DNA from: an uncultured Cycloclasticus sp.
Lineage (GTDB): Bacteria > Pseudomonadota > Gammaproteobacteria > Methylococcales > Cycloclasticaceae
Direction: 5' to 3'
Assembly (NCBI GenBank): GCA_913060865.1
Contig: CAJXTU010000008.1
Coordinates: 1-64,000 of the forward strand
DNA length: 64,000 nucleotides
Shown: piece after piece, positions 1 to 64,000 of the stretch
Position numbering within the stretch: position 1 is the first letter of the stretch
Layout of the letters: each line of letters opens with the position of its first letter
The notes under the pieces: generated by a model
Seen by the model: only the letters and a program-made list of their open reading frames with translations
What the model was told of the DNA's origin: nothing
Databases searched by the model: none
Position numbers and translations under genes: made by a program

Positions 1-140
1 TGAATGCAGCATAACCTCTACTTAAAACTTCGGTTATTAATGGGGGGATTACAATTACAAACATGCTTTATTAGATATACTTGCATTGCTTGAACTAAGT
101 TTTATAAAACTCAACAAGCTAGGGTATAAAAGCTGGACAT

Positions 141-174
141 AAAAAAACCGCAGCCACTTTCTCGACTGCGGTTT
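141..174 (-). terminator. Rho-independent terminator of the sorting-signal protein gene
   Basis: A 9-bp perfect stem (AAACCGCAG / CTGCGGTTT) with a 12-nt loop is followed on the minus strand by a run of T. It lies 26 bp past the stop codon of the gene ending at 200, so it closes the exopolysaccharide region on this side. Confidence 0.85.
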
Positions 175-199
175 AACTTATTTGAATGGTTTTTATCCG

Positions 200-1030
200 T
201 TAAGTATACTTTCGTCTCATGCCCAACAAACCAATCAACACGGGGCTCAACAACCATAATGCGGCTGGGATTGGCACAGCTGGTGGTACGCTCATATCAA
301 CTATCGCCTCATCGTTAACACAAGCCATGGTTAGGTAAGTGCTAATTGTTCCACCTGTTGATGCATCAAATAAAGCGAGGTAACTTAAATCAAACTCACC
401 TTCAAGCACATTGTCATCTCCACCATTAGATGTCCAATTGCCATTAAAACGTAAAATCTCTTCCAAGCGCCCATTAGAATTACCCATTCGATACGTTTCA
501 GACGTGTGACCACTTAAACCACTATAGATATCGGCCTTTTCCCAAGCACCACCTTTTAATAATGAAAACTCCGCTACACCTTTACTGTCATTCACACCTA
601 ACAACCTAAGAGCATAATCAAAACCCGCTGATTTAGTAGTAGGGTCGGTATAGCCATTGACACTAATAGCAAAATCGCCTAAATAAATATTCGAGCCAGT
701 TTCTTTTCCGCTTAAAATATCTCCACCCACTGCGCCAAATTGGAATTTCCCATCCATAACACTGGTACCAAGATAGTTGATATCCCAACGGTCACCGGTG
801 CTCGCATCATCATACTCATGATTCTGTCCATCTAAATAATCATCAGAGTCGGTATCATTTGAATAGTTGCCTTTTGAATGCCACTTAGCTGAACCTTCTA
901 CGCTATCGGTACTGGCTTGGTATTCAGACGCACCTTGCACAATAACACCGTCAATCGTTGCAGAAATAGCATTTGTACTAAGAAGTAAAGCTCCGAATAA
1001 CACACCAACTTTTTTTAACTCTGATCCCAT
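200..1030 (-). CDS. Secreted protein with VPLPA/PEP-CTERM sorting signal
   Basis: This 276-aa protein has an N-terminal signal peptide (residues about 5-24, ending near AISA). Its C-terminus is a tripartite sorting signal of about 25 residues: a VPIPAALW motif, a hydrophobic helix and a basic RRKYT end. Proteins of this type are cut and handled by a membrane exosortase; the cognate enzyme is probably the exosortase-EpsI fusion at 4478-6004. The body is Gly/Asp/Ser/Thr-rich and I do not recognise a fold, so its role (surface or matrix protein) is inferred from the signal and the locus. The ATG has an AAGGA about 10 nt upstream. A promoter with a motif shared with the other sorting-signal gene lies just upstream (1067-1112), and a strong terminator follows the gene. 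Confidence 0.85.
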   Translation of the reverse strand: MGSELKKVGVLFGALLLSTNAISATIDGVIVQGASEYQASTDSVEGSAKWHSKGNYSNDTDSDDYLDGQNHEYDDASTGDRWDINYLGTSVMDGKFQFGAVGGDILSGKETGSNIYLGDFAISVNGYTDPTTKSAGFDYALRLLGVNDSKGVAEFSLLKGGAWEKADIYSGLSGHTSETYRMGNSNGRLEEILRFNGNWTSNGGDDNVLEGEFDLSYLALFDASTGGTISTYLTMACVNDEAIVDMSVPPAVPIPAALWLLSPVLIGLLGMRRKYT

Positions 1031-1066
1031 AATCCCACATTCCTTAATTATTTTAATATGTGAGTA

Positions 1067-1112
1067 ATTGTAGCTATAGGATACGTCGTTGAAAATTGTA
1101 CCTTGGTACTAA
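1067..1112 (-). promoter_or_regulatory. Putative activated promoter with shared 19-bp motif
   Basis: On the minus strand a 19-nt motif (positions 1094-1112, containing TTAGTACCAAGGTACAA) runs into a weak -35 TTTTCA (1090-1095), then 17 bp, then a good -10 TACAAT (1067-1072). The predicted leader is about 30 nt. The same motif, 18 of 19 identical and placed identically relative to a -35/-10 pair, lies upstream of the second sorting-signal gene (34947-34992). The core is an interrupted inverted repeat (GTACC/GGTAC). The position, abutting a poor -35, suggests an activator site. The regulator is unknown. Confidence 0.55.
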
Positions 1113-1289
1113 TCGACTACACCAAGCTCGTTTTCAGCCCATGAACTTAGTATCAAAACACAGAACGTACGCTTATTCATCTGTGAAATATCGGCATGTT
1201 ATAGGCAACACGTTGTTTACAACTCAGGCCACAGCTATTAATACACAATAAAAACTGCTTAAGATTACTGACTCAATTTATTAGCTAAA

Positions 1290-1994
1290 TCAATCATTGC
1301 TAGTACTGCCCCACTTTTCTTGATGCGAGCCAACAGCCCCAGGTTCAAAAAAACAAATCGTCCAAATAAAGCCTATCCATTCTGTTAAAACGGCTTTTGA
1401 ACCTTGGCTAGTTTTCCACCAACTATACAGTTGATAACCTTCAGGCTCACTAGCATAAACCCCAATATTACTATCAGGTAACGCCAATTCATATAATAAA
1501 CGGGTACGTCTTGCATGTGCTCCTTGGCTAAAAACATCCAGTTTATTAAGCTTAATGCTCTTGTCGGCAAACCAATCACGCACCATAACTGCGCTTAAAT
1601 AAGTACGGTTTTGCGCCGATGCAGGCGTGGGTATAGACACAACCTTTGCAGCGGCTATACCATGGGACACAAAATAATGAGCCGACTTATCAGCGTAGTT
1701 TGACCAAACCTTTTGCCCCCACTGGGTATTTGGCCCACCTGTCGTAATTAAGTATTTGTAATTGTTTGTTGGTTCATTAAATATTAACAAAGCTTGCTGC
1801 AAACTTTGCTCACCTTGCCAACCTTCAACCACGAGATATTCTGCGTATTTAGGGGTTGTTTGCGCCAAGAAAAAACCAATGCCTCTAAAACTCAGTAAAA
1901 GCATTAACCCGATAGAGAACAATACCGTAAGAAGAAACCAAGTCTTTGGCAACCATAAGGTATACCGTTTGAAAAATACTGATCTCACCGACAT
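1290..1994 (-). CDS. Membrane-anchored YdcF/DUF218-like protein
   Basis: A 234-aa protein with one N-terminal transmembrane helix (about residues 16-42) and a soluble domain. The YLVVEGW stretch, followed by an ITTGG segment and a later SQGAHARRTR-like segment, resembles the ElyC/SanA/YdcF (DUF218) superfamily, whose members affect envelope polysaccharide metabolism. The assignment rests on these short segments only. It is co-directional with the exosortase genes and is separated from prsT by about 90 bp containing two overlapping inverted repeats. It could be an accessory of exopolysaccharide export or lipid-carrier handling. Confidence 0.5.
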   Translation of the reverse strand: MSVRSVFFKRYTLWLPKTWFLLTVLFSIGLMLLLSFRGIGFFLAQTTPKYAEYLVVEGWQGEQSLQQALLIFNEPTNNYKYLITTGGPNTQWGQKVWSNYADKSAHYFVSHGIAAAKVVSIPTPASAQNRTYLSAVMVRDWFADKSIKLNKLDVFSQGAHARRTRLLYELALPDSNIGVYASEPEGYQLYSWWKTSQGSKAVLTEWIGFIWTICFFEPGAVGSHQEKWGSTSND

Positions 1995-2039
1995 GTATTA
2001 TTAATGAAACCTTGCTGATGGTTAATCTTCTACGTCAGC

Positions 2040-2081
2040 AGCAACCTATGCTTGAAATAAACATAGGTTGCTTATTTCAAG
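2040..2081. repeat. Two interleaved 10-bp inverted repeats after prsT
   Basis: On the plus strand four 10-nt blocks follow each other: GCAACCTATG (2041-2050), CTTGAAATAA (2051-2060), one A, CATAGGTTGC (2062-2071), TTATTTCAAG (2072-2081). Block 1 is the reverse complement of block 3, and block 2 that of block 4. The two hairpins therefore exclude each other, because full pseudoknot pairing is blocked by the absence of loops. The structure starts 4 nt after the prsT stop codon. No T-run follows either hairpin, so it is not a standard terminator. Confidence 0.8.
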
Positions 2082-2084
2082 CTT

Positions 2085-4469
2085 TTACTCCGCTGCCAAC
2101 AAAGCAGATACCTGCTCACTTATTTTTGCATCCCCTTGTTCGTCCGCTAGTTCCTTAGCCTTTTTTAAGTACTCAGCAGCCTTTAGTGATTTATTTTGTA
2201 ACTGGTATAAGTACCCTAAGTGGTAATTAAACACAGCAACATTTGGCGCACTCAACGTCGCCACTTCAAGTGCATGCTGGGCTTCAACTAGCAAGCCTAA
2301 TTGCACCTTTACCCAGCCATAAGTATCAAGGTAATAAGGCTCAGTTGCATTTTCAAAACGAGCTGAAATCTCTTCTGCTTTTTTAAGGTTTTCCTCTGAA
2401 CGAAACTGATCCGTCAATAAACTTGCCAAGTTATTGATAGCAGGCTCTATTGTTGCATCACGTTCCACCACTTGCTCGTACAATTCTTTTGCCTTAGCAA
2501 ACTCATTTTGCTGCTCGTATAATGAGGCTAATTGCATCGCTAAACCATTATTATTAGGTGCTATCTCTAAGCCTGTTAAGTAAGTATCAATGGCTTTATT
2601 AAACTGCTTCTGCTGTATATATTTTATGGCCAATGCGCCATATCCGCCTAACCATTTTTCTTCTGCCGCTAACCCCCTATTTAATACTCCTATTGCTTGC
2701 TCCCAGGCTTTATCGTTAGCATAGATATTTGATTGCACTAAATACGCCGTAAACTGGCGAGGATTATTCGCGGTAAACTCTTTCAAATAGCTTAACAGTT
2801 CTTGTTGCTGACCTAGCTTAACTGAACAATAGGCTAAACCTTGTATTGCTCGCCCCATACTTGGGCGTTCTTGCAATACCTTTTTGTACTCTTCGATTGC
2901 ATCAGCATAACGCTCTTGTCCCTGCGATATACGAGCAGACAAATATGAGGCGACAGTAATGTTTTTGTTAGATTCAAATAAGCTATCAACAATACTTTGT
3001 GCACCCAACCAATCTTTCTTTAGAAGCCTAACTTGGGCAAGTGTTTGTAAAATCGCGTCATTATTTGGTGTTTTAGCTAAGGCATCCGTCAATACCTTTT
3101 CGGTTCTATTTAAGTCATTTGACTTCATCAAACCCTGTGCTACTGATAAAGCTGCCACCGTATTACCTGGGTTAACGGCCAACGCCTGACGGAAGCTATC
3201 TTCTGCCAACTCAACAGAACCACTATTCATATATGCCTGCGCTAATAATACCAAAGCTTGTTCCGACTCAGGGTTATTCCGCAATACGATCCTTAATCGC
3301 GTAACTGCTGAATCAATATCACCATTTATTACTTCAATTCGTGCCTTTAATAATAAGGCAGCTTCATGCTCAGGGTTTTTAAGAAAAACCTCATCTAATT
3401 TTTTATTAGCAGCTTCCCTATCATCTTGCTGCATATCAAAGTTAGCTAACATCACACTTGCTTTATTCGCACTCTCAATGTCATCAGCTTGTTGACTAAT
3501 CGCTTCTAGGTCAGTTTTTGCAGCATCTATTTTCCCTTGAGAAATTAGCAGCCCTACCATTTTAAAACGAAGATCAAATGCTGTTGGGTCTTCTTCTATA
3601 TAGCCCTTCAATATACTTAATGCCTGCTCTGGATCATTTCTTTCGACCAAGGAAACAAGCAGCTGTTTAGCTTCTACATTAGCAGGTTGAGCTTTTACAA
3701 ATTTTTCTAACACCTCTTTTGCCTCAAGGTATTTACCCTGCATATTGTATAATTTAGCTAACGATACAAAGACCCATGCCTCAGTGTCAGGCAGAGCCAT
3801 CAACTCTTGATACATGGACTCCATAGACGAGTAATCTTTTTGCTCTTCTAAAATAGAGAGCTTAATCATCTTCAATGCCAGCTGATCTGGTTCTTTTTTG
3901 ATTGTTTCGGTTAATAAAGCAAGAGCTTGCTCAACGTTGCCCTGCTTGTTTAATAAAATGGCTTTTAAAGAGATGCCTTCTATATTTGAAGGTTCAATTT
4001 GCAAGGCACGCTCAATATGCTCCATTGCCAAGTTATAGTTTTCTTTTTTTAGTTCAATACTAGATTTCAAAATCCAAGCCAAGGTGTTCTCAGGCTCAAC
4101 ACTCAAAACCTTATCGGCACGCTCCATGGCAAATTCATTATTGCCCGATAACAGATACATCTGACCCAATTTAACTGTCGCCTCGTGATGCAGTGGGTTT
4201 AGTTGCTCAACCCTTAACAAATTCGCATACATGGATTTCCAATTCTTTGCTTTTTCATCAAGCAAAGCAAGTTGGTAATATGGCTCTGCTACCTTTGGAT
4301 CTACCTGAATAGCATTCTTAAATTCAATTCTAGCTTTTTCAGGCTTGTTCTCGGCTAATAGTTCTTTGCCGCTTTCAATAAACCTTGCCGCACTATCGGC
4401 AGGTGAACCACACGCCGTTAAACCGCAAAAGCTAACCAGTAAAACCAACACATATTTTAAAGTTTTCAT
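2085..4469 (-). CDS. prsT: PEP-CTERM system TPR-repeat lipoprotein
   Basis: This 794-aa protein starts with a lipoprotein signal peptide and lipobox (LTAC, Cys about residue 20). The rest is tandem tetratricopeptide repeats from residue about 25 to the end, with recurrent A-x-x-x-Y/A and P-x-x-x-A-helix spacing. This is the architecture of PrsT, the TPR lipoprotein that accompanies exosortase/exopolysaccharide loci. Family members are often somewhat longer (around 900 aa). It probably sits on a membrane facing the periplasm as a scaffold for polymer assembly or export. The gene lies 8 bp downstream of the exosortase gene, so they are almost certainly co-transcribed. Confidence 0.88.
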   Translation of the reverse strand: MKTLKYVLVLLVSFCGLTACGSPADSAARFIESGKELLAENKPEKARIEFKNAIQVDPKVAEPYYQLALLDEKAKNWKSMYANLLRVEQLNPLHHEATVKLGQMYLLSGNNEFAMERADKVLSVEPENTLAWILKSSIELKKENYNLAMEHIERALQIEPSNIEGISLKAILLNKQGNVEQALALLTETIKKEPDQLALKMIKLSILEEQKDYSSMESMYQELMALPDTEAWVFVSLAKLYNMQGKYLEAKEVLEKFVKAQPANVEAKQLLVSLVERNDPEQALSILKGYIEEDPTAFDLRFKMVGLLISQGKIDAAKTDLEAISQQADDIESANKASVMLANFDMQQDDREAANKKLDEVFLKNPEHEAALLLKARIEVINGDIDSAVTRLRIVLRNNPESEQALVLLAQAYMNSGSVELAEDSFRQALAVNPGNTVAALSVAQGLMKSNDLNRTEKVLTDALAKTPNNDAILQTLAQVRLLKKDWLGAQSIVDSLFESNKNITVASYLSARISQGQERYADAIEEYKKVLQERPSMGRAIQGLAYCSVKLGQQQELLSYLKEFTANNPRQFTAYLVQSNIYANDKAWEQAIGVLNRGLAAEEKWLGGYGALAIKYIQQKQFNKAIDTYLTGLEIAPNNNGLAMQLASLYEQQNEFAKAKELYEQVVERDATIEPAINNLASLLTDQFRSEENLKKAEEISARFENATEPYYLDTYGWVKVQLGLLVEAQHALEVATLSAPNVAVFNYHLGYLYQLQNKSLKAAEYLKKAKELADEQGDAKISEQVSALLAAE

Positions 4470-4477
4470 TATTATTC

Positions 4478-6004
4478 CTAGTCCACTATATAGTTATTAA
4501 GCTGAGATTCTGATTCAGCCATAAAAGATAGAATTTTTGCTTCAGCCACCTTGATATCTTCATGCTGCCCAACTGCAATGGTGTAACGTACCAAAGCACC
4601 ATCGGTACGATTTTTAAATACCGAATCGACAAATAAATACCATTTATTAATATATTCATTTGCAATTATGCGCCCATGGCCTTGAAACCAGTAATAAACC
4701 AATTGTCGCTGATTACCTTTTTTAATCAATACACGATTAACCGGATGATTATTTGCTTCAGTACGTTCAAACTCTGCAATTTCCCAGCCCCCGCCAGGAA
4801 TACAAACTCTTGGTGAATGTGGTGAAACACCTTTCCGTTGAGATTGATAATAAGCTACATAAAAATTAACGAATGTTCCTTCATCATTATGGTAATTAGC
4901 AAGCAAATAATCAGTCATACCAAGCTTTTCAATAACTGGGGCATCAAGCTTTTCATGCTTACCCACCCAGTCCCCCAGTTGTAGAGGGTAATTCACAAAT
5001 GATCGATGTTCAGGAAATTTTTCTGTACGTTGATCCAAGAACTGAGCCACAACACCTGACCCTATTAAGAATAAAATAGCCACAATCAGTGGTTTTGAAC
5101 TAAGTTGTTGAACTGACTTATTTTGTTCGGCAGTTGGTAAAGGAGTATCAACCACAGCAAACACAGCAGCTACGCTCCCACCTTTATTCGTTAACTTTTC
5201 TAACACCCAAATTAAAATAAATAACAACACTGCACAGGCCATAAAAATAATCCAGCCTTCAAAGTCGTGTAAAAAGCCCTCCGCCATAGAAATGCCCCAG
5301 TTATCCACCAGTACACCAATAGCCCCTATACGGAAGCTGTTCATTAATATGGTTATAGGAATCGTTGCTAAGAAAACTAAGGCTCGTTTCCAAAATGATG
5401 CTTGATAAAAATAGGCTGCAATAAAGCCCAAGCTCATTAAGGGGAACAAATACCTTAAACCACTACATGCTTCAACCACCTGTAGCTGATACACACCTAA
5501 GTCGATAACATTACCTTCTAGAAACACAGGGATTTGGCATAGGCGAATAAAACTAACCCCTAGCGAAGAAGAAATTAACTGCAACTTAGCCGTTAACAAC
5601 ACCTCAATGACATAAGGCAAAGGAATAGCAAACAACAAGAGAAGAATCGGTGTAACTGTATACCGCGTACCTTTACCAATAGTCACTAGTGAGATACCAA
5701 TTAAAGCCAATACAAAAGCGTATTGGATTAATAAATATAGAGCGCTAACTTCGCCAATTAAAAATACAATAGAGGCAATAACAATTAACCATACACCTGA
5801 CCATTGTGGAGCAGTTACGGACGATAAAATAAGCCCTTTCTTCTCCCAAAGAATATATAAGGTGACTAATGGAATTAAAAAGCCATGACTATACTCTTCT
5901 TGACTCTCCCAACGAAAAAAGGCCTCTGACAAACCGTTCCAATAAGCCCATATAGCCGCGCACAATGCCAGCAAGAACAAACCCGTATGTTTTCTAGTTA
6001 CCAA
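4478..6004 (-). CDS. xrtD: Exosortase fused to EpsI domain (XrtA/XrtD type)
   Basis: The 508-aa protein has an N-terminal multi-pass exosortase domain (about residues 5-275, roughly eight helices) and a C-terminal EpsI domain after one further helix (about 305-500). The three residues expected in exosortases are present: Cys180 (EACSGLRY), Arg225 (NSFRIGAIG) and His246 (FLHDFEGW). Exosortases act as membrane transpeptidases on C-terminal sorting signals. The two candidate substrates here end in PIPAAL-type signals, which fit the VPLPA class handled by XrtD. XrtA also occurs as an EpsI fusion, so the letter is less certain than the function. Confidence 0.85.
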   Translation of the reverse strand: MVTRKHTGLFLLALCAAIWAYWNGLSEAFFRWESQEEYSHGFLIPLVTLYILWEKKGLILSSVTAPQWSGVWLIVIASIVFLIGEVSALYLLIQYAFVLALIGISLVTIGKGTRYTVTPILLLLFAIPLPYVIEVLLTAKLQLISSSLGVSFIRLCQIPVFLEGNVIDLGVYQLQVVEACSGLRYLFPLMSLGFIAAYFYQASFWKRALVFLATIPITILMNSFRIGAIGVLVDNWGISMAEGFLHDFEGWIIFMACAVLLFILIWVLEKLTNKGGSVAAVFAVVDTPLPTAEQNKSVQQLSSKPLIVAILFLIGSGVVAQFLDQRTEKFPEHRSFVNYPLQLGDWVGKHEKLDAPVIEKLGMTDYLLANYHNDEGTFVNFYVAYYQSQRKGVSPHSPRVCIPGGGWEIAEFERTEANNHPVNRVLIKKGNQRQLVYYWFQGHGRIIANEYINKWYLFVDSVFKNRTDGALVRYTIAVGQHEDIKVAEAKILSFMAESESQLNNYIVD

Positions 6005-6036
6005 TCGACCTCTCCATTATTTATTATAATCCTAAA

Positions 6037-7158
6037 TTAACGCTTAACCTTAAAGCGCTGCCGTACATTATTAAGTACGAGCAAGGTACTGATTCGCTTT
6101 GGCACTTTAGTGAGTATTAGTTCCCTACCTTGTTTTGCCAAACGTGCCTGAAACAGCATTAAAGTGGCAATAAATGCTGCATCAATATAACTTAACTTAA
6201 AGCAATCTATTGTCACGCGTCCTTTTTCTTCACTAAGTATAGATGAAAAAACTTGTTTTACCGACTCCAAGGTTGAAGCTTTAAAACTCCCGTTTAAAAA
6301 GACCACTCCGTCAGCTTTTTGTGACGGACTTATTACGCATGGTTGCTTGTAACATACTGACCGTTTAAGTAAACGATCATAAATTGCCAAAGGAAAAATA
6401 TAAATTAACAACATTTTAATAAACATTAACCCGTCGTAAAAATACCGTTTCCACAAACTAGGTTCTTGCTTAATACGCCATAACCATTCAAGACCAAACC
6501 TTTGCCAACACTCTGGGGCACGCTGTATATCTCCTGCTATAAAATTAATAACAGCGCCTAAGTGGCTAATAACCGGTGCCTTCAAGTACTTTCGGTTTTT
6601 TTGAATCCAAGCCTGTCCTTTCTTAGCACCTAAAGCCACCACAATAAAATCTGGTTTCGCTGTGTTTATCGCATGCAAAATATCCCTACCACTCATTTGC
6701 TCAATAGACACAAACCCAGGGTCACAAAAACCGCAGCTCAGCATACCCACACTGGTTTCATTTAATTGCTTATGCGCTCGTTCGGCTACGCCTTGTTGGC
6801 CGCCAAAAAAATAAACCCGTATTTTCTTATTTCGTGAACGACAAGATAGCTCATCAAACAACGTAGACCCCGCCACTCGTTCCTTGATAGGCACACCGAG
6901 CAACTTCGCCACCCAAACCAATGGCATCCCATCGGTTACACTTAGGTTACTATCAACAACAGAATTAAAAAATGCCGTATCCGATTGAGCTGCTATAGCA
7001 AAGTTAAGGTTTGGGGTAGAAAGAAAGCAATGAGTGTTTTGTTCTATTGCCTCTTCAATTAAGGTAACTGAACGATTTAAATCAACAACATCAAATGGTA
7101 AGCCTAGAACTGCCCATGTATCTCTACTTTTTAACATGTTTATATTAGGCCCATTCAA
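6037..7158 (-). CDS. WecG/TagA/CpsF glycosyltransferase fused to a STAS-like domain
   Basis: Residues about 15-250 are a WecG/TagA/CpsF (GT26) transferase: TDGMP with the presumed catalytic Asp76, RVAGS at 94-98, FFGG at 117-120 and the VALGAKKGQ segment. Members transfer a (often N-acetylmannosaminyl) sugar from a UDP donor to a lipid-linked acceptor at the membrane. After a hydrophobic segment, residues about 280-373 read as a STAS-type fold (FLNGSFKAST, then TIDCFKLSYIDAAFIATLML), a module usually used for regulation or nucleotide sensing. The TTG start gives a 4-bp TTGA overlap with the upstream acyltransferase; an ATG seven codons downstream (7137) is the alternative. Confidence 0.82.
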   Translation of the reverse strand: MNGPNINMLKSRDTWAVLGLPFDVVDLNRSVTLIEEAIEQNTHCFLSTPNLNFAIAAQSDTAFFNSVVDSNLSVTDGMPLVWVAKLLGVPIKERVAGSTLFDELSCRSRNKKIRVYFFGGQQGVAERAHKQLNETSVGMLSCGFCDPGFVSIEQMSGRDILHAINTAKPDFIVVALGAKKGQAWIQKNRKYLKAPVISHLGAVINFIAGDIQRAPECWQRFGLEWLWRIKQEPSLWKRYFYDGLMFIKMLLIYIFPLAIYDRLLKRSVCYKQPCVISPSQKADGVVFLNGSFKASTLESVKQVFSSILSEEKGRVTIDCFKLSYIDAAFIATLMLFQARLAKQGRELILTKVPKRISTLLVLNNVRQRFKVKR

Positions 7159-8159
7159 GTCTTATTTTGGTGAACACTATGTTTAGGCATAGAAAATAAA
7201 AAGTTGAACCGCATTCTCTTAACCGCTTCAGCAAACAAAAACGAGATAAAAACCCCAATCAAGGTACCCAATATTAAATGGAAAACACTGTTTTCAATAT
7301 TAAAGCAATATTGCATAAAAATTCTAAAGCCACTCCCAAAAATCACATGAACCAAATATATCTCAAGCGAACAACGTCCTAGTAACCCCAATAAATGAAA
7401 ACGCTGATCAAGAAGTTTAGAAAGCAGTATCACCATACCAACACCAACAAAAGCCATCATCAACTTTGCCAAATCTCCGGTGTAAAATTGGTTATGAAAG
7501 CAAAATTGAGATATGACAAACACAAGCAAGCTCGCTAATAGCCAACCATAACTCACCTTAAACTCATTAGCCTTAAAATGGGAAAACAACATACCCGCAC
7601 AAAAATAAATACCAAAGTTTATAGCGGCATTAGCAACAGACCAACCAATACTCAAGTCAGCTTTAAAAATATAAAGCAAAAGAGACAAAACAAATAGAGC
7701 CATAACATTTCGAAGCAAACTATAGGCAAGAGCATAAAAAATAAAAACAACAAATAAGGCATACAGAAACCAGAACTGATCCTGGGGTAACCACAACAGG
7801 CTTAATACATCACTAATTGTCGTCTTATAATTAGTGATATTTTGTAATGAGTATGCAAGCCCACCTTGAATAAGTGACCAAAGAATATAAGGGTATACGA
7901 TGGTACCTAACTTGCTACTAACTAACCCTTTTACACCTCTTTTATTTAACGAATTGAGAAAAAACAAGCCTGATATAAAAAAAAACAAAGGCATATGGAA
8001 TGAATAAATGACAGCATCAACAAGCCTAAAAAGCGTCTCATCTTCAGTTATTCCCGCATTAAAAACACCTCTAGCAACATGCCCGTAAACCACCAGAATA
8101 ATTCCGATGCCTTTAGCGTAATTCACCCATTCATATTGTGTCGAACTGGACGTTTTCAT
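7155..8159 (-). CDS. Acyltransferase 3 family membrane protein (OafA-like)
   Basis: This 334-aa protein has about ten transmembrane helices and the acyltransferase-3 features: a WVNYAKGIGIILVVYGH start with His27, and the SFHMPLFFFISGLFF segment. Such enzymes acetylate or otherwise acylate sugars of exported polysaccharides from the periplasmic side. It overlaps the start of the downstream glycosyltransferase gene by 4 bp. The 164 bp upstream hold no gene I can see. The exact acyl group and sugar cannot be told from sequence. Confidence 0.88.
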   Translation of the reverse strand: MKTSSSTQYEWVNYAKGIGIILVVYGHVARGVFNAGITEDETLFRLVDAVIYSFHMPLFFFISGLFFLNSLNKRGVKGLVSSKLGTIVYPYILWSLIQGGLAYSLQNITNYKTTISDVLSLLWLPQDQFWFLYALFVVFIFYALAYSLLRNVMALFVLSLLLYIFKADLSIGWSVANAAINFGIYFCAGMLFSHFKANEFKVSYGWLLASLLVFVISQFCFHNQFYTGDLAKLMMAFVGVGMVILLSKLLDQRFHLLGLLGRCSLEIYLVHVIFGSGFRIFMQYCFNIENSVFHLILGTLIGVFISFLFAEAVKRMRFNFLFSMPKHSVHQNKT

Positions 8160-8323
8160 TAACAGGTACGATCTATCATCTTTCTATACCCAACAAAACG
8201 CTAACCCCTCGATGGCTTAATTTATTATTCACTCTCATAAAAGCTCTTTATTTACTAAATAACACTCGTCGTATAAAACCACACAGTCCTTAATATAGCC
8301 TAGACACAAACAATTATTTTAAA

Positions 8324-9556
8324 CTATACAATATGATTGATAACGCGATTAAACATATCCTTCAACTTACTTGCATTGTGTTCAAGTGAGAAATCCCGTT
8401 TTACTTTAGAGGCAGCACATTCAATCATCTGATTTTTTAACACAGGTGAGTTTATTAACATTAAAATTGTTTCGGCTAGTTGGTCCTCACTATCTGGGGA
8501 AACCAACAAGCCCGTTTCTTTATGCACAACCAACTCTGGAATACCCGACAATTTTGTAGAAACAACCGGCACCCCCGATAACATGGCTTCCATTAATACT
8601 ACAGGTATCCCATCTACATCACCCTGTTCATCTTGCTTGCAAGGCAACACAAAGGCATCTAACGATTTAATAAATGAAGCTACTTCAGCATGGGCAATTG
8701 CACCCATAAAAGTTATATCTTGCGGACTTAAATCAAGGCTTAGCGCCAAAGCCTGCAATTGTTGAAACAACGGGCCATCACCCGCAAGTTGCAGTTCAAT
8801 TGTCTCACCTTGCGCTTTTAAAATAGCCACGGCTTTAATTAAAGTATCGAAGCCTTTTTTCTCGACCAGTCTGCCAATAGCACCTATTCTAGTTTTCTTA
8901 TGCTCTAAGACAGCCGTTCTTTTAGAAAAAAGATTAGGCTCTACACCACAGCGTACAATGCACATTTTGCTCGCATCAACGCCTTTATCTTCAAGGTAAT
9001 GTTTATTAAATTCTGAAATAGTGGCAAAAAAAGCCGAACGTTCAACTTTTTCGTTCAGTAGCCATCCACGTTCATATATATCGTTAGCATGTGCCGTAAC
9101 ACTAAAAGGAACTGCTGATAAAGAAGACGCATACATTCCAATATCAGTCGGTATATGTGCAAAGTGAACATGCAAATGCTCACAACCATTCGCTTGTAAC
9201 TGGCGCGCTAAACTGGCAGCAAAAAAGAAACGATAAACCAACCCTAAACCAATACGACTAAACAGCCCAACTTGCCACATATCACGCCCCACCATCATCA
9301 GCGTTTTTAAATAACATACTGGACTTTTCAGCAAGCAAAGCAAATTATCTTTTAATACATTAAGTTTAGACTGCGCATAGAGATAAAACGTACGTTTCGC
9401 TAAAGCCTCAACCCTTGGTTCATTAACCTTTGAACTTGGAGTGTGCACCGAAAATGGAACCACTTGCACACCTAAAGCTTCCAGCTGCAAAATTTCGTTG
9501 TAAACAAAAGTTGCCGATAACGCAGGTATCTCTGGTGCTAAATAAGCAATTTTCAT
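8324..9556 (-). CDS. Family 4 glycosyltransferase
   Basis: The 410-aa protein is a GT-B fold glycosyltransferase of the GT4 type. The N-terminal half includes LHVHFAHIPTDIG and VTAHANDIY segments similar to colanic-acid transferases such as WcaL. The C-terminal half has GRLVEKKGFDTLIKA and the donor-binding E-x7-E region around GIPVVLMEAMLSGVPVVS. It probably adds one sugar to the lipid-linked repeat unit on the cytoplasmic face. It is followed 164 bp later by the acyltransferase gene. Confidence 0.88.
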   Translation of the reverse strand: MKIAYLAPEIPALSATFVYNEILQLEALGVQVVPFSVHTPSSKVNEPRVEALAKRTFYLYAQSKLNVLKDNLLCLLKSPVCYLKTLMMVGRDMWQVGLFSRIGLGLVYRFFFAASLARQLQANGCEHLHVHFAHIPTDIGMYASSLSAVPFSVTAHANDIYERGWLLNEKVERSAFFATISEFNKHYLEDKGVDASKMCIVRCGVEPNLFSKRTAVLEHKKTRIGAIGRLVEKKGFDTLIKAVAILKAQGETIELQLAGDGPLFQQLQALALSLDLSPQDITFMGAIAHAEVASFIKSLDAFVLPCKQDEQGDVDGIPVVLMEAMLSGVPVVSTKLSGIPELVVHKETGLLVSPDSEDQLAETILMLINSPVLKNQMIECAASKVKRDFSLEHNASKLKDMFNRVINHIV

Positions 9557-9586
9557 AATAAGAGACTTCTCATGATCAACTTCTTG

Positions 9587-10753
9587 CTAGTCATTACCAA
9601 ATAAATCACGGGTATATACTTTATCTGAAACATCCCGAATATCATCAGTCAGTCGATTTGCAATAATGACATCAGCTTCGTGTTTAAACGTATTTAAATC
9701 CGCCACAACATTAGAATTAAAGAACTTACTTTCTTGTATAGCCGGTTCGTAAACAATAACTTCTATACCCTTTGCTTTAATACGTTTCATTACTCCCTGT
9801 ACCGCAGAAGAACGAAAGTTATCAGACCCACTCTTCATAACCAACCGATAAACCCCAACAACTTTTGGCTTAAGCTTAATAATGCTATCTGCGATAAAAT
9901 CTTTTCGCGTACTATTTGCATCAACAATTGCAGCAATCAAGCTATTAGGTACATCTTTATAATTTGCTCTTAACTGTTTAGTATCCTTAGGTAAACAATA
10001 CCCACCATAACCAAACGACGGATTATTATAATGACTCCCAATACGCGAATCTAAGCCAACACCCTCAATAATCTGCCTACTATTTAAACCATGTATTTCA
10101 GCATAACTATCGAGCTCATTAAAATAGGCTACACGCATCGCTAAGTAAGTATTAGAAAACAACTTAACCGCCTCAGCTTCTGTTGAATTGGTATGTAATA
10201 CAGGAATATCTTTTTTGACGGCCCCCTTAACTAACAAGTTTGCAAACTGTCTGGCTCGATCAGATGTTTCACCTACAATAATTCTCGATGGATGCAAATT
10301 ATCATACAGCGCCTTGCCTTCCCTTAAGAACTCAGGCGAAAAAATAATATTATTAGTCGATAATTTCTCGTTTAGTTTTTTAGTGTATCCAACTGGTACT
10401 GTAGACTTGATCACCATCAGAGCTTGCGGGTTGATTGAGAGCACGTCAGAAACCACTAACTCAACTGAACGAGTATTAAAGGAATTAGTATCAGGATCAT
10501 AATCAGTAGGCGTTGCAATAATCACAAAGTCTGCACCCTTATATGCAAACTCTTTATCTAAGGAAGCCGTAAAATCAAGTTTTCTATTCTGCAAAAAATC
10601 TTCAATTTCCCTATCAACAATTGGTGATTTTTTTTTATTAAGCTCATCAACTCTTTCCTTAATAATGTCTAACGCCACCACTTCATTATGTTGTGCCAGT
10701 AGCATGGCATTTGACAGCCCTACATACCCTAAACCTGCGACTGCAATTTTCAT
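9587..10753 (-). CDS. ugd: UDP-glucose 6-dehydrogenase family nucleotide-sugar dehydrogenase
   Basis: The 388-aa protein carries the Rossmann GxGxxG start ([12 protein letters not shown]), the catalytic-Cys signature [12 protein letters not shown] near residue 255 and the usual three-domain length. It oxidises a UDP-hexose to the UDP-uronic acid with two NAD+. UDP-glucose is the likely substrate because the protein resembles the shorter bacterial Ugd enzymes. Its presence predicts a uronic acid in the exopolysaccharide. It sits between two glycosyltransferase genes in the same operon. Confidence 0.88.
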
Positions 10754-10787
10754 GTTTTAATTTAATTCCTTATAGTTTAATTGCACA

Positions 10788-11702
10788 CTAAGACTTCCAT
10801 ACCTTAGCTTGTTGTTCATTCAACTCAAGTGTGGCTTGTTTCTTGCCTTTCAACAAACACCGCCATTGATAAGCCCGAATGAAGTCAACCAGCTCAGCAT
10901 CCTCAAAACGAGGTTTACGCTGTAACATACTCTTAATGTAACCCCACAACATGGCAAAGCCGCCTATTATATAGGGAGGATGTAACATTCTAAAAACTGA
11001 GGAAGCCGTCATATAAAGCAGGCTCGTTCCCATAAAGTATTGTCCAAACCCATGACGCATACGTCCGGTAAATATTCCTTGTTGGCTAGAACCCATAGGC
11101 CGTAAATGAATAAAATTCAAGTCAGGCTCATCCCAGCTAACTGCAATCCAACCCAGTTGGCGGCATTTATGACAATCAATCCCATCCCACATCACTTGCC
11201 GAACAAAACCACCAATTTCTTCAAAGCATTCACGACGATAAAACTTTGTCATTCCAACAGACATCTCATCACCACATTTTTCGCTAATTAACGTGCCTGT
11301 TTTTTTATCTTCAAAATATGCTTTACCACTGCAGGTTCCTATTCGAGGGTTCTCCTCCATACGTTGAATTAATACTTCAAAATAACGCACGGGCAGCTCT
11401 AAATCCAAATCAAACTTACAGACATAGTCAAACTGCTTCACATCAACCTGATCATAACCGTGATAAAAAGCTTCAATAACACCCGGCCCAACACTACGGT
11501 GACCTCGATTTTCTCGAGTAATAATTTGGATAAATGGATAACGTGCTGCGTAATCTCGTAGGATTTCAGGCGTTTGATCGGTTGAACCATCATCAACAAT
11601 CACCCATAGTGCAGGCAATACACTCTGCTTCACCACGCTCTCAAGCGTATCAAGCATAAAATCTGCCTCATTACGGCAGGGTGATACTAATAAATACGAC
11701 AT
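10788..11702 (-). CDS. Family 2 glycosyltransferase
   Basis: The 304-aa protein is a GT-A fold GT2 enzyme. It opens with a PCRNEADFML and WVIVDDGSTDQTPE nucleotide-binding segment, has an FDLDLELP divalent-metal region, and an MWDGIDCHKCRQLGW region in place of the usual ED..R acceptor region. There are no clear multi-pass membrane segments beyond one hydrophobic stretch near residues 230-255. It likely adds one sugar of the repeat unit. Confidence 0.85.
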   Translation of the reverse strand: MSYLLVSPCRNEADFMLDTLESVVKQSVLPALWVIVDDGSTDQTPEILRDYAARYPFIQIITRENRGHRSVGPGVIEAFYHGYDQVDVKQFDYVCKFDLDLELPVRYFEVLIQRMEENPRIGTCSGKAYFEDKKTGTLISEKCGDEMSVGMTKFYRRECFEEIGGFVRQVMWDGIDCHKCRQLGWIAVSWDEPDLNFIHLRPMGSSQQGIFTGRMRHGFGQYFMGTSLLYMTASSVFRMLHPPYIIGGFAMLWGYIKSMLQRKPRFEDAELVDFIRAYQWRCLLKGKKQATLELNEQQAKVWKS

Positions 11703-11752
11703 ATTTTATCTATTACCCTCATTATTTTATACACTAAAAAAAACAATAAACT

Positions 11753-13021
11753 TTACAAGCGCCCATCAACACCAACCGAAGGAAACAAGTACTTAATATC
11801 GTATACAACATGATTATCTTTACCTAACGCTTTCACACCCTCAATACCCAGCTCTTTAAATTGCTCATGTGAGACTGCAATAATCATTGCATCATACTGC
11901 CCAGCGGCTGGTTGATCTATTAAATTCAAATTATAAACAGCCTGTGCCTCTTGCTTATCCACCCAAGGATCAAATACATCAACTTTTGCGTTATAGGTAT
12001 TGGTTAGCTCTTCAATCATTCCCACAACACGAGTATTTCTTAAATCAGGGCAGTTTTCTTTAAACGTTAAGCCTAACATTAAAATTTTTGCATCAACGAT
12101 ATTAAGCTTTTTACTGGCCATCAGCTTAACCACCTCGCTCACCACAAAGTGCCCCATATTCTCGTTAATACGACGGCCTGCAGAAACAAGTTGAGGGTGA
12201 TAACCCAATGTTTCGGCTTTATGTACAAGATAGTATGGGTCAACACCAATACAGTGCCCCCCCACTAACCCCGGCCTAAAGGGTAAAAAGTTCCATTTAG
12301 TGCCCGCAGCTTCCAGCACCTCTTCAGTATCAATACCTACACGGTTAAAAATTAACGCCAGCTCATTCACCAAGGCAATATTAATATCACGCTGGGTGTT
12401 TTCAATCACCTTAGCGGCTTCGGCTACTTTAATGCTGCTCGCTTTATGTGTTCCGGCTGTAATAATGGATTGGTACAACTCATCCACCATAGTGGCAATA
12501 GCCGGTGTTGAACCCGATGTTACTTTAAGTATATTGGTTAAGCGGCGTGTTTTATCACCCGGGTTGATTCGTTCGGGGCTATAACCACAGTAAAAATCAA
12601 CATTAAAGCGCAAGCCCGACACCTGCTCAAGAATAGGCACACACACTTCTTCGGTTGCCCCCGGATAAACCGTAGACTCATAGATAACAATATCGCCTTT
12701 TTTTAAATGTTGCGCCACTAAATGAGTCGCTGATATAACCGGCGAAAGATCAGGGTTCTTACTACTATCAATAGGCGTTGGTACCGTTACAATATAAATA
12801 TTGCACATCGCCAGCTGGGAAGGTTCATCTGTAAAACTTAATAAATGCGCCTCTGCCATCTCTTCCGTACTTGTTTCTAAGGTAGCATCTTTGCCAACCT
12901 GTAAGTCGCTTATACGCGTGGTGTTGATGTCGTAACCTATCGTAGAAAACTGCTTGCCGAATTCAACCGCTAAGGGTAAACCAACATATCCCAAACCTAT
13001 TATTGCTATTTTAAAGTTCAT
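11753..13021 (-). CDS. tviB: Nucleotide-sugar dehydrogenase, TviB/WbpA-like
   Basis: The 422-aa protein has [15 protein letters not shown] at the N-terminus and the catalytic [15 protein letters not shown] motif near residue 260. This is typical of UDP-N-acetylhexosamine 6-dehydrogenases (TviB, WbpA, WbpO) rather than of UDP-glucose dehydrogenase. It would give a UDP-N-acetyl-hexosaminuronic acid. With the Ugd-like enzyme 1 kb downstream, the polymer probably contains two kinds of uronic acid. The symbol is given by resemblance to the Vi-antigen enzyme. Confidence 0.83.
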
Positions 13022-13044
13022 TTTTTCCGATTTTATTAGTTGCG

Positions 13045-14061
13045 TTACTTATATTCGATTATGTGCGCATCATCGCCTAGTAACCTATTTACCGCAAATT
13101 TCATTATCCCTACAAACTGAGGAAATTTTGCTATTACGGTCGATACAGCGTAGCTTATTGTCACTGTTTTTGGCTTATTCAAGCTTTTAAATTTTAACGT
13201 TAATCTACATATCTGTAATGGATATAGCAGCAGTAAAAAGAATGCTCCTAAATGAAGTGTCGACAAAAAAACCACGAGCACAGGTAAAACTCCGCCCCAT
13301 AACAAAATACTGACCACCTCTTTCACTTTAAAACTCTCCGAAGACGTCCCGTGCAGAAAGCTTAATGACGCATACGCATAACCAGCTCTTTTAGCTCTAT
13401 TCCACCACTGTAAAAATTTAGTTATCGCCGCATCATGCAGCGTCATCTCTTCATCAAGCCGATAAATTTTCCACCCTTTTTCGCGCAAACGAAAACACAT
13501 TTCTGGCTCTTCGCCGGCAATTAAATCATCTCGATACCCGTTAACCTGCCTAAAGGCATCCGTTCTAATCAGCGCGTCGCCACCACATGCCGCAGCATCC
13601 CCTGCCGGCGTATTCCATTCAATGTCACATAGCTGATTGTATATAGATCTTTCAGGAAACCTTTCACGTCGGCGACCACAAACCACCGCATACTCGTTAT
13701 TTTCATCTAAAAAGGATTCGGCTTTATGAAGCCAGTCTTTTTGAATCTCGCAATCCCCATCTATAAATTGAATAACCTTTATATCGGGATATTTTTGAAG
13801 TAAGTAATTAGCTCCTTCGTTACGCGCACGTGCGGCGGTGAAAGGAATGGTCAAATCTAATTGTATAACTGTCACTCCGAGTGATTTTGCCTTATCAACA
13901 CTTCCATCTGTTGAGCCTGAGTCGACATAAACGATCGTAGAAAGCGAACTTAGTAAAGACTTAAGGCATCTTACCAACCTACTACCTTCATTTCGACCAA
14001 TTACGACCCCTGCACAAGATTCGCTCTTAGTATTAGAAATGAGTTCATTCATATAATTCAC
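13045..14061 (-). CDS. Family 2 glycosyltransferase with C-terminal membrane segments
   Basis: The 338-aa protein has a GT2 domain (residues about 18-240: [34 protein letters not shown], and [14 protein letters not shown]) followed by two hydrophobic helices (about 250-300). It probably acts on a lipid-linked acceptor at the inner membrane. The GTG start shares one base with the stop codon of the NRPS gene (TAGTG), so the two are translationally coupled; an ATG three codons later (14052) is possible. The coupling ties this transferase to the NRPS. Confidence 0.85.
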
Positions 14062-17000
14062 TAATGAACGTCCGTCTTCATATATGAAGCCAGGTGATTT
14101 GCAAGTTTTGAAACGTTTGGAGCTTTAATAATACTTAGGTGGTCACCCGATATTTCATAACAATCCAACGCTCCTTTAACGAAGCAATTCCAACCATAAT
14201 CAGGTAAAAACGACACCCCCTTACCCCATGAACTATGGTCTGTTGCTTTCATCAAAATAACTTGCCCATCATACAATCCATCTGATGCTTCATACGTTTC
14301 CATACATTTAATAAATGCTTGCTCACGGAAATGAGACATATTTATTGGATTTTGGCTTTCTGATGAATGAAGACATTTTTGAATAAATAACTGAAATGGA
14401 TTTAAAATCCTTTTCATTAACTTCTTGCCATTATTTAATATACTTCGTTTAATACCTGCCGGTAGAATAGTATCCAGTAAAATAACAAGAGCCACTTCTT
14501 TATTATTTGCTTTCAATAATCTGGCTGTTTCCAACGCTAACAACCCACCAAAAGATATCCCAGCCAATTGATACGGCCCTTCAGGCTGTTGTCGACATAT
14601 CGCATCGTAATAAGATAAGGCAAGCCGTTCGACCGAAATATCAGACTTTTTACCTGCCATTACATCCTCTAAAAAGGCTTGCTCCTCAGCCACATAAATA
14701 CCGTATACAGGCTGCGTAGAACCCAAACTATTTGCCAGCTCTTGATATATGTTTATCCCGCATAAACAAAATAGCGGAACACCAGCTCCTTTTGATTGCA
14801 GCGGAACAATACTTGATGCTCTTTTTTCAACATTGTCATTTTGCGCATCAACCAGCTGTTTAATCGTCGGGAAACTAAACACACTCCCCAAATCAAACTT
14901 TATACCCGTAGCACGTTCCATTTTCTGGATTAATAACACGGTCATCAACGAATCCCCTCCCAAATCAAAAAAATTATCTTCTATTCCAATTTGAGACAAC
15001 TTAAGAACTTCCTGCCAAACCGAGACAAGGCTTCGTTCAAAATCATTTCTAGGTTCAACGTATTCTGTGCTATCTGAAATTATTAAAGAGAGTGCTGGGT
15101 CCGGCAATGCTTTACGATCAACTTTCCCATTTGACGTTAAGGGTAACGTTTTTAACATGATGAATTTAGATGGGATCATGTAATCAGGCAATTTTGTTTT
15201 TAAGTAACTACGCAGCTCACTACCATCAATACCGGATTCCTTCGACGCCAATAAATAAGCCACTAGAGCTTGCTGGCCAAACTCGTCAGGCCAAGTTGTA
15301 ACAACACTTTGAGCAACAGAGTCATGATTACTCAAAACTGTTTCCACCTCGCCTGTTTCTATACGAAAGCCTCTAACCTTTACTTGAAAATCTATCCGGC
15401 CAATATACTCAAGGTTCATATCCAAGGTATATCTGACTAAATCTCCAGTCTTATACATCTTTGCATTATCAACAGTTGAAAATGGGTTCGGCTGGAATTG
15501 TGCTTTTGTTAAATCAGCGTTTCCATAATACCCTTGAGCTACACCATCCCCTGCAATATATAACTCACCAGAAACACCTACTGGTACAGGTTGTAAAAAC
15601 TCATTCAAAACAAACATTTGTGTACCAGCAATAGGTTTACCAATCGATATGGATCTCTCTTTTTTTGCAACCCGATGAACTGACGACCAAATTGTAGTCT
15701 CAGTGGGACCATACATATTCCAAAGACTCGAACACTTAGGCACCAACTGCTGAGCTAATTCGTAAGACAGCGCCTCCCCACCACACAATACCTTCAGGTT
15801 TTGATCCCCCTTCCAACCGCTTGAAATTAATAATCGATACGTCGCCGGGGTTGCCTGCAACACAGATATATCATTTCTTAATAGCTCTATTAGCGCTTCG
15901 CCATTGATTGTTGCATCATAAGGTGCAATTCTGACAGTGGCCCCTAGAATTAAAGGCAAAAACAATTCTAACGCTGCAATATCAAATGAAATAGTCGTCA
16001 CTGACAATATGACATCTTGTGACTTCATGCCTGGTTGAGCAGACATCGCCTGTAAAAATGTTGTTAATCCATGATGACGAACTTCAACACCTTTTGGCCT
16101 TCCAGTAGATCCCGATGTAAAAATAACATAGGCTAAATCACTTCCTTTTACATCAGGATATTTCAATATTTCTTTAGCCGGACTTTCTGGCTTACTGTCT
16201 AAACAAATTACTTGTGTACGGCTGTCAACAGAAATCTTTTTCCTTAAATTCGTTTCAGTGATCAACACAAGTGGATTTGCATCTTCAAGAATAATAGAAA
16301 TACGATCTGATGGTTGCTTTGGGTCTATTGGCACATAAGCACCTCCAGCTTGCATAATCGCCAGTAAACAGACAACCATTCGAGGTGAGCGATCAATGCA
16401 AACACCAACCAGTACTCCTGGCCTTACGCCTTGTTGGCATAACTGCTGAGCCAAGCCTTCAACTTGCTTGGCCAACGACGCATAGGAAGTATTCTCAGCA
16501 CCAAACTGAACAGCAATTTTATCTGGAGTTTGCTCGACTTGTTGTTTAAAAAGTTCAACAACTGTTGGCACTTTCTCATCTCGAAAATAAGCGCTGTCTT
16601 CTTTCGGAAAAAGAAGAGCGCTTTCTTCTGGGGTTAAAAGTTCAATCGTTGCTATTTCTTGAGTACGATCAGTTAAAAACTGATCTAATAAAATAGAGAA
16701 GTGTTTAATCGCCCTTTCACGAAGAATCGAGGTCGTCCAAACACCCAAATTAAAATCAAAACTCACTTCATACTGTTGTTTGTCTGAAGATTGCTGAATT
16801 TGTATCGCCAAACTTTCTCGACCCGACCACCCTGCGCCAGAAACATCTGACTCTAATTCATCTAAAAGATTAAGCGGTGTGGTGAGTTCATAGTCGGCAT
16901 TCAAACCTGCAAATGTATCAAGTGGTGAGGCTAGAATATTAAGAACAACCTCATAGCCTGCTTTTTTTGCAGAAACGAAATGGTCTCTATGGTCTCGGAC

Positions 17001-17966
17001 AGCTTCAATTTCCTTACGAACCTTACCCACTATCGTTTCAAAGGTATCGCCATCTTCAAGAGTTACTCGATTAGGACAAACCTCCATAAATAGCCCTAGA
17101 GTATCAGAATAGTCGCTCGTCCGATTTAATAGCGGCAGGCCAATCGACAAATCCTTATTCAGGGTGACGCGATTTAAAAAAGCGAATAAAACAGTGGTAA
17201 ACACAACCGACATTGAAATAGAAGTCGACACATCATTAATCAATGAAACTGTTTTGCCATCCAGTTTGTATGTTAAACGTGTTGTCTGAGCAGTTTTGTA
17301 ATACGAAGGCTGGTTATAGAACTGAACTGGCTCTACTGCTTGCTCATAACGCGATTGCCAAAATTTATTATTATTTTCAAAAAATAATGTTTCTTTCTGC
17401 TTGTATTTTTCAACCAGAAAATCAGGGTATTTATCAGGACATTGACTACTTAATTCACTAGCCCCTTCAGTCCCAAGTTCCTGCTGATAGTAGCTTGATA
17501 GCAACTCATGTACTTTTTTACATGAAAACCCATCCGTAATTGAATGATGCTGATTTAAATAAAAAACAAACAATTCATTTGAAAATTTAACTATCTTTGC
17601 TCTATAAAGATTCTCACCGTAAGCAAACCGACATTCGCACCAACTCTGAAAATCCCTCGTTTTTTCATAATCTGAAATTAAACCGCCATCCATCTCCAAT
17701 ATTTCTGGTGCTTGTGATTTTTCAAAACAACCAAAAACTCGTCTGCCCGTAGTCTTATCTACTTCAACGAAAGAAGAAAAAACGAAATACTGATCACAAA
17801 GCCTATTAAATGCTTTCAAAAATGCATCCGTATCCACACTTCCATGCATAACAAAGCGCGTTAAAACATTATTAATCGGAAGCAATGGATGCAAGCTATC
17901 ATCTATCCAAAGTGCTTCTTGCCTGTCGGTAAGCGGGTATATCTTTGTTGAATTTATTCTATTCAC
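14061..17966 (-). CDS. Single-module non-ribosomal peptide synthetase (C-A-PCP-TE)
   Basis: The 1301-aa protein has four intact domains. A condensation domain (about 1-435) has the HHxxxDG motif at 140-146. An adenylation domain (about 465-955) has TSGSTGRPKG at 618-627, YGPTET at 752-757 and Lys948. A carrier domain has DLGGDS with Ser1006. A thioesterase (about 1060-1290) has GISFGG with Ser1138 and a late GDH. Aligning to GrsA, the ten pocket residues read D662 I663 L666 A705 L727 G729 M751 I759 W760 K948, close to the known glycine code DILQLGLIWK (differing at two sites). It should load and condense one small amino acid, inferred to be glycine, onto an acceptor supplied in trans. Lying among glycosyltransferases, with a 1-bp overlap to one, it probably makes an amino-acyl decoration of the polysaccharide. 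The GTG start has GGAG 10 nt upstream; an upstream ATG frame is closed by a stop. Confidence 0.92.
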   Translation of the reverse strand: MNRINSTKIYPLTDRQEALWIDDSLHPLLPINNVLTRFVMHGSVDTDAFLKAFNRLCDQYFVFSSFVEVDKTTGRRVFGCFEKSQAPEILEMDGGLISDYEKTRDFQSWCECRFAYGENLYRAKIVKFSNELFVFYLNQHHSITDGFSCKKVHELLSSYYQQELGTEGASELSSQCPDKYPDFLVEKYKQKETLFFENNNKFWQSRYEQAVEPVQFYNQPSYYKTAQTTRLTYKLDGKTVSLINDVSTSISMSVVFTTVLFAFLNRVTLNKDLSIGLPLLNRTSDYSDTLGLFMEVCPNRVTLEDGDTFETIVGKVRKEIEAVRDHRDHFVSAKKAGYEVVLNILASPLDTFAGLNADYELTTPLNLLDELESDVSGAGWSGRESLAIQIQQSSDKQQYEVSFDFNLGVWTTSILRERAIKHFSILLDQFLTDRTQEIATIELLTPEESALLFPKEDSAYFRDEKVPTVVELFKQQVEQTPDKIAVQFGAENTSYASLAKQVEGLAQQLCQQGVRPGVLVGVCIDRSPRMVVCLLAIMQAGGAYVPIDPKQPSDRISIILEDANPLVLITETNLRKKISVDSRTQVICLDSKPESPAKEILKYPDVKGSDLAYVIFTSGSTGRPKGVEVRHHGLTTFLQAMSAQPGMKSQDVILSVTTISFDIAALELFLPLILGATVRIAPYDATINGEALIELLRNDISVLQATPATYRLLISSGWKGDQNLKVLCGGEALSYELAQQLVPKCSSLWNMYGPTETTIWSSVHRVAKKERSISIGKPIAGTQMFVLNEFLQPVPVGVSGELYIAGDGVAQGYYGNADLTKAQFQPNPFSTVDNAKMYKTGDLVRYTLDMNLEYIGRIDFQVKVRGFRIETGEVETVLSNHDSVAQSVVTTWPDEFGQQALVAYLLASKESGIDGSELRSYLKTKLPDYMIPSKFIMLKTLPLTSNGKVDRKALPDPALSLIISDSTEYVEPRNDFERSLVSVWQEVLKLSQIGIEDNFFDLGGDSLMTVLLIQKMERATGIKFDLGSVFSFPTIKQLVDAQNDNVEKRASSIVPLQSKGAGVPLFCLCGINIYQELANSLGSTQPVYGIYVAEEQAFLEDVMAGKKSDISVERLALSYYDAICRQQPEGPYQLAGISFGGLLALETARLLKANNKEVALVILLDTILPAGIKRSILNNGKKLMKRILNPFQLFIQKCLHSSESQNPINMSHFREQAFIKCMETYEASDGLYDGQVILMKATDHSSWGKGVSFLPDYGWNCFVKGALDCYEISGDHLSIIKAPNVSKLANHLASYMKTDVH

Positions 17967-18039
17967 TGCTAAGAAGCTCCATTTCGTTCATTGCCATTAG
18001 GTATCCAGGGGGCACGCCTGCCAACTACCCTAGACTGAA

Positions 18040-18260
18040 AGTTCATTTGTTTTCAAATGATAGTTTTGCAAATTATCTCTACTCCTGTAATGACCGTCCA
18101 GAAACCATGTTGAACAGCGGATAACCTAGATAACAGCAAGGCAATAAAGCCTTTTTTGTTTGGTCCTTTGATATTGCCAAATAGACTGTAATAGCTTTCG
18201 GCTAGGATCCCAGAAATTTCCTGGAGTTTCACGTTGCCAATCAGGAACTTTAGAATCCAT
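18040..18260 (-). pseudogene. Truncated, frameshifted serine-acetyltransferase-like gene
   Basis: An ATG at 18260 overlaps the stop of the upstream acetyltransferase (TAATG). The first frame reads MDSKVPDWQRE, then FWDPSRKLLQSIWQYQR and stops after 44 codons. The second frame continues KGFIALLLSRLSAVQHGFW and TVITGVEI before a stop. These two pieces match the conserved N-terminus of serine O-acetyltransferase-like enzymes of exopolysaccharide loci (FWDPSR..LL..I..YQ and RFWSVVTGADI). The hexapeptide-repeat catalytic part is missing. One frameshift plus loss of the 3' part makes a functional product unlikely. The NRPS gene begins about 75 bp beyond the remnant. Confidence 0.7.
18043..18060. 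repeat. Small perfect inverted repeat at the pseudogene end
   Basis: TCATTTG and CAAATGA flank a TTTT loop. The 7-bp stem lies at the point where the acetyltransferase remnant loses similarity to its family, just upstream of the NRPS. It has no clear terminator T-run on the minus strand. Confidence 0.45.
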
Positions 18261-18862
18261 TATGATGTTACTTTGACACTATCATCTAATGTCTTAATAA
18301 TTTTAGCGGGCACTCCAACAGCCAGTGAAAATGGCGGAATATCCGCAACCACCACTGCATTCGCTCCGATCACACTATCATGGCCTATCGTCACATTTCC
18401 CAAAATTGCTACACCGCATCCAATATCAACTCTATCACCTATAATAGGCTTGCCATTAAGCTGGCTTTTCTTAGCAATACCAAAGGTTGTATTTTGCCGA
18501 ATAGTCACATCATCACCTATTTCCCTTGGCACCAACACCATGCCTCCAAAGTGCTCTAACTTAACTCGCCGACCCACTTTAACCGTATACCCAAGACTTA
18601 TTCCAAACAACACCTCAGTCAATGGAAACAACAGCTTATATAGTATAGAAAATGGCATTCTTAAATAACGATTGTGAACTCCCATGCGCCAATTACCAAA
18701 CCTGTGTAACGTCAATACCCAAAAACCTTGAACTAACTTTCGCTCATGCGTATTGAAATCCTCCTTGATAAGCGCCCAAAGGCTCATTCCAGCAGGATTT
18801 TGATTTTTCTTTCCATCTGACAATGGTGGTAAATCAGGGTCAAACTCACCGTCTCTTTTCAT
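18260..18862 (-). CDS. Hexapeptide-repeat O-acetyltransferase (CysE-like)
   Basis: The 200-aa protein starts with a CysE/SAT-like helical part (MSLWALIKEDFNTHERK at about 24-40, then FWVLTLHRFGNWRM). It continues with a left-handed beta-helix of hexapeptide repeats (about 95-185: IGDDVTIRQNTTFG, IGDRVDIGCGVAILG, IGHDSVIGANAVVV). Such enzymes in exopolysaccharide clusters transfer acetyl from acetyl-CoA to a sugar. A serine acceptor is less likely in this setting. The stop codon overlaps the start of the broken paralog. Confidence 0.85.
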   Translation of the reverse strand: MKRDGEFDPDLPPLSDGKKNQNPAGMSLWALIKEDFNTHERKLVQGFWVLTLHRFGNWRMGVHNRYLRMPFSILYKLLFPLTEVLFGISLGYTVKVGRRVKLEHFGGMVLVPREIGDDVTIRQNTTFGIAKKSQLNGKPIIGDRVDIGCGVAILGNVTIGHDSVIGANAVVVADIPPFSLAVGVPAKIIKTLDDSVKVTS

Positions 18863-18874
18863 CCTAAATCCCGC

Positions 18875-19867
18875 TCATTTATTTTTAGCAGGCAACATGC
18901 CAACACCCTTTATAAATACACTATTCATTAAGGAGTCGTATAAAAAATGAGGTGGGTTATTGTGTGTTTTTTTCTGGATTAAGTTTCGCACAACCCAAGC
19001 AGAGTAACCCGTTAGCCACGCGATGTCTGCGAGACAAGCGCGTATAACGCCATAATTCTTTACAAAAAATCGCCGTCTTGAATCAAACCAATATGCCGGC
19101 CTCCTTTTAGCTTTAACACTGGTATCCGTAACACCCGAGCTTTGCCCTACATAATGCACTACACGACTATTCGGCTCGTACCAACATTCCCAGCCACAGC
19201 GCGCTGCTTGTAAGCAAAAATCCATTTCCTCATAATACATAAAGTACGACTCATCTAATAAACCAACCTGCCTGAAAACATCCGTACGAATTAACATACT
19301 CGCGCCCGCCACCCAGTCAGTTTTTGTGGCTTGGCTTGGTGCTTGATTAGCGTCCTGAAGATTTAATATTTTCGAAATAAACCCCCACCTAAACCCACGA
19401 TCAAGCTCTGAAAGCCATGTGTGAAATCTAAAAGACGAACCTTGCGGCGTGCCATCTAGACCCTCTAAACGACTACCAACCATACCAGCAGCCGAATGCG
19501 AATCTAAAAATGAAACCAATGAATTAATAGCACCTTTCCTAACAACCGTATCAGGATTTAACAAGTAGATATATTCTGGAGGGAACTCTCTCGCTAAAAA
19601 ATTCCGAATAGCTAGATTATTACCGTATGAAAAACCGCCATTAACCTCAGCTTGAACTACTGTCACCCATTGCGCCCAGCCTTGAGCATCGACAGCTGAC
19701 AAAAGAGTACCGTAAGAACCGTCTTGCGAGTCGTTATCAATAACTGTTACTTTGAACTCAACACTTTCACGCTCTAGTAATAAAGAATGCAAACACTCTA
19801 TCGTCAGACCTGCTGTTTTATAGTTAACAATGACAATCAGTACAGTATCTGTATGTATATCTCTCAT
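18875..19867 (-). CDS. Family 2 glycosyltransferase, rhamnosyltransferase-like
   Basis: The 330-aa protein is a GT2 of the WbbL type: VIVNYKTAGLTIECLHSL near the start, VIDNDSQDGS, YIYLLNPDTVV (metal-binding DxD replaced by NPD as in this family), GASMLIRTDVF and ESYFMYYEEMDFCLQA. Relatives transfer rhamnose or another deoxysugar from a dTDP or similar donor. It overlaps the upstream glycosyltransferase by 4 bp. No dTDP-rhamnose genes are in the window, so the donor is open. Confidence 0.85.
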   Translation of the reverse strand: MRDIHTDTVLIVIVNYKTAGLTIECLHSLLLERESVEFKVTVIDNDSQDGSYGTLLSAVDAQGWAQWVTVVQAEVNGGFSYGNNLAIRNFLAREFPPEYIYLLNPDTVVRKGAINSLVSFLDSHSAAGMVGSRLEGLDGTPQGSSFRFHTWLSELDRGFRWGFISKILNLQDANQAPSQATKTDWVAGASMLIRTDVFRQVGLLDESYFMYYEEMDFCLQAARCGWECWYEPNSRVVHYVGQSSGVTDTSVKAKRRPAYWFDSRRRFFVKNYGVIRACLADIAWLTGYSAWVVRNLIQKKTHNNPPHFLYDSLMNSVFIKGVGMLPAKNK

Positions 19868-21081
19868 TTACTCTGTCCATTGCTCAATATTTTTTCTAGG
19901 AATAAAGCTCTATCTTTGTGCATTTGGATATGAGTTTTACTTTCAACACTTTTCAATGCCTCTGTAGCGAGTGACTTTAAAGAACTAGGGTTTTCTATAA
20001 CATAAAGCAGTTTTCTAGTTAAGTCTGCCGCGCTCCCTCGTTGATACAGTAACGCATTCACATTATCCTTAGTTATGTCCTCTATTCCTGTCGTATTGGA
20101 TGCAATAACCGGCACTCCTTGACTAAACGAATCAAAAATAATTCTTGGTTGCTCTTCTGCTAAATTAGCTACTATTACCAAGTCATAATCAGCTAACTTA
20201 TGAAAAAACTTTGCTCCATATTCAACAGGTGATTCATACTGTACATTTATAAACCCATGATCTACATTTGAAAATTGAATACATTCACTAGATAAACTCC
20301 CACTTCCCATCAAAGTAATATTTACTGGGGTATGAAGTTTTATAGACAGCAACCTAATTGCCTCTAAGACAACAAAAACTCCTTTATTTTCTTCCATTCT
20401 CGATGGAAATAAAATGTCCAATGCTTTCTTCTTTGGCTTCAAATGTTTTTCCGCAATAGCATCTAAAGGTAATATATTCTCAGGTTCAACCCAGGTAGCC
20501 GGCGCAATTAAAATACGATCCTCATCAGCCGTAAAGTAATCTTTGTAAAATGTTTGCGTGAAAACTCTAGCATCCGCTAGCTTTATGCACTGCCTTAACA
20601 TTATTGTATGAAGGTGATGCTCGAAAAATTTTCGACACGTTACCTTTTCATTTTTACGAAGCATCCAAAATGATGATTCAATAACCACTATCCATTGGAA
20701 TTTGATGAACGGTTTGATAAATAACAAATAGAATGAAAGTGGGAATGCCCAACCAGCACCACCTGAATGAATAACTTCAGCATACCTTGATGCATGTACT
20801 ATTTGAACCCAGTTTGGTAAAAAATTTTTTACAATACTCCCTAGGCCAGCATCCTTTTTTAAAGGAAAAAGTTTAGTTATTTGGAATTTTGATATGTTTG
20901 TCATTTCAAGGATATCAGATGCGTCAGTTATCTCAACAACAGGGCAACATAAACTAAAGTCTTCTATATAATCCAAATGATATTTTAGATCTTTAGCCCA
21001 TAATGGATCACAATATAAATCTCCTGTAACTTTTCTGAATATTGGTATTCTTGTGCAGAGTAAATACCTTTTTTTTATCAT
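19864..21081 (-). CDS. Family 4-like glycosyltransferase
   Basis: The 405-aa protein looks like a GT-B glycosyltransferase. Its C-terminal half has DILFPSRMEENKGVFVVLEA and the donor-site region EEQPRIIFDSFSQGVPVIAS, with the E..E pattern of GT4. The N-terminal half is poorly conserved and has a hydrophobic stretch around residues 115-135. It is translationally coupled (4-bp overlap) with the rhamnosyltransferase-like gene, so the two probably act in succession. Confidence 0.8.
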   Translation of the reverse strand: MIKKRYLLCTRIPIFRKVTGDLYCDPLWAKDLKYHLDYIEDFSLCCPVVEITDASDILEMTNISKFQITKLFPLKKDAGLGSIVKNFLPNWVQIVHASRYAEVIHSGGAGWAFPLSFYLLFIKPFIKFQWIVVIESSFWMLRKNEKVTCRKFFEHHLHTIMLRQCIKLADARVFTQTFYKDYFTADEDRILIAPATWVEPENILPLDAIAEKHLKPKKKALDILFPSRMEENKGVFVVLEAIRLLSIKLHTPVNITLMGSGSLSSECIQFSNVDHGFINVQYESPVEYGAKFFHKLADYDLVIVANLAEEQPRIIFDSFSQGVPVIASNTTGIEDITKDNVNALLYQRGSAADLTRKLLYVIENPSSLKSLATEALKSVESKTHIQMHKDRALFLEKILSNGQSK

Positions 21082-21136
21082 ATTGATTCTCTACTCTGGT
21101 TGTTCAAAGCGTTTATACCGTTTGCCATAACTCTAT

Positions 21137-21943
21137 TTATTTTATTATTCTCTTAACCACGCCCTTTATTCCCCTAATTCTAGACTTTAAACTTCTCGAT
21201 GCCTTTTCAAGCGGCATAAGAACATTATCTTTAGCCCACTCATCAGGCCTAGCTTTGAAAATGGTAGAATGCTTGTCTCCAGCCCATCCCTTAGGCTCTT
21301 CTTTCGTATAATAATACGTAGCAAATGATTTACGCATAACATCTAATGGGCAGGTTAATGGCGTTACCCCATGAAAACTAATTTCACTGGTTATAAAACC
21401 ACAAGCACGGTTAAATTTTGGCTCAAAATAACCAATGCGTTTTTTTACGTCCTTGTCCCAAAGATCTAAATACCCACCATAACCTTCTTTCCAGTCTTTA
21501 TTAAAATAAATAAGTATATTTAAGCGTCGATACGCTCGATTTTCATTATTGAAGTTGAAATCAACATGCACATCGAGATGCCCACCGGTATTAGTCTCAT
21601 GAATGCCACCTCCGACCAACTCAGCATCGGCAAACAGATTAGGGATACCCGTTATCTCAGACCACATATCAAGGTATTCTTTTGAGCAAAGAAGCTGATT
21701 CAGTTTCTGGATAGCAGGAGAGAATTTTGCCGAATCTGTAATTTGAACCTTTCTTTTTTCATTAACCGCTGAAAACTCTTTTCCAAGTTTTTGTGCTTCT
21801 TGAAAGCTAGGGAAAGATTGATAAATTTCTTCAGCAAAGTCTTCTTTTAAGAAATTATCAATACAAAAATGCGGGAAACCCTCTGATGCAAAAAAATCTT
21901 GTTTTAGTCTATCTCTATCTATCTCGTTTAAAAGGTCCATCAT
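21137..21943 (-). CDS. 2-oxoglutarate/Fe(II)-dependent oxygenase
   Basis: The 268-aa protein has the facial-triad pattern of prolyl-4-hydroxylase-like dioxygenases: HVD (His126, Asp128), a distal His191 (SFHGV), and Arg204 placed to bind 2-oxoglutarate (RKSFATYYY). Members hydroxylate proteins, amino acids or small molecules using O2 and 2-oxoglutarate. In this operon it may modify a sugar or the amino-acyl group made by the NRPS, but no substrate can be read from the sequence. The ATG overlaps the stop of the small frame upstream (ATGA). Confidence 0.82.
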   Translation of the reverse strand: MMDLLNEIDRDRLKQDFFASEGFPHFCIDNFLKEDFAEEIYQSFPSFQEAQKLGKEFSAVNEKRKVQITDSAKFSPAIQKLNQLLCSKEYLDMWSEITGIPNLFADAELVGGGIHETNTGGHLDVHVDFNFNNENRAYRRLNILIYFNKDWKEGYGGYLDLWDKDVKKRIGYFEPKFNRACGFITSEISFHGVTPLTCPLDVMRKSFATYYYTKEEPKGWAGDKHSTIFKARPDEWAKDNVLMPLEKASRSLKSRIRGIKGVVKRIIK

Positions 21944-22116
21944 ATTCCATCCTTGTTTAAGTCATCACATCTCAGTTTATACTGCTTTTTAATAACTGTT
22001 TTTAGCGGCTTATCATAAAACTGATCTATGGCAAAACAAAAAAGAAGTGCCACCAAACTGTAAGTAAAACTATTGGCATCCATTTTAAAATAAATCAAGT
22101 CAGCCTTCACAACCAT
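21940..22116 (-). CDS. Small membrane ORF, possible acyltransferase C-terminal remnant
   Basis: A 58-codon frame begins at an ATG with a good AGGA 7 nt upstream, and its stop overlaps the next start (ATGA), so it may be translated. The product has one hydrophobic helix (YSLVALLFCFAIDQFYDKP, about residues 19-37) followed by a basic tail. That ending resembles the C-terminal helix and E/D-x-P loop of acyltransferase-3 proteins. It could be the tail of a deleted acyltransferase that kept its coupling to the oxygenase gene, or a real small protein. Confidence 0.45.
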   Translation of the reverse strand: MVVKADLIYFKMDANSFTYSLVALLFCFAIDQFYDKPLKTVIKKQYKLRCDDLNKDGI

Positions 22117-22168
22117 ATCAAAATCCTTACACTCTTTTAATTAAAACCCGCCTGATATAGAACTAAAA

Positions 22169-23245
22169 CTATTTGATTTTTTGCAATGCCTCTTCAAATA
22201 ATTTAGCCGCATCATCCCATGTATACTCACTTGCATGCTGATAGGCTTTGTCAGAAAACGCTAGCCATTCTTCATCACTAAAACTAAGAACTTTATGTGC
22301 TGCACTGGTTAAACATTCCACATCGTTAACGTCACAAAGATAACCATTACTAGCATCTGTAACAATGTCTTCAGGGCCCCCGCATTTTGTAGAAACCGCT
22401 GGTACTCGACAGGCCATCGCTTCCAAAATTGTTAATCCAAACCCCTCACTAAGGCTACAACAAAGCCATAAATCACACTGTTGATAAAGCAAGCGGATTT
22501 CATCTTGAGGTGGGTTGATATTCAACTCGACATAATCAGGAACGCTGATATCTACTGGTGGTCGAGTACCAAAAGCAACCACTCTAAGACTAGGCACCCT
22601 TTCTTTCAAGCCCTGTATTACCTTTAAAGCGACTCTCACCCCTTTAAGCTCTATTTCTGAAAATAGAAATCCAACTGTTGGGATAACTTGCTTTGTTCTT
22701 TGATTAGCATAAAACTGTTCAAGTGCGACACTATTGGGTACAAGTGATACGCTTTCCTGTAAAAAGTCTTTTCTTATAATATCTACCAACCAATTAGCAA
22801 TTGTTATTTTATGCATAGGATACTGCCATGCACACTCAATCCTACTGCTTATACTAACTCGATTATACAAGTCATATCCCTGAACAAAATGTACCTTAAC
22901 ACCCTTAGACTTTTGGAATTTACACACCCACTCAATAGTTTCCCACCACGTTGCAATTACAATATCAGCATCAATTACATCCTGGCTTTTAACTGGCGCA
23001 AAGTCATTACAATAGGTTACGGCCAAACCCAGGAGGTCAAAGTGATTTTGAGCTTGCTTTTTTTTAGATACCCACTCCCCCCCTTTAAGCAGCCTTTTGA
23101 TCTGATGTTTTATGCTCAAAAACCGTTTTTTAGGTGCGATAATATTAACCTTATGGCCGAGCGCATTAAGTTTTTGTGCATAGATAGCGCAAACCCTATC
23201 ACCACCTGACATATTTGGATTAGCCATTACAAAGGTAATTTTCAT
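22169..23245 (-). CDS. Family 4 glycosyltransferase
   Basis: The 358-aa protein is a GT-B enzyme. It has SGGDRVCAIYAQKLNALGH at the N-terminus, a VPNSVALEQF hinge segment and the E-x7-E donor site in EGFGLTILEAMACRVPAVS near residue 265. It is smaller than the other GT4 proteins here but complete. The gene is 1 bp from the upstream GT2 gene, so the two are co-transcribed. Confidence 0.87.
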   Translation of the reverse strand: MKITFVMANPNMSGGDRVCAIYAQKLNALGHKVNIIAPKKRFLSIKHQIKRLLKGGEWVSKKKQAQNHFDLLGLAVTYCNDFAPVKSQDVIDADIVIATWWETIEWVCKFQKSKGVKVHFVQGYDLYNRVSISSRIECAWQYPMHKITIANWLVDIIRKDFLQESVSLVPNSVALEQFYANQRTKQVIPTVGFLFSEIELKGVRVALKVIQGLKERVPSLRVVAFGTRPPVDISVPDYVELNINPPQDEIRLLYQQCDLWLCCSLSEGFGLTILEAMACRVPAVSTKCGGPEDIVTDASNGYLCDVNDVECLTSAAHKVLSFSDEEWLAFSDKAYQHASEYTWDDAAKLFEEALQKIK

Positions 23246-23246
23246 T

Positions 23247-24182
23247 TTATCGCTTAATCAAAATCATAATAATATTTTTCCAGACCAACCAATAAAACGG
23301 CTTTTTCAAACAAGCGCGCAGCGCAATAACCAAGGCTGCATATTTTTTATTATCACTATGTAATTGCCATGATTTACCAATCATATAGCCAACCACCTGA
23401 TCGACACTATCAGTCGGTTTTCCAGACACTAGTGGTGGCTTTGGTGCGTCGCCCTTTTGAAGTTGGTCAAAGCCCATATCCAGCCGTTGTTTTAAGAATT
23501 CTCGCGCTGTCGCTTCATAAAATACTCTTGCGTTTGTGCCTTGCGTGTGGGTAATAGAACTATTATGGATGCGGTAAAAATACATATTCCAAGGAATATA
23601 CCCCACCAAGCCACACTCCGCTAAACGTAACTGCATATCTATATCTTCAGCTGTTATAAAATACTCGCGAAAACCTTGAAGCTCTTTCAATACAGACGAT
23701 TTTATTAAAAATGCACCTAAATGTGTCCGTGTTTTGCCCATCAGTAATTCAGGTGTAATATCAGCTTCTTCGTTACCGGTATTAAATTCAGCAATCACTC
23801 TACTTTTCTCATCCATGCTACTAAATTTACCAGCAACCGCTATATAGTTCACATGCGATTCTAGCCAATCAACTTGTAGTTTAAGACGATCGGGCGGGTA
23901 CAAATCATCCGCATCACATCGACAGACATACTTTCCCTGTGCATGGTTTAACCCCAAATTTAATGCCGCAGAAATACCCTGACCCTTGCCTTGAATAATC
24001 TTTATTCGATCGTCAACAAACGATTCGACCAATGCTTGGCTCGCATCATTTGAACCATCATTAACGATGATTATTTCGAAATGGGAGAAGGATTGATTCA
24101 ATAGCGATTGAATCGTTTCTTTAATATAGGCCTCTGCATTTCGCATCGGCATTAAAATTGATACCGCTATAGTCATCGGCAT
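23247..24182 (-). CDS. Family 2 glycosyltransferase
   Basis: The 311-aa protein has the full GT2 pattern: SILMPMRNAEAYIKETIQSL, IIVNDGSNDASQAL, and CRCDADDLYPPDRL with the metal-binding DADD, then TAEDIDMQLRLAE as the acceptor-side ED motif. The product adds a sugar in repeat-unit assembly. Two ATGs (24182 and 24176) could serve as start. It sits between the flippase gene and the next glycosyltransferase. Confidence 0.88.
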   Translation of the reverse strand: MPMTIAVSILMPMRNAEAYIKETIQSLLNQSFSHFEIIIVNDGSNDASQALVESFVDDRIKIIQGKGQGISAALNLGLNHAQGKYVCRCDADDLYPPDRLKLQVDWLESHVNYIAVAGKFSSMDEKSRVIAEFNTGNEEADITPELLMGKTRTHLGAFLIKSSVLKELQGFREYFITAEDIDMQLRLAECGLVGYIPWNMYFYRIHNSSITHTQGTNARVFYEATAREFLKQRLDMGFDQLQKGDAPKPPLVSGKPTDSVDQVVGYMIGKSWQLHSDNKKYAALVIALRACLKKPFYWLVWKNIIMILIKR

Positions 24183-24286
24183 ATATGACTTTTCAAGTCA
24201 GTCACAATAAAACAGACGCTAGCTTTATTATTAAACAATAAAGAGTGGGGGGACCTTAATGCAACAAATCTGAGTATCATAATAAA

Positions 24287-25636
24287 TTATAAACCGAGGT
24301 AGTTAACAACAGAATCACCCATGTAATAACTGATAAAAAATAACGGGAAGAACTTAAATTCACTTTTCAAACACAGTAGTTTGTATTGATGCATTTTGTA
24401 AAAAATCAACGGAACCTCTACTATTGAATTCAAAGCTATCACAACCACCGCACCATATAACCCATAGATTCCATAAGCAAGTGGGACTGAAATAAATAAA
24501 AATATTGCCGACACGCCTGTTAACAACATAATGTATTTAGAGTTTCCTAAGGCCATAAAACAAACACCCGCCATAGTGATTCCTAAAAAAATAGTGGATA
24601 AGGATAAAATTTCGAGCATCCATCCTGCGTTCTGGTACCTATCATCATAGAGAAAATCGATAACTACGTGGCCTGTACTCGCTAAAATACCCACCACTAT
24701 CATGACAACTGCATCTAGATGACGACGCATTTTGTAATATACTTTTTTTAAATCTTGAGGCCTGGATCTCACTACTTCACTTAGCACCGGATAAAGAACC
24801 GAGGACATTACCTTTCTCACAATCTCTTTAAATGCCATTGCAAGAAAAAAAGCAATGGTATAAACACCCAATTCTTTAGGTGACACTAAGCCACCCAGCA
24901 ATAGGCGATCTCCTTGGCCCATTAGAAAGGTAAAGATGGACGCACCAAAAACCCACTTCCCAAAATGAAATATTTCATACAGGGCCTCTTTATCCCAGCC
25001 CCAACAACTTTTATCGCCAAGCGACCGATGATGTGACAATAGCATTTTACAAAAAGCTGAAAACACCGTGCCCACAACCAACGACCAAATATCACGTTGA
25101 TACCAAGCTAATGCAATCATGACCAGCAACCCCATCACTTGGCTTAACACCTCAATCGTCATGATTTTTTTTAACTTTAAATCACGGTTAAGAAGCGCTA
25201 GATTTATCGAGTTAAAGCCTGAAATCAAGCCGGTAAGTGACATGGCTGCTAAAATAAAGGGTAACTCAGTGTCAGAATATACAGAGCCCTCTGCAAAGAG
25301 TCCTGACCCGCCAACGTAATAAAAGCTAATACTTAATATTAACATTAGTAGAAACATCACGCTGCCACGTAATATTTGAACAGACCAGGCGGTATTTATA
25401 TAATCTCGTTCATCACTTCGTTTACTCTGAATAATATTCTGAGTAACTCCTAGATCTGAAAACATTGCCAACCCATTCAAGATAACCGAAACGACTGCCA
25501 TCAAGCCAAACATTTCCGGCACCAGCAAGCGAGTAAGAATCAAGTTCCCACCTAAACGAATAAGCTGCGAGGCAGCATGTCCACTTAATACCCAGCTGCC
25601 TGCGTGTATTGCCCGCTGCTTAAGTGTTTGGGTCAT
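24287..25636 (-). CDS. Wzx-like polysaccharide flippase
   Basis: The 449-aa membrane protein has about 12-14 helices and the polysaccharide-synthesis (MOP/RfbX) family start: GSWVLSGHAASQLIRLGG and LILTRLLVPEMFGLMAVV. It should translocate the undecaprenyl-linked repeat unit across the inner membrane. The start codon immediately follows the stop of the polymerase-like gene. The pair Wzy-Wzx shows that the polymer uses the Wzx/Wzy route rather than a synthase or ABC transporter. Confidence 0.88.
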   Translation of the reverse strand: MTQTLKQRAIHAGSWVLSGHAASQLIRLGGNLILTRLLVPEMFGLMAVVSVILNGLAMFSDLGVTQNIIQSKRSDERDYINTAWSVQILRGSVMFLLMLILSISFYYVGGSGLFAEGSVYSDTELPFILAAMSLTGLISGFNSINLALLNRDLKLKKIMTIEVLSQVMGLLVMIALAWYQRDIWSLVVGTVFSAFCKMLLSHHRSLGDKSCWGWDKEALYEIFHFGKWVFGASIFTFLMGQGDRLLLGGLVSPKELGVYTIAFFLAMAFKEIVRKVMSSVLYPVLSEVVRSRPQDLKKVYYKMRRHLDAVVMIVVGILASTGHVVIDFLYDDRYQNAGWMLEILSLSTIFLGITMAGVCFMALGNSKYIMLLTGVSAIFLFISVPLAYGIYGLYGAVVVIALNSIVEVPLIFYKMHQYKLLCLKSEFKFFPLFFISYYMGDSVVNYLGL

Positions 25637-27013
25637 TTATGTGCGGGCCATGGTCGTTACTATTTTTTTACTTTCAGCAATTATCTTTTCAGATCGTCCA
25701 AGTAAAATACCTGCTAGCAGCCATAGCCAGGGGCCTAATGATGCATTAGGGAGCTGATCTATCATGACTATAGAAATTAATAAAGCATGCGCCGCTAATA
25801 ATGTTATTTCTGATTTAGACTTAAGATAACGGGATGCTTTATATGCCAACAATACAGGGATGGCTAAAAAGCTAAACTCCGTTAAAAATCCGATTAAGCC
25901 CGACAACCCAAAAGTGATAATCCACCTGCCATCAGTGGTGGATATATCCCTCCCCGTTTCTTCATTATATACACGGTTACGCCCCCAACCTCCCCAACCG
26001 AAAAAAAGACGTTCACGGGCATGAGATAAAAGAATACGTTCATTATCAAATCTAAACTTTATCGACGCTGCTCGCTCTGGGCTCATAGACTCAGCAGCAT
26101 TGATTATCGCCTGGTGAGGAAACACATCTACGATAGACATCATTGGATATAGCATGGCCAGACTAACTAATAAAATAGCTATTTTATGTTGCATTTTAGG
26201 CCTTATAAATTTGATGGCGAAAAAACCAAACATGCCATAGAAAATTGAGGCGATACTTTTACAAAAAACTAACACCACGAATAAATAATAACTAACAATG
26301 GCTGGGGAGTAGTTTTTAATTTTCACTTTATTTTTCCAAAGCGCAACAGCCGACATTAAGGCAACAACTGTAAAAAATGCAACTAATAAGCCATGCCCCA
26401 TAAACACCACTGGGCGAAAACCTCCAAATCTATATTGCTGGATAAAACTATGTGGAAAATAACCATAAGCCCAGGTATGCAACTGAGGACTCATCCTTAC
26501 TTCAAATAATTCAGCTATTGAATAAAGCAAACCAGCAACGACCAAAAATTTAAACATCAATAGTTGATGTTCATAAGTTTTAAAAAACTGCCTGCCTATA
26601 AAAAACGGCGTAATCAGCAGGAATTGATTCAATGTTGCTGACAAACCATCGTAATAGCTTAAACCGGGCAAATATCTGCCGCCAATATTGACAGCGCCGC
26701 TATTCAATACAGCCGTACAAAAAGGGATTAACAATAAAGCCACAACAAGATATTTTATGTTTCCAAGTTCGGAAAAATACGCTATTTTCTTTTTTTTGAT
26801 TAACAAGCAGCCTATTAAGGCAGCGATTACAGGAACCGTCTCTTTACCCAGGGGGGGAATCATTGGAAAGTCAACGAAGGTTTTAACAGGCAGAAACATA
26901 AAACCGCCCACTATTGTCCATAATGTGGCGGTGTTAATGTTTTTTGTTTTATACCAATAAATTGCAAGCAAAGGCCATAAGGCTAATACTGCATAGGCCA
27001 ATCCATTTCCCAT
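25637..27013 (-). CDS. O-antigen polymerase/ligase-like membrane protein (Wzy)
   Basis: The 458-aa protein has about 11-12 transmembrane helices and a long periplasmic loop around residues 300-370 containing RERLFFGWGGWGRNRVY and ISTTDGRWI, as in Wzy polymerases and WaaL ligases. Sequence alone does not separate the two, but its place next to the flippase and the presence of a Wzz-like gene favour polymerase. A strong hairpin lies upstream (27056-27085), so it may have its own promoter or rely on readthrough. Confidence 0.8.
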   Translation of the reverse strand: MGNGLAYAVLALWPLLAIYWYKTKNINTATLWTIVGGFMFLPVKTFVDFPMIPPLGKETVPVIAALIGCLLIKKKKIAYFSELGNIKYLVVALLLIPFCTAVLNSGAVNIGGRYLPGLSYYDGLSATLNQFLLITPFFIGRQFFKTYEHQLLMFKFLVVAGLLYSIAELFEVRMSPQLHTWAYGYFPHSFIQQYRFGGFRPVVFMGHGLLVAFFTVVALMSAVALWKNKVKIKNYSPAIVSYYLFVVLVFCKSIASIFYGMFGFFAIKFIRPKMQHKIAILLVSLAMLYPMMSIVDVFPHQAIINAAESMSPERAASIKFRFDNERILLSHARERLFFGWGGWGRNRVYNEETGRDISTTDGRWIITFGLSGLIGFLTEFSFLAIPVLLAYKASRYLKSKSEITLLAAHALLISIVMIDQLPNASLGPWLWLLAGILLGRSEKIIAESKKIVTTMART

Positions 27014-27055
27014 CTTATTGTTTGTTGCCTACTATATTGTTGTCTGGAGTATGTT

Positions 27056-27085
27056 ATTAAGGGGGGTGTAAACACCCCCCTTAAT
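27056..27085. terminator. Perfect 14-bp G/C-rich hairpin downstream of the beta-helix gene
   Basis: ATTAAGGGGGGTGT and its exact reverse complement are separated by two A. On the minus strand this comes 125 bp after the stop of the beta-helix gene and 43 bp before the polymerase start. It probably divides the export/regulation block from the assembly block. The flanking T/A is short, so termination may be partial. Confidence 0.65.
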
Positions 27086-27209
27086 TGAGTTATTACCTAA
27101 CGGTTGCTTTAGTTTACATCAGGTTAGATATGACAAACTAATTTAATTAATTAATTAATGACTATCTACCACCTTAAATAATAAAGTACTTATGTGTGGT
27201 ATTTTCACC

Positions 27210-28928
27210 TTACCTCATCAGGCAACTGCCACTTGATGATACGGCTCTACATTTTGATTTTACATGCTTTGTTGATTTCGCATGGTTTGTAAGGCTTGAA
27301 TATTTTGGACTTATATATACCGCGCTTACGATTGTGGAGCCTGTATCCGTTGAGCTTTCATGTGTTGAGCTTGCATACGTTGAGCTTGCATACGTTGAGC
27401 TTGCATACGTTGAGCTTTCATGTGTTGAGCTTGTATCTGTTGAGCTTGTATCTGTTGAGCTGATATGTATTGGCGTCGCGTCTATTGGCTCTTCACCTAA
27501 CGGAATACCTACTTTTGGCTCAGCATCTATTGGCGTTGCATCTATTGGCGTTGCATCTATTGGTTCAGCATCTATTGGTTCAGCATCTATTGGCGCTGCA
27601 CCTATTGGGTTAGTGCCGTCATAAACATCTGAAAAAGACACATACTTATTACACTGATTTGAGGATATATCTGTATCAGCATTTGCACTAGTTCTTCTGA
27701 TACAGTCTGCATAGGCCAAGGAGGATTGCTCAATGCTGTTATTAACAACACTAAAGACATTACTTCCCTCTACATTAATTCCTGAGCTGTCGGTTTTGCT
27801 CAACAAAATTCTATTCCCTGAAATTTTCACGTCATTTGATTTAACGGCATCCTCTCCTCTATTCGGCACACTAATCCCTCTAGACAAAATTCCTGAAGGA
27901 TCAACAATGGTATTGCCTTCAATTGACACACCAACACAAGATGAACAACCTATTGCCATACCGCCTACGTTAATAATAGTATTATTTCTAATGGTTAGGT
28001 TCTTAAATTCTTCTTCCGTTGCATAGCCTGTATCAATAGCAATACCCCAACAGCCCCCCCCTGCTTTACCTTCATCTTCCTTAATAATATTGTTTTCAAT
28101 AAGGACATTATCCATCACCCCATGCCCAACTAACGAAACGCCCTGACACTGACCATCAACAATAGCCGATTGATATAAGGTGTTCCCGCGAACAATAACA
28201 CCAGAGGTAACAGTACGGGTCGAACCTGACAAGTAAATATTATGGTTGAATACGGCCTTTTCAAACCCGTTGTTTTGAAATAAATTATTTTCAATAAGAA
28301 GATTTATCCCACCACCTAACCAACCTTGAGCAGAATTATTAATTATGGTTGAATTTTTAAGTGTTATTCTGTCATTAGTGCCATTAACGTCTGTAGAGGT
28401 AACTGCATTGGACCCTGCAGAATAAACGCCAATACCAAAACCCTGAATATGCAGATTATCCAGCAGAACGTCATCTACATCATTAATAAACTCTACCCCA
28501 AAAAGTGTCGTGCCATCTGAAACCAGTTTTAAGTCTCTAACAACATAACCACCACTTTTAGAAGGTGCTCCGCCATCTGAAAAATGTATTGCGGCAGGCC
28601 TAGTGTTTCCTTTGGATATTATTATTGGTCTTTCACCTTCACCGTAAGCACCTATTGTACAAACATTGCTAGTGCTACATTTTGTGTTATATAAAGATGA
28701 GCTTGGGATAATATTGAAGGTCCCACCTCTACAAAACAGGACACTATCGCCTCCTTGCATTTCATTAAACGCACGTAGACCACGGGGAACCGATTGAAAT
28801 GGTGCGAATGTTGATGTTCCAGAATTCTCATCATTCCCCGTATCGCAAACATAATAGTCTTGTGCATAGAGCGATGTGCTAGCTAACAGTAATACGCAAA
28901 GGGTAAGAAGGGTTTTTAACGTTTTCAT
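27210..28928 (-). CDS. Secreted right-handed beta-helix protein with pentapeptide-repeat tail
   Basis: The 572-aa protein has a signal peptide (cleavage near residue 22, SLYAQ) and a parallel beta-helix (about 30-435) full of IENN, IRNNT and ISGN coils. This is the fold of pectate-lyase, NosD and alginate-epimerase families. A protein of this kind in a polysaccharide operon is likely a periplasmic lyase or epimerase acting on the polymer; no catalytic residues can be assigned. The last 125 residues are different: nine PIDAx-type and then about ten STxxS-type pentapeptides encoded by 15-bp DNA repeats, ending in a short Lys/Ser/Cys tail. The tail looks like a slippage-expanded linker. Confidence 0.78.
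   Translation of the reverse strand: MKTLKTLLTLCVLLLASTSLYAQDYYVCDTGNDENSGTSTFAPFQSVPRGLRAFNEMQGGDSVLFCRGGTFNIIPSSSLYNTKCSTSNVCTIGAYGEGERPIIISKGNTRPAAIHFSDGGAPSKSGGYVVRDLKLVSDGTTLFGVEFINDVDDVLLDNLHIQGFGIGVYSAGSNAVTSTDVNGTNDRITLKNSTIINNSAQGWLGGGINLLIENNLFQNNGFEKAVFNHNIYLSGSTRTVTSGVIVRGNTLYQSAIVDGQCQGVSLVGHGVMDNVLIENNIIKEDEGKAGGGCWGIAIDTGYATEEEFKNLTIRNNTIINVGGMAIGCSSCVGVSIEGNTIVDPSGILSRGISVPNRGEDAVKSNDVKISGNRILLSKTDSSGINVEGSNVFSVVNNSIEQSSLAYADCIRRTSANADTDISSNQCNKYVSFSDVYDGTNPIGAAPIDAEPIDAEPIDATPIDATPIDAEPKVGIPLGEEPIDATPIHISSTDTSSTDTSSTHESSTYASSTYASSTYASSTHESSTDTGSTIVSAVYISPKYSSLTNHAKSTKHVKSKCRAVSSSGSCLMR
27340..27612. repeat. Two adjacent arrays of 15-bp tandem repeats
   Basis: From about 27340 to 27461 the unit is CGTTGAGCTTGCATA-like, with three identical copies at 27370-27414 and degenerate ones around them. 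From about 27462 to 27612 the unit is CTATTGGCGTTGCAT-like. Both periods are 15 bp and stay in frame with the beta-helix gene, coding STYAS-type and PIDAT-type pentapeptides. Units vary mostly at one or two codons. Such arrays are prone to copy-number change. Confidence 0.88.
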
Positions 28929-29037
28929 TTCGGTATCCAGTTTTAAGTTTGACTGGAGTAAAGAATAGTTGATAAAAACAAACTAGGTGGAAAAGTGACC
29001 TCACATTGATCAGATGTGTGAGCAACCTCTCAAATCG

Positions 29038-29928
29038 CTAGCTCAGGTCGATTTTATATTTTTCTTTTAATAAGTTTCGAACACTATCTACCTGTGGGTT
29101 CGGTTTCCCGGACGGCTTTATGATGCGTGATGTTTTTTTATCTTTCATCATGCTTAAAACGGTGCTGATTTTGATCGTTTTAACGTCATCAGCAAAGGCA
29201 TATACCAAGGAAAAATCACATAAATTATTAATTCGTCTTGGCACACCTTCGCTATAACAAAAGATGGCAGCACACGCTTCATGGGTAAAAATAGGATAAC
29301 TAGCACCCGCAGTTTTTAACCGGTGAGTGATGTATTTTTCTGTTTGCCTATAATCCAACGATTTAAGGTGATATTCAACCCCGATACGTTGAGCAAATTG
29401 CTCAAGTTCTGGTTCATTTAGTTTATCTATTAATTCCGGTTGCCCTGTTAGAATTAATTGCATAAAGATATCTGCGTCAATATTTACATTTGATAATAAA
29501 CGTAGCTCTTCTAGCGCTTTTACACTAAGGTTTTGTGCTTCATCTATTATAAGAATCACACGTTTTCCTTCTGCGTACTGCTCTATAACAAAGTTGATGT
29601 AATCTCTATACCTACCGGCGTTATCTGAAGCGTTTGACTCAATTTCTAATGCATCTAGCACCCACTCCATTAGCCCGCCAAATGATTCATGTGTATTGTT
29701 GATTAAACCAATAACACAGTCATCGTCTATTTTTTTAAGTAATGCTCTAATCAGTGTTGTTTTACCTGCACCAATTTCACCCGTTACCACTGTAAAACCC
29801 GCATGACTAACAACCCCATACTCTAGCAGTGTTAATGCTTTTTTATGATTAGGGCTTAAGTATAAAAAATTTGGATCAGGTACTTGATTAAATGGCTTAT
29901 GATTTAAGCCAAAGTGTTCCGTATACAT
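29038..29928 (-). CDS. ExeA-like AAA ATPase of the PEP-CTERM/EPS locus
   Basis: The 296-aa protein begins MYTEHFGLNHKPFNQVPDP, the hallmark of the secretion-ATPase subfamily found in exosortase/EPS loci. It has Walker A GEIGAGKTT (50-58) and Walker B LIIDEAQNL near residue 130, plus a winged C-terminal region. It resembles ExeA/GspA, which energise envelope assembly of secretin machinery. Here it is thought to couple ATP to polymer secretion. It is 3 bp from the kinase gene stop-to-start. Confidence 0.88.
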   Translation of the reverse strand: MYTEHFGLNHKPFNQVPDPNFLYLSPNHKKALTLLEYGVVSHAGFTVVTGEIGAGKTTLIRALLKKIDDDCVIGLINNTHESFGGLMEWVLDALEIESNASDNAGRYRDYINFVIEQYAEGKRVILIIDEAQNLSVKALEELRLLSNVNIDADIFMQLILTGQPELIDKLNEPELEQFAQRIGVEYHLKSLDYRQTEKYITHRLKTAGASYPIFTHEACAAIFCYSEGVPRRINNLCDFSLVYAFADDVKTIKISTVLSMMKDKKTSRIIKPSGKPNPQVDSVRNLLKEKYKIDLS

Positions 29929-29931
29929 TTT

Positions 29932-30765
29932 TTAGTAACTTTGGTGCATAGGCGGTTTTTCGGACTTATTTAGCACGCTACCAATGAGATGAGTTCCTTC
30001 TAATAACTGAAGTGATTTAACTATTTCTGATTCTTTATTTTTACCGTCTTCCAAAACTAGCAACGTAGAGTCAATATATTTAGATGCCAATAAAACATCA
30101 TCTGTTTGTAGGATTGGCGGCGTATCAAATATAATCATTCTTGAGTTATATCTCGCTTTTAAGTCAGCAACTAAGCGACTCATTTTTTTGCTTGATAGTA
30201 ATTCTGCAGAGTTTTCTGCTCGACCTTTTCCTGGCAATATAACCAAGCCTTTAACACCAGGGTTTATTAGGACGTCAGTTAGATCAATATCACCTTCCAA
30301 GTAATCTTTTAGGCCCACCTTTACATCCAAACTGAAATAATCATTTAACCGTGGGTTTCGTAAATCCAAGTCAACCAATAAAACCGTTTGATTTGATTCC
30401 ATTGCCATAGCAACGGCAAGATTAGAGGATACTAAAGACTTACCTTCACCTGCAGTTGGCGATGTAATCGCTAGTGTCTGCCAACTCTTTTCACGCATTT
30501 TTTGTAACACTTGTGTACGCAGCATTCTAAACACGCCGGACTGTGAATTACTATATTGCGATGCAATTACTCGTTTATCGGCTAAACGTTGCTCAGAAAC
30601 CTCTACCACTTTTGTTTGGGTATAAGTAATGCCTGTAACATCTTGTGTATTTTTTAAAGCTTGGTTTTTTGAAGTGACACTATCACCTCTTTTTACATTA
30701 AGCTCATTGGGCTCAGATTGTAGTTTTTCTTTTGCTTTATCCAACGCTTTTTGAATTCTGTCCAT
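29932..30765 (-). CDS. Tyrosine autokinase of the CpsD/CapB type
   Basis: The 277-aa BY-kinase has the P-loop PTAGEGKSL (103-111), Walker A' VDLDLR (131-136) and a Walker B around FDTPPIL. It is a separate cytoplasmic kinase that pairs with the membrane chain-length protein upstream, as in Gram-positive CpsC/CpsD and in PEP-CTERM loci. Autophosphorylation usually occurs on a C-terminal Tyr cluster. Here only one Tyr is present at the extreme C-terminus (HQSY), so the cluster is reduced. Confidence 0.88.
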   Translation of the reverse strand: MDRIQKALDKAKEKLQSEPNELNVKRGDSVTSKNQALKNTQDVTGITYTQTKVVEVSEQRLADKRVIASQYSNSQSGVFRMLRTQVLQKMREKSWQTLAITSPTAGEGKSLVSSNLAVAMAMESNQTVLLVDLDLRNPRLNDYFSLDVKVGLKDYLEGDIDLTDVLINPGVKGLVILPGKGRAENSAELLSSKKMSRLVADLKARYNSRMIIFDTPPILQTDDVLLASKYIDSTLLVLEDGKNKESEIVKSLQLLEGTHLIGSVLNKSEKPPMHQSY

Positions 30766-30796
30766 ATACCTATTTCCCTAAATTAACGTTGAATAT

Positions 30797-32389
30797 TTAA
30801 AGTAAACTAATTTTACGAAGGACCTTAAACCAAAGTATTTCTAGGTCCATAACAAAAAAGTGAACACCTAATACTACAATCACAACCGCTCCAATCAGCC
30901 AGTATAATTTTGTGTAGCAATTTGTCGTTTTTACAACATTTTCACCTTTAACCGTCAACATAGGCACCACAACAAGTGGTGCGCTACCAGTAACTCGCTT
31001 CATTTCATCATAACCACGCACACCACCGACCAATAACTCAAACAACAAAGCAAGCCCAACACCTACCGCTATAGATGCCACCACTCCCAAAACAAATATT
31101 TTAGGCCGGTTTGGTTTTTCTGGTTTACTAGGAACCCGTGGTGGTTCAATTAATGTAAAGCTTTCACCTTTATTTTCAGATTCGAGGTTTTTGGCTAGTT
31201 CCGCTTGTAGTTCTTTAGACTTTAATTCCTGATATTTCGCTTGGTTGTTATCATAGTCACGAATTAAATCTTCGTAAGCCCTTTTAACTTGATGGGTATC
31301 AACAACTCGTTTCTCATACAGGGCTAATTTTTGTTTTAATTCTTTTTTTGCAGATAAAAGCCTATTAATTTCCCGTTCAGATGATTTTATGTTTGACTTT
31401 ATTTTTAAAGACAATGGGCTTCTGTACTGAGTTGAAGAAGCACCACCCTTTTCAACCGAGTTCTTAGCATCAAGCTCAAGGCTTTCAATTTGTCTTTTTA
31501 AGCGTTTAATATCTGGGTGATTTTCAGAATATTTCCCTTGAAGAGTAGCGTACTCGGCTTTTGCCATAGCTAGTTGCTGAGCCGCTGTAGCTGGTTGCTG
31601 CAAGCCAGATGATGGCATTAATGCATCAAGGTTCGCTAACTCTAAGTTCATTGTTATTATTTGCTCTTTTAAATCAATAAGCTGGTTTTGACCATCTACC
31701 AATTCTTTCTGAATGCTCTCTACCATCGATAAATTATAAGGAAGCAGTTCAGGCAAACTGTTGTTATAAGTGTCTTTAAAATCAGCAATATTTTTTTCTA
31801 ATAATTGAATTTTACGCTTAAGCTTGTTTGCCTCGTCTTTAAGAAAACCTTCTGTTTCTTTTGCTCGCGCCGTACGTGTTTTAACGTTTTCATTAAGAAA
31901 CTGCGTCGTTAATTCATTAGCAACCACTTGTGCTGTTCTTGGGTTTTTATCCATAAAGGATACATTGAAGGCGATATTCGCTCGCTTTGCACGCCCACTA
32001 CGAGGGTCTGTTACATTCGCACTGACCATATCAATAAACATGTTTTCTTGGAAGTGCGAAACAATCACTGAGGGGGGAGATTTTTGACGTTCTTCAGGGT
32101 AGAGGTTATGGCGTTTAACGATATCCATTATTCTCGTCGTTGTCATTAACTTTTGCTTAATGACCGCTATTCTTTGATCAGCATAACTTGTCACCGTTGA
32201 GCGCACTAAATCATTAGGAATTTCTTGCGATTCAATTAAAATTAACCCACTGGATTTGTACGTTGCGGGCAACAAGAGTGCCGTAGCAGCCGAGACTAAT
32301 ATTAGAAATATCGCTGGGTATATAACTAATTTTTTATGACGATTAAGAATTTCTAAATAATCGCTTATTCCTTTAACTTCTTCTTCCAT
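30797..32389 (-). CDS. Wzz/GNVR-type chain-length determinant
   Basis: The 530-aa protein has an N-terminal transmembrane helix (about 17-38), a large periplasmic coiled-coil region (about 60-400, with LKRKIQLLEKNIADFKD), a PxxP segment (EPPRVPSKPEKPNRPK) and a second helix near 428-452. A further hydrophobic helix lies near 492-513. This matches polysaccharide co-polymerases of EPS/PEP-CTERM loci. It sets polymer length and activates the neighbouring kinase. Confidence 0.88.
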   Translation of the reverse strand: MEEEVKGISDYLEILNRHKKLVIYPAIFLILVSAATALLLPATYKSSGLILIESQEIPNDLVRSTVTSYADQRIAVIKQKLMTTTRIMDIVKRHNLYPEERQKSPPSVIVSHFQENMFIDMVSANVTDPRSGRAKRANIAFNVSFMDKNPRTAQVVANELTTQFLNENVKTRTARAKETEGFLKDEANKLKRKIQLLEKNIADFKDTYNNSLPELLPYNLSMVESIQKELVDGQNQLIDLKEQIITMNLELANLDALMPSSGLQQPATAAQQLAMAKAEYATLQGKYSENHPDIKRLKRQIESLELDAKNSVEKGGASSTQYRSPLSLKIKSNIKSSEREINRLLSAKKELKQKLALYEKRVVDTHQVKRAYEDLIRDYDNNQAKYQELKSKELQAELAKNLESENKGESFTLIEPPRVPSKPEKPNRPKIFVLGVVASIAVGVGLALLFELLVGGVRGYDEMKRVTGSAPLVVVPMLTVKGENVVKTTNCYTKLYWLIGAVVIVVLGVHFFVMDLEILWFKVLRKISLL

Positions 32390-32404
32390 TTTCTTCTCTA
32401 TAAA

Positions 32405-33565
32405 TTAGCGAGAGACTCTAAAACCGTCCCAACCATAGTTTAACGTCAACATAACCGCTTGACTGCTTGCATCAGTATTTGCATCTGACTCTTTTTGCTG
32501 ACGAAATTTATACGATAAAGAAAGGCTAGCATCCGGAGAAAACTTCCAATTAACAGAAGGTGATAAAGTGAGGTTTTCACGTTTATCGTTACTATCATCT
32601 ATTGCGGATGTCGTTGTTAGGAAACTACCACTAATGCGCGCTGTCAATGTCTCTGTCAACTCTCTAGACCAGCTAAGACTGATTCTATCCTGCTCATTCA
32701 CACCACCTGTGCTAGAGGGTGATATTGAGCGTGAAAGGCCTAAGCTTGCAGTATCCACTTCGCCTTTATAGGAGATATTCAGGTCTAGTGATGAACCTGT
32801 ATCACTGGTATTGTCTGTAAAACCAAACAGGTCCTTTTGTTCGCTATCGAGTTGGCGCAAGCCCACACTACCGTTTATAGCCCAAATTTCTGAGAGATCA
32901 TACTTCGTTGTTAAGGACACATTATAAGTATCGTCATCTATCGTACTGGTTAGACCACTCGATTTATTATTGTTGGCAGACACGCTAACACCACCATTAA
33001 AGCGTTCTGTGAACTGATGTTGCCAATTCGTTGATAGTGAGCGGCTTCTACTATTACTAAAGTCAGCCGTTGAATACTCTTTCGTAGAATAACTGGCACT
33101 TACCGACAGAACGTCACGCTCTGTTAATTGAAAGCTATACGATGGTGATATCCGTTCTGTTGTTGAAATTGAGTTTGTTTCAAAGTCACCTGTGTCTTCT
33201 TCTGCATCTGTCCGACTGGTGCTTTCAACATAACTCGCGTTAAGCCCCCAAGTGCTTCTTTCTGTTTTATAGCTGGTATCAATACGCCAAAAAGGGTTCT
33301 CAGTGTCAAGCTGACTAGAGCGCTCATATCGATCTAGCACATAGCCTGTGCTTAATGATGTTTCAGAGTTTTCAATTGCATGGACCACTTTTAATGTCGG
33401 GCTCATTCTTGCGTGATAATCACCTAATTTATTTTCATCGCGCATAAAAATATTGTCATCATATTCTAACGATGGATCCACACTGCCTGATAAAGACCAT
33501 TCAGCTGCCTGTACGCCCGATGTTATGACTGCCCCTAGCAACGTTAATGAAATTATTTTATACAT
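32405..33565 (-). CDS. Outer-membrane beta-barrel protein of the EPS/PEP-CTERM locus
   Basis: The 386-aa protein has a signal peptide (cleaved after QAAEW region, about residue 20) and then alternating amphipathic strands rich in Ser/Thr (TSLSTGYVLDRY, DVLSVSASYSTKE, ARISGSFLTTT). This suggests a barrel of about 16 strands. It corresponds to the outer-membrane protein commonly found in PEP-CTERM loci, presumed to act as the export channel because the Wza-like partner is short. It lies between the export gene and the chain-length gene. Confidence 0.8.
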   Translation of the reverse strand: MYKIISLTLLGAVITSGVQAAEWSLSGSVDPSLEYDDNIFMRDENKLGDYHARMSPTLKVVHAIENSETSLSTGYVLDRYERSSQLDTENPFWRIDTSYKTERSTWGLNASYVESTSRTDAEEDTGDFETNSISTTERISPSYSFQLTERDVLSVSASYSTKEYSTADFSNSRSRSLSTNWQHQFTERFNGGVSVSANNNKSSGLTSTIDDDTYNVSLTTKYDLSEIWAINGSVGLRQLDSEQKDLFGFTDNTSDTGSSLDLNISYKGEVDTASLGLSRSISPSSTGGVNEQDRISLSWSRELTETLTARISGSFLTTTSAIDDSNDKRENLTLSPSVNWKFSPDASLSLSYKFRQQKESDANTDASSQAVMLTLNYGWDGFRVSR

Positions 33566-33574
33566 AAAAATACT

Positions 33575-34132
33575 CTATGGAATGACAATAACATCGCCAC
33601 TTTCAAGCTTTACATTAGTAGACAAATCACCACCGCCTTTTATCTTTGCGTAATGAACAGGCATAACTGTCTGCTTACCCTTATTCTCACGTAGCACGAT
33701 AATATTATTTTCTTCAGCATAGGTAGATAAACCACCTGCCAAGCTTAATGCTTGCATAACCGTTAGCTGTTGATTCATGACAAAACTACCTGGGTTTGTA
33801 ACCTTACCCAATATATGCACCGTATTCCCACTGACCTTTGCAACAACAACGGTTACCACAGGGTCTGTTAAAAATGCCTCAAGCTTTTTCTTAAGCATTA
33901 ATTCAAGCTCACTAATGCTTTTACCCTTAGCCTGTAACTCCCCTGCAAGCGGAAAAGATAAACTACCATCTGGCAAAACAGCGACTGTTTTTTGCAATGA
34001 TTCCTCTTTCCAGACTGATATATCTAATATATCGCCGGCATTCAATAAATACCGTTCAGAAGCGATAACGCTGTGACTAAGTAATAACGTAAACAACAAT
34101 AAAAAACTACGACGTAAAATTGTATTTCTCAT
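33575..34132 (-). CDS. Short Wza-like polysaccharide export protein
   Basis: The 185-aa protein has a signal peptide (about 1-24), a poly_export domain (LNAGDILDISVWKEESLQ at about 28-45, then VLPDGSLSFPLAG) and an SLBB-like region (VHILGKVTNPGSFVMNQ). It lacks the C-terminal amphipathic helix of Escherichia coli Wza (about 380 aa) and has no lipobox Cys. It therefore probably forms the periplasmic ring and relies on the barrel protein for the outer-membrane pore. It is the first gene after a terminator, so the export operon begins here. Confidence 0.87.
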   Translation of the reverse strand: MRNTILRRSFLLLFTLLLSHSVIASERYLLNAGDILDISVWKEESLQKTVAVLPDGSLSFPLAGELQAKGKSISELELMLKKKLEAFLTDPVVTVVVAKVSGNTVHILGKVTNPGSFVMNQQLTVMQALSLAGGLSTYAEENNIIVLRENKGKQTVMPVHYAKIKGGGDLSTNVKLESGDVIVIP

Positions 34133-34181
34133 TTTGATATTCCTTTCTCATGAAAATTAAACTTATTGTAGCCCAATATAT

Positions 34182-34209
34182 AAAAAAGGGAGCAAAAGCT
34201 CCCTTTTTT
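34182..34209. terminator. Bidirectional-looking terminator after the sorting-signal gene
   Basis: AAAAAAGGGAGC and GCTCCCTTTTTT pair around an AAAA loop, giving a strong stem with T-runs on both strands. It separates the sorting-signal gene from the export operon. The export operon then needs its own promoter in the remaining 50 bp, or depends on readthrough. Confidence 0.85.
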
Positions 34210-34246
34210 ACCTAACCATGTTTGCTAAAAGCAAATTTATTAGAAA

Positions 34247-34756
34247 CTAAACGGCAACCGCTGCTTTACGACGTAAGCCGAAGAAGCCTAGTAACGCTGG
34301 AGCGAATAAGAATAATGCAGCTGGAATTGGTGTTTCAACTCTAAAGTCATAACTTTGACCTTCGCCAGCTAGTACTTCAATCACATAAATGCTAGCTTCT
34401 TTAAGCATTAAATTAAAAGCAAAACTTCCTGCATTATTTGCATCTGGCCCAATAATCAAAGCACTTACAATTTCTAATCCATCTTCAAATAATTTAAAAT
34501 AAGACTTTGTGGTAAAATCATCGAAACTTCCACTGAACCAACCTCTAGTGTCTCTACCTTCAACATCCAAAGCAAAGGTCGCCGCTCCATTAGCAGCTTG
34601 AAAATAACTATCTGATGCGGCAACTAACTGCCCACTTGCAGGGTCAACAATTGACACCAAATCACCACCCGTTTGAGCCAATGTTAAGTTTAACGATGCC
34701 GCATTAACTGTTACCGCAAACAACATTCCCACAATAATAAACATTACTTTTTTCAT
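34247..34756 (-). CDS. Small secreted protein with VPLPA/PEP-CTERM sorting signal
   Basis: The 169-aa protein has a signal peptide (about 1-19, ending VNAAS) and a C-terminal TPIPAALFLFAPALLGFFG segment with an RRK tail, the same type of sorting signal as the protein at the far end of the locus. The mature body is only about 120 residues and unrecognised. SD sequence AAAGGA lies 7-8 nt before the ATG. The leader is unusual: a shared promoter motif, then a hairpin, then a riboswitch-like element, then a terminator after the gene. It is therefore a single-gene unit likely controlled by cyclic-di-GMP. Confidence 0.85.
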   Translation of the reverse strand: MKKVMFIIVGMLFAVTVNAASLNLTLAQTGGDLVSIVDPASGQLVAASDSYFQAANGAATFALDVEGRDTRGWFSGSFDDFTTKSYFKLFEDGLEIVSALIIGPDANNAGSFAFNLMLKEASIYVIEVLAGEGQSYDFRVETPIPAALFLFAPALLGFFGLRRKAAVAV

Positions 34757-34796
34757 AATTTTTTCCTTTAAATTAATTTAAATGTTTCTTAAGTAA

Positions 34797-34875
34797 TGCA
34801 GTCCAGCCATCTTCAGGTTTGCATGCATTAAAGATCTGTGACTTTCCGTCCTTGGTTCACACCAAGTTTGGCCTT
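34797..34875 (-). ncRNA. Putative class I cyclic-di-GMP riboswitch (GEMM-I)
   Basis: On the minus strand the leader reads GGCCAAA, a hairpin CTTGGT-GTGA-ACCAAG with a GNRA tetraloop, then GGACGGAAAGTCACAG, TCTTTAA and, after a loop, GATGGCTGGACTGC. This matches the GEMM-I order: GGC-AAA, GNRA hairpin, GGACGCAAAGCCACGG, CUAA, then AGCCGGGUUGCC. CAG/CTG replaces CGG/CCG, which keeps the P3 pairing. It ends about 40 nt before the start codon of the small sorting-signal gene. It deviates at two usually conserved bases (GACGG and AGT for GACGC and AGC), so ligand binding is unproven. Confidence 0.6.
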
Positions 34876-34876
34876 A

Positions 34877-34906
34877 AAACCGCTTGTTATAATTAACAAG
34901 TGGTTT
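34877..34906. repeat. 13-bp hairpin directly before the riboswitch-like element
   Basis: AAACCGCTTGTTA and TAACAAGTGGTTT pair (one G-T) around a 4-nt loop. On the minus strand it ends in GGTTTT and is followed at once by the GEMM-like element. It may be a weak terminator for the priming transferase, a leader stabiliser or an operator. Confidence 0.6.
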
Positions 34907-34943
34907 AAATCTAAGTAACGCATTATTACCTTACTTAGACGAC

Positions 34944-34992
34944 ACCAAAGTACACAATAGTAAAAACGATATCAATTGTACTTTGGTACTAA
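34944..34992 (-). promoter_or_regulatory. Putative activated promoter with shared motif and second half-site
   Basis: The motif TTAGTACCAAAGTACAATT (34974-34992) overlaps a -35 TTGATA. After 17 bp comes a -10-like TACTTT (34947-34952). The arrangement is the same as at 1067-1112. A second copy of the core in inverse orientation (ACCAAAGTAC on the plus strand, 34944-34953) overlaps the -10, so this promoter could be both activated and repressed by the same factor. The predicted leader is about 185 nt, long enough for the hairpin and riboswitch-like element. Confidence 0.55.
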
Positions 34993-35146
34993 ATTCTTAA
35001 TAAAAAAACTTTTTCTAAAGCTAATCAAGAATTAACTGAATTATATATTCAATAATATGCAAATGTTGATTAATTTAACTTTAATCACCTTAATAAAGTG
35101 ATATTCATCAATGTAGCTTATATTGGAAAAAGATATTGATAGTAAA

Positions 35147-36556
35147 TTAATACGCATTTTTATTGACGAAGCCTTTAAAAATAGTGAGAAATATAATTTT
35201 AAGATCCAAACCTATGGACCATGTTTGGATATATTTAAGGTCGTAATGAACGCGGCCTTCCATTTTATCCAGCGTATCTGTTTCGCCCCTGAACCCATTA
35301 ATTTGCGCCAAACCGGTAATTCCCGGCTTTACTTTATGCCTGAGCATATAACCTTGTATTTTCTCTCGGTACTCTTCGTTATGCGCCACAGCATGTGGCC
35401 TAGGGCCAACGATGGACATACTGCCACTTAATGCATTAAAAAACTGCGGCAACTCATCAAGTGATGTTTTTCGCATAAATGCACCAAACGGTGTAATACG
35501 TGGATCACCTTTTGTCGCTTGCTGTATATGCTCACCATTGTCTTGGGTCGTCATTGAGCGAAACTTCCATACTTTTATTTCATCCCCATCGGCGCCATAG
35601 CGTGTTTGCTTGAACAATACAGGACCTGGCGAGGTAAGCTTTATAGCAAAGGCAATAATCAACATAATAGGCGTTATTAAGGTGAGAATAATGATACTTA
35701 AAACAATATCCTCTATGCGTTTTAACAAACTATCTAAACCTGCGAATGGCGTTTCGTAAATACTGACCGCCGTAATGCCTTGATAATCAACCCAACGAGA
35801 ATTAAGTAAGTTAAAGGTAAACAGGTCTGGTACAAAATAAACGGATGCTGTGCTATCGGCTAGCTTTTCCGTTAACGTTTTAATTCTTTTCTCCGCAGAC
35901 ATGGAGATCGTAATATAAACCGTATCGACAGCACCGCTTTTGCAATCGCTTATCAACTGCTCTGTGCCACCAACAATGTTAACCCCTTCCCCATCGAGTC
36001 GCCTATCACCAGATACATCGGCTCGATCATCATAATACCCAACAAACTTGAGCCCGCTCCAATCCATATCCTGAAAGGCTTGCCTTAATCGGTTGCCTAG
36101 TGGCGTTGCCCCAACGATGGCCACTTGGCGAGAATTATGCCCCTTAGATCTAAAATAACTGAGCATAACGCGCACAACTGCATGCCAGGCAATTAATTGA
36201 ATAGGCACGACAACCAACCAGGTTTGCATTAAGGTTGCATAATAAATATCTGTTTCAAACACCAACCAGTCTGCCAGTATGAGAGAAACTACTGTCATAA
36301 CCCAAGAAAACAAGACAGCACTTATTTCAGCGCGAATTCCCGTCCCCCTCCAAGACCGATACGCATCTTGCGATTCAGCAAAGAAATTGAACAACACCAT
36401 TGCTATAAGAACAACTGGTAAATACAAAGGCATCCAGTCAACAGCCAATATATCGACAATTGATACGAACGTTAAAAAAATAATAGCGCTATCGGCTAAA
36501 CGCGCAATGGCATTGATTTTAGTATCGTACTGTCTAATTTTCCCCTGTCGCTTCAA
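35147..36556 (-). CDS. wcaJ: Undecaprenyl-phosphate sugar phosphotransferase (WcaJ-like)
   Basis: The 469-aa polyprenyl-phosphate hexose-1-phosphate transferase has about four N-terminal helices, a CoA-binding-like domain (about 140-260), one further helix near 285-310 and the catalytic PGT domain (KLTSPGPVLFKQTRYG, VWKFRSM, TSLDELPQFFNAL, GPRPHA). It starts repeat-unit synthesis by loading (probably) glucose-1-phosphate. The start is read as TTG with AAGGA about 11 nt upstream. It is the first gene of the locus in the direction of transcription. Confidence 0.9.
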   Translation of the reverse strand: MKRQGKIRQYDTKINAIARLADSAIIFLTFVSIVDILAVDWMPLYLPVVLIAMVLFNFFAESQDAYRSWRGTGIRAEISAVLFSWVMTVVSLILADWLVFETDIYYATLMQTWLVVVPIQLIAWHAVVRVMLSYFRSKGHNSRQVAIVGATPLGNRLRQAFQDMDWSGLKFVGYYDDRADVSGDRRLDGEGVNIVGGTEQLISDCKSGAVDTVYITISMSAEKRIKTLTEKLADSTASVYFVPDLFTFNLLNSRWVDYQGITAVSIYETPFAGLDSLLKRIEDIVLSIIILTLITPIMLIIAFAIKLTSPGPVLFKQTRYGADGDEIKVWKFRSMTTQDNGEHIQQATKGDPRITPFGAFMRKTSLDELPQFFNALSGSMSIVGPRPHAVAHNEEYREKIQGYMLRHKVKPGITGLAQINGFRGETDTLDKMEGRVHYDLKYIQTWSIGLDLKIIFLTIFKGFVNKNAY

Positions 36557-37048
36557 CTTTCACTCTTCCTTAAAATTACGTCAACACCCGTTGCACACAA
36601 ACAAAACCCGATTTCTTCTCGTAAAAACCACGCACCCGTTATATTTATAATCCACCATCTCAATAAAGAAGCTTCGCAGCTAAATAATCGGACCGTGCAT
36701 TTAGAGGGGCAGATAGCTCTAGGGTATTTACTCGAACTAACATCAAATCGATTAGTCATATTATTCAAGTATAGTCGAAATAACTGAACAGTTACTGAAG
36801 CGTAAAAAAATCACTTAAGCGCTGCTAGTGATTCATAAAGGATGAGCAATATGATACATATAATGAATTATTAACCGTGCGCAAACCGCTGTAATCCCCG
36901 ACTTCGAAGTATAACGGACTATACAATATGAAAACTTGAGTATTCTCACTAAAAAACCCACTTCTTACAGTTAGAATAAATGAACACCCTTTCAGTTTTT
37001 TATAGGTTGAAATAACGATCATCTTTAATTTGTTTATAAGGCTTAATA
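36557..37048. other. Divergent intergenic region, no gene supported
   Basis: These 492 bp separate wcaJ (minus) from the proton-ATPase operon (plus), so both promoters should lie here. I see AT-rich stretches but no promoter good enough to call. A 71-codon minus frame ending at the wcaJ start has no family resemblance or convincing ribosome site. Confidence 0.5.
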
Positions 37049-39523
37049 ATGGAATCTACTACGCAGAAAACTGACATCCTTAATCCCCAACAAATATTGG
37101 CTAAATTTCAAACTAGCCCAGAAGGCCTGTCAACATCAGAGGCCGAAAAACGCCTGCTTGAAAAAGGCGAGAACCGACTAGAGGATGACGAACGTAATCT
37201 ATTAAAATTACTCCTAAACCATTTCTGGGGGCCTATCCCTTGGATGATCGAAGCGGCTGCGCTTTTATCCGCGATGGTTCAACATTGGGCCGATTTCGCC
37301 ATTATTCTAACCCTACTCCTATTCAATGCCGCTATTGGATTTTGGCAATCTTATCAGGCTGGCAATGCGGTCGATGCGCTTAAAAAGAAGCTAGCCCTTA
37401 ACAGCCAAGTCTGCCGGGGTGGAAAATGGCAACAAATTGAAGCGCGTTTGCTCGTTCCCGGTGACCTCATTAAGTTAAAACTGGGCGACATTATTCCTGC
37501 CGATTGCTTATTGCTGGAGGGGGAGTACCTCAGTATTGACCAGTCGGCCCTTACGGGTGAATCTCTACCCGTCACTCGGCACCAAGGCGGGCTTATCTAC
37601 TCGGGAGCAGCCGTTACACAGGGCAAGATGACGGCCATCGTTAGCGAAACAGGTCGAGAAACTTTTTTAGGCAAAACAGCCGGACTTGTTTCAAGCGCCC
37701 ATTCCGCCTCTCATTTTCAAAAAGCCATTCTTAACATTGGCAACTATCTGATCTACATGAGCCTCACCTTAGTCGCACTACTCGTTATTGTGCAACTGTA
37801 TCGCGGTGTGCCAATAATGGAATTAATGCAGTTCTCCCTCATCCTAATTGTTGCCTCAATACCGGTTGCTATGCCGGTTGTCTTATCGGTAACAATGGCG
37901 ATTGGCGCACTGAAACTCTCAAAAATGAAGGCGATTGTAACGCGCCTTGAATCCATTGAAGAGTTGGCTGGCGTTGATATTCTTTGTTCTGATAAAACCG
38001 GCACGCTCACACTCAATCAGTTAACGCTGGGGAAGCCTATTCTTATAAAAGCTGATTCCGACCAATCACTCATTATTGCAGCCTCTCTCGCTTCTGAAGT
38101 AGACAGCCAAGATGCCATCGACAAAGCGGTTCTCGCTGGGCTTGATAACAGAGCCACATTGTCGGCTTATCAGCAAAAAAATTATCGCCCTTATAACCCT
38201 GTAGACAAACGAAGTGAAGCTCAAATTATTGATCAGAATAATAATCAATTTCTCGTCTCAAAGGGCGCGCCCCAAGTTATTCTCAACCTTATTGAAGATA
38301 ACAAAGACGTTGCATTAACAATAAAAACAGACATTGAAATTCTCGCTAAACGAGGATACCGCGCACTGGGTGTCGCTCGCACAGATGAAGAAGGAAAATG
38401 GCAATACATGGGGCTGCTCGCACTGTACGACCCACCTCGAGAAGATTCTGCCAGCATGATTCAAGAGGCCAAAAACCGTGGTGTGCAGACAAAAATGATC
38501 ACTGGAGACAATATTGCCATCGCCGTTGAAACCGCCAAAAGTCTCGGCATGAGTAGCACCATATGCACAGCGGACTCACTATTCAATACAAAAGGACAAA
38601 GCGATATAGAACTCGCCAATCGAATTGAAAAAAGTGAAGGACTTGCTGAAGTTTTCCCTGAGCACAAATTTGCAATAGTCCATACACTGCAGGATAAAAA
38701 TCATATTGTCGCCATGACAGGCGATGGGGTTAATGATGCGCCTGCCTTGAAACAGGCCGATATGGGAATAGCCGTTAGCGGTGCAACTGATGCGGCCAGA
38801 GCGGCAGCTGACCTAGTGTTAACACAACCAGGGCTGTCCGTCATTATCCATGCCATTGACGAAGCCCGTCGTATTTTCGGCCGTATGAATGCATACGCCA
38901 TTTACCGTATAACCGAAACCATCCGTATCATGATTTTTATGGTACTTGCAATGGTAACGTATGAGTTTTACCCCCTCACGCCTGTGATGATCATCTTACT
39001 CGCACTGCTCAACGACTTCCCCATCATGTCCATCGCCTATGACAATACTTGGCTAGACCCCAAGCCGGTACGCTGGAAAATGGAGCGTGTGCTCAACATT
39101 GCAACCGTGTTGGGAATTATAGGCGTCGTTTCTAGTTTTGGCTTGCTTGTTATTGCGGAACAGTGGCTACAGATCAGCACTGAGCAACTACAGGTTTTTA
39201 TCTTTCTGAAGATGTCTGTCGCAGGCCACCTCACCCTCTTTGTTGCTCGTACCAAAAAAGCCTTTTATTCAGGACCTCTCCCCTCACGAACTCTATTTCT
39301 TGCCATTATTTCCACACAAATCACCGCCACCATTATCGTTGCCAATGGCTGGTTTATGCCAGCTTTACCCTGGCATTATATTGGCTTAATATGGGGTTAT
39401 GCGATCATTTGGATGCTAATTGCAGACATTATCAAAGTACGTGTTTACCGGCATCTAGACTTAACGGAGAAGCGGCAACAACGCTTTTTAAAAACGGTTA
39501 AGCAGCCGCTGGGTAAACTCTAA
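37049..39523 (+). CDS. Plasma-membrane proton-efflux P-type ATPase (P3A)
   Basis: The 824-aa P-type ATPase has TGES at 169-172, IPVAMPVVLS in helix 4 (the P3A-type signature), phosphorylated Asp315 in DKTGTLT, GDGVNDAPAL in the hinge and LLNDFPIMSIAYDN in helix 6 with the Asp of proton pumps. No N-terminal metal-binding domain is present, which speaks against heavy-metal transport. It should export protons at the cost of ATP. It heads a four-gene operon (gaps of 21, 31 and 14 bp), an odd partner set for such a pump. Confidence 0.9.
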   Translation: MESTTQKTDILNPQQILAKFQTSPEGLSTSEAEKRLLEKGENRLEDDERNLLKLLLNHFWGPIPWMIEAAALLSAMVQHWADFAIILTLLLFNAAIGFWQSYQAGNAVDALKKKLALNSQVCRGGKWQQIEARLLVPGDLIKLKLGDIIPADCLLLEGEYLSIDQSALTGESLPVTRHQGGLIYSGAAVTQGKMTAIVSETGRETFLGKTAGLVSSAHSASHFQKAILNIGNYLIYMSLTLVALLVIVQLYRGVPIMELMQFSLILIVASIPVAMPVVLSVTMAIGALKLSKMKAIVTRLESIEELAGVDILCSDKTGTLTLNQLTLGKPILIKADSDQSLIIAASLASEVDSQDAIDKAVLAGLDNRATLSAYQQKNYRPYNPVDKRSEAQIIDQNNNQFLVSKGAPQVILNLIEDNKDVALTIKTDIEILAKRGYRALGVARTDEEGKWQYMGLLALYDPPREDSASMIQEAKNRGVQTKMITGDNIAIAVETAKSLGMSSTICTADSLFNTKGQSDIELANRIEKSEGLAEVFPEHKFAIVHTLQDKNHIVAMTGDGVNDAPALKQADMGIAVSGATDAARAAADLVLTQPGLSVIIHAIDEARRIFGRMNAYAIYRITETIRIMIFMVLAMVTYEFYPLTPVMIILLALLNDFPIMSIAYDNTWLDPKPVRWKMERVLNIATVLGIIGVVSSFGLLVIAEQWLQISTEQLQVFIFLKMSVAGHLTLFVARTKKAFYSGPLPSRTLFLAIISTQITATIIVANGWFMPALPWHYIGLIWGYAIIWMLIADIIKVRVYRHLDLTEKRQQRFLKTVKQPLGKL

Positions 39524-39544
39524 AACTATTCAAGAAAAAAACCC

Positions 39545-40477
39545 ATGAAAACGGCCTATATCACACACCCCGATTGCCTTAAGCATGAAATGACAAAAGG
39601 CCACCCAGAAGAGCCTGCACGCATTATAGCGATACAGGAGCAACTTCAATCACGACAACTTTGGGATTTTCTTGAACATTTTGAGGCGCCTACCGTGGAC
39701 AGACAGGCACTCTTACGCGTCCATACCGAACGGCATATTGATCATCTGTTCAAAAATTCACCTCTGCCTGGACAGCCCTTGTTTCATACTGACCCTGATA
39801 CCTTTATGAATGAGCACTCACTCGATGCAGCCCTCAAAGCAGCGGGAGCCGGTGTTATGGCGGTCGATCTCATTATGGAGAAAAAAGTAGATAATGCTTT
39901 CTGCGCTGTTCGGCCACCCGGCCACCATGCCGAGCGTAATCAAGCGATGGGGTTTTGCTTTTTTAATAACATCGCTGTCGCTGCTGCCCATGCACTTGAA
40001 AAGTATCATTTAGAACGTGTTGCCATTATCGATTTTGATGTCCATCACGGCAACGGCTCTGAAGATATCTTTGAAAATGATGAACGCGTCATGGTCTGCT
40101 CCTCGTATGAACACCCGTTGTACCCCTACTCAGGCCGACCCACCGTTCCAGGCCACCTGATTAACTGCCCACTAAGCCCTGGTTCTGCTGGGCCTGAATT
40201 TCGTATGGCCGTACAAAAAGAATGGTTACCAGCATTAGAGGCTTTTCAGCCTCAATTTATTTTTATTTCAGCTGGCTTTGATGCGCACTGGCAAGACGAT
40301 ATGGCACAACTCCAACTCAACGAGTCGGATTATCGTTGGGTCACCCAAAAAACAGCCCAAATTGCCCATCGATACGCCGATGATCGCATTGTTTCAATGC
40401 TTGAGGGGGGCTATGTCGTCGATGCGCTCGCCAGAAGCGCCGAGCAGCATATACGTGTTTTAATGGGGCTGGATTAA
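39545..40477 (+). CDS. Histone-deacetylase family amidohydrolase
   Basis: The 310-aa zinc hydrolase has the class II HDAC/acetoin-utilisation pattern: HPEEPARI near residue 20, RPPGHHAER with the catalytic His pair, DFDVHHGNG with zinc-binding Asp and His, SAGFDAHW with the third ligand Asp, and EGGY near the C-terminus. Bacterial members remove acetyl or other acyl groups from polyamines or small amides. The start ATG is 21 bp after the ATPase stop. Confidence 0.9.
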   Translation: MKTAYITHPDCLKHEMTKGHPEEPARIIAIQEQLQSRQLWDFLEHFEAPTVDRQALLRVHTERHIDHLFKNSPLPGQPLFHTDPDTFMNEHSLDAALKAAGAGVMAVDLIMEKKVDNAFCAVRPPGHHAERNQAMGFCFFNNIAVAAAHALEKYHLERVAIIDFDVHHGNGSEDIFENDERVMVCSSYEHPLYPYSGRPTVPGHLINCPLSPGSAGPEFRMAVQKEWLPALEAFQPQFIFISAGFDAHWQDDMAQLQLNESDYRWVTQKTAQIAHRYADDRIVSMLEGGYVVDALARSAEQHIRVLMGLD

Positions 40478-40508
40478 ACTTTCTTGAACGGCGACATAGA
40501 GAGGCGTT

Positions 40509-41507
40509 ATGTTTCAAATTTTTACCGATTTTGCTAGCTGGCTGACCTATCAACTATTAGGGCTAGCATCAGAAACGAAATTAGCTGATGCAGTACATTT
40601 TTTCATTGAAGATGTCAGTAAAATATTTGTATTATTGGTCGTCATGATCTATCTCATCGCGCTGATGCGCGCTTCCCTGAATGTTGAAAAGGTACGAGAC
40701 TACCTGCAAAAGAAGCATAAGGGCGTTGGCTATTTAATGGGCTCAAGCTTCGGCGCAATCACGCCTTTTTGTTCTTGTTCAAGCATTCCCGTTTTTCTTG
40801 GCTTCACATCGGCCGGTATACCGGTGGGTATTACGATGGCATTTTTAATAACCTCACCCTTGATTAACGAAGTGGCTATCCTTTTACTGATGAGCCTGCT
40901 CGGGTTTAAATTCATGGTACTTTATGTTTTTGTCGGCATGAGCATTGGTATATTGGGCGGGCTTTTTTTAGATGCCATCAAAGCAGAGCGTTGGTTACAA
41001 TCATTTGCTGCTGAAGCGTTGGTTCGAGGACAATCACAAACTGAAAGCCAAAAATCAACACCACAAGAAACCGAAAGACTTTCCATAAAGGAACGCCACC
41101 AATTTGCAAAAACAGAAGCCTTTGACATTTTTGGTCGCGTTTGGAAGTGGGTTATTATTGGTGTTGGTCTTGGGGCCGCTTTACACGGCTTTGTGCCTGA
41201 TGGATGGATAGAGACACATTTAGGTGATGGCCAATGGTGGTCTGTCCCAGCCGCTGTGTTTTTGGGCATTCCTCTCTACTCCAATGCAACAGGCGTCATT
41301 CCCATTATGGAAAGCTTAATCACTAACGGTCTACCGGTCGGAACGACTCTGGCATTTTGCATGAGTACCGTTGCAGCCAGTTTGCCAGAATTTATTTTAT
41401 TAAAACAGGTTATGCAGTGGCGCTTACTTGCTATTTTATTTGCCACACTTCTGTTTGCGTTTACCTGTGTTGGCTGGATATTTAATGCCTTCACCCCATT
41501 TTTATAG
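40509..41507 (+). CDS. UPF0718/ArsP-like permease
   Basis: The 332-aa protein has about eight transmembrane helices in two halves, with a hydrophilic linker (about 165-205). The first half has SSFGAITPFCSCSSIPVFLG, the Cys-rich motif of the DUF318/UPF0718 family that includes the organoarsenical exporter ArsP. The second half has an IPLYSNATGVIPIME segment. Family members move organic arsenicals, metals or unknown solutes. The next gene encodes a CxxC protein, a common partner of these permeases. SD GAGAGG precedes the ATG. Confidence 0.87.
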   Translation: MFQIFTDFASWLTYQLLGLASETKLADAVHFFIEDVSKIFVLLVVMIYLIALMRASLNVEKVRDYLQKKHKGVGYLMGSSFGAITPFCSCSSIPVFLGFTSAGIPVGITMAFLITSPLINEVAILLLMSLLGFKFMVLYVFVGMSIGILGGLFLDAIKAERWLQSFAAEALVRGQSQTESQKSTPQETERLSIKERHQFAKTEAFDIFGRVWKWVIIGVGLGAALHGFVPDGWIETHLGDGQWWSVPAAVFLGIPLYSNATGVIPIMESLITNGLPVGTTLAFCMSTVAASLPEFILLKQVMQWRLLAILFATLLFAFTCVGWIFNAFTPFL

Positions 41508-41521
41508 AACGAGAGAAACAT

Positions 41522-41761
41522 ATGAAAAATATCAAAGTACTCGGTACCGGCTGTTCTAAATGTAAAAACACCATCGTGCTAATCACTCAGGTCGCAGAAC
41601 AACTTGAGGTCGCCATCAATTTAGAAAAAGTTGAAGACCCAAATCAAATTATGATGTATGGCGTTATGTCTACACCTGCCGTGATGGTTGATGAAGTGAT
41701 CGTTCACAAAGGTGGTATTCCTACTAAAGAAGAAATTACAAGTTGGATTTCTGACACCTAA
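41522..41761 (+). CDS. Small thioredoxin-like redox protein
   Basis: The 79-aa protein has a thioredoxin fold with CSKC at residues 10-13 (GTGCSKCKN) and a cis-Pro segment (MSTPAVMVDE). It belongs to the redox-active disulfide protein 2 type often encoded next to UPF0718 permeases. It may reduce the permease Cys motif or its cargo. It closes the operon; the next gene is convergent. Confidence 0.9.
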   Translation: MKNIKVLGTGCSKCKNTIVLITQVAEQLEVAINLEKVEDPNQIMMYGVMSTPAVMVDEVIVHKGGIPTKEEITSWISDT

Positions 41762-41843
41762 TTAATATTTTACAGGCGGAGAGCTTTCTCATACACAGAT
41801 CATTGAATCTTATATGACAGCCCCAGCTTTGCTAGACAATGGG

Positions 41844-44483
41844 TTACTCAAGGTCTGTTCTCTCTTGCTCTGTTTGGCTAAGTAATTTGCCTGAATTATT
41901 ATCATCCGTGCCGTAATAAATGACCTGTGGCTCAGAATAATTAGGGACGTCATCATAACTGAAGGCGGCATAGTATTTTGAAATTTTGTTAGAACCAAAA
42001 CTATCGTAGGTGTAGTTATCTGCACCGGCATAAAGTTTAACGCCATCATAAGGTGAACGAGGCGGGCGAAATCTATTGCGTACGATGTAGGTACCAACAA
42101 ATGCTTCAGTTTGTGGGTTGACCCATGTCAATTTAACCAATCCATTTTCGTTCGTTGTTTTTAAATGAGTGACCGGTGAAGTTGGTTTTTTACGACGTTT
42201 GATATATTTAATGATTAATTTGACTTCATTTTTGTGCCCTGCCTCGTGCCAATTAATTAATTTCGCATAAGACTCTGATTCAGATGTAGCTCGAATAACA
42301 AAGGCAGCCGTTTCATTAGATTGGTGTTTTTCCTCAAGCGTTAATTTGCTGTAGTGGTCAAAAATAAAATATTGTTTTTGTTTGCTAATAAGGTCTTGAG
42401 TGGTTGCTTCATAGCCAACATATTCAATATTTTTACGGTTTCTGACGTCAGAATAACTAATAGCTTTCATATCAATGAATTCAACATTGAAACAAATATC
42501 ATGGCCGTTGGGTGGCGTGTTTTTGTTTTGCAAACAGATAAAGGCTTCGGTGATAACCGTTTCTTCAGGGTTCGGTAAGCTATAGAGGTTAAACTCCATA
42601 TAGCCATATGTTTTACCATCATTTTCACTAAACCCTGACTGTAATTGGTTCTCGACAACGCCTTTTTTTGACAAGCTGCACAAACGTGTAGGAGATAAGC
42701 TTATTTCAGTCTCAGGAACGGTATAAATAATGTCAAGATGGGGGCGATAATGTATGCCACCACCGAATTTACCGTAGCCAATGTCAAACTGCATCATTTG
42801 TGAATCACGTCCCAGTGGGAGCGTTTTCGGGCCGTCAATACGGAACAGGACCGAACGTTTAGCTAAGTTTGATTCGAGTATTCGACATTCATGAGCGGTG
42901 AAGGTCCAATGACTCCATATTCCCTGCGTTAAGGCATCTGAGCGAATGGTTTGACCCAAGGTTTCGATACTCTCAGCTTGCTCGATGTGATCAAAGTCTG
43001 TCAGGTCAGCGACGCTGTCTTGTTCTAAAATAGAGATGGACCAGTCACCGAATTTTTCAATTTTTGCGGCTACGCGGTTCATGGGGTATAAAGAGGCTCT
43101 TGCAAACTTTATGGTTGCGTTTTCTGGTATGTTGTCTAGGCTAAACTCTAGAACACCGGTACAGATACCTTTAGACTGATTTATGCCAATAAATAACGAG
43201 TTGTGGCCGAAATGTTGGCGATTTTGTTCGCCGGTAAACTCGCCGACATAGCCTGCTTGGGTTTTACTGGGGAAGAGAACTCTGGAAAACTCATTATGCT
43301 CTAATAAAGTTCGTAAGCGTATTTTGGTTGCAAAAGGCGACTTTATTTTACTAAGGCGGTTAACGGCTCGAATGTAGTAAAAATACATGGTGCCACTGGT
43401 TAACTCTACATCTGTAAAGCGTTGCGCATGTGTAACACCGACTAAATTACCCTCTGTACACGCTTGTTTATTTTTAGTATTTCGGTAAATTTCAAAATAA
43501 ATATCCTTATTTTCTTCATAGTTCCAGGTGATAGAAGCGGACCTACTTTCAATGTTGAGTATATTGAGCTCAGTAATACGTTTGGGCGCTAGGGGTGAGT
43601 AATTAACCGCCTCGCTAAGCGCATATTGTATCGCTGGAATATTCTCATGGATCGATTCGGTCATATTTTGCATATAATCGGGAATATTACGTGTGCCAAC
43701 CTCTACCACGGTCGCAAGAATGCCTCGGCTATAATAGTATTCTCGCCCGCTTCCGCCGACTAGATTAGTGGGGGGCTTGCCCCGGTGAATGCCATATTTA
43801 CGGCCAGTTACCTTATAAATTTTTCTTGCCATATTGGCACACAGCATATTTAAATCAGTCCCCTCGGGTTCTGCTTCATGACTAAATTTATGGGCAGGAA
43901 AAAAAACATTACCTTGAGAGTGATAGTCTAAAGCGATGGTGATATTTTCATGGCTATCAACAAACTGTTTAATGGCTTGCGTTTCAGGCTCACTAAAAGC
44001 TTTGGGTCCGCTATAAACGTTTGACGAGGTGTTTTTTGACCCTGGAAAGCCATAACTAAAGTTACGATTAAGGTCTACACCATAGGTGCCATCATGATTT
44101 AGACGACGATTTTTTCGCCAGAACGAGAAGTGCTTCATTGAATATTCAAACCCATCAGGGTTTAAGCAAGGAACCATGTATAGGGTATTGCTGTTTAATA
44201 TATCAATTAGCTGTGGGTTGTACTCATAGTTATCGACCACGTATTCAATAAATTTAACCGCTAATTCGTTACCAATCCATTCGCGCGCATGGATAGTACC
44301 GGTATATAGCAAGGCAGGTTTTGATTCTGCATTATCTACATCGAAGGAGACCGTTATCAGCATAATGTCACGTTGTTCGTGCGTTTTCCCTATGCTTTGC
44401 ACTTTGAATAGATCAGGGTGTTCTGAAACAACTTGCTGTAAAAAGTGTTCCGTTTCTTGGTATGTCTTGTATTGTTTTTTCAC
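41844..44483 (-). CDS. M14 zinc carboxypeptidase with FN3 and beta-sandwich modules
   Basis: The 879-aa protein has an N-terminal M14 peptidase (about 5-300): zinc ligands His65 and Glu68 (HAREW), the DLNRNFSYG substrate segment, a third ligand in LDYHSQGN, and the catalytic Glu in VVEVGT. Then come a fibronectin type III-like domain (about 305-395), two beta-rich segments resembling DNRLRE-type sandwich modules (about 410-590 and 595-770), and a second FN3-like domain (about 780-870). No signal peptide is visible, which is unusual for such a multi-module enzyme. It likely trims C-terminal residues of peptides. It is 205 bp downstream of the ATP-grasp pair in the same direction. Confidence 0.85.
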   Translation of the reverse strand: MKKQYKTYQETEHFLQQVVSEHPDLFKVQSIGKTHEQRDIMLITVSFDVDNAESKPALLYTGTIHAREWIGNELAVKFIEYVVDNYEYNPQLIDILNSNTLYMVPCLNPDGFEYSMKHFSFWRKNRRLNHDGTYGVDLNRNFSYGFPGSKNTSSNVYSGPKAFSEPETQAIKQFVDSHENITIALDYHSQGNVFFPAHKFSHEAEPEGTDLNMLCANMARKIYKVTGRKYGIHRGKPPTNLVGGSGREYYYSRGILATVVEVGTRNIPDYMQNMTESIHENIPAIQYALSEAVNYSPLAPKRITELNILNIESRSASITWNYEENKDIYFEIYRNTKNKQACTEGNLVGVTHAQRFTDVELTSGTMYFYYIRAVNRLSKIKSPFATKIRLRTLLEHNEFSRVLFPSKTQAGYVGEFTGEQNRQHFGHNSLFIGINQSKGICTGVLEFSLDNIPENATIKFARASLYPMNRVAAKIEKFGDWSISILEQDSVADLTDFDHIEQAESIETLGQTIRSDALTQGIWSHWTFTAHECRILESNLAKRSVLFRIDGPKTLPLGRDSQMMQFDIGYGKFGGGIHYRPHLDIIYTVPETEISLSPTRLCSLSKKGVVENQLQSGFSENDGKTYGYMEFNLYSLPNPEETVITEAFICLQNKNTPPNGHDICFNVEFIDMKAISYSDVRNRKNIEYVGYEATTQDLISKQKQYFIFDHYSKLTLEEKHQSNETAAFVIRATSESESYAKLINWHEAGHKNEVKLIIKYIKRRKKPTSPVTHLKTTNENGLVKLTWVNPQTEAFVGTYIVRNRFRPPRSPYDGVKLYAGADNYTYDSFGSNKISKYYAAFSYDDVPNYSEPQVIYYGTDDNNSGKLLSQTEQERTDLE

Positions 44484-44634
44484 TGCGTTATGTTCTTATG
44501 AAAATAGTGATGGTTCCCTCGGTTAAGGAAACCCGTTAAGTCGTTAAGGGTAAATTTTCAGCATAAAATGGAGCAATACTGAGGTTTAGAAAAAACTTAA
44601 ATTATAACAGGTGACTTTATAATCGGGTTGTTTC

Positions 44635-44669
44635 GTCCATACCACAATGATATTGGTTGAGGTATGGAC
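44635..44669 (-). terminator. Hairpin after the ATP-grasp/DUF1643 gene
   Basis: GTCCATACC and GGTATGGAC form a 9-bp perfect stem 20 bp past the stop codon. A T-run is lacking on the minus strand, so it may be a transcript-stabilising hairpin or partial terminator before the M14 gene. Confidence 0.5.
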
Positions 44670-44688
44670 GTTATAGATTGAGTCGGGT

Positions 44689-46338
44689 TTAGTTGTATGG
44701 GATAGCTGAAATATCATCCGCCAAGCCTTTGATGCTACGTGGCTGCTTTTTTGCGGTGAGGCGCAGGCACATTAACTGGGGCAGTAATTTTTTTACTTCG
44801 TCTGATCGTCCTTTAAAGGCGCCGTCGTTGCCCCATATAGCGATGACTTGGTCGGCTTGTTTGCTGCTGTCTGACAAACTGGCATTATTATAAGCTCCAA
44901 CGGGGTCATTGCATTCTTTCAGTTCAGCGATATTATTAGCTCGATAGGCGAACAGATTACCAATGATTATTCCACCATATCCCCAGTGTTTTGCATAAGC
45001 ACTACATTTTTTTATCAACGCATCGTCATGATCAGCATCCGCTGTTGAGGGGTGTAAGGCTATAAACATAATGCTGGGTTTTTTATCGTCCCAAGTACGA
45101 CTGAGTGTGTAGCGGTAAGTATCATCCGTTAGGGTTGTCGTGATCGACTTTGCCGTATGAATACTCACTTTGTTGGTTTCCTCTTGGTGAGTTGAGACCA
45201 CAGATTCAGTGTTGGACGCTTTCTTGGTGATATTTTTATTGGTGATGTTTTTTTTGCGACCTATATTGTCCTGAAAATTCCAAATATCACTGGGCCATTC
45301 TTCTTGTTCATCATTATCATTGATCAACAACATCTCCGCAGCATCTGGCGTTTTTATCGATGCAAAGCAATCAGCATCAGAACTTGGCGTATATTTACCA
45401 AAGGTAATCTGGCGCATTGTTCTCAATAAAGAGCTGTCTATTTTTCCAAGCTGCTCCCAATTATTGATGGGTATATTTGGTTTTTTGAACTGCCCATTGC
45501 TAAATAACCACATCAAGTACTGTCCAATCCAATCTCGAATATAGGGGAATGCGGCAAAGGCTGTCGCACACTCTAATATTCGGTATTTTCCATCCTTACC
45601 AACGGCGATATCACAAGCCCAATATTCAGCTTTTGCAGCTTTGGAGACTTTTACTGCCAGATCGAGTACTTCTTTGGGTACATTCTGGTAATCCATGCTA
45701 CCGCCCTGGCTGGTATTGGTTAACCACTCCCCTTCTGGTGGGCGACGCCAGAACGCACACGCTGGCTTATGACCAATCAGCATGACACGGATATCTGCGG
45801 ACATGGGGATAAAATCTTGCACATAAACTGGGTTGTATTTTTTGCTATCCAATAGGTTTGTAGCTTCTTTAAAACTATCAACTTTGTGCACAAAATAACC
45901 CCCATAATTAGAGGGGCCATAGGACTTTTTGATGATTTTAGGGTAGCTTGTTTTTTTTAAAAAGCTATCGGCTTTTTTTCGGTCATAAAAAATATTGGTT
46001 GGTGGTATAGGAATATCATATTTTTTACAGAACCGCGTGACGTTTTCTTTAGATTTATTAGAAAACTGAGTATCTAGAGAGGGTACAAGCCGAACCTCTG
46101 GCAATGCATTAGCAATCTCTCGAAAGGTTTCATAAGCTGTCGCGGGAACGTTGCCAATCAATACATCAATTTTTTTTGCTTTAACGTCATTAATAAAGCG
46201 CTGTTTATCATTTTTCCAATGGTAAGTGACCGTCTCAATTTTATCTGGCCAACCTTTAAAATTAGATTTATTAAAAAATTGCATAACATAATCCATATAC
46301 AGCAAACCTAGCTTTGGACGTTTTTGTTTCTTAGTCAT
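44689..46338 (-). CDS. ATP-grasp protein fused to a DUF1643 domain
   Basis: The 549-aa protein has a RimK-like ATP-grasp part (about 1-300: PKIIKKSYGPSNYGG loop, VYVQDFIPMSADIRVML, and an acidic ILECATAFAAFP end). A polar Asn/Lys/Thr linker follows (about 345-400). The C-terminal DUF1643 domain (about 410-545) has LSRTWDDKKPSIMFIALHPS, NLFAYRANNI and VIAIWGNDG. In ATP-grasp ligases the last metal site is usually E-x-N; here the residues are E-C-A, so the Asn is missing. The start ATG directly follows the upstream stop. DUF1643 has no established activity that I know of. Confidence 0.82.
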   Translation of the reverse strand: MTKKQKRPKLGLLYMDYVMQFFNKSNFKGWPDKIETVTYHWKNDKQRFINDVKAKKIDVLIGNVPATAYETFREIANALPEVRLVPSLDTQFSNKSKENVTRFCKKYDIPIPPTNIFYDRKKADSFLKKTSYPKIIKKSYGPSNYGGYFVHKVDSFKEATNLLDSKKYNPVYVQDFIPMSADIRVMLIGHKPACAFWRRPPEGEWLTNTSQGGSMDYQNVPKEVLDLAVKVSKAAKAEYWACDIAVGKDGKYRILECATAFAAFPYIRDWIGQYLMWLFSNGQFKKPNIPINNWEQLGKIDSSLLRTMRQITFGKYTPSSDADCFASIKTPDAAEMLLINDNDEQEEWPSDIWNFQDNIGRKKNITNKNITKKASNTESVVSTHQEETNKVSIHTAKSITTTLTDDTYRYTLSRTWDDKKPSIMFIALHPSTADADHDDALIKKCSAYAKHWGYGGIIIGNLFAYRANNIAELKECNDPVGAYNNASLSDSSKQADQVIAIWGNDGAFKGRSDEVKKLLPQLMCLRLTAKKQPRSIKGLADDISAIPYN

Positions 46339-47247
46339 TTATTTTCCTGTTACTCGTTTTTCTATCAGATTAACGATAGCATTGATTTTTTTGTCATTAA
46401 AATTCAGCCCAAGCTGTTCCTGATCGGGTGTTGCAAATGCAGGAATACCATTAACTTCCAAGACGACATACTGTTCTCGTTCTTGATCATAGATCATGTC
46501 GACACCCGCTAATTCTAAGCCGGTTAATTTGGCGGCTTTTTTAGCCAAGCTGATGAGTTCGTCTGTTGGTTCACGCAATAACAAGGTACCACCACTGGTG
46601 ATATTAGTTTTCCAGTCATCTGGTGGTGCTTTACGACCGTAACAACTGATAAATTCGCCGTCGACAATATCAACTCTGAAATCGGTGTTATCGTAATCAA
46701 TAAAACGTTCAACATAAAAATGCCGTAAATCAGTATGTTTTATAAAAGGTATCAGCATATCAAGGGCCGCATCATCTTCAATTTTAACTAACCCCATACC
46801 TCCCCAACCATCGGTTGGCTTGTAAATAATTTTGCCTCCCCATTCTTTTAAAATCCTGCGCAGTGTATGAACATCGTTACGATGACATAACTCATATTCA
46901 GGCGTTATGATGCCATTGCGTTGTAATAAATGAGCCGTTTTGAATTTATCTTCAGTTAAACTGAAGGAAGAATAGTTATTGATAATAGGAATATAGCGAT
47001 CAAGTGTTTCATATAGATACAGTTGATATTGTGTTTGCTGACCGGCATTGTAAGTGAAGAATAAATCTAATTCCTCCATTATGATGCCGCCACAATAAGT
47101 AGAGCCATTGGTCGCCGTGGCATTTCTTAGGTTAAGGTCGGTTATAACTGATATATCTCGCTCTTGTAACTTGGCGATCATTGAGTTTTGAATAACATCA
47201 CCACCACCGTTTTGATACATCCACATTCCGATTCTATGTGTTGGCAT
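46339..47247 (-). CDS. RimK-like ATP-grasp ligase
   Basis: From the ATG at 47247 (AGGA 9 nt upstream) the protein is 302 aa. It has the lid loop KPTDGWGGMG, YVERFIDYDNTDFRVD, the ELAGVDMIYD segment and an intact E-x-N metal site (VLEVNGIPAF). It should activate a carboxylate as acyl-phosphate and join it to an amine, as RimK-type amino-acid ligases do. A TTG ten codons further upstream (47277) is rejected for want of a ribosome site. It is immediately followed by the ATP-grasp/DUF1643 gene, so the two likely act on one product. Confidence 0.85.
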   Translation of the reverse strand: MPTHRIGMWMYQNGGGDVIQNSMIAKLQERDISVITDLNLRNATATNGSTYCGGIIMEELDLFFTYNAGQQTQYQLYLYETLDRYIPIINNYSSFSLTEDKFKTAHLLQRNGIITPEYELCHRNDVHTLRRILKEWGGKIIYKPTDGWGGMGLVKIEDDAALDMLIPFIKHTDLRHFYVERFIDYDNTDFRVDIVDGEFISCYGRKAPPDDWKTNITSGGTLLLREPTDELISLAKKAAKLTGLELAGVDMIYDQEREQYVVLEVNGIPAFATPDQEQLGLNFNDKKINAIVNLIEKRVTGK

Positions 47248-47577
47248 GTTCTTTAATCCTAACATTAATGAAGTCAATCACTTCTCAAGCAATATTAATA
47301 CCAAGTCTTTTATTGCTTGCAAAAGATACTCTAAAGTTCCTTTTGAATATACTGGTCGCACCATGTTAGGGCCTCTTTGCTGCAATCCAGGGCAGCAAAG
47401 GCGTTAAGGTCTAAAATTCATTTCTAGACGATTAAAAATACTATATATTGCTACGTAGTTCAGTTAACTTTAACTGATAACTTTTTCCGTTAGCTGTTTT
47501 TACACGTTATTGTGTTGACTCGATTTACTTAAATTTTAGGCCTTAGATAAGCCTTGATTTACACACTAGGTATTATT
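47248..47577. other. Divergent promoter region of the ATP-grasp and M20 genes
   Basis: These 330 bp separate the minus-strand ATP-grasp pair from the plus-strand M20 gene, so both promoters should lie here. A TTGACT at 47514-47519 could be a -35 for the M20 gene, but no matching -10 is convincing. I see no small gene. Confidence 0.5.
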
Positions 47578-48693
47578 ATGAGTACTGGTATGGATTTTTC
47601 TGAATTGGCGGACTTGATGAATATCAATTCATATACCAAAAATAAGCAAGGTGTTGATCAAAGCGGTTTGTTGTTTCAGCAATGGATGGAAGATATTGGA
47701 TACGATACGCGTACTTATCAGCGAGAAACAATAGGTAATCATCTGCTATTCACCTCCGCTAAATCAGCGGGTAAAAAACTGCTGTTGTTGGGTCATTTAG
47801 ATACGGTTTTTCCACCCATGAGTTTTGAAACCTTCAGCGAGGATGACCAGTGGATCTATGGGCCAGGTGCTTGCGATATCAAAGGCGGCAATTACGTTGC
47901 GCTATGCGCATTAAGAGCGGTCAAGGCATCTTCTGGTAGCATTGGTAATATCGACATGCTATTGGTTAGCGATGAAGAAACAGGCAGTGATGACTCCAAG
48001 CTTATTAGTCATGAACTCGCCAAGGATTATGACTACGTGATGGTGTTTGAAGCCGCAGGTAAAAATAATGAACTGGTCATTGGGCGTAAAGGGGTTGGTA
48101 CCTTTTTTATTGATATTGAAGGAAAAGCTGCACATGCGGGTAATCATTATATTGATGGGGTTAATGCCAACTTAGAAGCCGCACATAAATGCATTCAGTT
48201 AACCGCACTGACTCAGTTAGACAAAGGTACAACCATTAACGTTGGCAAAATGGAAGGTGGTATTGGTGCAAATACAATCTCGCCCCATGCCCGTTTGATT
48301 GTTGAAATGCGCTACACCGACGCTACAGAAAGAGATCGAGTGCTTGACGCAATACATTCAATCGTTCACTCCCATGAGATTGAAGGTATTGAAGCGACAT
48401 TGTCGGGGGGGATTCAACGAGATGTGATGCAGCCCAATAATGAACAGTTGGTTTTTTTGCGGGAGTTAGAATCCATTACCGGCGAACCATTTTTAACTGA
48501 ACAACGTGGTGGTGTTAGCGATGCCAATATTTTCGCTGCCAAAGGTTGTGTGACCTTAGATGGATTTGGCCCTTTTGGAGACGGAGACCATACCATCCAT
48601 GAACGCGCCAGCAAACATAGTTTTATGCTTCGTGTTGAACAAGTGACAAAGATTTTATCTTATTACAATCAAGGCCTAATGACAGAAGCTTGA
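47578..48693 (+). CDS. M20 family metallopeptidase (glutamate-carboxypeptidase-like)
   Basis: From ATG 47578 the protein is 371 aa. It has GHLDTVF with a zinc-binding His-x-Asp, GPGACDIKGG with the bridging Asp, SDEETGS with the catalytic Glu pair, a dimerisation/lid domain (GKAAHAGNHY at about residue 185) and a late HTIHERAS His ligand. This matches carboxypeptidase G2-like M20 enzymes, which release C-terminal acidic residues. A TTG eight codons upstream (47554) would give a longer form but has no ribosome site. It is divergent from the ATP-grasp genes. Confidence 0.88.
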   Translation: MSTGMDFSELADLMNINSYTKNKQGVDQSGLLFQQWMEDIGYDTRTYQRETIGNHLLFTSAKSAGKKLLLLGHLDTVFPPMSFETFSEDDQWIYGPGACDIKGGNYVALCALRAVKASSGSIGNIDMLLVSDEETGSDDSKLISHELAKDYDYVMVFEAAGKNNELVIGRKGVGTFFIDIEGKAAHAGNHYIDGVNANLEAAHKCIQLTALTQLDKGTTINVGKMEGGIGANTISPHARLIVEMRYTDATERDRVLDAIHSIVHSHEIEGIEATLSGGIQRDVMQPNNEQLVFLRELESITGEPFLTEQRGGVSDANIFAAKGCVTLDGFGPFGDGDHTIHERASKHSFMLRVEQVTKILSYYNQGLMTEA

Positions 48694-49522
<829 letters not shown>

Positions 49523-49535
49523 ATGTAATGAATGG

Positions 49536-49889
49536 TTATTTGAGAATTTCTAGAATTTCTTCTAATTCAGCTTTGATTTGTTGAATTTCAATCTTTGTCT
49601 GTGATGTGTCTTTTTGTGTGCCTTCACCTGTAAGATGTGAACGTGCACCACCGATGGTATAACCATCTTCATACAGTAAACCACGAATTTGCCTTATTAA
49701 TACAACATCTTGACGTTGGTAGTAACGCCTATTACCACGACGCTTAACAGGTTCCAGTTGGGTAAACTCTTGCTCCCAGTACCTTAAAACGTGAGGTTTG
49801 ACCGCGCACAATTCACTGACTTCACCAATAGTGAAATATCGTTTCGCCGGGATAGCCGGCAACTCGTTGTTATGACTGGCTTCCAGCAT
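49536..49889 (-). CDS. MerR-family transcriptional regulator
   Basis: The 117-aa protein has an N-terminal MerR winged helix ([25 protein letters not shown], about 22-46, then RRYYQRQDV) and a short coiled-coil C-terminus without effector domain. It is the uncharacterised MerR protein that regularly follows ihfA in Gammaproteobacteria. Its first 20 bp overlap the end of ihfA, so translation is coupled. Confidence 0.9.
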
Positions 49890-50169
49890 ACGCTTCTACT
49901 CGATCTTTTAGTTTTTGCCCTGCTCTAAGTGTCACGACTCTTCTGGCAGAAATTGATACGTCTTCGCCTGTCTTTGGATTTCGACCAGGCCGTGCTTCTT
50001 TATCTTTTAATTCAAAATTTCCAAATCCAGAAATTTTGACTTGTTCACCCTTTTCTAAAGAGTTTTTTATTGCTTCGAACATTTGCTCTACAATCTCTTT
50101 GGCTTCGCGCTTATTGAGACCTAATTCGTCAAATAGTTGTTCTGTTAAATCAGCTTTTGTTAATGACAT
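49870..50169 (-). CDS. ihfA: Integration host factor subunit alpha
   Basis: The 99-aa DNA-bending protein has the HU/IHF signature [20 protein letters not shown] with the intercalating Pro on the beta-arm, and an N-terminal [19 protein letters not shown] that marks the alpha subunit. It forms a heterodimer with IhfB and acts in transcription, recombination and replication. It lies 3 bp after pheT, the usual gene order. Confidence 0.96.
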
Positions 50170-50172
50170 TAT

Positions 50173-52551
50173 TTATTCTCTTAGCTGAGCATCAAATAGA
50201 TTTTTAATATTTTTAAGTAACTCACCAATGAGCTCTTCAATATCTTGTTCGGCTAGTGTCTTAGATTTATCCTGTAAAATCAAGCCTAAAGCGACACTTT
50301 TTCTACCACTTTCTACACCTTTACCCTGGTAGACATCAAACACAACGACGTCACTTACAAGGTCATATGTACTGTAAATATAGCTGACTATTTCATTTAC
50401 AGGGAAGTTTTCTTCTACTATAAGTGCTAAGTCACGTCTTACCGGCGGGTATTTAGTAATCGCCTGAAATTCTGGAATATGCCTTGTTTGAATGAGCGAC
50501 TGCTTTAGCTCTGCTAGGTAGACTGGTTTCTTTATATCAAATTCGCTCTCTAAAGCCGGATGAAGCAAGCCAATATAACCCACCTGCTCACCATCTTTAT
50601 TAAGCAACTGTGCCGTTTGTCCTGGATGTAACGCATCATGTACGGCTGATTTAAATTGATAGTCTGCCGCCATATTATTCACTGCCAATATCGCTTCTAT
50701 ATCGTGTTTTAAATCATAAAAGTCGATAGCTCTAGATGGTTCACCCCATTGTTCTGGTTGGGCTTGGCCTGTTACCAATAATGACAGCACTTGCTCTTGA
50801 ACCAACTGGCCTTTTTCAACTGTAAATTTCAGGCCTGTTTCGAAAAAACGAACCGTTTCTTCGTTACGCTTGTTATTAGCATCCATTGCTTTAAGTAGAC
50901 CAGCCCACAGGGTGGTACGCATAACTGCCAAATCGGACGATATGGGGTTCTGCAACGGATACAACTCATCATTAGGCGTTAACTTTTTAAGCGCTGCTTC
51001 GTCAGTAAAGCTATATGTAATCGCTTCTTGATAACCTAAATCTACTAGCAAATCTTTAATTCTATCAAGTGGTTGTATTTTCTCTTCAATGGCAGCTAAC
51101 GAAGCAGAAACATTTAGACTGTTTTGTGGCAAATTATCATAACCGTAGAGGCGCGCCACCTCTTCAATCAAATCGGCTTCTATAGCAATATCAAACCGAT
51201 AACTTGGAGCCGTGACAAGCCACTCATCAGCCATTTTCTCAAGCCCCATACCTAAGCTCGTAAAATACGATTCCACGGTAGCCTCCTCCAGCTCAATACC
51301 TAGAACACGCTGAATTCTTTCAAATCTAAAGCTCACCTGATTGTTAACAGGCATTGTCTTAACAGATGTTGCATCGGTGATTGAACCAACCTGACCTCCA
51401 GCAATACCCACTAACAACTCAGTGGCACGATCAATAGCGCGGTAACAAAGTTCTGGGTCTACGCCTCTTTCAAAACGATGCGAAGAGTCGGTATGTAAAC
51501 CAAACTGTCTAGATTTGCCTGCAATAGAGATTGGTGTAAAAAAAGCACATTCTAAAAATATATCGGTGGTTTCATCATTAACCGCTGAGGCTTGACCACC
51601 CATCACACCCGCAAAAGCCAGTGCTCTTTTTTGATCGGCGATGACCAACACGCTCTCATCCAATGTAATTGTTTGCTCGTTTAAAAGCTCTAACGACTCA
51701 CCAGCCCGCCCGCGCCGAACAACAATATCACCTTCAATTTTATTTAAATCAAACGCATGTAGTGGCTGACCTAACTCTAACAAGACATAATTAGTCACAT
51801 CGACAAGGGGGCCTAGGCTGCGTTGACCGCAACGTCTAAGTTTTTCCTGCATCCAAATAGGTGTCGTCGCTGAACGGTCTAATCCTTTAATAATGCGACC
51901 TAAGTAACGTGGGCAATCGTCTGGCGCCTCTACCACTACCTGTTTAATATCCTCAGTAGTCACATCAATAACAGCTGGTTTTACACCATTAAAAGGTTGA
52001 TTAGTAAAACAAGAAATTTCACGTGCAACACCTTCTATACTTAAACAATCGGCACGATTTGGTGTTAAATCAACTTCAATGATTGTATCGTCAAGTTGTA
52101 AGTACTCTCTAATATCAACGCCAACAGGCGCGTCACTAGGCAACTCCATTAAGCCATCTGCTGAGTCGGCCAGACCAAGCTCTTCCTCAGAGCACAACAT
52201 GCCATTAGATGGTTCTCCGCGCAATTTAGACGGTTTGATGTTGAAATTCCCAGGCAAAACAGCGCCTATTGTTGCAACAGGGATACGTAAGGCTACGCGA
52301 ACATTACTCGCTCCACATACGATATCTAATGGCTCTGTGTCACCAACTGAAACTTTACAAAGACGTAATTTATCGGCGTTAGGGTGCGGGGCTACGGATA
52401 AAACCTCACCAACAACAACACCTGTAAACTCTGCCGCCGCAGCATTGACTGAATCAACCTCTAATCCAGCCATTGTCAATTTTTCAGTTAAACGTTCGGT
52501 TGGAATTGCGTAGTCTACAAATTCCTTAAGCCATGCTTCATTTACTAACAT
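50173..52551 (-). CDS. pheT: Phenylalanyl-tRNA synthetase beta subunit
   Basis: The 792-aa protein is full length for the bacterial PheT family. It has an N-terminal tRNA-binding EMAP-like domain (about 40-150, VGEVLSVAPHPNADKL), B3/B4 editing domain (about 210-370), B5 domain (about 400-475), catalytic-like core and C-terminal ferredoxin-fold anticodon-binding domain (about 700-792, KYPPVRRDLALIV). It charges tRNA-Phe with PheS as an alpha2-beta2 tetramer. It is 20 bp from pheS. Confidence 0.97.
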   Translation of the reverse strand: MLVNEAWLKEFVDYAIPTERLTEKLTMAGLEVDSVNAAAAEFTGVVVGEVLSVAPHPNADKLRLCKVSVGDTEPLDIVCGASNVRVALRIPVATIGAVLPGNFNIKPSKLRGEPSNGMLCSEEELGLADSADGLMELPSDAPVGVDIREYLQLDDTIIEVDLTPNRADCLSIEGVAREISCFTNQPFNGVKPAVIDVTTEDIKQVVVEAPDDCPRYLGRIIKGLDRSATTPIWMQEKLRRCGQRSLGPLVDVTNYVLLELGQPLHAFDLNKIEGDIVVRRGRAGESLELLNEQTITLDESVLVIADQKRALAFAGVMGGQASAVNDETTDIFLECAFFTPISIAGKSRQFGLHTDSSHRFERGVDPELCYRAIDRATELLVGIAGGQVGSITDATSVKTMPVNNQVSFRFERIQRVLGIELEEATVESYFTSLGMGLEKMADEWLVTAPSYRFDIAIEADLIEEVARLYGYDNLPQNSLNVSASLAAIEEKIQPLDRIKDLLVDLGYQEAITYSFTDEAALKKLTPNDELYPLQNPISSDLAVMRTTLWAGLLKAMDANNKRNEETVRFFETGLKFTVEKGQLVQEQVLSLLVTGQAQPEQWGEPSRAIDFYDLKHDIEAILAVNNMAADYQFKSAVHDALHPGQTAQLLNKDGEQVGYIGLLHPALESEFDIKKPVYLAELKQSLIQTRHIPEFQAITKYPPVRRDLALIVEENFPVNEIVSYIYSTYDLVSDVVVFDVYQGKGVESGRKSVALGLILQDKSKTLAEQDIEELIGELLKNIKNLFDAQLRE

Positions 52552-52571
52552 TTATAAATCCTTCTCTCAGC

Positions 52572-53603
<1,032 letters not shown>

Positions 53604-53621
53604 TTATTTAGTCCCAATAAA

Positions 53622-53649
53622 TAAGGGAAAGGCCAACAGACCTTTCCCT
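53622..53649 (-). terminator. Hairpin between rplT and pheS
   Basis: AGGGAAAGG and CCTTTCCCT pair around an 8-nt loop; on the minus strand the stem is followed by TTATTTATT. It could terminate part of the rplT transcript or act as an attenuator for pheST. I find no short frame rich in Phe codons upstream. Confidence 0.6.
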
Positions 53650-53723
53650 CACGACTCACTATCAGTTTGTAGTAATTGCAATTGCAAATACCTGAGTAAT
53701 ATTATTTACTCAAACACAGTTTT

Positions 53724-54077
53724 CTACAGATTTGATTTCGCAGTCGCTACCAATTGCGAAAATGCATCTTTATCAAATACAGCAAGATCTGCTAATACTT
53801 TTCTATCCAAACCGATAGATGCTTTTTTAAGGCCATTCATAAAGCGACTATACGATAAACCACAACTACGAGCGCCAGCATTAATACGAGCAATCCACAA
53901 TGCACGGAATTGACGTTTCCTTTGGCGACGATCTCGGTAAGCATATTGACCAGCTTTAATAACTGCTTGTTTAGCAACACGGTATATACGGCTACGCGCT
54001 CCGTAATAACCTTTTGCTTGCTTTAATACTTTTTTGTGTCGTGCTCTTGCAACAACACCGCGTTTAACTCTAGGCAT
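53724..54077 (-). CDS. rplT: 50S ribosomal protein L20
   Basis: The 117-aa protein matches L20 along its length ([18 protein letters not shown] start, [17 protein letters not shown], and [19 protein letters not shown]). L20 binds 23S rRNA early in assembly and in enteric bacteria represses its own operon. It is 24 bp after rpmI. Confidence 0.98.
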
Positions 54078-54101
54078 TTCTAATCCTCAATAAATCTTAA
54101 A

Positions 54102-54299
54102 TTAACTATAAGGCAACATACGTGTCACACTTTTAACATCATTAGCGTGAATCAATGATGCTTTACGTAGTTGACGTTTACGTTTAGTGGTTTTTTTGGT
54201 CAATATGTGGCGCAAGTGAGCTTGCTTACATTTAAAAGCACCCGTACCCGTTTTCTTAAAACGTTTGGATGCTCCGCTGTTTGACTTCATCTTTGGCAT
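54102..54299 (-). CDS. rpmI: 50S ribosomal protein L35
   Basis: The 65-aa basic protein begins [19 protein letters not shown] and ends in the usual VTRMLPY. The order infC-rpmI-rplT is universal in related bacteria. Spacing to infC is 12 bp. Confidence 0.98.
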
Positions 54300-54311
54300 T
54301 ACTTAACTCCG

Positions 54312-54830
54312 TTAATTAATTTTTCTTGGCGCCATAACCATAACCATCTGGCGACCTTCAAACTTTGGCCGTTGCTCGACCACTGCTAACTCATCTAAAT
54401 CTTTTTCTACACGTTGTAACAGCTCCATACCCAGCTCTCTATGAGCCATTTCTCTGCCACGAAACCTGACGGTGATTTTGGTTTTATCGCCGTTTTCTAA
54501 AAACGAGCGCAAATTACGTAATTTCACGTTGTAATCACCAATATCTGTTCCAGGCCGGAACTTAATCTCCTTAACCTGGATATTCTTTTGCTTCTTTCTT
54601 GATGCTTGTAATTTCTTACTGGCTTCAAATTTAAACTTACCGTAGTCCATTATTTTACAGACTGGCGGCTTAGCTGTCGGCGAGACTTCAACTAAGTCTA
54701 AATCTACTTCAGCAGCCATGCTCATAGCTTTTTCTAACGTGACAACACCAACTTTTTCACCTTCGTGATCAATAAGCCTCAGGGTTGGTATTGTTATATC
54801 TTCGTTTATTCTTACTTTTTTTGTTGCGAT
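54312..54830 (-). CDS. infC: Translation initiation factor IF-3, start read as ATC
   Basis: The 172-aa IF-3 has the N-terminal domain ([19 protein letters not shown]), the linker ([18 protein letters not shown]) and the C-terminal domain ([15 protein letters not shown]). The first in-frame ATG (54725) would lose 35 conserved residues. The only start that restores the conserved end has ATC at 54828-54830, with GGAG 8 nt upstream. IF-3 genes commonly use rare starts (AUU in Escherichia coli) because IF-3 rejects them and so limits its own synthesis. ATC fits that autoregulation. Choosing it is inference, but the ribosome site supports it. Confidence 0.88.
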
Positions 54831-54857
54831 TTTACAATCTCCAAAATATAAAAAACC

Positions 54858-56777
54858 TTAAGGCTCTAATTTATTACGTTCGGTAATGTTTTTTACCAAT
54901 AACGCGATAAAGTCCTCAGGAGTGAAGTTACCCATATTTTTTCCACTTAACGAGCGCACTGCTAATTCATTATTTTCAACTTCTTTATCGCCGGCAACAA
55001 CAAGATATGGAATACGCATTAAAGTGTGTTCGCGAATTTTAAAGCCGATCTTCTCATTTCTCAAGTCTAATTTGACTCTGATGCCTTGTTTTTGAAGGAT
55101 TTTTGCAATTGAGGCAATATATTCGTCATTTTTGTCCGTAATTGACATTAAAACGACTTGTGTTGGTGCTAACCAAACTGGAAACTTGCCTGCGTATTCT
55201 TCAATTAAAATACCAATAAATCGCTCAAGCGATCCTAAAATAGCTCTATGAAGCATCACTGGCGATTGCCTTGACCCATCTTCAGCAATAAATTGGGCAT
55301 CTAAGCGATCCGGCATTGAGAAATCGACTTGAATTGTTCCGCACTGCCAAACTCGATCTAAACAATCCTTTAACGAAAATTCAATTTTTGGTCCGTAGAA
55401 CGCACCTTCGCCCGGTTGCAGTTGCCAATCTATATTTTTTGCATCCAGCGCATCTTCCAATGCTTTTTCAGACTCATCCCAAACTTCATCTGAGCCCACA
55501 CGTTTCTCAGGCCGTGTTGAAAGCTTGATAATAATATCTGTAAAGCCGAAGTCAGCATAAACCTCATATAACAGATCAATAAAGTCTGATACTTCTGACT
55601 GAATTTGATCTTTTGTACAAAAAATATGCGCATCATCTTGAATAAAGTTACGTAAGCGCATCAAGCCATGTAATGTACCCGATGGCTCATTACGGTGACA
55701 GGACCCAAACTCAGCCATCCTTAATGGTAAATCACGGTAACTCTTTAACCCTTGGTTATAAATTTGCACGTGACAAGGGCAGTTCATCGGCTTGACGGCA
55801 TACTCGTGATTATCTGAGTCGACCGTAAACATATCATCACGGAACTTTTCCCAATGACCCGACTTTTCCCATAAGGATTTATCAACTAATTGTGGTGTCC
55901 GAACTTCGATGTAATTATTTTCTTGTAATTTCGAGCGAATATATTGCTCAATAGTCCGGTAAATACTTAAACCCGCATCGTGCCAAAAAATCATCCCCGG
56001 CGCTTCTTCTTGGATGTGGAACAAATCTAATGATTTAGATATTTTCCTATGATCACGCTTTTCAGCTTCTTCTATTCTATGTAGGTATTTCTTTAGTGCT
56101 TTTTTATCACCCCAAGCGGTACCGTAGATTCGTTGAAGCATTTCATTATCAGAATTACCACGCCAGTATGCACCAGCCAACTTTGTTAATTTAAATGCTT
56201 TTAAGCTACCCGTATGCGGAACATGTGGTCCTCTACACAAATCGGTGAAGTCACCTTGCTTATATAATGACAACACTTCATCTTGCGGAATGCTTTCAAT
56301 AATTTGCGCTTTATACTCTTCGTTTTTACCTCTGAAGAACTCAACCGCATCATCACGTGATAGCTCAAGACGCTCAACGGGTATAGATTGCTCTGCCAGT
56401 TCTGACATTTTCTTTTCTATTTTCTCAAGATCATCCGGCGTAAAAGAACGCTCAAAAGCAAAATCATAGAAGAAACCATTGTCGATAACTGGGCCAATCG
56501 TTACTTGCGCGCTAGGAAATAGTTGCTTTACCGCTTGCGCTAACAAGTGAGCCGTTGAGTGACGAATAACATCAACACCTTCTTCGTCTCTTGCTGTCAC
56601 AATTGCTAGCGTTGAATCATTTTCTATAACAAAAGACCCATCGACTAGCACATCATTAACTTTACCCGCTAGCGTCGCTTTAGCCAAGCCAGCACCAATA
56701 TCTGCCGCAACATCAAGTACGCTAACAGCTTGCGAGAACTCGCGCTGACTTCCATCCGGTAGTGTAATAACTGGCAC
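54858..56777 (-). CDS. thrS: Threonyl-tRNA synthetase
   Basis: The 639-aa protein has the TGS domain (1-61), the editing domain with [16 protein letters not shown] (zinc-like HxxxH), the class II core with [12 protein letters not shown] (zinc-binding Cys), [15 protein letters not shown] (motif 2) and [13 protein letters not shown] (motif 3), and the C-terminal anticodon-binding domain (about 540-639). The length is standard. It charges tRNA-Thr and hydrolyses Ser-tRNA-Thr. Confidence 0.98.
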
Positions 56778-56829
56778 GTTAGAACCTTTAGCCTTTAATA
56801 AAGTGAGTAGTAGTTTGGCTTTAGAAAAT

Positions 56830-56906
56830 TGGTAGGCACGAGTGGATTCGAACCACCGACCTCATCCATGTCAAGGATGCGCTCTAACCAACTGAGCTAC
56901 GCGCCT
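56830..56906 (-). tRNA. tRNA-Val (GAC)
   Basis: The 77-nt minus-strand cloverleaf begins AGGCGCG, pairing with CGTGCCT (one G-T), and has anticodon loop TTGACAT closed by CATCC/GGATG, a GGTTCGAATCC T-arm and an encoded CCA. GAC reads GUC and GUU valine codons. Confidence 0.95.
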
Positions 56907-56990
56907 TCAAGTCAATTATCTAAAGAAGCCGCGTATTCTACTTAAAGTTACCTCGTTAGTGAAGCGGTCAACCACTTTAATTTGCTTAAT

Positions 56991-58991
56991 CTAACCCCCC
57001 AACACAATCTGGTTCTGCAATCTATTGACTTCATCTCGCACTTTTGCCGCCTCCTCAAATTCTAAATCTTTTGAATGCTGATACATTTTTGCTTCTAACT
57101 GGGTCACCTTTTTTGCCATTTGTGCTGGCGTCATCGCTTGATACTTTACTGCTTCTTCAGCCACGCTCTTCATCACGTCACGCTCCGTACGCTTTACCCC
57201 TTCCATCACATCGGTGACTTTTTTAATGATACCTTTAGGCGTGATGCCATGCTGTTTATTAAACGCCTCCTGTGTTGCTCGGCGGCGGCTCGTTTCATCC
57301 ATCGCTCTTTGCATTGAGCCGGTTATTTTATCTGCGTATAAAATCGCCATGCCTTTTACATTACGAGCTGCTCGTCCCATCGTTTGTATCATCGAGACCT
57401 CTGAGCGCAGAAAGCCTTCTTTATCAGCATCCAAAATGGCGACTAATGAAACCTCCGGAATATCTAAACCCTCACGTAATAGGTTGATACCGATCAACAC
57501 ATCAAAAACACCCAACCGTAAGTCACGAATAATTTCCACTCGCTCCACGGTTTGAATATCTGAATGCAAGTAGCGAACTTTAATGCCATATTCCATTAGG
57601 TAATCGGTTAAATCTTCAGACATACGCTTGGTTAGCGTTGTGACTAAAACTCGCTCCTCAAGTTTTACACGCTTATTAATTTCAGATAATAAATCATCCA
57701 CCTGCGTTGTTGCGGGTCGCACTTCAATAATAGGGTCTAACAACCCCGTTGGCCGTACTACCTGCTCAACCACGGCCCCTGAGCGCTCGGTTTCGTACTG
57801 GGCGGGTGTGGCTGAAATATAAACAGTCTGCGGCGCCTTTGCCTCAAATTCTTCAAAACGCATCGGTCGATTATCTAGTGCCGACGGTAACCTAAAACCA
57901 TACTCTACCAATGTTTCCTTTCTTGAACGGTCGCCTTTATACATTGCCCCTACTTGCGGCACGGTCACATGCGATTCATCAATAAATAGCAACGCGTTAT
58001 CTGGTAAATAATCAAATAACGTAGGTGGTGCATCACCAGGATTCCTGCCCGATAAATAGCGTGAGTAATTTTCAATTCCCGAACAATAACCAATTTCACG
58101 CATCATCTCTAAATCAAACTTCGTACGCTCTTCTAACCTTTGCGCCTCGACTAATTTATTTAATGATCGCAATTGTTCTAACCGAATGGCTAACTCAGAC
58201 TGTATTTTTTCTATCGACTCTAAAATAGTCTCACGCGGGGTAACATAATGAGAAATGGGGAAAATAGTGTAGCGCGGTATGCGCTGAACAATCTCACCCG
58301 TCAACGGGTCAAACAGCGACAAGCGCTCAATTTCATCATCAAATAATTCCACACGAAGCGCATCTTGGTCGGACTCGGCAGGAAAAATATCGATCACATC
58401 CCCCCTCACCCGGTAGGTCGCTCGAAGCAGCTCAACATCGTTTCGCTTGTACTGCATATCGGTTAATTGGCGAATAATGTCACGCTGGCTCACTTTCTCA
58501 CCGCGTGATAAATGCAAAATCATACTAAAATATAGCTCCGGGTCACCTAAACCATATATACAAGAAACACTGGCCACAATAACCGCATCATCACGCTCCA
58601 TTAGCGCTTTAGTCGCAGACAAGCGCATTTGTTGAATATGCTCATTTAACGAGGCATCTTTATCAATAAAGGTATCTGAGGCAGGCATATACGCTTCTGG
58701 CTGATAATAATCGTAATACGACACGAAATATTCAACCGCGTTATCCGGTAAGAATTCTTTAAGTTCACCATAAAGTTGCGCTGCGAGCGTTTTATTGTGC
58801 ACCAATACTAATGCGGGCCGCTGTAGCTCCGCGATGGTATGCACCATCGTAAAGGTTTTGCCTGATCCGGTTACCCCCAATAAAGTTTGATGCGCTTCTC
58901 CATGCTCAATCCCATCAACCAATGCTTTTATTGCCTTCGGCTGATCGCCGGCAGGCTGGAAAGGTGAGTGAATTTCGAATTTTTTATTCAT
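56991..58991 (-). CDS. uvrB: Excinuclease ABC subunit B
   Basis: From the ATG at 58991 ([17 protein letters not shown]) the protein is 666 aa, aligning with the usual N-terminus of UvrB. An ATG eight codons upstream (59015) is possible but adds non-conserved residues. It has Walker [11 protein letters not shown], the beta-hairpin [10 protein letters not shown], helicase motifs DESHVT and QTMGRAARN, and a C-terminal UVR motif ([19 protein letters not shown]) that contacts UvrC. UvrB is the damage-verifying helicase of nucleotide excision repair. Confidence 0.97.
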
Positions 58992-59136
58992 AGGGATTAT
59001 CTGTGAACGCAGCATCTAGTAGAATACTGATTTTAGGGGACGTAATAATATTTTAGGAATACGTAATATTGAATTTTATTCTAAAAAGACTTCCAACGCC
59101 CCATTAAGCTGAATCTTATTGATAGAGACTATAATT

Positions 59137-60327
59137 ATGAGCATTAAACTGTCACAACGCGTTCAACGCATAAAACCATCTCCAACGTTAGCGGTTACTG
59201 CAAGAGCCGCTTCCTTACGTGCCGCCGGGCAAGATATTATTGGGCTAGGCGCAGGTGAACCGGATTTTGATACGCCAGAGCACATCAAACAAGCCGCTAG
59301 AGATGCTATTAATGCGGGTAAAACTAAATATACGGCAGTTGATGGTACCGTTGAACTTAAAAACGCCATTATTGAAAAATTCAAACGTGACAACGGCCTT
59401 AATTATCAAGCAGATCAAGTGCTCGTCTCTTGCGGCGGCAAACAAAGCTTTTTCAACTTAGCTCAAGCCTTATTAGATGATGGCGATGAAGTTATTATTC
59501 CTGCGCCGTACTGGGTGTCTTATCCAGACATGAGCTTATTAGCCGGCGGCGTGCCCGTCATCGTACACGCTGGTCAAGATCAAGCCTTTAAAATCACGCC
59601 CGAACAGCTTGAAGCTGCCATCACCGAAAAAACTAAACTTGTTGTTATCAACAGCCCTTCAAACCCAAGCGGCAAAGCCTACACTAAGGCTGAGTTAGCT
59701 GCACTCGGTGCGGTACTCATTAAGTACCCGAACATTTTAGTCGCCACTGATGACATGTACGAGCACATCCTTTGGTGTGACGAACCTTTCAGCAACATCG
59801 TCATGGCTTGCCCTGAACTTTACAATCAAACCATCGTCCTCAATGGCGTTTCAAAAGCATACTCCATGACAGGCTGGCGCATCGGCTACGCGGCAGGCCC
59901 TACCGATTTGATTAAAGCGATGAAAAAAATTCAATCGCAAAGCACATCAAACCCAACCTCCATTTCTCAATATGCCGCACAAGCTGCACTAGAAGGTGAT
60001 CAGTCGTGCATTAGTGAAATGTTAGTGGCTTTTAAAGAACGCCATGACTATGTTGTAGAGCAGCTGAATCTCATTAACGGCATTAGCTGTATTTCATCCG
60101 ACGGCACGTTCTATTGTTTCCCTGATTTCAACGCCATTCTTAATCGCCTGGACAATATCGACAACGACGTTGATTTAGCCGAATACATTCTAGAAAAAGC
60201 AGGCGTTGCACTTGTACCCGGTTCAGCCTTTGGTCTTGATGGACACATGCGCATATCCATCGCCACCAGCATGGAGAACTTAGTTAACGCTATGGATCGA
60301 ATAGCCAAGTTACTTAACGACAATTAA
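59137..60327 (+). CDS. aspC: Class I aspartate aminotransferase
   Basis: From ATG 59137 (MSIKLSQRVQRIKPSPTLAV) the protein is 396 aa. It has the PLP-enzyme pattern GAGEPDFDTPEHIK, NSPSNPSGKAY, the Schiff-base Lys in GVSKAYSMTGWRIGY and a C-terminal MRISIATS Arg that binds the substrate carboxylate. It is the I-gamma type (AspC/AatA of many bacteria), making aspartate from oxaloacetate and glutamate. An upstream start (59119) adds six residues without conservation. Confidence 0.92.
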   Translation: MSIKLSQRVQRIKPSPTLAVTARAASLRAAGQDIIGLGAGEPDFDTPEHIKQAARDAINAGKTKYTAVDGTVELKNAIIEKFKRDNGLNYQADQVLVSCGGKQSFFNLAQALLDDGDEVIIPAPYWVSYPDMSLLAGGVPVIVHAGQDQAFKITPEQLEAAITEKTKLVVINSPSNPSGKAYTKAELAALGAVLIKYPNILVATDDMYEHILWCDEPFSNIVMACPELYNQTIVLNGVSKAYSMTGWRIGYAAGPTDLIKAMKKIQSQSTSNPTSISQYAAQAALEGDQSCISEMLVAFKERHDYVVEQLNLINGISCISSDGTFYCFPDFNAILNRLDNIDNDVDLAEYILEKAGVALVPGSAFGLDGHMRISIATSMENLVNAMDRIAKLLNDN

Positions 60328-60396
60328 ATACGCTTTAAAGCTTATTAGCTATTGACCAAAACAGTCGCGTTTCGTAAGATACGCGACCTGAACAAT

Positions 60397-60472
60397 TCCT
60401 CTGTAGCTCAGTTGGTAGAGCAAATGACTGTTAATCATTGGGTCACTGGTTCGAGTCCAGTCGGAGGAGCCA
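60397..60472 (+). tRNA. tRNA-Asn (GTT)
   Basis: The 76-nt cloverleaf has acceptor TCCTCTG/CGGAGGA with G as discriminator, anticodon loop CTGTTAA closed by AATGA/TCATT, a GGTTCGAGTCC T-arm and an encoded CCA. The GTT anticodon reads AAC and AAU. It marks the border between housekeeping and accessory genes, a common integration site for islands. Confidence 0.95.
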
Positions 60473-60837
60473 AATATATCAAAGCCTTAGCATCTAAAGA
60501 CGCTAGGGCTTTTTTATTGGGGGCTACTCAGGGGCTACTTTTAAAGTAGCCTTCCAGCCTAAAAGGAAAAAATAAACCATCAGCATGGCGTAGTTGTGAT
60601 TTAGGCAATAGCTGAGTAATTAAGTATATCCCCGAAGGAGACGACCTCCATTAGTCACAAAAACAATTTTCACCTAACTACTAGGCAAATTTCCGCCCTC
60701 TTATCGACATGCCAGCGTAGCGATCTTTACGTCATACAAATTGAGACAAAAATTAAATTATCCTATTAATAAGGTTGTATAAACTTTAGGAGTCAATATA
60801 GTAATTTGGAGTCAATTAACTTTTCGGCACATCTCCT
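60473..60837. other. Gap between tRNA-Asn and the KAP gene
   Basis: No gene is visible in 365 bp. The first 80 bp hold a terminator hairpin, a 9-nt direct repeat ggggctact (60520-60528 and 60531-60539), and a 9-bp inverted repeat GGCTACTTT/AAAGTAGCC (60533-60551). The rest is AT-rich with no recognisable signals. Confidence 0.55.
60482..60516 (+). terminator. Rho-independent terminator after tRNA-Asn
   Basis: AAGCCTTAGC pairs with GCTAGGGCTT (one G-T) around a 10-nt loop, followed by a T-run. It ends the tRNA-Asn transcript 10 bp after CCA. Confidence 0.8.
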
Positions 60838-62163
60838 ATGAAACTATCCCCAGCACCAATAACAATAAAAGAGAATGAAGGCTTTGCTAAAAATGATATT
60901 TTTAAGAGGGAGCTTTTCGCAAAGAGCCTAACTAACATCATTAAAAATTGTGATGATGAATTAGTAATAGCTATCGATGCGCCGTGGGGTAGTGGTAAGA
61001 CCACCTTCGTGAAGATGTGGCGAGGAATGTTGAAAAGTGATGAGTATAAGATAGAAAGTATTTATTTCGATGCTTATAGAAATGATTTCTTAGATGATCC
61101 TTTTCTTGCACTTGTAGGTGAGATTTATCAATTATTAGATAAAACGAATCCTGCAACTAAGAAATTTAAAGCACAAGCGATAGCTACATTAAAAGTTATT
61201 AGCAAGGTTGCTGTGAATGTTGGACTCAGAGCCGTGTCTGCTGGGGTCGTAGATGGTACTGCTCTTGAAGGAGCCGGCGTTGGGAGCGAAGCTGTAACCG
61301 TAGCCGACAAGTACCTTGAAAGCCGCATAGATTCTGTAGAGGCGGATAAAAAATTAATTACTGACTTCCATAACACTTTAACTAAGGCTGTTGAAAAAAT
61401 GGCTGATGGTAAAAAATTGATCTTTATTATTGATGAATTAGACAGATGCAAACCATCTTTTGCTTTAGATCTATTAGAAAAAATTAAACATATATTCTCC
61501 ACGCCAAATATAGTGTTTGTACTGGTTATGAATCGTAAACAAATAAATGAAATTATAAAATTAAGATATGGCCAAAAGGCAGAGCCAACTCTTTACCTAC
61601 AGAAATTCATACACCTTTGGGCAGGGCTGCCCCAGACGCTAGACAGATTTTCTAGCAACAGAAAAATATATTTAAATGACTGTTTATGGAGAATGGGGTT
61701 TAAACAAAATGAAAGCACCAATAATTCTGCCATTCAGTCATTCGAAGAATTAATAGAATATTACTCGCTTACTTTGAGGGATATCGAAAGAAGCTTGACT
61801 AATTTTTCAATATTGGTGAACTTAGGGTATAACCACCATCATGGTTACGCCCTAATTGCACCTTATCTTTCGATAATAAAAGTTCTTTATCCTCAAATAA
61901 TTAAAAGTTTAGCTGTTGAAAAAATTAGCTATGAAGAATTACTAGATGATACAAAGCTTCATGACTTAATTGACCGATATTCAGAATGCTGGGAACCAGA
62001 AGGACACGAATTGCGATGGCTATTAAAGTACTATTTAATAACTGATAATGAAGAGTTTGCCGCATTTATTGAGCAATCTAAACAAATGTCAATTAGGGAT
62101 AGAAGACCAGCAAACATCGTTAAAAATATGTGTACAGCATTGGAAACTTTTCTTGAAGGGTAA
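60838..62163 (+). CDS. KAP-family P-loop NTPase
   Basis: The 441-aa protein has Walker A APWGSGKT (48-55), the YFDAYRNDF segment that follows it in KAP proteins, and Walker B LIFIIDELDRC (194-204, Asp199-Glu200) ending in the DRC signature. Between them lies an Ala/Val/Gly-rich insertion (about 113-150), where other KAP proteins carry membrane helices. KAP NTPases are scattered in mobile regions and several take part in phage defence. No effector domain is fused to it, so the next gene is the likely partner. Confidence 0.88.
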   Translation: MKLSPAPITIKENEGFAKNDIFKRELFAKSLTNIIKNCDDELVIAIDAPWGSGKTTFVKMWRGMLKSDEYKIESIYFDAYRNDFLDDPFLALVGEIYQLLDKTNPATKKFKAQAIATLKVISKVAVNVGLRAVSAGVVDGTALEGAGVGSEAVTVADKYLESRIDSVEADKKLITDFHNTLTKAVEKMADGKKLIFIIDELDRCKPSFALDLLEKIKHIFSTPNIVFVLVMNRKQINEIIKLRYGQKAEPTLYLQKFIHLWAGLPQTLDRFSSNRKIYLNDCLWRMGFKQNESTNNSAIQSFEELIEYYSLTLRDIERSLTNFSILVNLGYNHHHGYALIAPYLSIIKVLYPQIIKSLAVEKISYEELLDDTKLHDLIDRYSECWEPEGHELRWLLKYYLITDNEEFAAFIEQSKQMSIRDRRPANIVKNMCTALETFLEG

Positions 62164-62227
62164 TTACTAAATGTTTATGCAAATTCTCAGAAATGAAGGG
62201 CTTTAACCACCTCCCCCAGCAACATTA

Positions 62228-63085
62228 GTGAAAATGAAATTTGCAAACAAAAACTGGCTCTACAGTTTCTCAGAAATACCAGCTACATTAAACGAAGCTT
62301 CTTGTGAGAAAGTCGCCAATAGATTACATGCAAGATACTCAAAATTAGCTAAAAACTGGTCAGCCGAATTAAACACAGAATGGTTATGTAGATCCTATTT
62401 AGCAGCTAAGTTGATCATGCAAGCCACCTTAACAGTTAACTCAATGGAGTACGCGAAGTCAAAAAACCTTCGCGTTACCGTACCATACCTAAGATACAAC
62501 TCAATACTTTCTCTTACACGTGCCTTAATCCTTACCCTGCCAGAACATGATTGGAAAGAAGGGGGATTATTAGAAATTGGCCACACGAGAGCCATTGAAC
62601 AAGCTGCCGACTATATTTCAAAGTTTGACAGAAACGTATCAGAAATATTTTTAGACAACGCACTAATCATGAAAGCATCACGCGAGCTTATTTCATATAG
62701 AGCACCTTCATCTGGTGATAATATGCTGACTGATATAGAAAGCTTTCTTTCATTATCATCACTCATAGCAGAACTATGCCAATTCAATTCTGAGCTCCTA
62801 GAAGCCTCAATTACAAAACATGCTGAACGGAGTGCTTTTAGCCTAAAAATAGACAGTCTATCGAAACTTTCAAACATCGAAGTTGGAGACCAAGTCATAG
62901 GCGACCCAGAAGATGCTTATCGATTAGGTTATTTCGCGAGAAAGCATCCCGGAATGACAAATATTTATTCTATGATGCGTGAGGGACATGTTGATGACTA
63001 CTTTGGTGCGTGGTGTAGCGAAACTGAAAACCTTGGCGACTTCGACCCAGATGAAGAGAAAAATATTATTTTTGATATCCCTTAA
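62228..63085 (+). CDS. Unrecognised 285-aa protein next to the KAP gene
   Basis: I do not recognise a family. The sequence is mainly helical, without signal peptide or membrane helices, and has an acidic C-terminus (DFDPDEEKNIIFD). It is 64 bp downstream of the KAP NTPase in the same direction, so they may form a two-gene unit. The GTG at 62228 and ATG at 62234 are both possible starts; neither has a clear ribosome site. Confidence 0.7.
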   Translation: MKMKFANKNWLYSFSEIPATLNEASCEKVANRLHARYSKLAKNWSAELNTEWLCRSYLAAKLIMQATLTVNSMEYAKSKNLRVTVPYLRYNSILSLTRALILTLPEHDWKEGGLLEIGHTRAIEQAADYISKFDRNVSEIFLDNALIMKASRELISYRAPSSGDNMLTDIESFLSLSSLIAELCQFNSELLEASITKHAERSAFSLKIDSLSKLSNIEVGDQVIGDPEDAYRLGYFARKHPGMTNIYSMMREGHVDDYFGAWCSETENLGDFDPDEEKNIIFDIP

Positions 63086-63160
63086 AACTGTATACCGTCA
63101 CGTAAAGCAACACGCCAATTCATCGAGTCACCTCTTAAACAACATGCCAAGAATATTAAT

Positions 63161-63535
63161 ATGAAACAAAAGGGTATCAGGTTCGAAGCGCCAAAAAACT
63201 TTGACGATTGTATTAAAATCATAGCATTTCAAAACAATACCTACGTCGGTTATGCAAATCTAACCAGAAGCAACAACACTGCAACCCTGGCCGATATCTA
63301 TATAACCAACCACTCAAAAACCATTTTAAAGATTTTCAAGGTACGCCAAAGCTTTAGAAATCAAGGAATAGGCACACAGTTGCTAAATCACGTCTTGAGC
63401 TATTGCAAATCCCAAGGCATTACAAAAATAGAAGGTGTCGCTAAAGGCAACTTAGAAGAATTAAAAACATGGTACGGAAAACATGGGTTCACTATTCACG
63501 ACAACAACAACATTTCCCAAGAAATACGTCAGTAA
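63161..63535 (+). CDS. GNAT-family N-acetyltransferase
   Basis: The 124-aa protein has a GNAT core: FKVRQSFRNQGIGTQLLNHVL around residues 65-85 contains the acetyl-CoA-binding R-x-x-G-I-G loop. A C-terminal YGKHGFTIHDNN segment is also typical. It is somewhat short, with a small N-terminal part. The substrate is unknown. It may act as a detoxifying, modification or toxin-type enzyme in the accessory region. Confidence 0.83.
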   Translation: MKQKGIRFEAPKNFDDCIKIIAFQNNTYVGYANLTRSNNTATLADIYITNHSKTILKIFKVRQSFRNQGIGTQLLNHVLSYCKSQGITKIEGVAKGNLEELKTWYGKHGFTIHDNNNISQEIRQ

Positions 63536-63599
63536 TTATTAGCGCTTAACCAATTCACCAACATGACACCAAGACTATATAAAAACAAACAACCCTTAG

Positions 63600-63977
63600 T
63601 CACATCTCCCGACTATTTATTAGCCACCAAACCAAACAAATTAAAACATACACTCCCGCACCAAATACTCCAAAATAAATAACTTCTGTATATAAATGCA
63701 AGGAATGTGAATTATGAAGCAGAAGAATAGTACCTGCCAATATAGAACCAGCAACTATTAGACTTACAATCATTAAGAACCAACGTTGCGTCCGCTGGCG
63801 GCCAATCAATTGCAAATAGCTTGAATTTAATCTTTCAGCTACGAATTGGTGTTTATTTTTTATATTTGACCACTGCGAGTCTATTTCCATCTGAATAGCT
63901 TTCAATGTGCTCCGCTGGTTGCGAATCAACAGCGACATAAAAACACCGAAAATAATTATACCGAACCAAATAGACAT
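63600..63977 (-). CDS. Small membrane protein of unknown function
   Basis: The 125-aa protein has an N-terminal helix (about 2-18), a basic/amphipathic middle (about 19-63) and two C-terminal helices (about 66-87 and 96-118). No family is recognised. The gene is opposite to its neighbours and ends about 65 bp from the GNAT gene. Confidence 0.65.
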   Translation of the reverse strand: MSIWFGIIIFGVFMSLLIRNQRSTLKAIQMEIDSQWSNIKNKHQFVAERLNSSYLQLIGRQRTQRWFLMIVSLIVAGSILAGTILLLHNSHSLHLYTEVIYFGVFGAGVYVLICLVWWLINSREM

Positions 63978-64000
63978 GTTTTTTAAAGAAAGACCTTCAG

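Follow-up and report, generated by a model that had tools for sequence, protein, structure and literature searches.

Many bacterial polysaccharides and LPS cores bear amino acids, glycine included, and we know of no enzyme to which the attachment of several such substituents has been assigned. In Vibrio cholerae, the AlmEFG system adds glycine to lipid A (PMC4790380). Our search of the open-licence literature revealed no described system in which an NRPS accompanies exosortase, O-antigen, capsule or exopolysaccharide genes, and no single-protein NRPS for the attachment of glycine to a polysaccharide. Here, we analyzed an NRPS gene in a stretch of 64,000 nucleotides from an uncultured Cycloclasticus sp. 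(contig CAJXTU010000008.1, positions 1 to 64,000; hereafter, the window) and compared its locus with such systems.

The NRPS gene and its surroundings

The NRPS gene occupies positions 14061..17966 of the minus strand and encodes 1301 amino acids with the architecture C-A-PCP-TE, as assigned from the ORF and its Pfam domains. The reading frame starts with GTG and has no internal stops, and the plus strand over the same interval carries stops throughout. A preliminary description of this DNA had given the same coordinates, without a strand, and had listed C, A, PCP and TE domains with their key residues; both points were confirmed, as all five Pfam domain matches exceeded their curated cut-offs and the motifs could be located. 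The condensation domain (aa 8-452; 16611..17945, minus strand), for which an AlphaFold model was also available, retains the intact motif HHSITDG at residues 140-146. The adenylation domain (aa 473-948; 15123..16550, minus strand) comprises AMP-binding (aa 473-814) and AMP-binding_C (aa 873-948) matches and displays SGSTGRPKG at residue 618, and the peptidyl carrier domain (PP-binding, aa 980-1040; 14847..15029, minus strand) contains GGDS with Ser1006. The type I thioesterase domain (aa 1072-1291; 14094..14753, minus strand), likewise modeled, harbors the triad Ser1138 (in GISFG), Asp1165 and His1276 (in GDH). By all sequence features tested, 14061-17966 is one intact NRPS module.

Alignment to the code positions of the A domain yielded the ten-residue specificity code DILQLGMIWK, which has been published as a code of glycine-activating domains (PMC12283262). 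The same code is present in an orthologue from another genome of the genus (G013), and an orthologue from a Methylophaga MAG (L034) differs from it by one residue (DILQMGMIWK); glycine is thus most likely the substrate, as predicted from the code. In the genome, which measures 2.43 Mb and is 99.9% complete, no gene besides the NRPS has a condensation domain, so that no upstream module would supply a peptide. One PPTase-family gene passes the ACPS cut-off, and the genome also encodes 22 ring-hydroxylating dioxygenase alpha genes, a number that, along with genome size and kinship, would suit a Cycloclasticus-like marine hydrocarbon degrader. We considered whether the NRPS might be a recent foreign insert, and its GC content gave no such signal (0.391, vs 0.389 for the locus).

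All genes assigned to the surrounding locus, from 36556 down to 200, lie on the strand of the NRPS. From 36556, an initiating sugar-phosphate transferase (Bac_transf; 35147..36556) is followed by Wza-type export, GNVR/Wzz chain-length, Wzx-type flippase (24287..25636) and candidate polymerase genes, by several GT2 and GT4 genes, among them a rhamnosyltransferase-like GT2 (18875..19867), and by a 2OG-Fe(II) oxygenase (21137..21943). An EpsC/CysE-like hexapeptide acyltransferase (18260..18862) precedes the NRPS at a distance of 293 bp. Directly downstream of the NRPS lies a GT2 glycosyltransferase with hydrophobic C-terminal segments (13045..14061), and beyond it come two nucleotide-sugar dehydrogenases, a TviB-type UDP-HexNAc 6-dehydrogenase (11753..13021) and a UDP-glucose 6-dehydrogenase (9587..10753), with a further GT2 (10788..11702) between them. 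A GT4 (8324..9556), an Acyl_transf_3 O-acyltransferase (7155..8159), a WecG/TagA glycosyltransferase fused to STAS (6037..7158), an exosortase EpsH with an EpsI (DUF3485) domain (4478..6004) and a TPR protein complete the order. The joint presence of EpsH, EpsI, Wzx, export and initiating-transferase functions in one gene set indicates that the surroundings are an exosortase-type polysaccharide locus, and the earlier statement that the NRPS is embedded in an exopolysaccharide gene set was upheld by export, Wzx, glycosyltransferase and EpsH/EpsI genes on the same strand. Around the NRPS, including the 293-bp gap, promoter-like sites were no more frequent than expected by chance, and a terminator scan of the same surroundings was uninformative (7 sites vs 4.5 expected).

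Several other proteins were observed in and around the locus. A secreted, beta-helix-like protein of 572 aa is encoded at 27210-28928; its C-terminal tail is of low complexity and contains PIDAT/PIDAEP and STYASST repeats, and L034:1-1509 is a homologue of the protein without clear similarity in the tail; an ORF with SSD repeats stands at the start of L152. Two secreted proteins (200-1030 and 34247-34756) end in PIPAALW/LF-hydrophobic-RRK, likely exosortase sorting tails. At 41844-47277, a zinc carboxypeptidase (M14) adjoins two RimK-like ATP-grasp proteins, one of which is fused to DUF1643.

Orthologues, sister loci and candidate partner genes

In 17 further genomes of the genus, we found one orthologue of the NRPS (G013, 58% identity) and a second match that was a fragment (40% identity). 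A scan of 84,980 species genomes yielded one close orthologue, that of the Methylophaga MAG (62% identity), after which the best segments of the relatives were about 30-45% identical; a plasmid search returned only relatives of less than 60% identity. Both close orthologues reside in polysaccharide loci, in agreement with the idea that the same NRPS would recur in other EPS loci. The gene order is NRPS-GT2-GT2-GT4 in G013 and Wzy-Wzx-GT2-GT4-NRPS-GT2b-GT2-CysE-Ugd-GT2-GT4-WecG-exosortase in L034, where the position of the NRPS relative to the core glycosyltransferases differs from that in the window and no close TviB is present. Three loci of the same genus (one in G009 and two in G016) are free of the NRPS and nevertheless keep GT2b, GT2, CysE and TviB; in two of the three (G009 and one G016 locus), sulfotransferases lie nearby. 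Since the core occurs both with and without it, the NRPS is an optional addition to this core, comparable to sulfotransferases and O-acyltransferases, and its distribution is that of a decoration gene which some loci carry and others lack.

The preliminary description had named a preponderance of homologues outside polysaccharide loci as evidence against its reading. Such a preponderance was found for relatives of 40% identity or less, part of which lie in polysaccharide loci and most in ordinary NRPS clusters or alone; the close clade shows none. Lone NRPSs near polysaccharide genes were also seen several times in other phyla (e.g., L037, L064, L084 and L108), and many relatives are ordinary. 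In two MAGs of uncertain placement, an NRPS lies beside a GT2b homologue, as part of a conserved trio of a GT2b homologue, a double alpha/beta hydrolase and a C-A-PCP-TE NRPS with a glycine-type code (L041:40-7094 and L086:1768-8945). Another relative with a related C domain and a TE domain 38% identical to that of the window (L035:9860-13858) is located between pheT- and pheS-like genes, as recognized by their N-terminal sequences, on the opposite strand.

We subsequently considered whether neighboring genes act as dedicated partners of the NRPS. The NRPS stop codon TAG and the GTG start of the downstream GT2 share one G (TAGTG), confirming the 1-bp overlap described previously; 9 nt further into the GT2 there is an in-frame ATG, so that the overlap depends on the start used. 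It is not conserved, as the GT2 of G013 starts approximately 21 nt past the NRPS stop and a different GT2 follows the NRPS in L034. With regard to the suggested co-occurrence of GT2 and NRPS, the GT2 also stands without the NRPS, once in G009 and twice in G016, and it is accordingly not a dedicated partner. Homologues of the other GT2, at 18875..19867, adjoin NRPSs in L034, L041 and L086 too. The co-occurrence proposed for the 2OG oxygenase was not supported. This gene was found neither in L034 nor in the sister loci that lack the NRPS, which are the loci compared here, as the G013 contig ends too early to be used; the oxygenase is therefore probably no part of the NRPS function.

Shortened NRPSs of the order and the folds of the C and TE domains

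To survey the order, 311 genomes were searched and their NRPS neighborhoods read. Eight further NRPSs were found in polysaccharide loci (L138:8137-11586, L139:260-3571, L144:9268-12561, L145:737-4192, L182:5160-9539, L184:8252-11704, L185:8183-11632 and L189:8047-11601), the weakest case being L139, which has one Wzx neighbor on a short contig. Each of the eight begins within the C-lobe of its condensation domain, with the Pfam match beginning at profile position 185-206 of 456 in the four tested, and HHxxxDG is found in none of them. In the four checked by tblastn and three-frame translation of the upstream DNA, no N-lobe was hidden by a frameshift, L139 and L145 lying close to contig ends. 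A-PCP-TE is intact in those examined, and these loci therefore point to A-PCP-TE as the working part. The A-domain codes vary: they indicate glycine in L138 and L139, L189 carries DFWNIGMVHK, which we take to be a threonine code, and the others are unassigned. Directly after the shortened NRPS in the polysaccharide locus of L144, a separate 335-aa PCP-TE protein is encoded (L144:12571-13578).

Five of the 13 C-lobe-only NRPSs lie outside polysaccharide loci, four of them with metallo-beta-lactamase-fold and DUF6875 genes alongside; in L183, L186, L187 and L188, NRPSs of this kind with the code DVKTFGN[MI]xK stand beside a divergent pair of ODP-type metallo-beta-lactamase-fold and DUF6875 genes. 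As controls, 20 ordinary NRPS neighborhoods of the order were read with the same profiles, and none contained a polysaccharide gene (8/13 vs 0/20, Fisher p ~ 1e-4; p = 0.015 when the controls were limited to the 7 whose NRPS-free flank measured 7 kb or more). These p-values are only indicative because the C-lobe-only group was defined post hoc, after inspection, and its members are related; the annotation profiles, moreover, were partly trained on these loci.

By sequence, the C domain of the window is distant from solved C domains (best match 34 bits). Its AlphaFold model (pLDDT 87) is nearest to RzmA (Z 37.2) and CDA C1 (Z 35.8), both starter C domains, and the top five fold matches are all of this type, with elongating C domains within 1.5-2 Z. 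In a tree of 60 C domains, which has several long branches and a bootstrap not fully settled, the window, L034, L035, L041, L086 and L052 form one supported group together with three members of the class. Free A-domain genes and genes that resemble acyl-CoA dehydrogenase adjoin two of these, L131 and L132; such neighbors would suggest acyl or aryl starters. In its modeled fold, the C domain of the window is nearest, by a narrow margin, to starter C domains, and it may first N-acylate the glycine. For the TE domain (model pLDDT 86), the best folds were the Pks13 TE (Z 24.2), AB3403 (Z 22.9) and the EntF TE (Z 22.8). TE domains usually hydrolyse or cyclise their substrates; the Pks13 TE passes an acyl chain to trehalose, so that transfer to a sugar by a type I TE has a precedent.

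Proposed function and comparison with known systems

We propose, with a probability of roughly one half, that the NRPS is a one-polypeptide glycyl-decoration enzyme of the surface polysaccharide in which the TE domain acts as the transferase. The PPTase, whose gene is present, would arm Ser1006 of the PCP, and the A domain, given its observed code, would adenylate glycine and load it onto the carrier. The starter-like C domain may then N-acylate the glycine from acyl-CoA or an acyl carrier, or may serve as a platform only, after which Ser1138 of the TE would take the glycyl or acyl-glycyl group and pass it to a sugar hydroxyl or, less likely, an amine. The candidate acceptor, in the cytoplasm, would be either a nucleotide sugar or one of the sugars of the lipid-linked repeat unit. 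With regard to an amino-sugar acceptor made within the locus, no DegT aminotransferase was found among the polysaccharide genes, and a strong match lies on another contig. The proposal draws on the intact module, the glycine code, the missing upstream module, the PPTase gene, the orthologues in polysaccharide loci, the optional presence on a shared core, the C-lobe-only relatives, the 0/20 controls and the fold match to the Pks13 TE. Against it stand the intact C domain of the window, superfluous if A-PCP-TE did the decorating, the position of the L035 relative among unrelated housekeeping genes, the 5 of 13 C-lobe-only NRPSs outside polysaccharide loci and the usual TE chemistry of hydrolysis or cyclisation. 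More broadly, and more tentatively, single-module NRPSs, often of the form C-lobe-A-PCP-TE, might constitute a recurring class for polysaccharide aminoacylation, in which the A-domain code sets the amino acid (Gly, Thr or others) and the TE transfers it to a sugar; the window gene would be a glycine version with a complete C domain.

The preliminary description had proposed that the NRPS makes or transfers an amino-acyl group to the polymer or its lipid-linked precursor, with the C domain using a non-peptide acceptor. In such a scheme, the C domain would move glycine from Gly-S-PCP to a hydroxyl or an amine of a sugar, in the manner of free-standing VibH or ester-forming C domains, and the TE would be an editing hydrolase. 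An HHxxxDG motif intact in both the window and L034 and a genome without an upstream PCP donor would suit this arrangement. It is nevertheless less favored, and we regard it as unlikely: the best folds are starter C domains that acylate an aminoacyl-PCP (albeit with others within 1.5-2 Z), genes of the clade lie beside acyl-CoA dehydrogenase and free A-domain genes, suggesting acyl or aryl donors, and the related NRPSs from such loci of the order keep A-PCP-TE without the catalytic C lobe. We prefer transfer by the TE because the catalytic C half is dispensable in those NRPSs and because the window C domain resembles starter C domains. The same resemblance, combined with ordinary type I TE folds, would also fit a small soluble product with no relation to the polymer, an N-acyl-glycine or a glycine ester, with the C domain acylating, the TE hydrolysing and the gene hitchhiking in a variable region. 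Polysaccharide loci are recombination hot spots, and most relatives of 40% identity or less belong to ordinary NRPS clusters or stand alone; even so, two genera have kept the NRPS within the locus, at positions that differ, its GC content is like that of the locus, and independent NRPSs occur repeatedly in polysaccharide loci of the order vs 0/20 controls, which renders a soluble product rather unlikely.

Two further readings would change the acceptor. Amino-acid uronamides are known in bacterial polysaccharides, and the UDP-glucose 6-dehydrogenase and TviB-type dehydrogenase of the locus could supply a uronic acid to which glycine is amide-linked, as in uronamide-containing O-antigens. We consider this highly improbable, given that the chemistry runs in the wrong direction (the NRPS activates the carboxyl of the amino acid, whereas a uronamide needs that of the sugar to be activated) and that L034 has the NRPS and no close TviB. 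Alternatively, a lipid or protein, such as an exosortase substrate or the lipid carrier, might be decorated instead of the polysaccharide; an exosortase and candidate sorting-tail proteins are indeed encoded in the locus, and the glycine of AlmEFG goes to lipid A (PMC4790380). Neither a hydroxy-acyl target nor a partner of the AlmG kind is apparent, however, and the genome has no MBOAT genes, so that we consider such a target very unlikely.

If glycyl decoration holds, the use of an NRPS module as a decorating enzyme would assign a substituent step of the kind that lacks an enzyme. It would also allow A-domain codes of polysaccharide loci to predict the substituent, and it would add glycan acceptors to the reaction repertoire of NRPSs. 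The NRPSs of methanotroph-type loci without the catalytic C half would offer a natural test of whether A-PCP-TE suffices. Even if the proposal is wrong, lone NRPSs in such loci would not be antibiotic clusters, a point relevant to genome-mining tools.

Among known proteins, AB3403 (Acinetobacter, PDB 4zxh) shares the C-A-PCP-TE architecture and is among the best full-length PDB relatives (492 bits), although distant in sequence; to our knowledge, it is encoded outside polysaccharide loci and has no proven product. The starter C domain of RzmA (rhizomide synthetase, PDB 7c1h/7c1l) has the closest C fold, over 415 residues at an rmsd of 3.0, but is only 16% identical to the window C domain and belongs to a multi-module lipopeptide synthetase. 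The mycobacterial Pks13 TE, the best TE fold match, differs in its 24% identity, its rmsd of 4.2, its long lipid substrate and its PKS context, and the AB3403 and EntF TEs are nearly as close, with lower rmsd. TIGR03098, the XrtA-associated acyl-CoA ligase, is an adenylating enzyme catalogued as exosortase-linked; it is a stand-alone ligase, however, and the window A domain scores 230 bits against it, far under the cut-off of 592. DltABCD, which D-alanylates teichoic acids, also employs an A domain and a carrier for polymer aminoacylation, and the window A domain reaches 295 bits with the DltA model, yet this is far under the curated cut-off (476) and the predicted amino acid is glycine, not D-alanine; a search for a Dlt-like partner gave no MBOAT (DltB, PF03062) match in the genome. 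In AlmEFG, an adenylation enzyme activates glycine, which then passes by way of a phosphopantetheine carrier to a glycoconjugate of the cell surface, as is proposed here, but this takes three proteins, with AlmG as the transferase and lipid A as the acceptor, whereas the window has one C-A-PCP-TE polypeptide in a polysaccharide locus. Because it combines A domain and carrier with C and TE domains in one polypeptide and the genome has no MBOAT, we consider the NRPS not to be a member of AlmEFG or Dlt; by analogy of function, it would work like them.

Follow-up and report, generated by a model that had tools for sequence, protein, structure and literature searches.

A conserved cassette of two ATP-grasp ligases and two metallopeptidases in Cycloclasticus and other bacteria: a candidate pathway for acidic C-terminal peptide modification

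Gene content of the locus

The window analysed here is a 64,000-nucleotide stretch from an uncultured Cycloclasticus sp. (contig CAJXTU010000008.1, positions 1 to 64,000), in which genes for two ATP-grasp ligases (G1 and G2) and two metallopeptidases (M14 and M20) lie side by side (Table 1). A preliminary description, made from the sequence of this window, had reported paired ATP-grasp genes, one fused to DUF1643, together with an M14 carboxypeptidase carrying extra modules and a divergent M20 enzyme. This layout was borne out, as all four reading frames are open and the Pfam assignments agree. On the basis of homologue lengths and upstream sequence, two of the frames probably begin too early; the true start of G1 is probably the ATG at 47247, and that of M20 the ATG at 47578 or 47590. 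The region between these two divergent genes is presumed to be a shared regulatory region.

Table 1. Features of the four-gene cassette in the Cycloclasticus window
Feature	Position	Strand	Description
M14 metallocarboxypeptidase	44483-41844	-	879 aa, ORF open
M14 catalytic domain	43593-44483	-	residues 1-297
M14 C-terminal beta modules			about 570 residues; fn3-like, two jelly-roll/DNRLRE-like regions, terminal fn3-like
G2, LysX/ArgX-like ATP-grasp ligase (residues 1-310) with C-terminal DUF1643	46338-44689	-	ORF open
DUF1643 domain of G2	44737-45114	-	Pfam
G1, RimK-like ATP-grasp ligase	47277-46339	-	ORF open
G1/M20 intergenic region	47278-47553		276 bp
M20 metallopeptidase, carboxypeptidase G2-like	47554-48693	+	ORF open, divergent transcription

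Conservation and co-occurrence of the four genes

The cassette was found in bacteria of sulphur-rich and marine habitats that span at least three phyla. The four genes stay together in Campylobacterota, Gammaproteobacteria, other Pseudomonadota and Desulfuromonadia, while the flanks differ and consist of lineage-specific housekeeping genes. Among 80 homologous loci, G1 had M20 as a neighbour in 75 and M14 in 71, about 62 loci had G2 beside G1, and the order M20-G1-G2-M14 was observed in 54 (with M20 divergent in 33 and co-directional in 21); no transporter, exporter or regulator was conserved in these 80 neighbourhoods. Where G2 is unlinked from the cassette, it is still encoded elsewhere in most such genomes. 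In one lineage (G246/L125), the two peptidases are fused into a single protein of 1243 aa adjoining G1-G2. In addition, loci L040, L051, L068 and L070 harbor an extra copy of G1, which is consistent with stepwise ligation.

Co-occurrence was also examined in genomes taken without prior selection for the cassette. M14 and G2 were present in the identical five of 398 Pseudomonadota genomes, and all four genes were held by one set of 14 among 150 Campylobacterota genomes, none of which carried M14 without G2 (Fisher tests for G2 and M14, p = 1e-11 and 6e-20, respectively, with genome relatedness ignored in both values). The preliminary description had proposed such a search and had regarded a set confined to this strain, or unrelated conserved neighbours of each gene elsewhere, as evidence against a common system; what emerged is a unit that crosses phyla amid varied flanks, and the four-gene arrangement is not a product of chance. 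These data also bear on peptide scavenging, in which M14 and M20 would degrade acidic peptides as nutrients and the ligases would be unrelated genes linked by chance or shared regulation. The two peptidases alone could make a degradation pathway, as their fusion in one genome might suggest; however, their near-obligate co-occurrence with both ligases, even with G2 unlinked, and the lack of a secretion signal or a conserved transporter render this explanation highly improbable.

Within the genus the cassette genes are under purifying selection, with dN of 0.07-0.15 and dS high or saturated. The cassette tree was constructed with FastTree from the concatenated proteins. As pairwise identities correlate only moderately between the cassette genes (0.42-0.75), we make no claim that all four were strictly inherited together. 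A pattern scan of viral contigs did not recover M14, and among the plasmid matches listed, the sole match to the ATP-grasp part of G2 was on a 2.1-Mb Photobacterium replicon, the others covering DUF1643 alone. PADLOC gave no match to a described defence protein for any of the four proteins, and an anti-phage defence system is accordingly not supported.

The two ATP-grasp ligases

G1 matched the Pfam RimK ATP-grasp domain (2.9e-17), and its nearest PDB sequence was RimK (3e-18), followed by LysX/ArgX. Its ATP- and Mg-binding residues are invariant in 48 homologues. Nevertheless, G1 scored below the cut-offs for RimK-like equivalogs and below that of the curated RimK-family model (rimK_fam, 122 bits versus 143). 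G2 matched the same Pfam domain (6e-14) and DUF1643 (1e-38); its nearest PDB sequence was LysX and its nearest fold ArgX with LysW/Glu, but it scored below the cut-off of the curated LysX model (LysX_arch, 69 bits versus 276). It carries the motif WLTNTSQGG. At the metal site, the usual E-x-N has become ECA; G2 has thereby lost one usual metal ligand, and its activity might be altered or absent. Distant relatives of G2 in Desulfobacterota (E 1e-26 to 1e-29) sit in other gene contexts.

The tail of G2 is usually a helix-hairpin-helix, and DUF1643 was found only in Cycloclasticus. The fusion noted in the preliminary description is present, but the domain is a lineage-specific swap for the helix-hairpin-helix tail and lies outside the core of the cassette. 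Neither sequence nor profile searches gave a meaningful PDB match for DUF1643, and a link with uracil-DNA glycosylases was considered but is not established.

The two metallopeptidases

The M14 protein matched Pfam Peptidase_M14 (1.8e-58), with a weak fn3 match and a weak DNRLRE match (1.3e-07) below the model cut-off, and the beta modules that follow its catalytic domain are kept in all homologues. In the AF2 model (pLDDT 83.6), the catalytic domain resembles carboxypeptidases B, A4 and T, procarboxypeptidase B included (Z 32). The features of a metallocarboxypeptidase (HxxE...H, catalytic Glu, Asn-Arg and fold) are all present, and the zinc ligands H65/E68/H188, N139-R140 and the catalytic E261 are invariant in 50 homologues; the CPA residue Tyr248, however, is not conserved in the homologue alignment. 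At the S1' position (CPA 255), occupied by Ile in CPA4 and Asp in CPB, the protein carries R247, and the homologues carry Arg (49/50) or Lys (1/50). This assignment is taken from the sequence alignment, since the model has low confidence around residues 235-244. A basic residue at S1' is a CPO-like trait, and CPO favours acidic C-terminal residues, as does an acidic-specific cytosolic class of M14 enzymes (PMC6214572). M14 is therefore predicted to remove C-terminal Glu or Asp. It carries neither a signal peptide nor a propeptide, and all four enzymes appear to be cytosolic.

M20 matched Pfam Peptidase_M20 (3.3e-17) and M20_dimer, with carboxypeptidase G2 (CPG2) as its nearest PDB sequence (8e-43), and scored below the cut-off of the NCBIfam glutamate carboxypeptidase model. 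The metal ligands and R289 are invariant in 39 homologues. As for the pocket of CPG2, which we take to consist of K208, N275, R288 and R324, the residue aligned with R324 is invariant and the N275 and R288 positions are also kept; however, the K208 position is Glu173 in M20, so its specificity may differ from that of CPG2.

Searches for an acceptor or carrier

The cassette encodes no substrate, acceptor or carrier gene, in agreement with the earlier remark that no substrate gene was evident. The accompanying proposal to look for a conserved small ORF beside the cassette did not yield one: a six-frame search of the intergenic and flanking DNA of the cassette loci revealed none conserved across lineages. 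The matches were mostly within-clade or were shadow ORFs of ribosomal operons, and the small ORFs of 60-82 aa after G2 (L022, L023 and L035) and of about 66 aa (L022-L024) were confined to one Campylobacterales clade.

This outcome weighs on two further explanations. In a LysW-type carrier pathway, G2 would load an amino acid onto a small acidic carrier protein and a LysK-like M20 would release the product. The proximity of G2 to LysX/ArgX in sequence and fold agrees with this, as does the fact that LysK is likewise an M20 enzyme; however, no LysW homologue was found in 21 cassette-bearing genomes, although control genomes gave matches, and with no conserved small ORF nearby and no role for M14 such a pathway is very unlikely. 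Alternatively, in a graspetide-like RiPP system, the ATP-grasp enzymes would cross-link a ribosomal precursor that the peptidases mature. Such loci do combine ATP-grasp enzymes with peptidases, in some cases metallopeptidases (PMC8939145). Here, however, neither a precursor ORF of the kind that defines graspetides nor an exporter is conserved across lineages, and the ligases resemble RimK/LysX rather than graspetide ligases, which makes a RiPP origin exceedingly improbable.

Proposed pathway

As the four genes travel together across at least three phyla, they almost certainly constitute one undescribed pathway. We give about an even chance to a self-contained module, working in the cytosol, whose enzymes add acidic residues to the C-terminal end of a shared acceptor and trim them back. 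In such a module, G1 and G2 would form ATP-driven amide bonds extending the carboxyl end of a common acceptor with residues that are most likely acidic, e.g., glutamate. M14 and M20 would reverse or trim the product, M14 taking off C-terminal Glu or Asp and the glutamate-carboxypeptidase-like M20 cleaving the same, or a released, short acidic peptide. The gene content, the conservation and co-occurrence of the set, the peptidase fusion and the conserved catalytic residues are observations, whereas we infer ligase and peptidase activity, acidic specificity, reaction direction and a shared acceptor. The preliminary description had envisaged a single system adding and removing residues on a common target; the cross-phylum unit, its varied flanks and the M14-M20 fusion favour that view, which both peptidases sharpen by pointing to acidic C-terminal residues, but a gene for the acceptor was not found.

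The acceptor would be a pre-existing molecule of the host cell, encoded outside the cassette. A protein or nucleoprotein-associated peptide is a roughly even prospect, favoured because of the helix-hairpin-helix tail usual in G2 and the binding-type beta modules of M14; a small metabolite is a tenable but somewhat doubtful candidate. More tentatively, and on balance improbably, the cassette might be a horizontally mobile bacterial counterpart of the tubulin code, in which a cellular protein associated with nucleic acids reversibly gains acidic residues at its C-terminus; G2 would dock by means of its tail (helix-hairpin-helix or DUF1643), and M14 and M20 would act as erasers.

A different possibility, which we hold only tentatively, is that the product is soluble, either a short acidic peptide or a peptidyl metabolite, similar to a compatible solute or cofactor, with G1 and G2 ligating free amino acids sequentially and the peptidases maturing or recycling it. 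The operons for N-acetylglutaminylglutamine amide, where ligases are paired with a peptidase, offer an analogue. In keeping with this possibility, the cassette is self-contained, has no acceptor gene and has moved between phyla; extra ligase copies occur at some loci, M20/CPG2 relatives use small substrates, and many named hosts (among cassette-positive hosts only) belong to marine genera, e.g., Pseudoalteromonas, Paraglaciecola and Poseidonibacter. However, the usual helix-hairpin-helix tail of G2 and the large beta modules of M14 would be odd for small-molecule enzymes, and no transporter or regulator accompanies the cassette. The metabolite explanation overlaps the small-metabolite branch of the acceptor proposal.

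The near-constant pairing of ligases and peptidases points either to peptides that are modified reversibly or to a peptide metabolite of a new kind. The cassette is compact and is carried by culturable marine genera (Pseudoalteromonas and Poseidonibacter), acidic C-terminal residues are a sharp prediction from it, and the M14-M20 fusion and natural domain swap in G2 provide constructs ready for use.

Comparison with known systems

Neighbouring ligases acting in succession are familiar from the surveys of linked ATP-grasp peptide ligases by Iyer, Burroughs and Aravind, as a later article citing an earlier survey relates (PMC4431377); one paper related to these surveys mentions neither M14 nor M20. 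LysW-dependent lysine and arginine biosynthesis (LysX/ArgX with LysK) shares the combination of ATP-grasp and M20 enzymes, and its ligases are nearest to G2, but the cassette lacks LysW and adds M14 and a second, RimK-like ligase. Polyglutamylation of RpsF by RimABK also joins an ATP-grasp glutamate ligase, the nearest PDB relative of G1, to a protease partner. According to two reports, that protease is the retropepsin-like RimB and the target is RpsF (PMC11957791, PMC4741518). By contrast, the cassette has two ligases instead of one, M14 and M20 peptidases, and an acceptor that is only postulated. In the tubulin code, TTLL ATP-grasp glutamylases are paired with M14 cytosolic carboxypeptidases. 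The cassette differs in being bacterial, in having no tubulin, in its extra M20 and second ligase, and in an M14 that is carboxypeptidase A/B/T-like by fold and may or may not belong to the cytosolic CCP subfamily; what the two would have in common is a cytosolic ATP-grasp writer and an M14 eraser of acidic C-terminal residues, as predicted for the cassette.

Organization and conservation of the cassette

The preliminary description had placed four genes together here, and reading of the locus bore this out: domain searches confirmed an M14 metallocarboxypeptidase, an ATP-grasp ligase of RimK-like type fused to DUF1643 (G2), a second RimK-like ligase (G1) and an M20 metallopeptidase. G1 and G2 abut (0 bp gap), M20 is in the divergent form, and G2 and M14 are separated by 205 bp, compared with a median of 28 bp in homologous loci. 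No Rfam element except the neighbouring tRNA was found at the locus.

Coordinates of the cassette genes and related features
Feature	Location	Strand
M14	44483-41844	-
G2	46338-44689	-
DUF1643 domain of G2	44737-45114	
G1	47277-46339	-
M20	47554-48693	+
M14-M20 fusion	G246 (L125:559-4290)	
G2 remnant (L133)	G097:C1:157116-157472	
Second ATP-grasp pair, same genome	G000:C11:70000-73484	

Used as the query against 84,980 species genomes, G1 gave 86 confirmed loci, of which 80 (54-87% identity) were kept, from Campylobacterota, Gammaproteobacteria and Desulfuromonadia. The nearest named relative among them is an uncultured Cycloclasticus (L021), and the host of the window is accordingly Cycloclasticus-like. 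Of these loci, 54 have the order M20-G1-G2-M14; M20 is divergent in 33 of them and runs in the same direction as the others in 21. G1 has M20 beside it in 75 of the 80 loci and M14 in 71. Since each lineage has housekeeping genes of its own on either side (rplS/trmD, argG, gapA/pgk, mutM and others), there is no fifth conserved gene across the 80 loci. Co-occurrence of the four families recurs across phyla, and the four genes are a real, recurrent functional unit.

Distribution and transfer

Among 150 unselected Campylobacterota genomes, 15 had G1 and 16 had cassette-type M20 (E < 1e-150). G2 and M14 each occurred in 14, with a broken G2 remnant in one further genome, and 14 genomes had all four together. 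The same five of 398 Pseudomonadota genomes carry G2 and M14, and G1 is also present at those loci that were read. Fisher p-values for G2-M14, which ignore relatedness, were 6e-20 and 1e-11, respectively. G2 is missing from the cassette in many Sulfurimonas loci; most such genomes searched carry an unlinked G2 elsewhere, often directly after efp, and therefore functional coupling outlasts linkage.

In L102-L109 (Sulfurimonas-type genomes), unlinked G2 lies directly after efp (elongation factor P), sometimes with dnaE on the other side, and M20-G1-M14 follows rplS; this arrangement may reflect coincident insertion sites or hint at translation. The G2 remnant has several stops, and its Campylobacterota host gave no match to G1, M14 or cassette-type M20, apparently decay following cassette loss. 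Distant G2-like ATP-grasp proteins in Desulfobacterota (L118-L122; E 1e-26 to 1e-29) have unrelated neighbourhoods.

In a tree of concatenated proteins, the cassettes of Gammaproteobacteria group together, with support, in a single clade among those of Campylobacterota, which suggests transfer from Campylobacterota to Gammaproteobacteria. Three of 18 Cycloclasticus genomes carry the cassette, and blastn of the window against the two other carriers revealed no common flank around it. Within this genus the cassette is under strong purifying selection (dN 0.07-0.15; dS high or past saturation).

The two peptidases

M14 begins straight at its catalytic domain, with neither signal peptide nor propeptide, and should therefore be cytosolic and constitutively active. 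Its catalytic residues are invariant in the homologue alignment, its model (pLDDT 83.6) has carboxypeptidases A, B and T as structural matches with Z ~32, and ~570 residues of beta modules follow the catalytic domain. Position 255 sets S1' specificity in carboxypeptidases; the aligned residue 247 of M14 (Ile255 in CPA-type, Asp255 in CPB-type enzymes) is Arg in 49 and Lys in one of 50 homologues, an assignment resting on sequence because model confidence is low near residues 235-244. The precedent is carboxypeptidase O, an enzyme with a preference for acidic C-termini (PMC6214572).

The closest structure to M20 is carboxypeptidase G2 (CPG2; E 8e-43). All aligned homologues keep its metal ligands and the counterparts of CPG2 N275, R288 and R324, but the K208 position holds an invariant Glu instead. 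The M20 substrate likely carries a carboxylate, with glutamate specificity as an unproven candidate. In one genome, M14 and M20 form a single 1243-residue frame adjoining G1 and G2, with both domains and no internal stop, which argues that the peptidases act jointly in one compartment.

The two ligases

G1 is closest to RimK, with complete ATP and metal residues. G2 is closest by sequence to LysX (motif WLTNTSQGG, resembling WITNTARGG of LysX) and by fold to ArgX with LysW/Glu, and its E-x-N metal motif is ECA in 51 of 51 homologues. As neither passed a curated equivalog model, both are treated as relatives rather than members of these families. A helix-hairpin-helix tail is found in most G2 homologues (HHH_5 in 36, HHH_3 in 10); three other Pseudomonadota proteins have no tail, and DUF1643 takes its place in the window. 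This fusion is confined to Cycloclasticus (two of 51 aligned homologues, and also G015). Helix-hairpin-helix domains usually bind nucleic acids, which may hint at a nucleic-acid-associated target.

As a separate gene, DUF1643 is present in other Cycloclasticus genomes (G007, G013) and on plasmids and phages. The second ATP-grasp pair of the window's genome (~412 and 489 aa) shares 24-30% identity with G1, and its counterpart in G015 is located ~15 kb away from the cassette there.

Proposed function

The most economical mechanism is that G1 and G2 would add (probably acidic) residues stepwise, with ATP, to a shared acceptor from which M14 and M20 would remove them. We give even chances to a protein acceptor, and a small molecule is only slightly less likely. 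The earlier proposal of addition and removal on a common target is partly supported by the recurrent unit, but no small ORF beside the cassette is conserved across lineages, and no LysW carrier was detected in 21 cassette genomes by a search that did detect it in control genomes. One Campylobacterales clade (L022, L023, L035) has a conserved 60-82 aa ORF between G2 and M14, ending FFEKLFS/FFAKLFS. A defence-model search with the four proteins gave zero matches. A literature search, which did not extend to the main earlier survey, found no description of this M20-G1-G2-M14 set; linked peptide ligases and peptidases are, as a general kind, already known.
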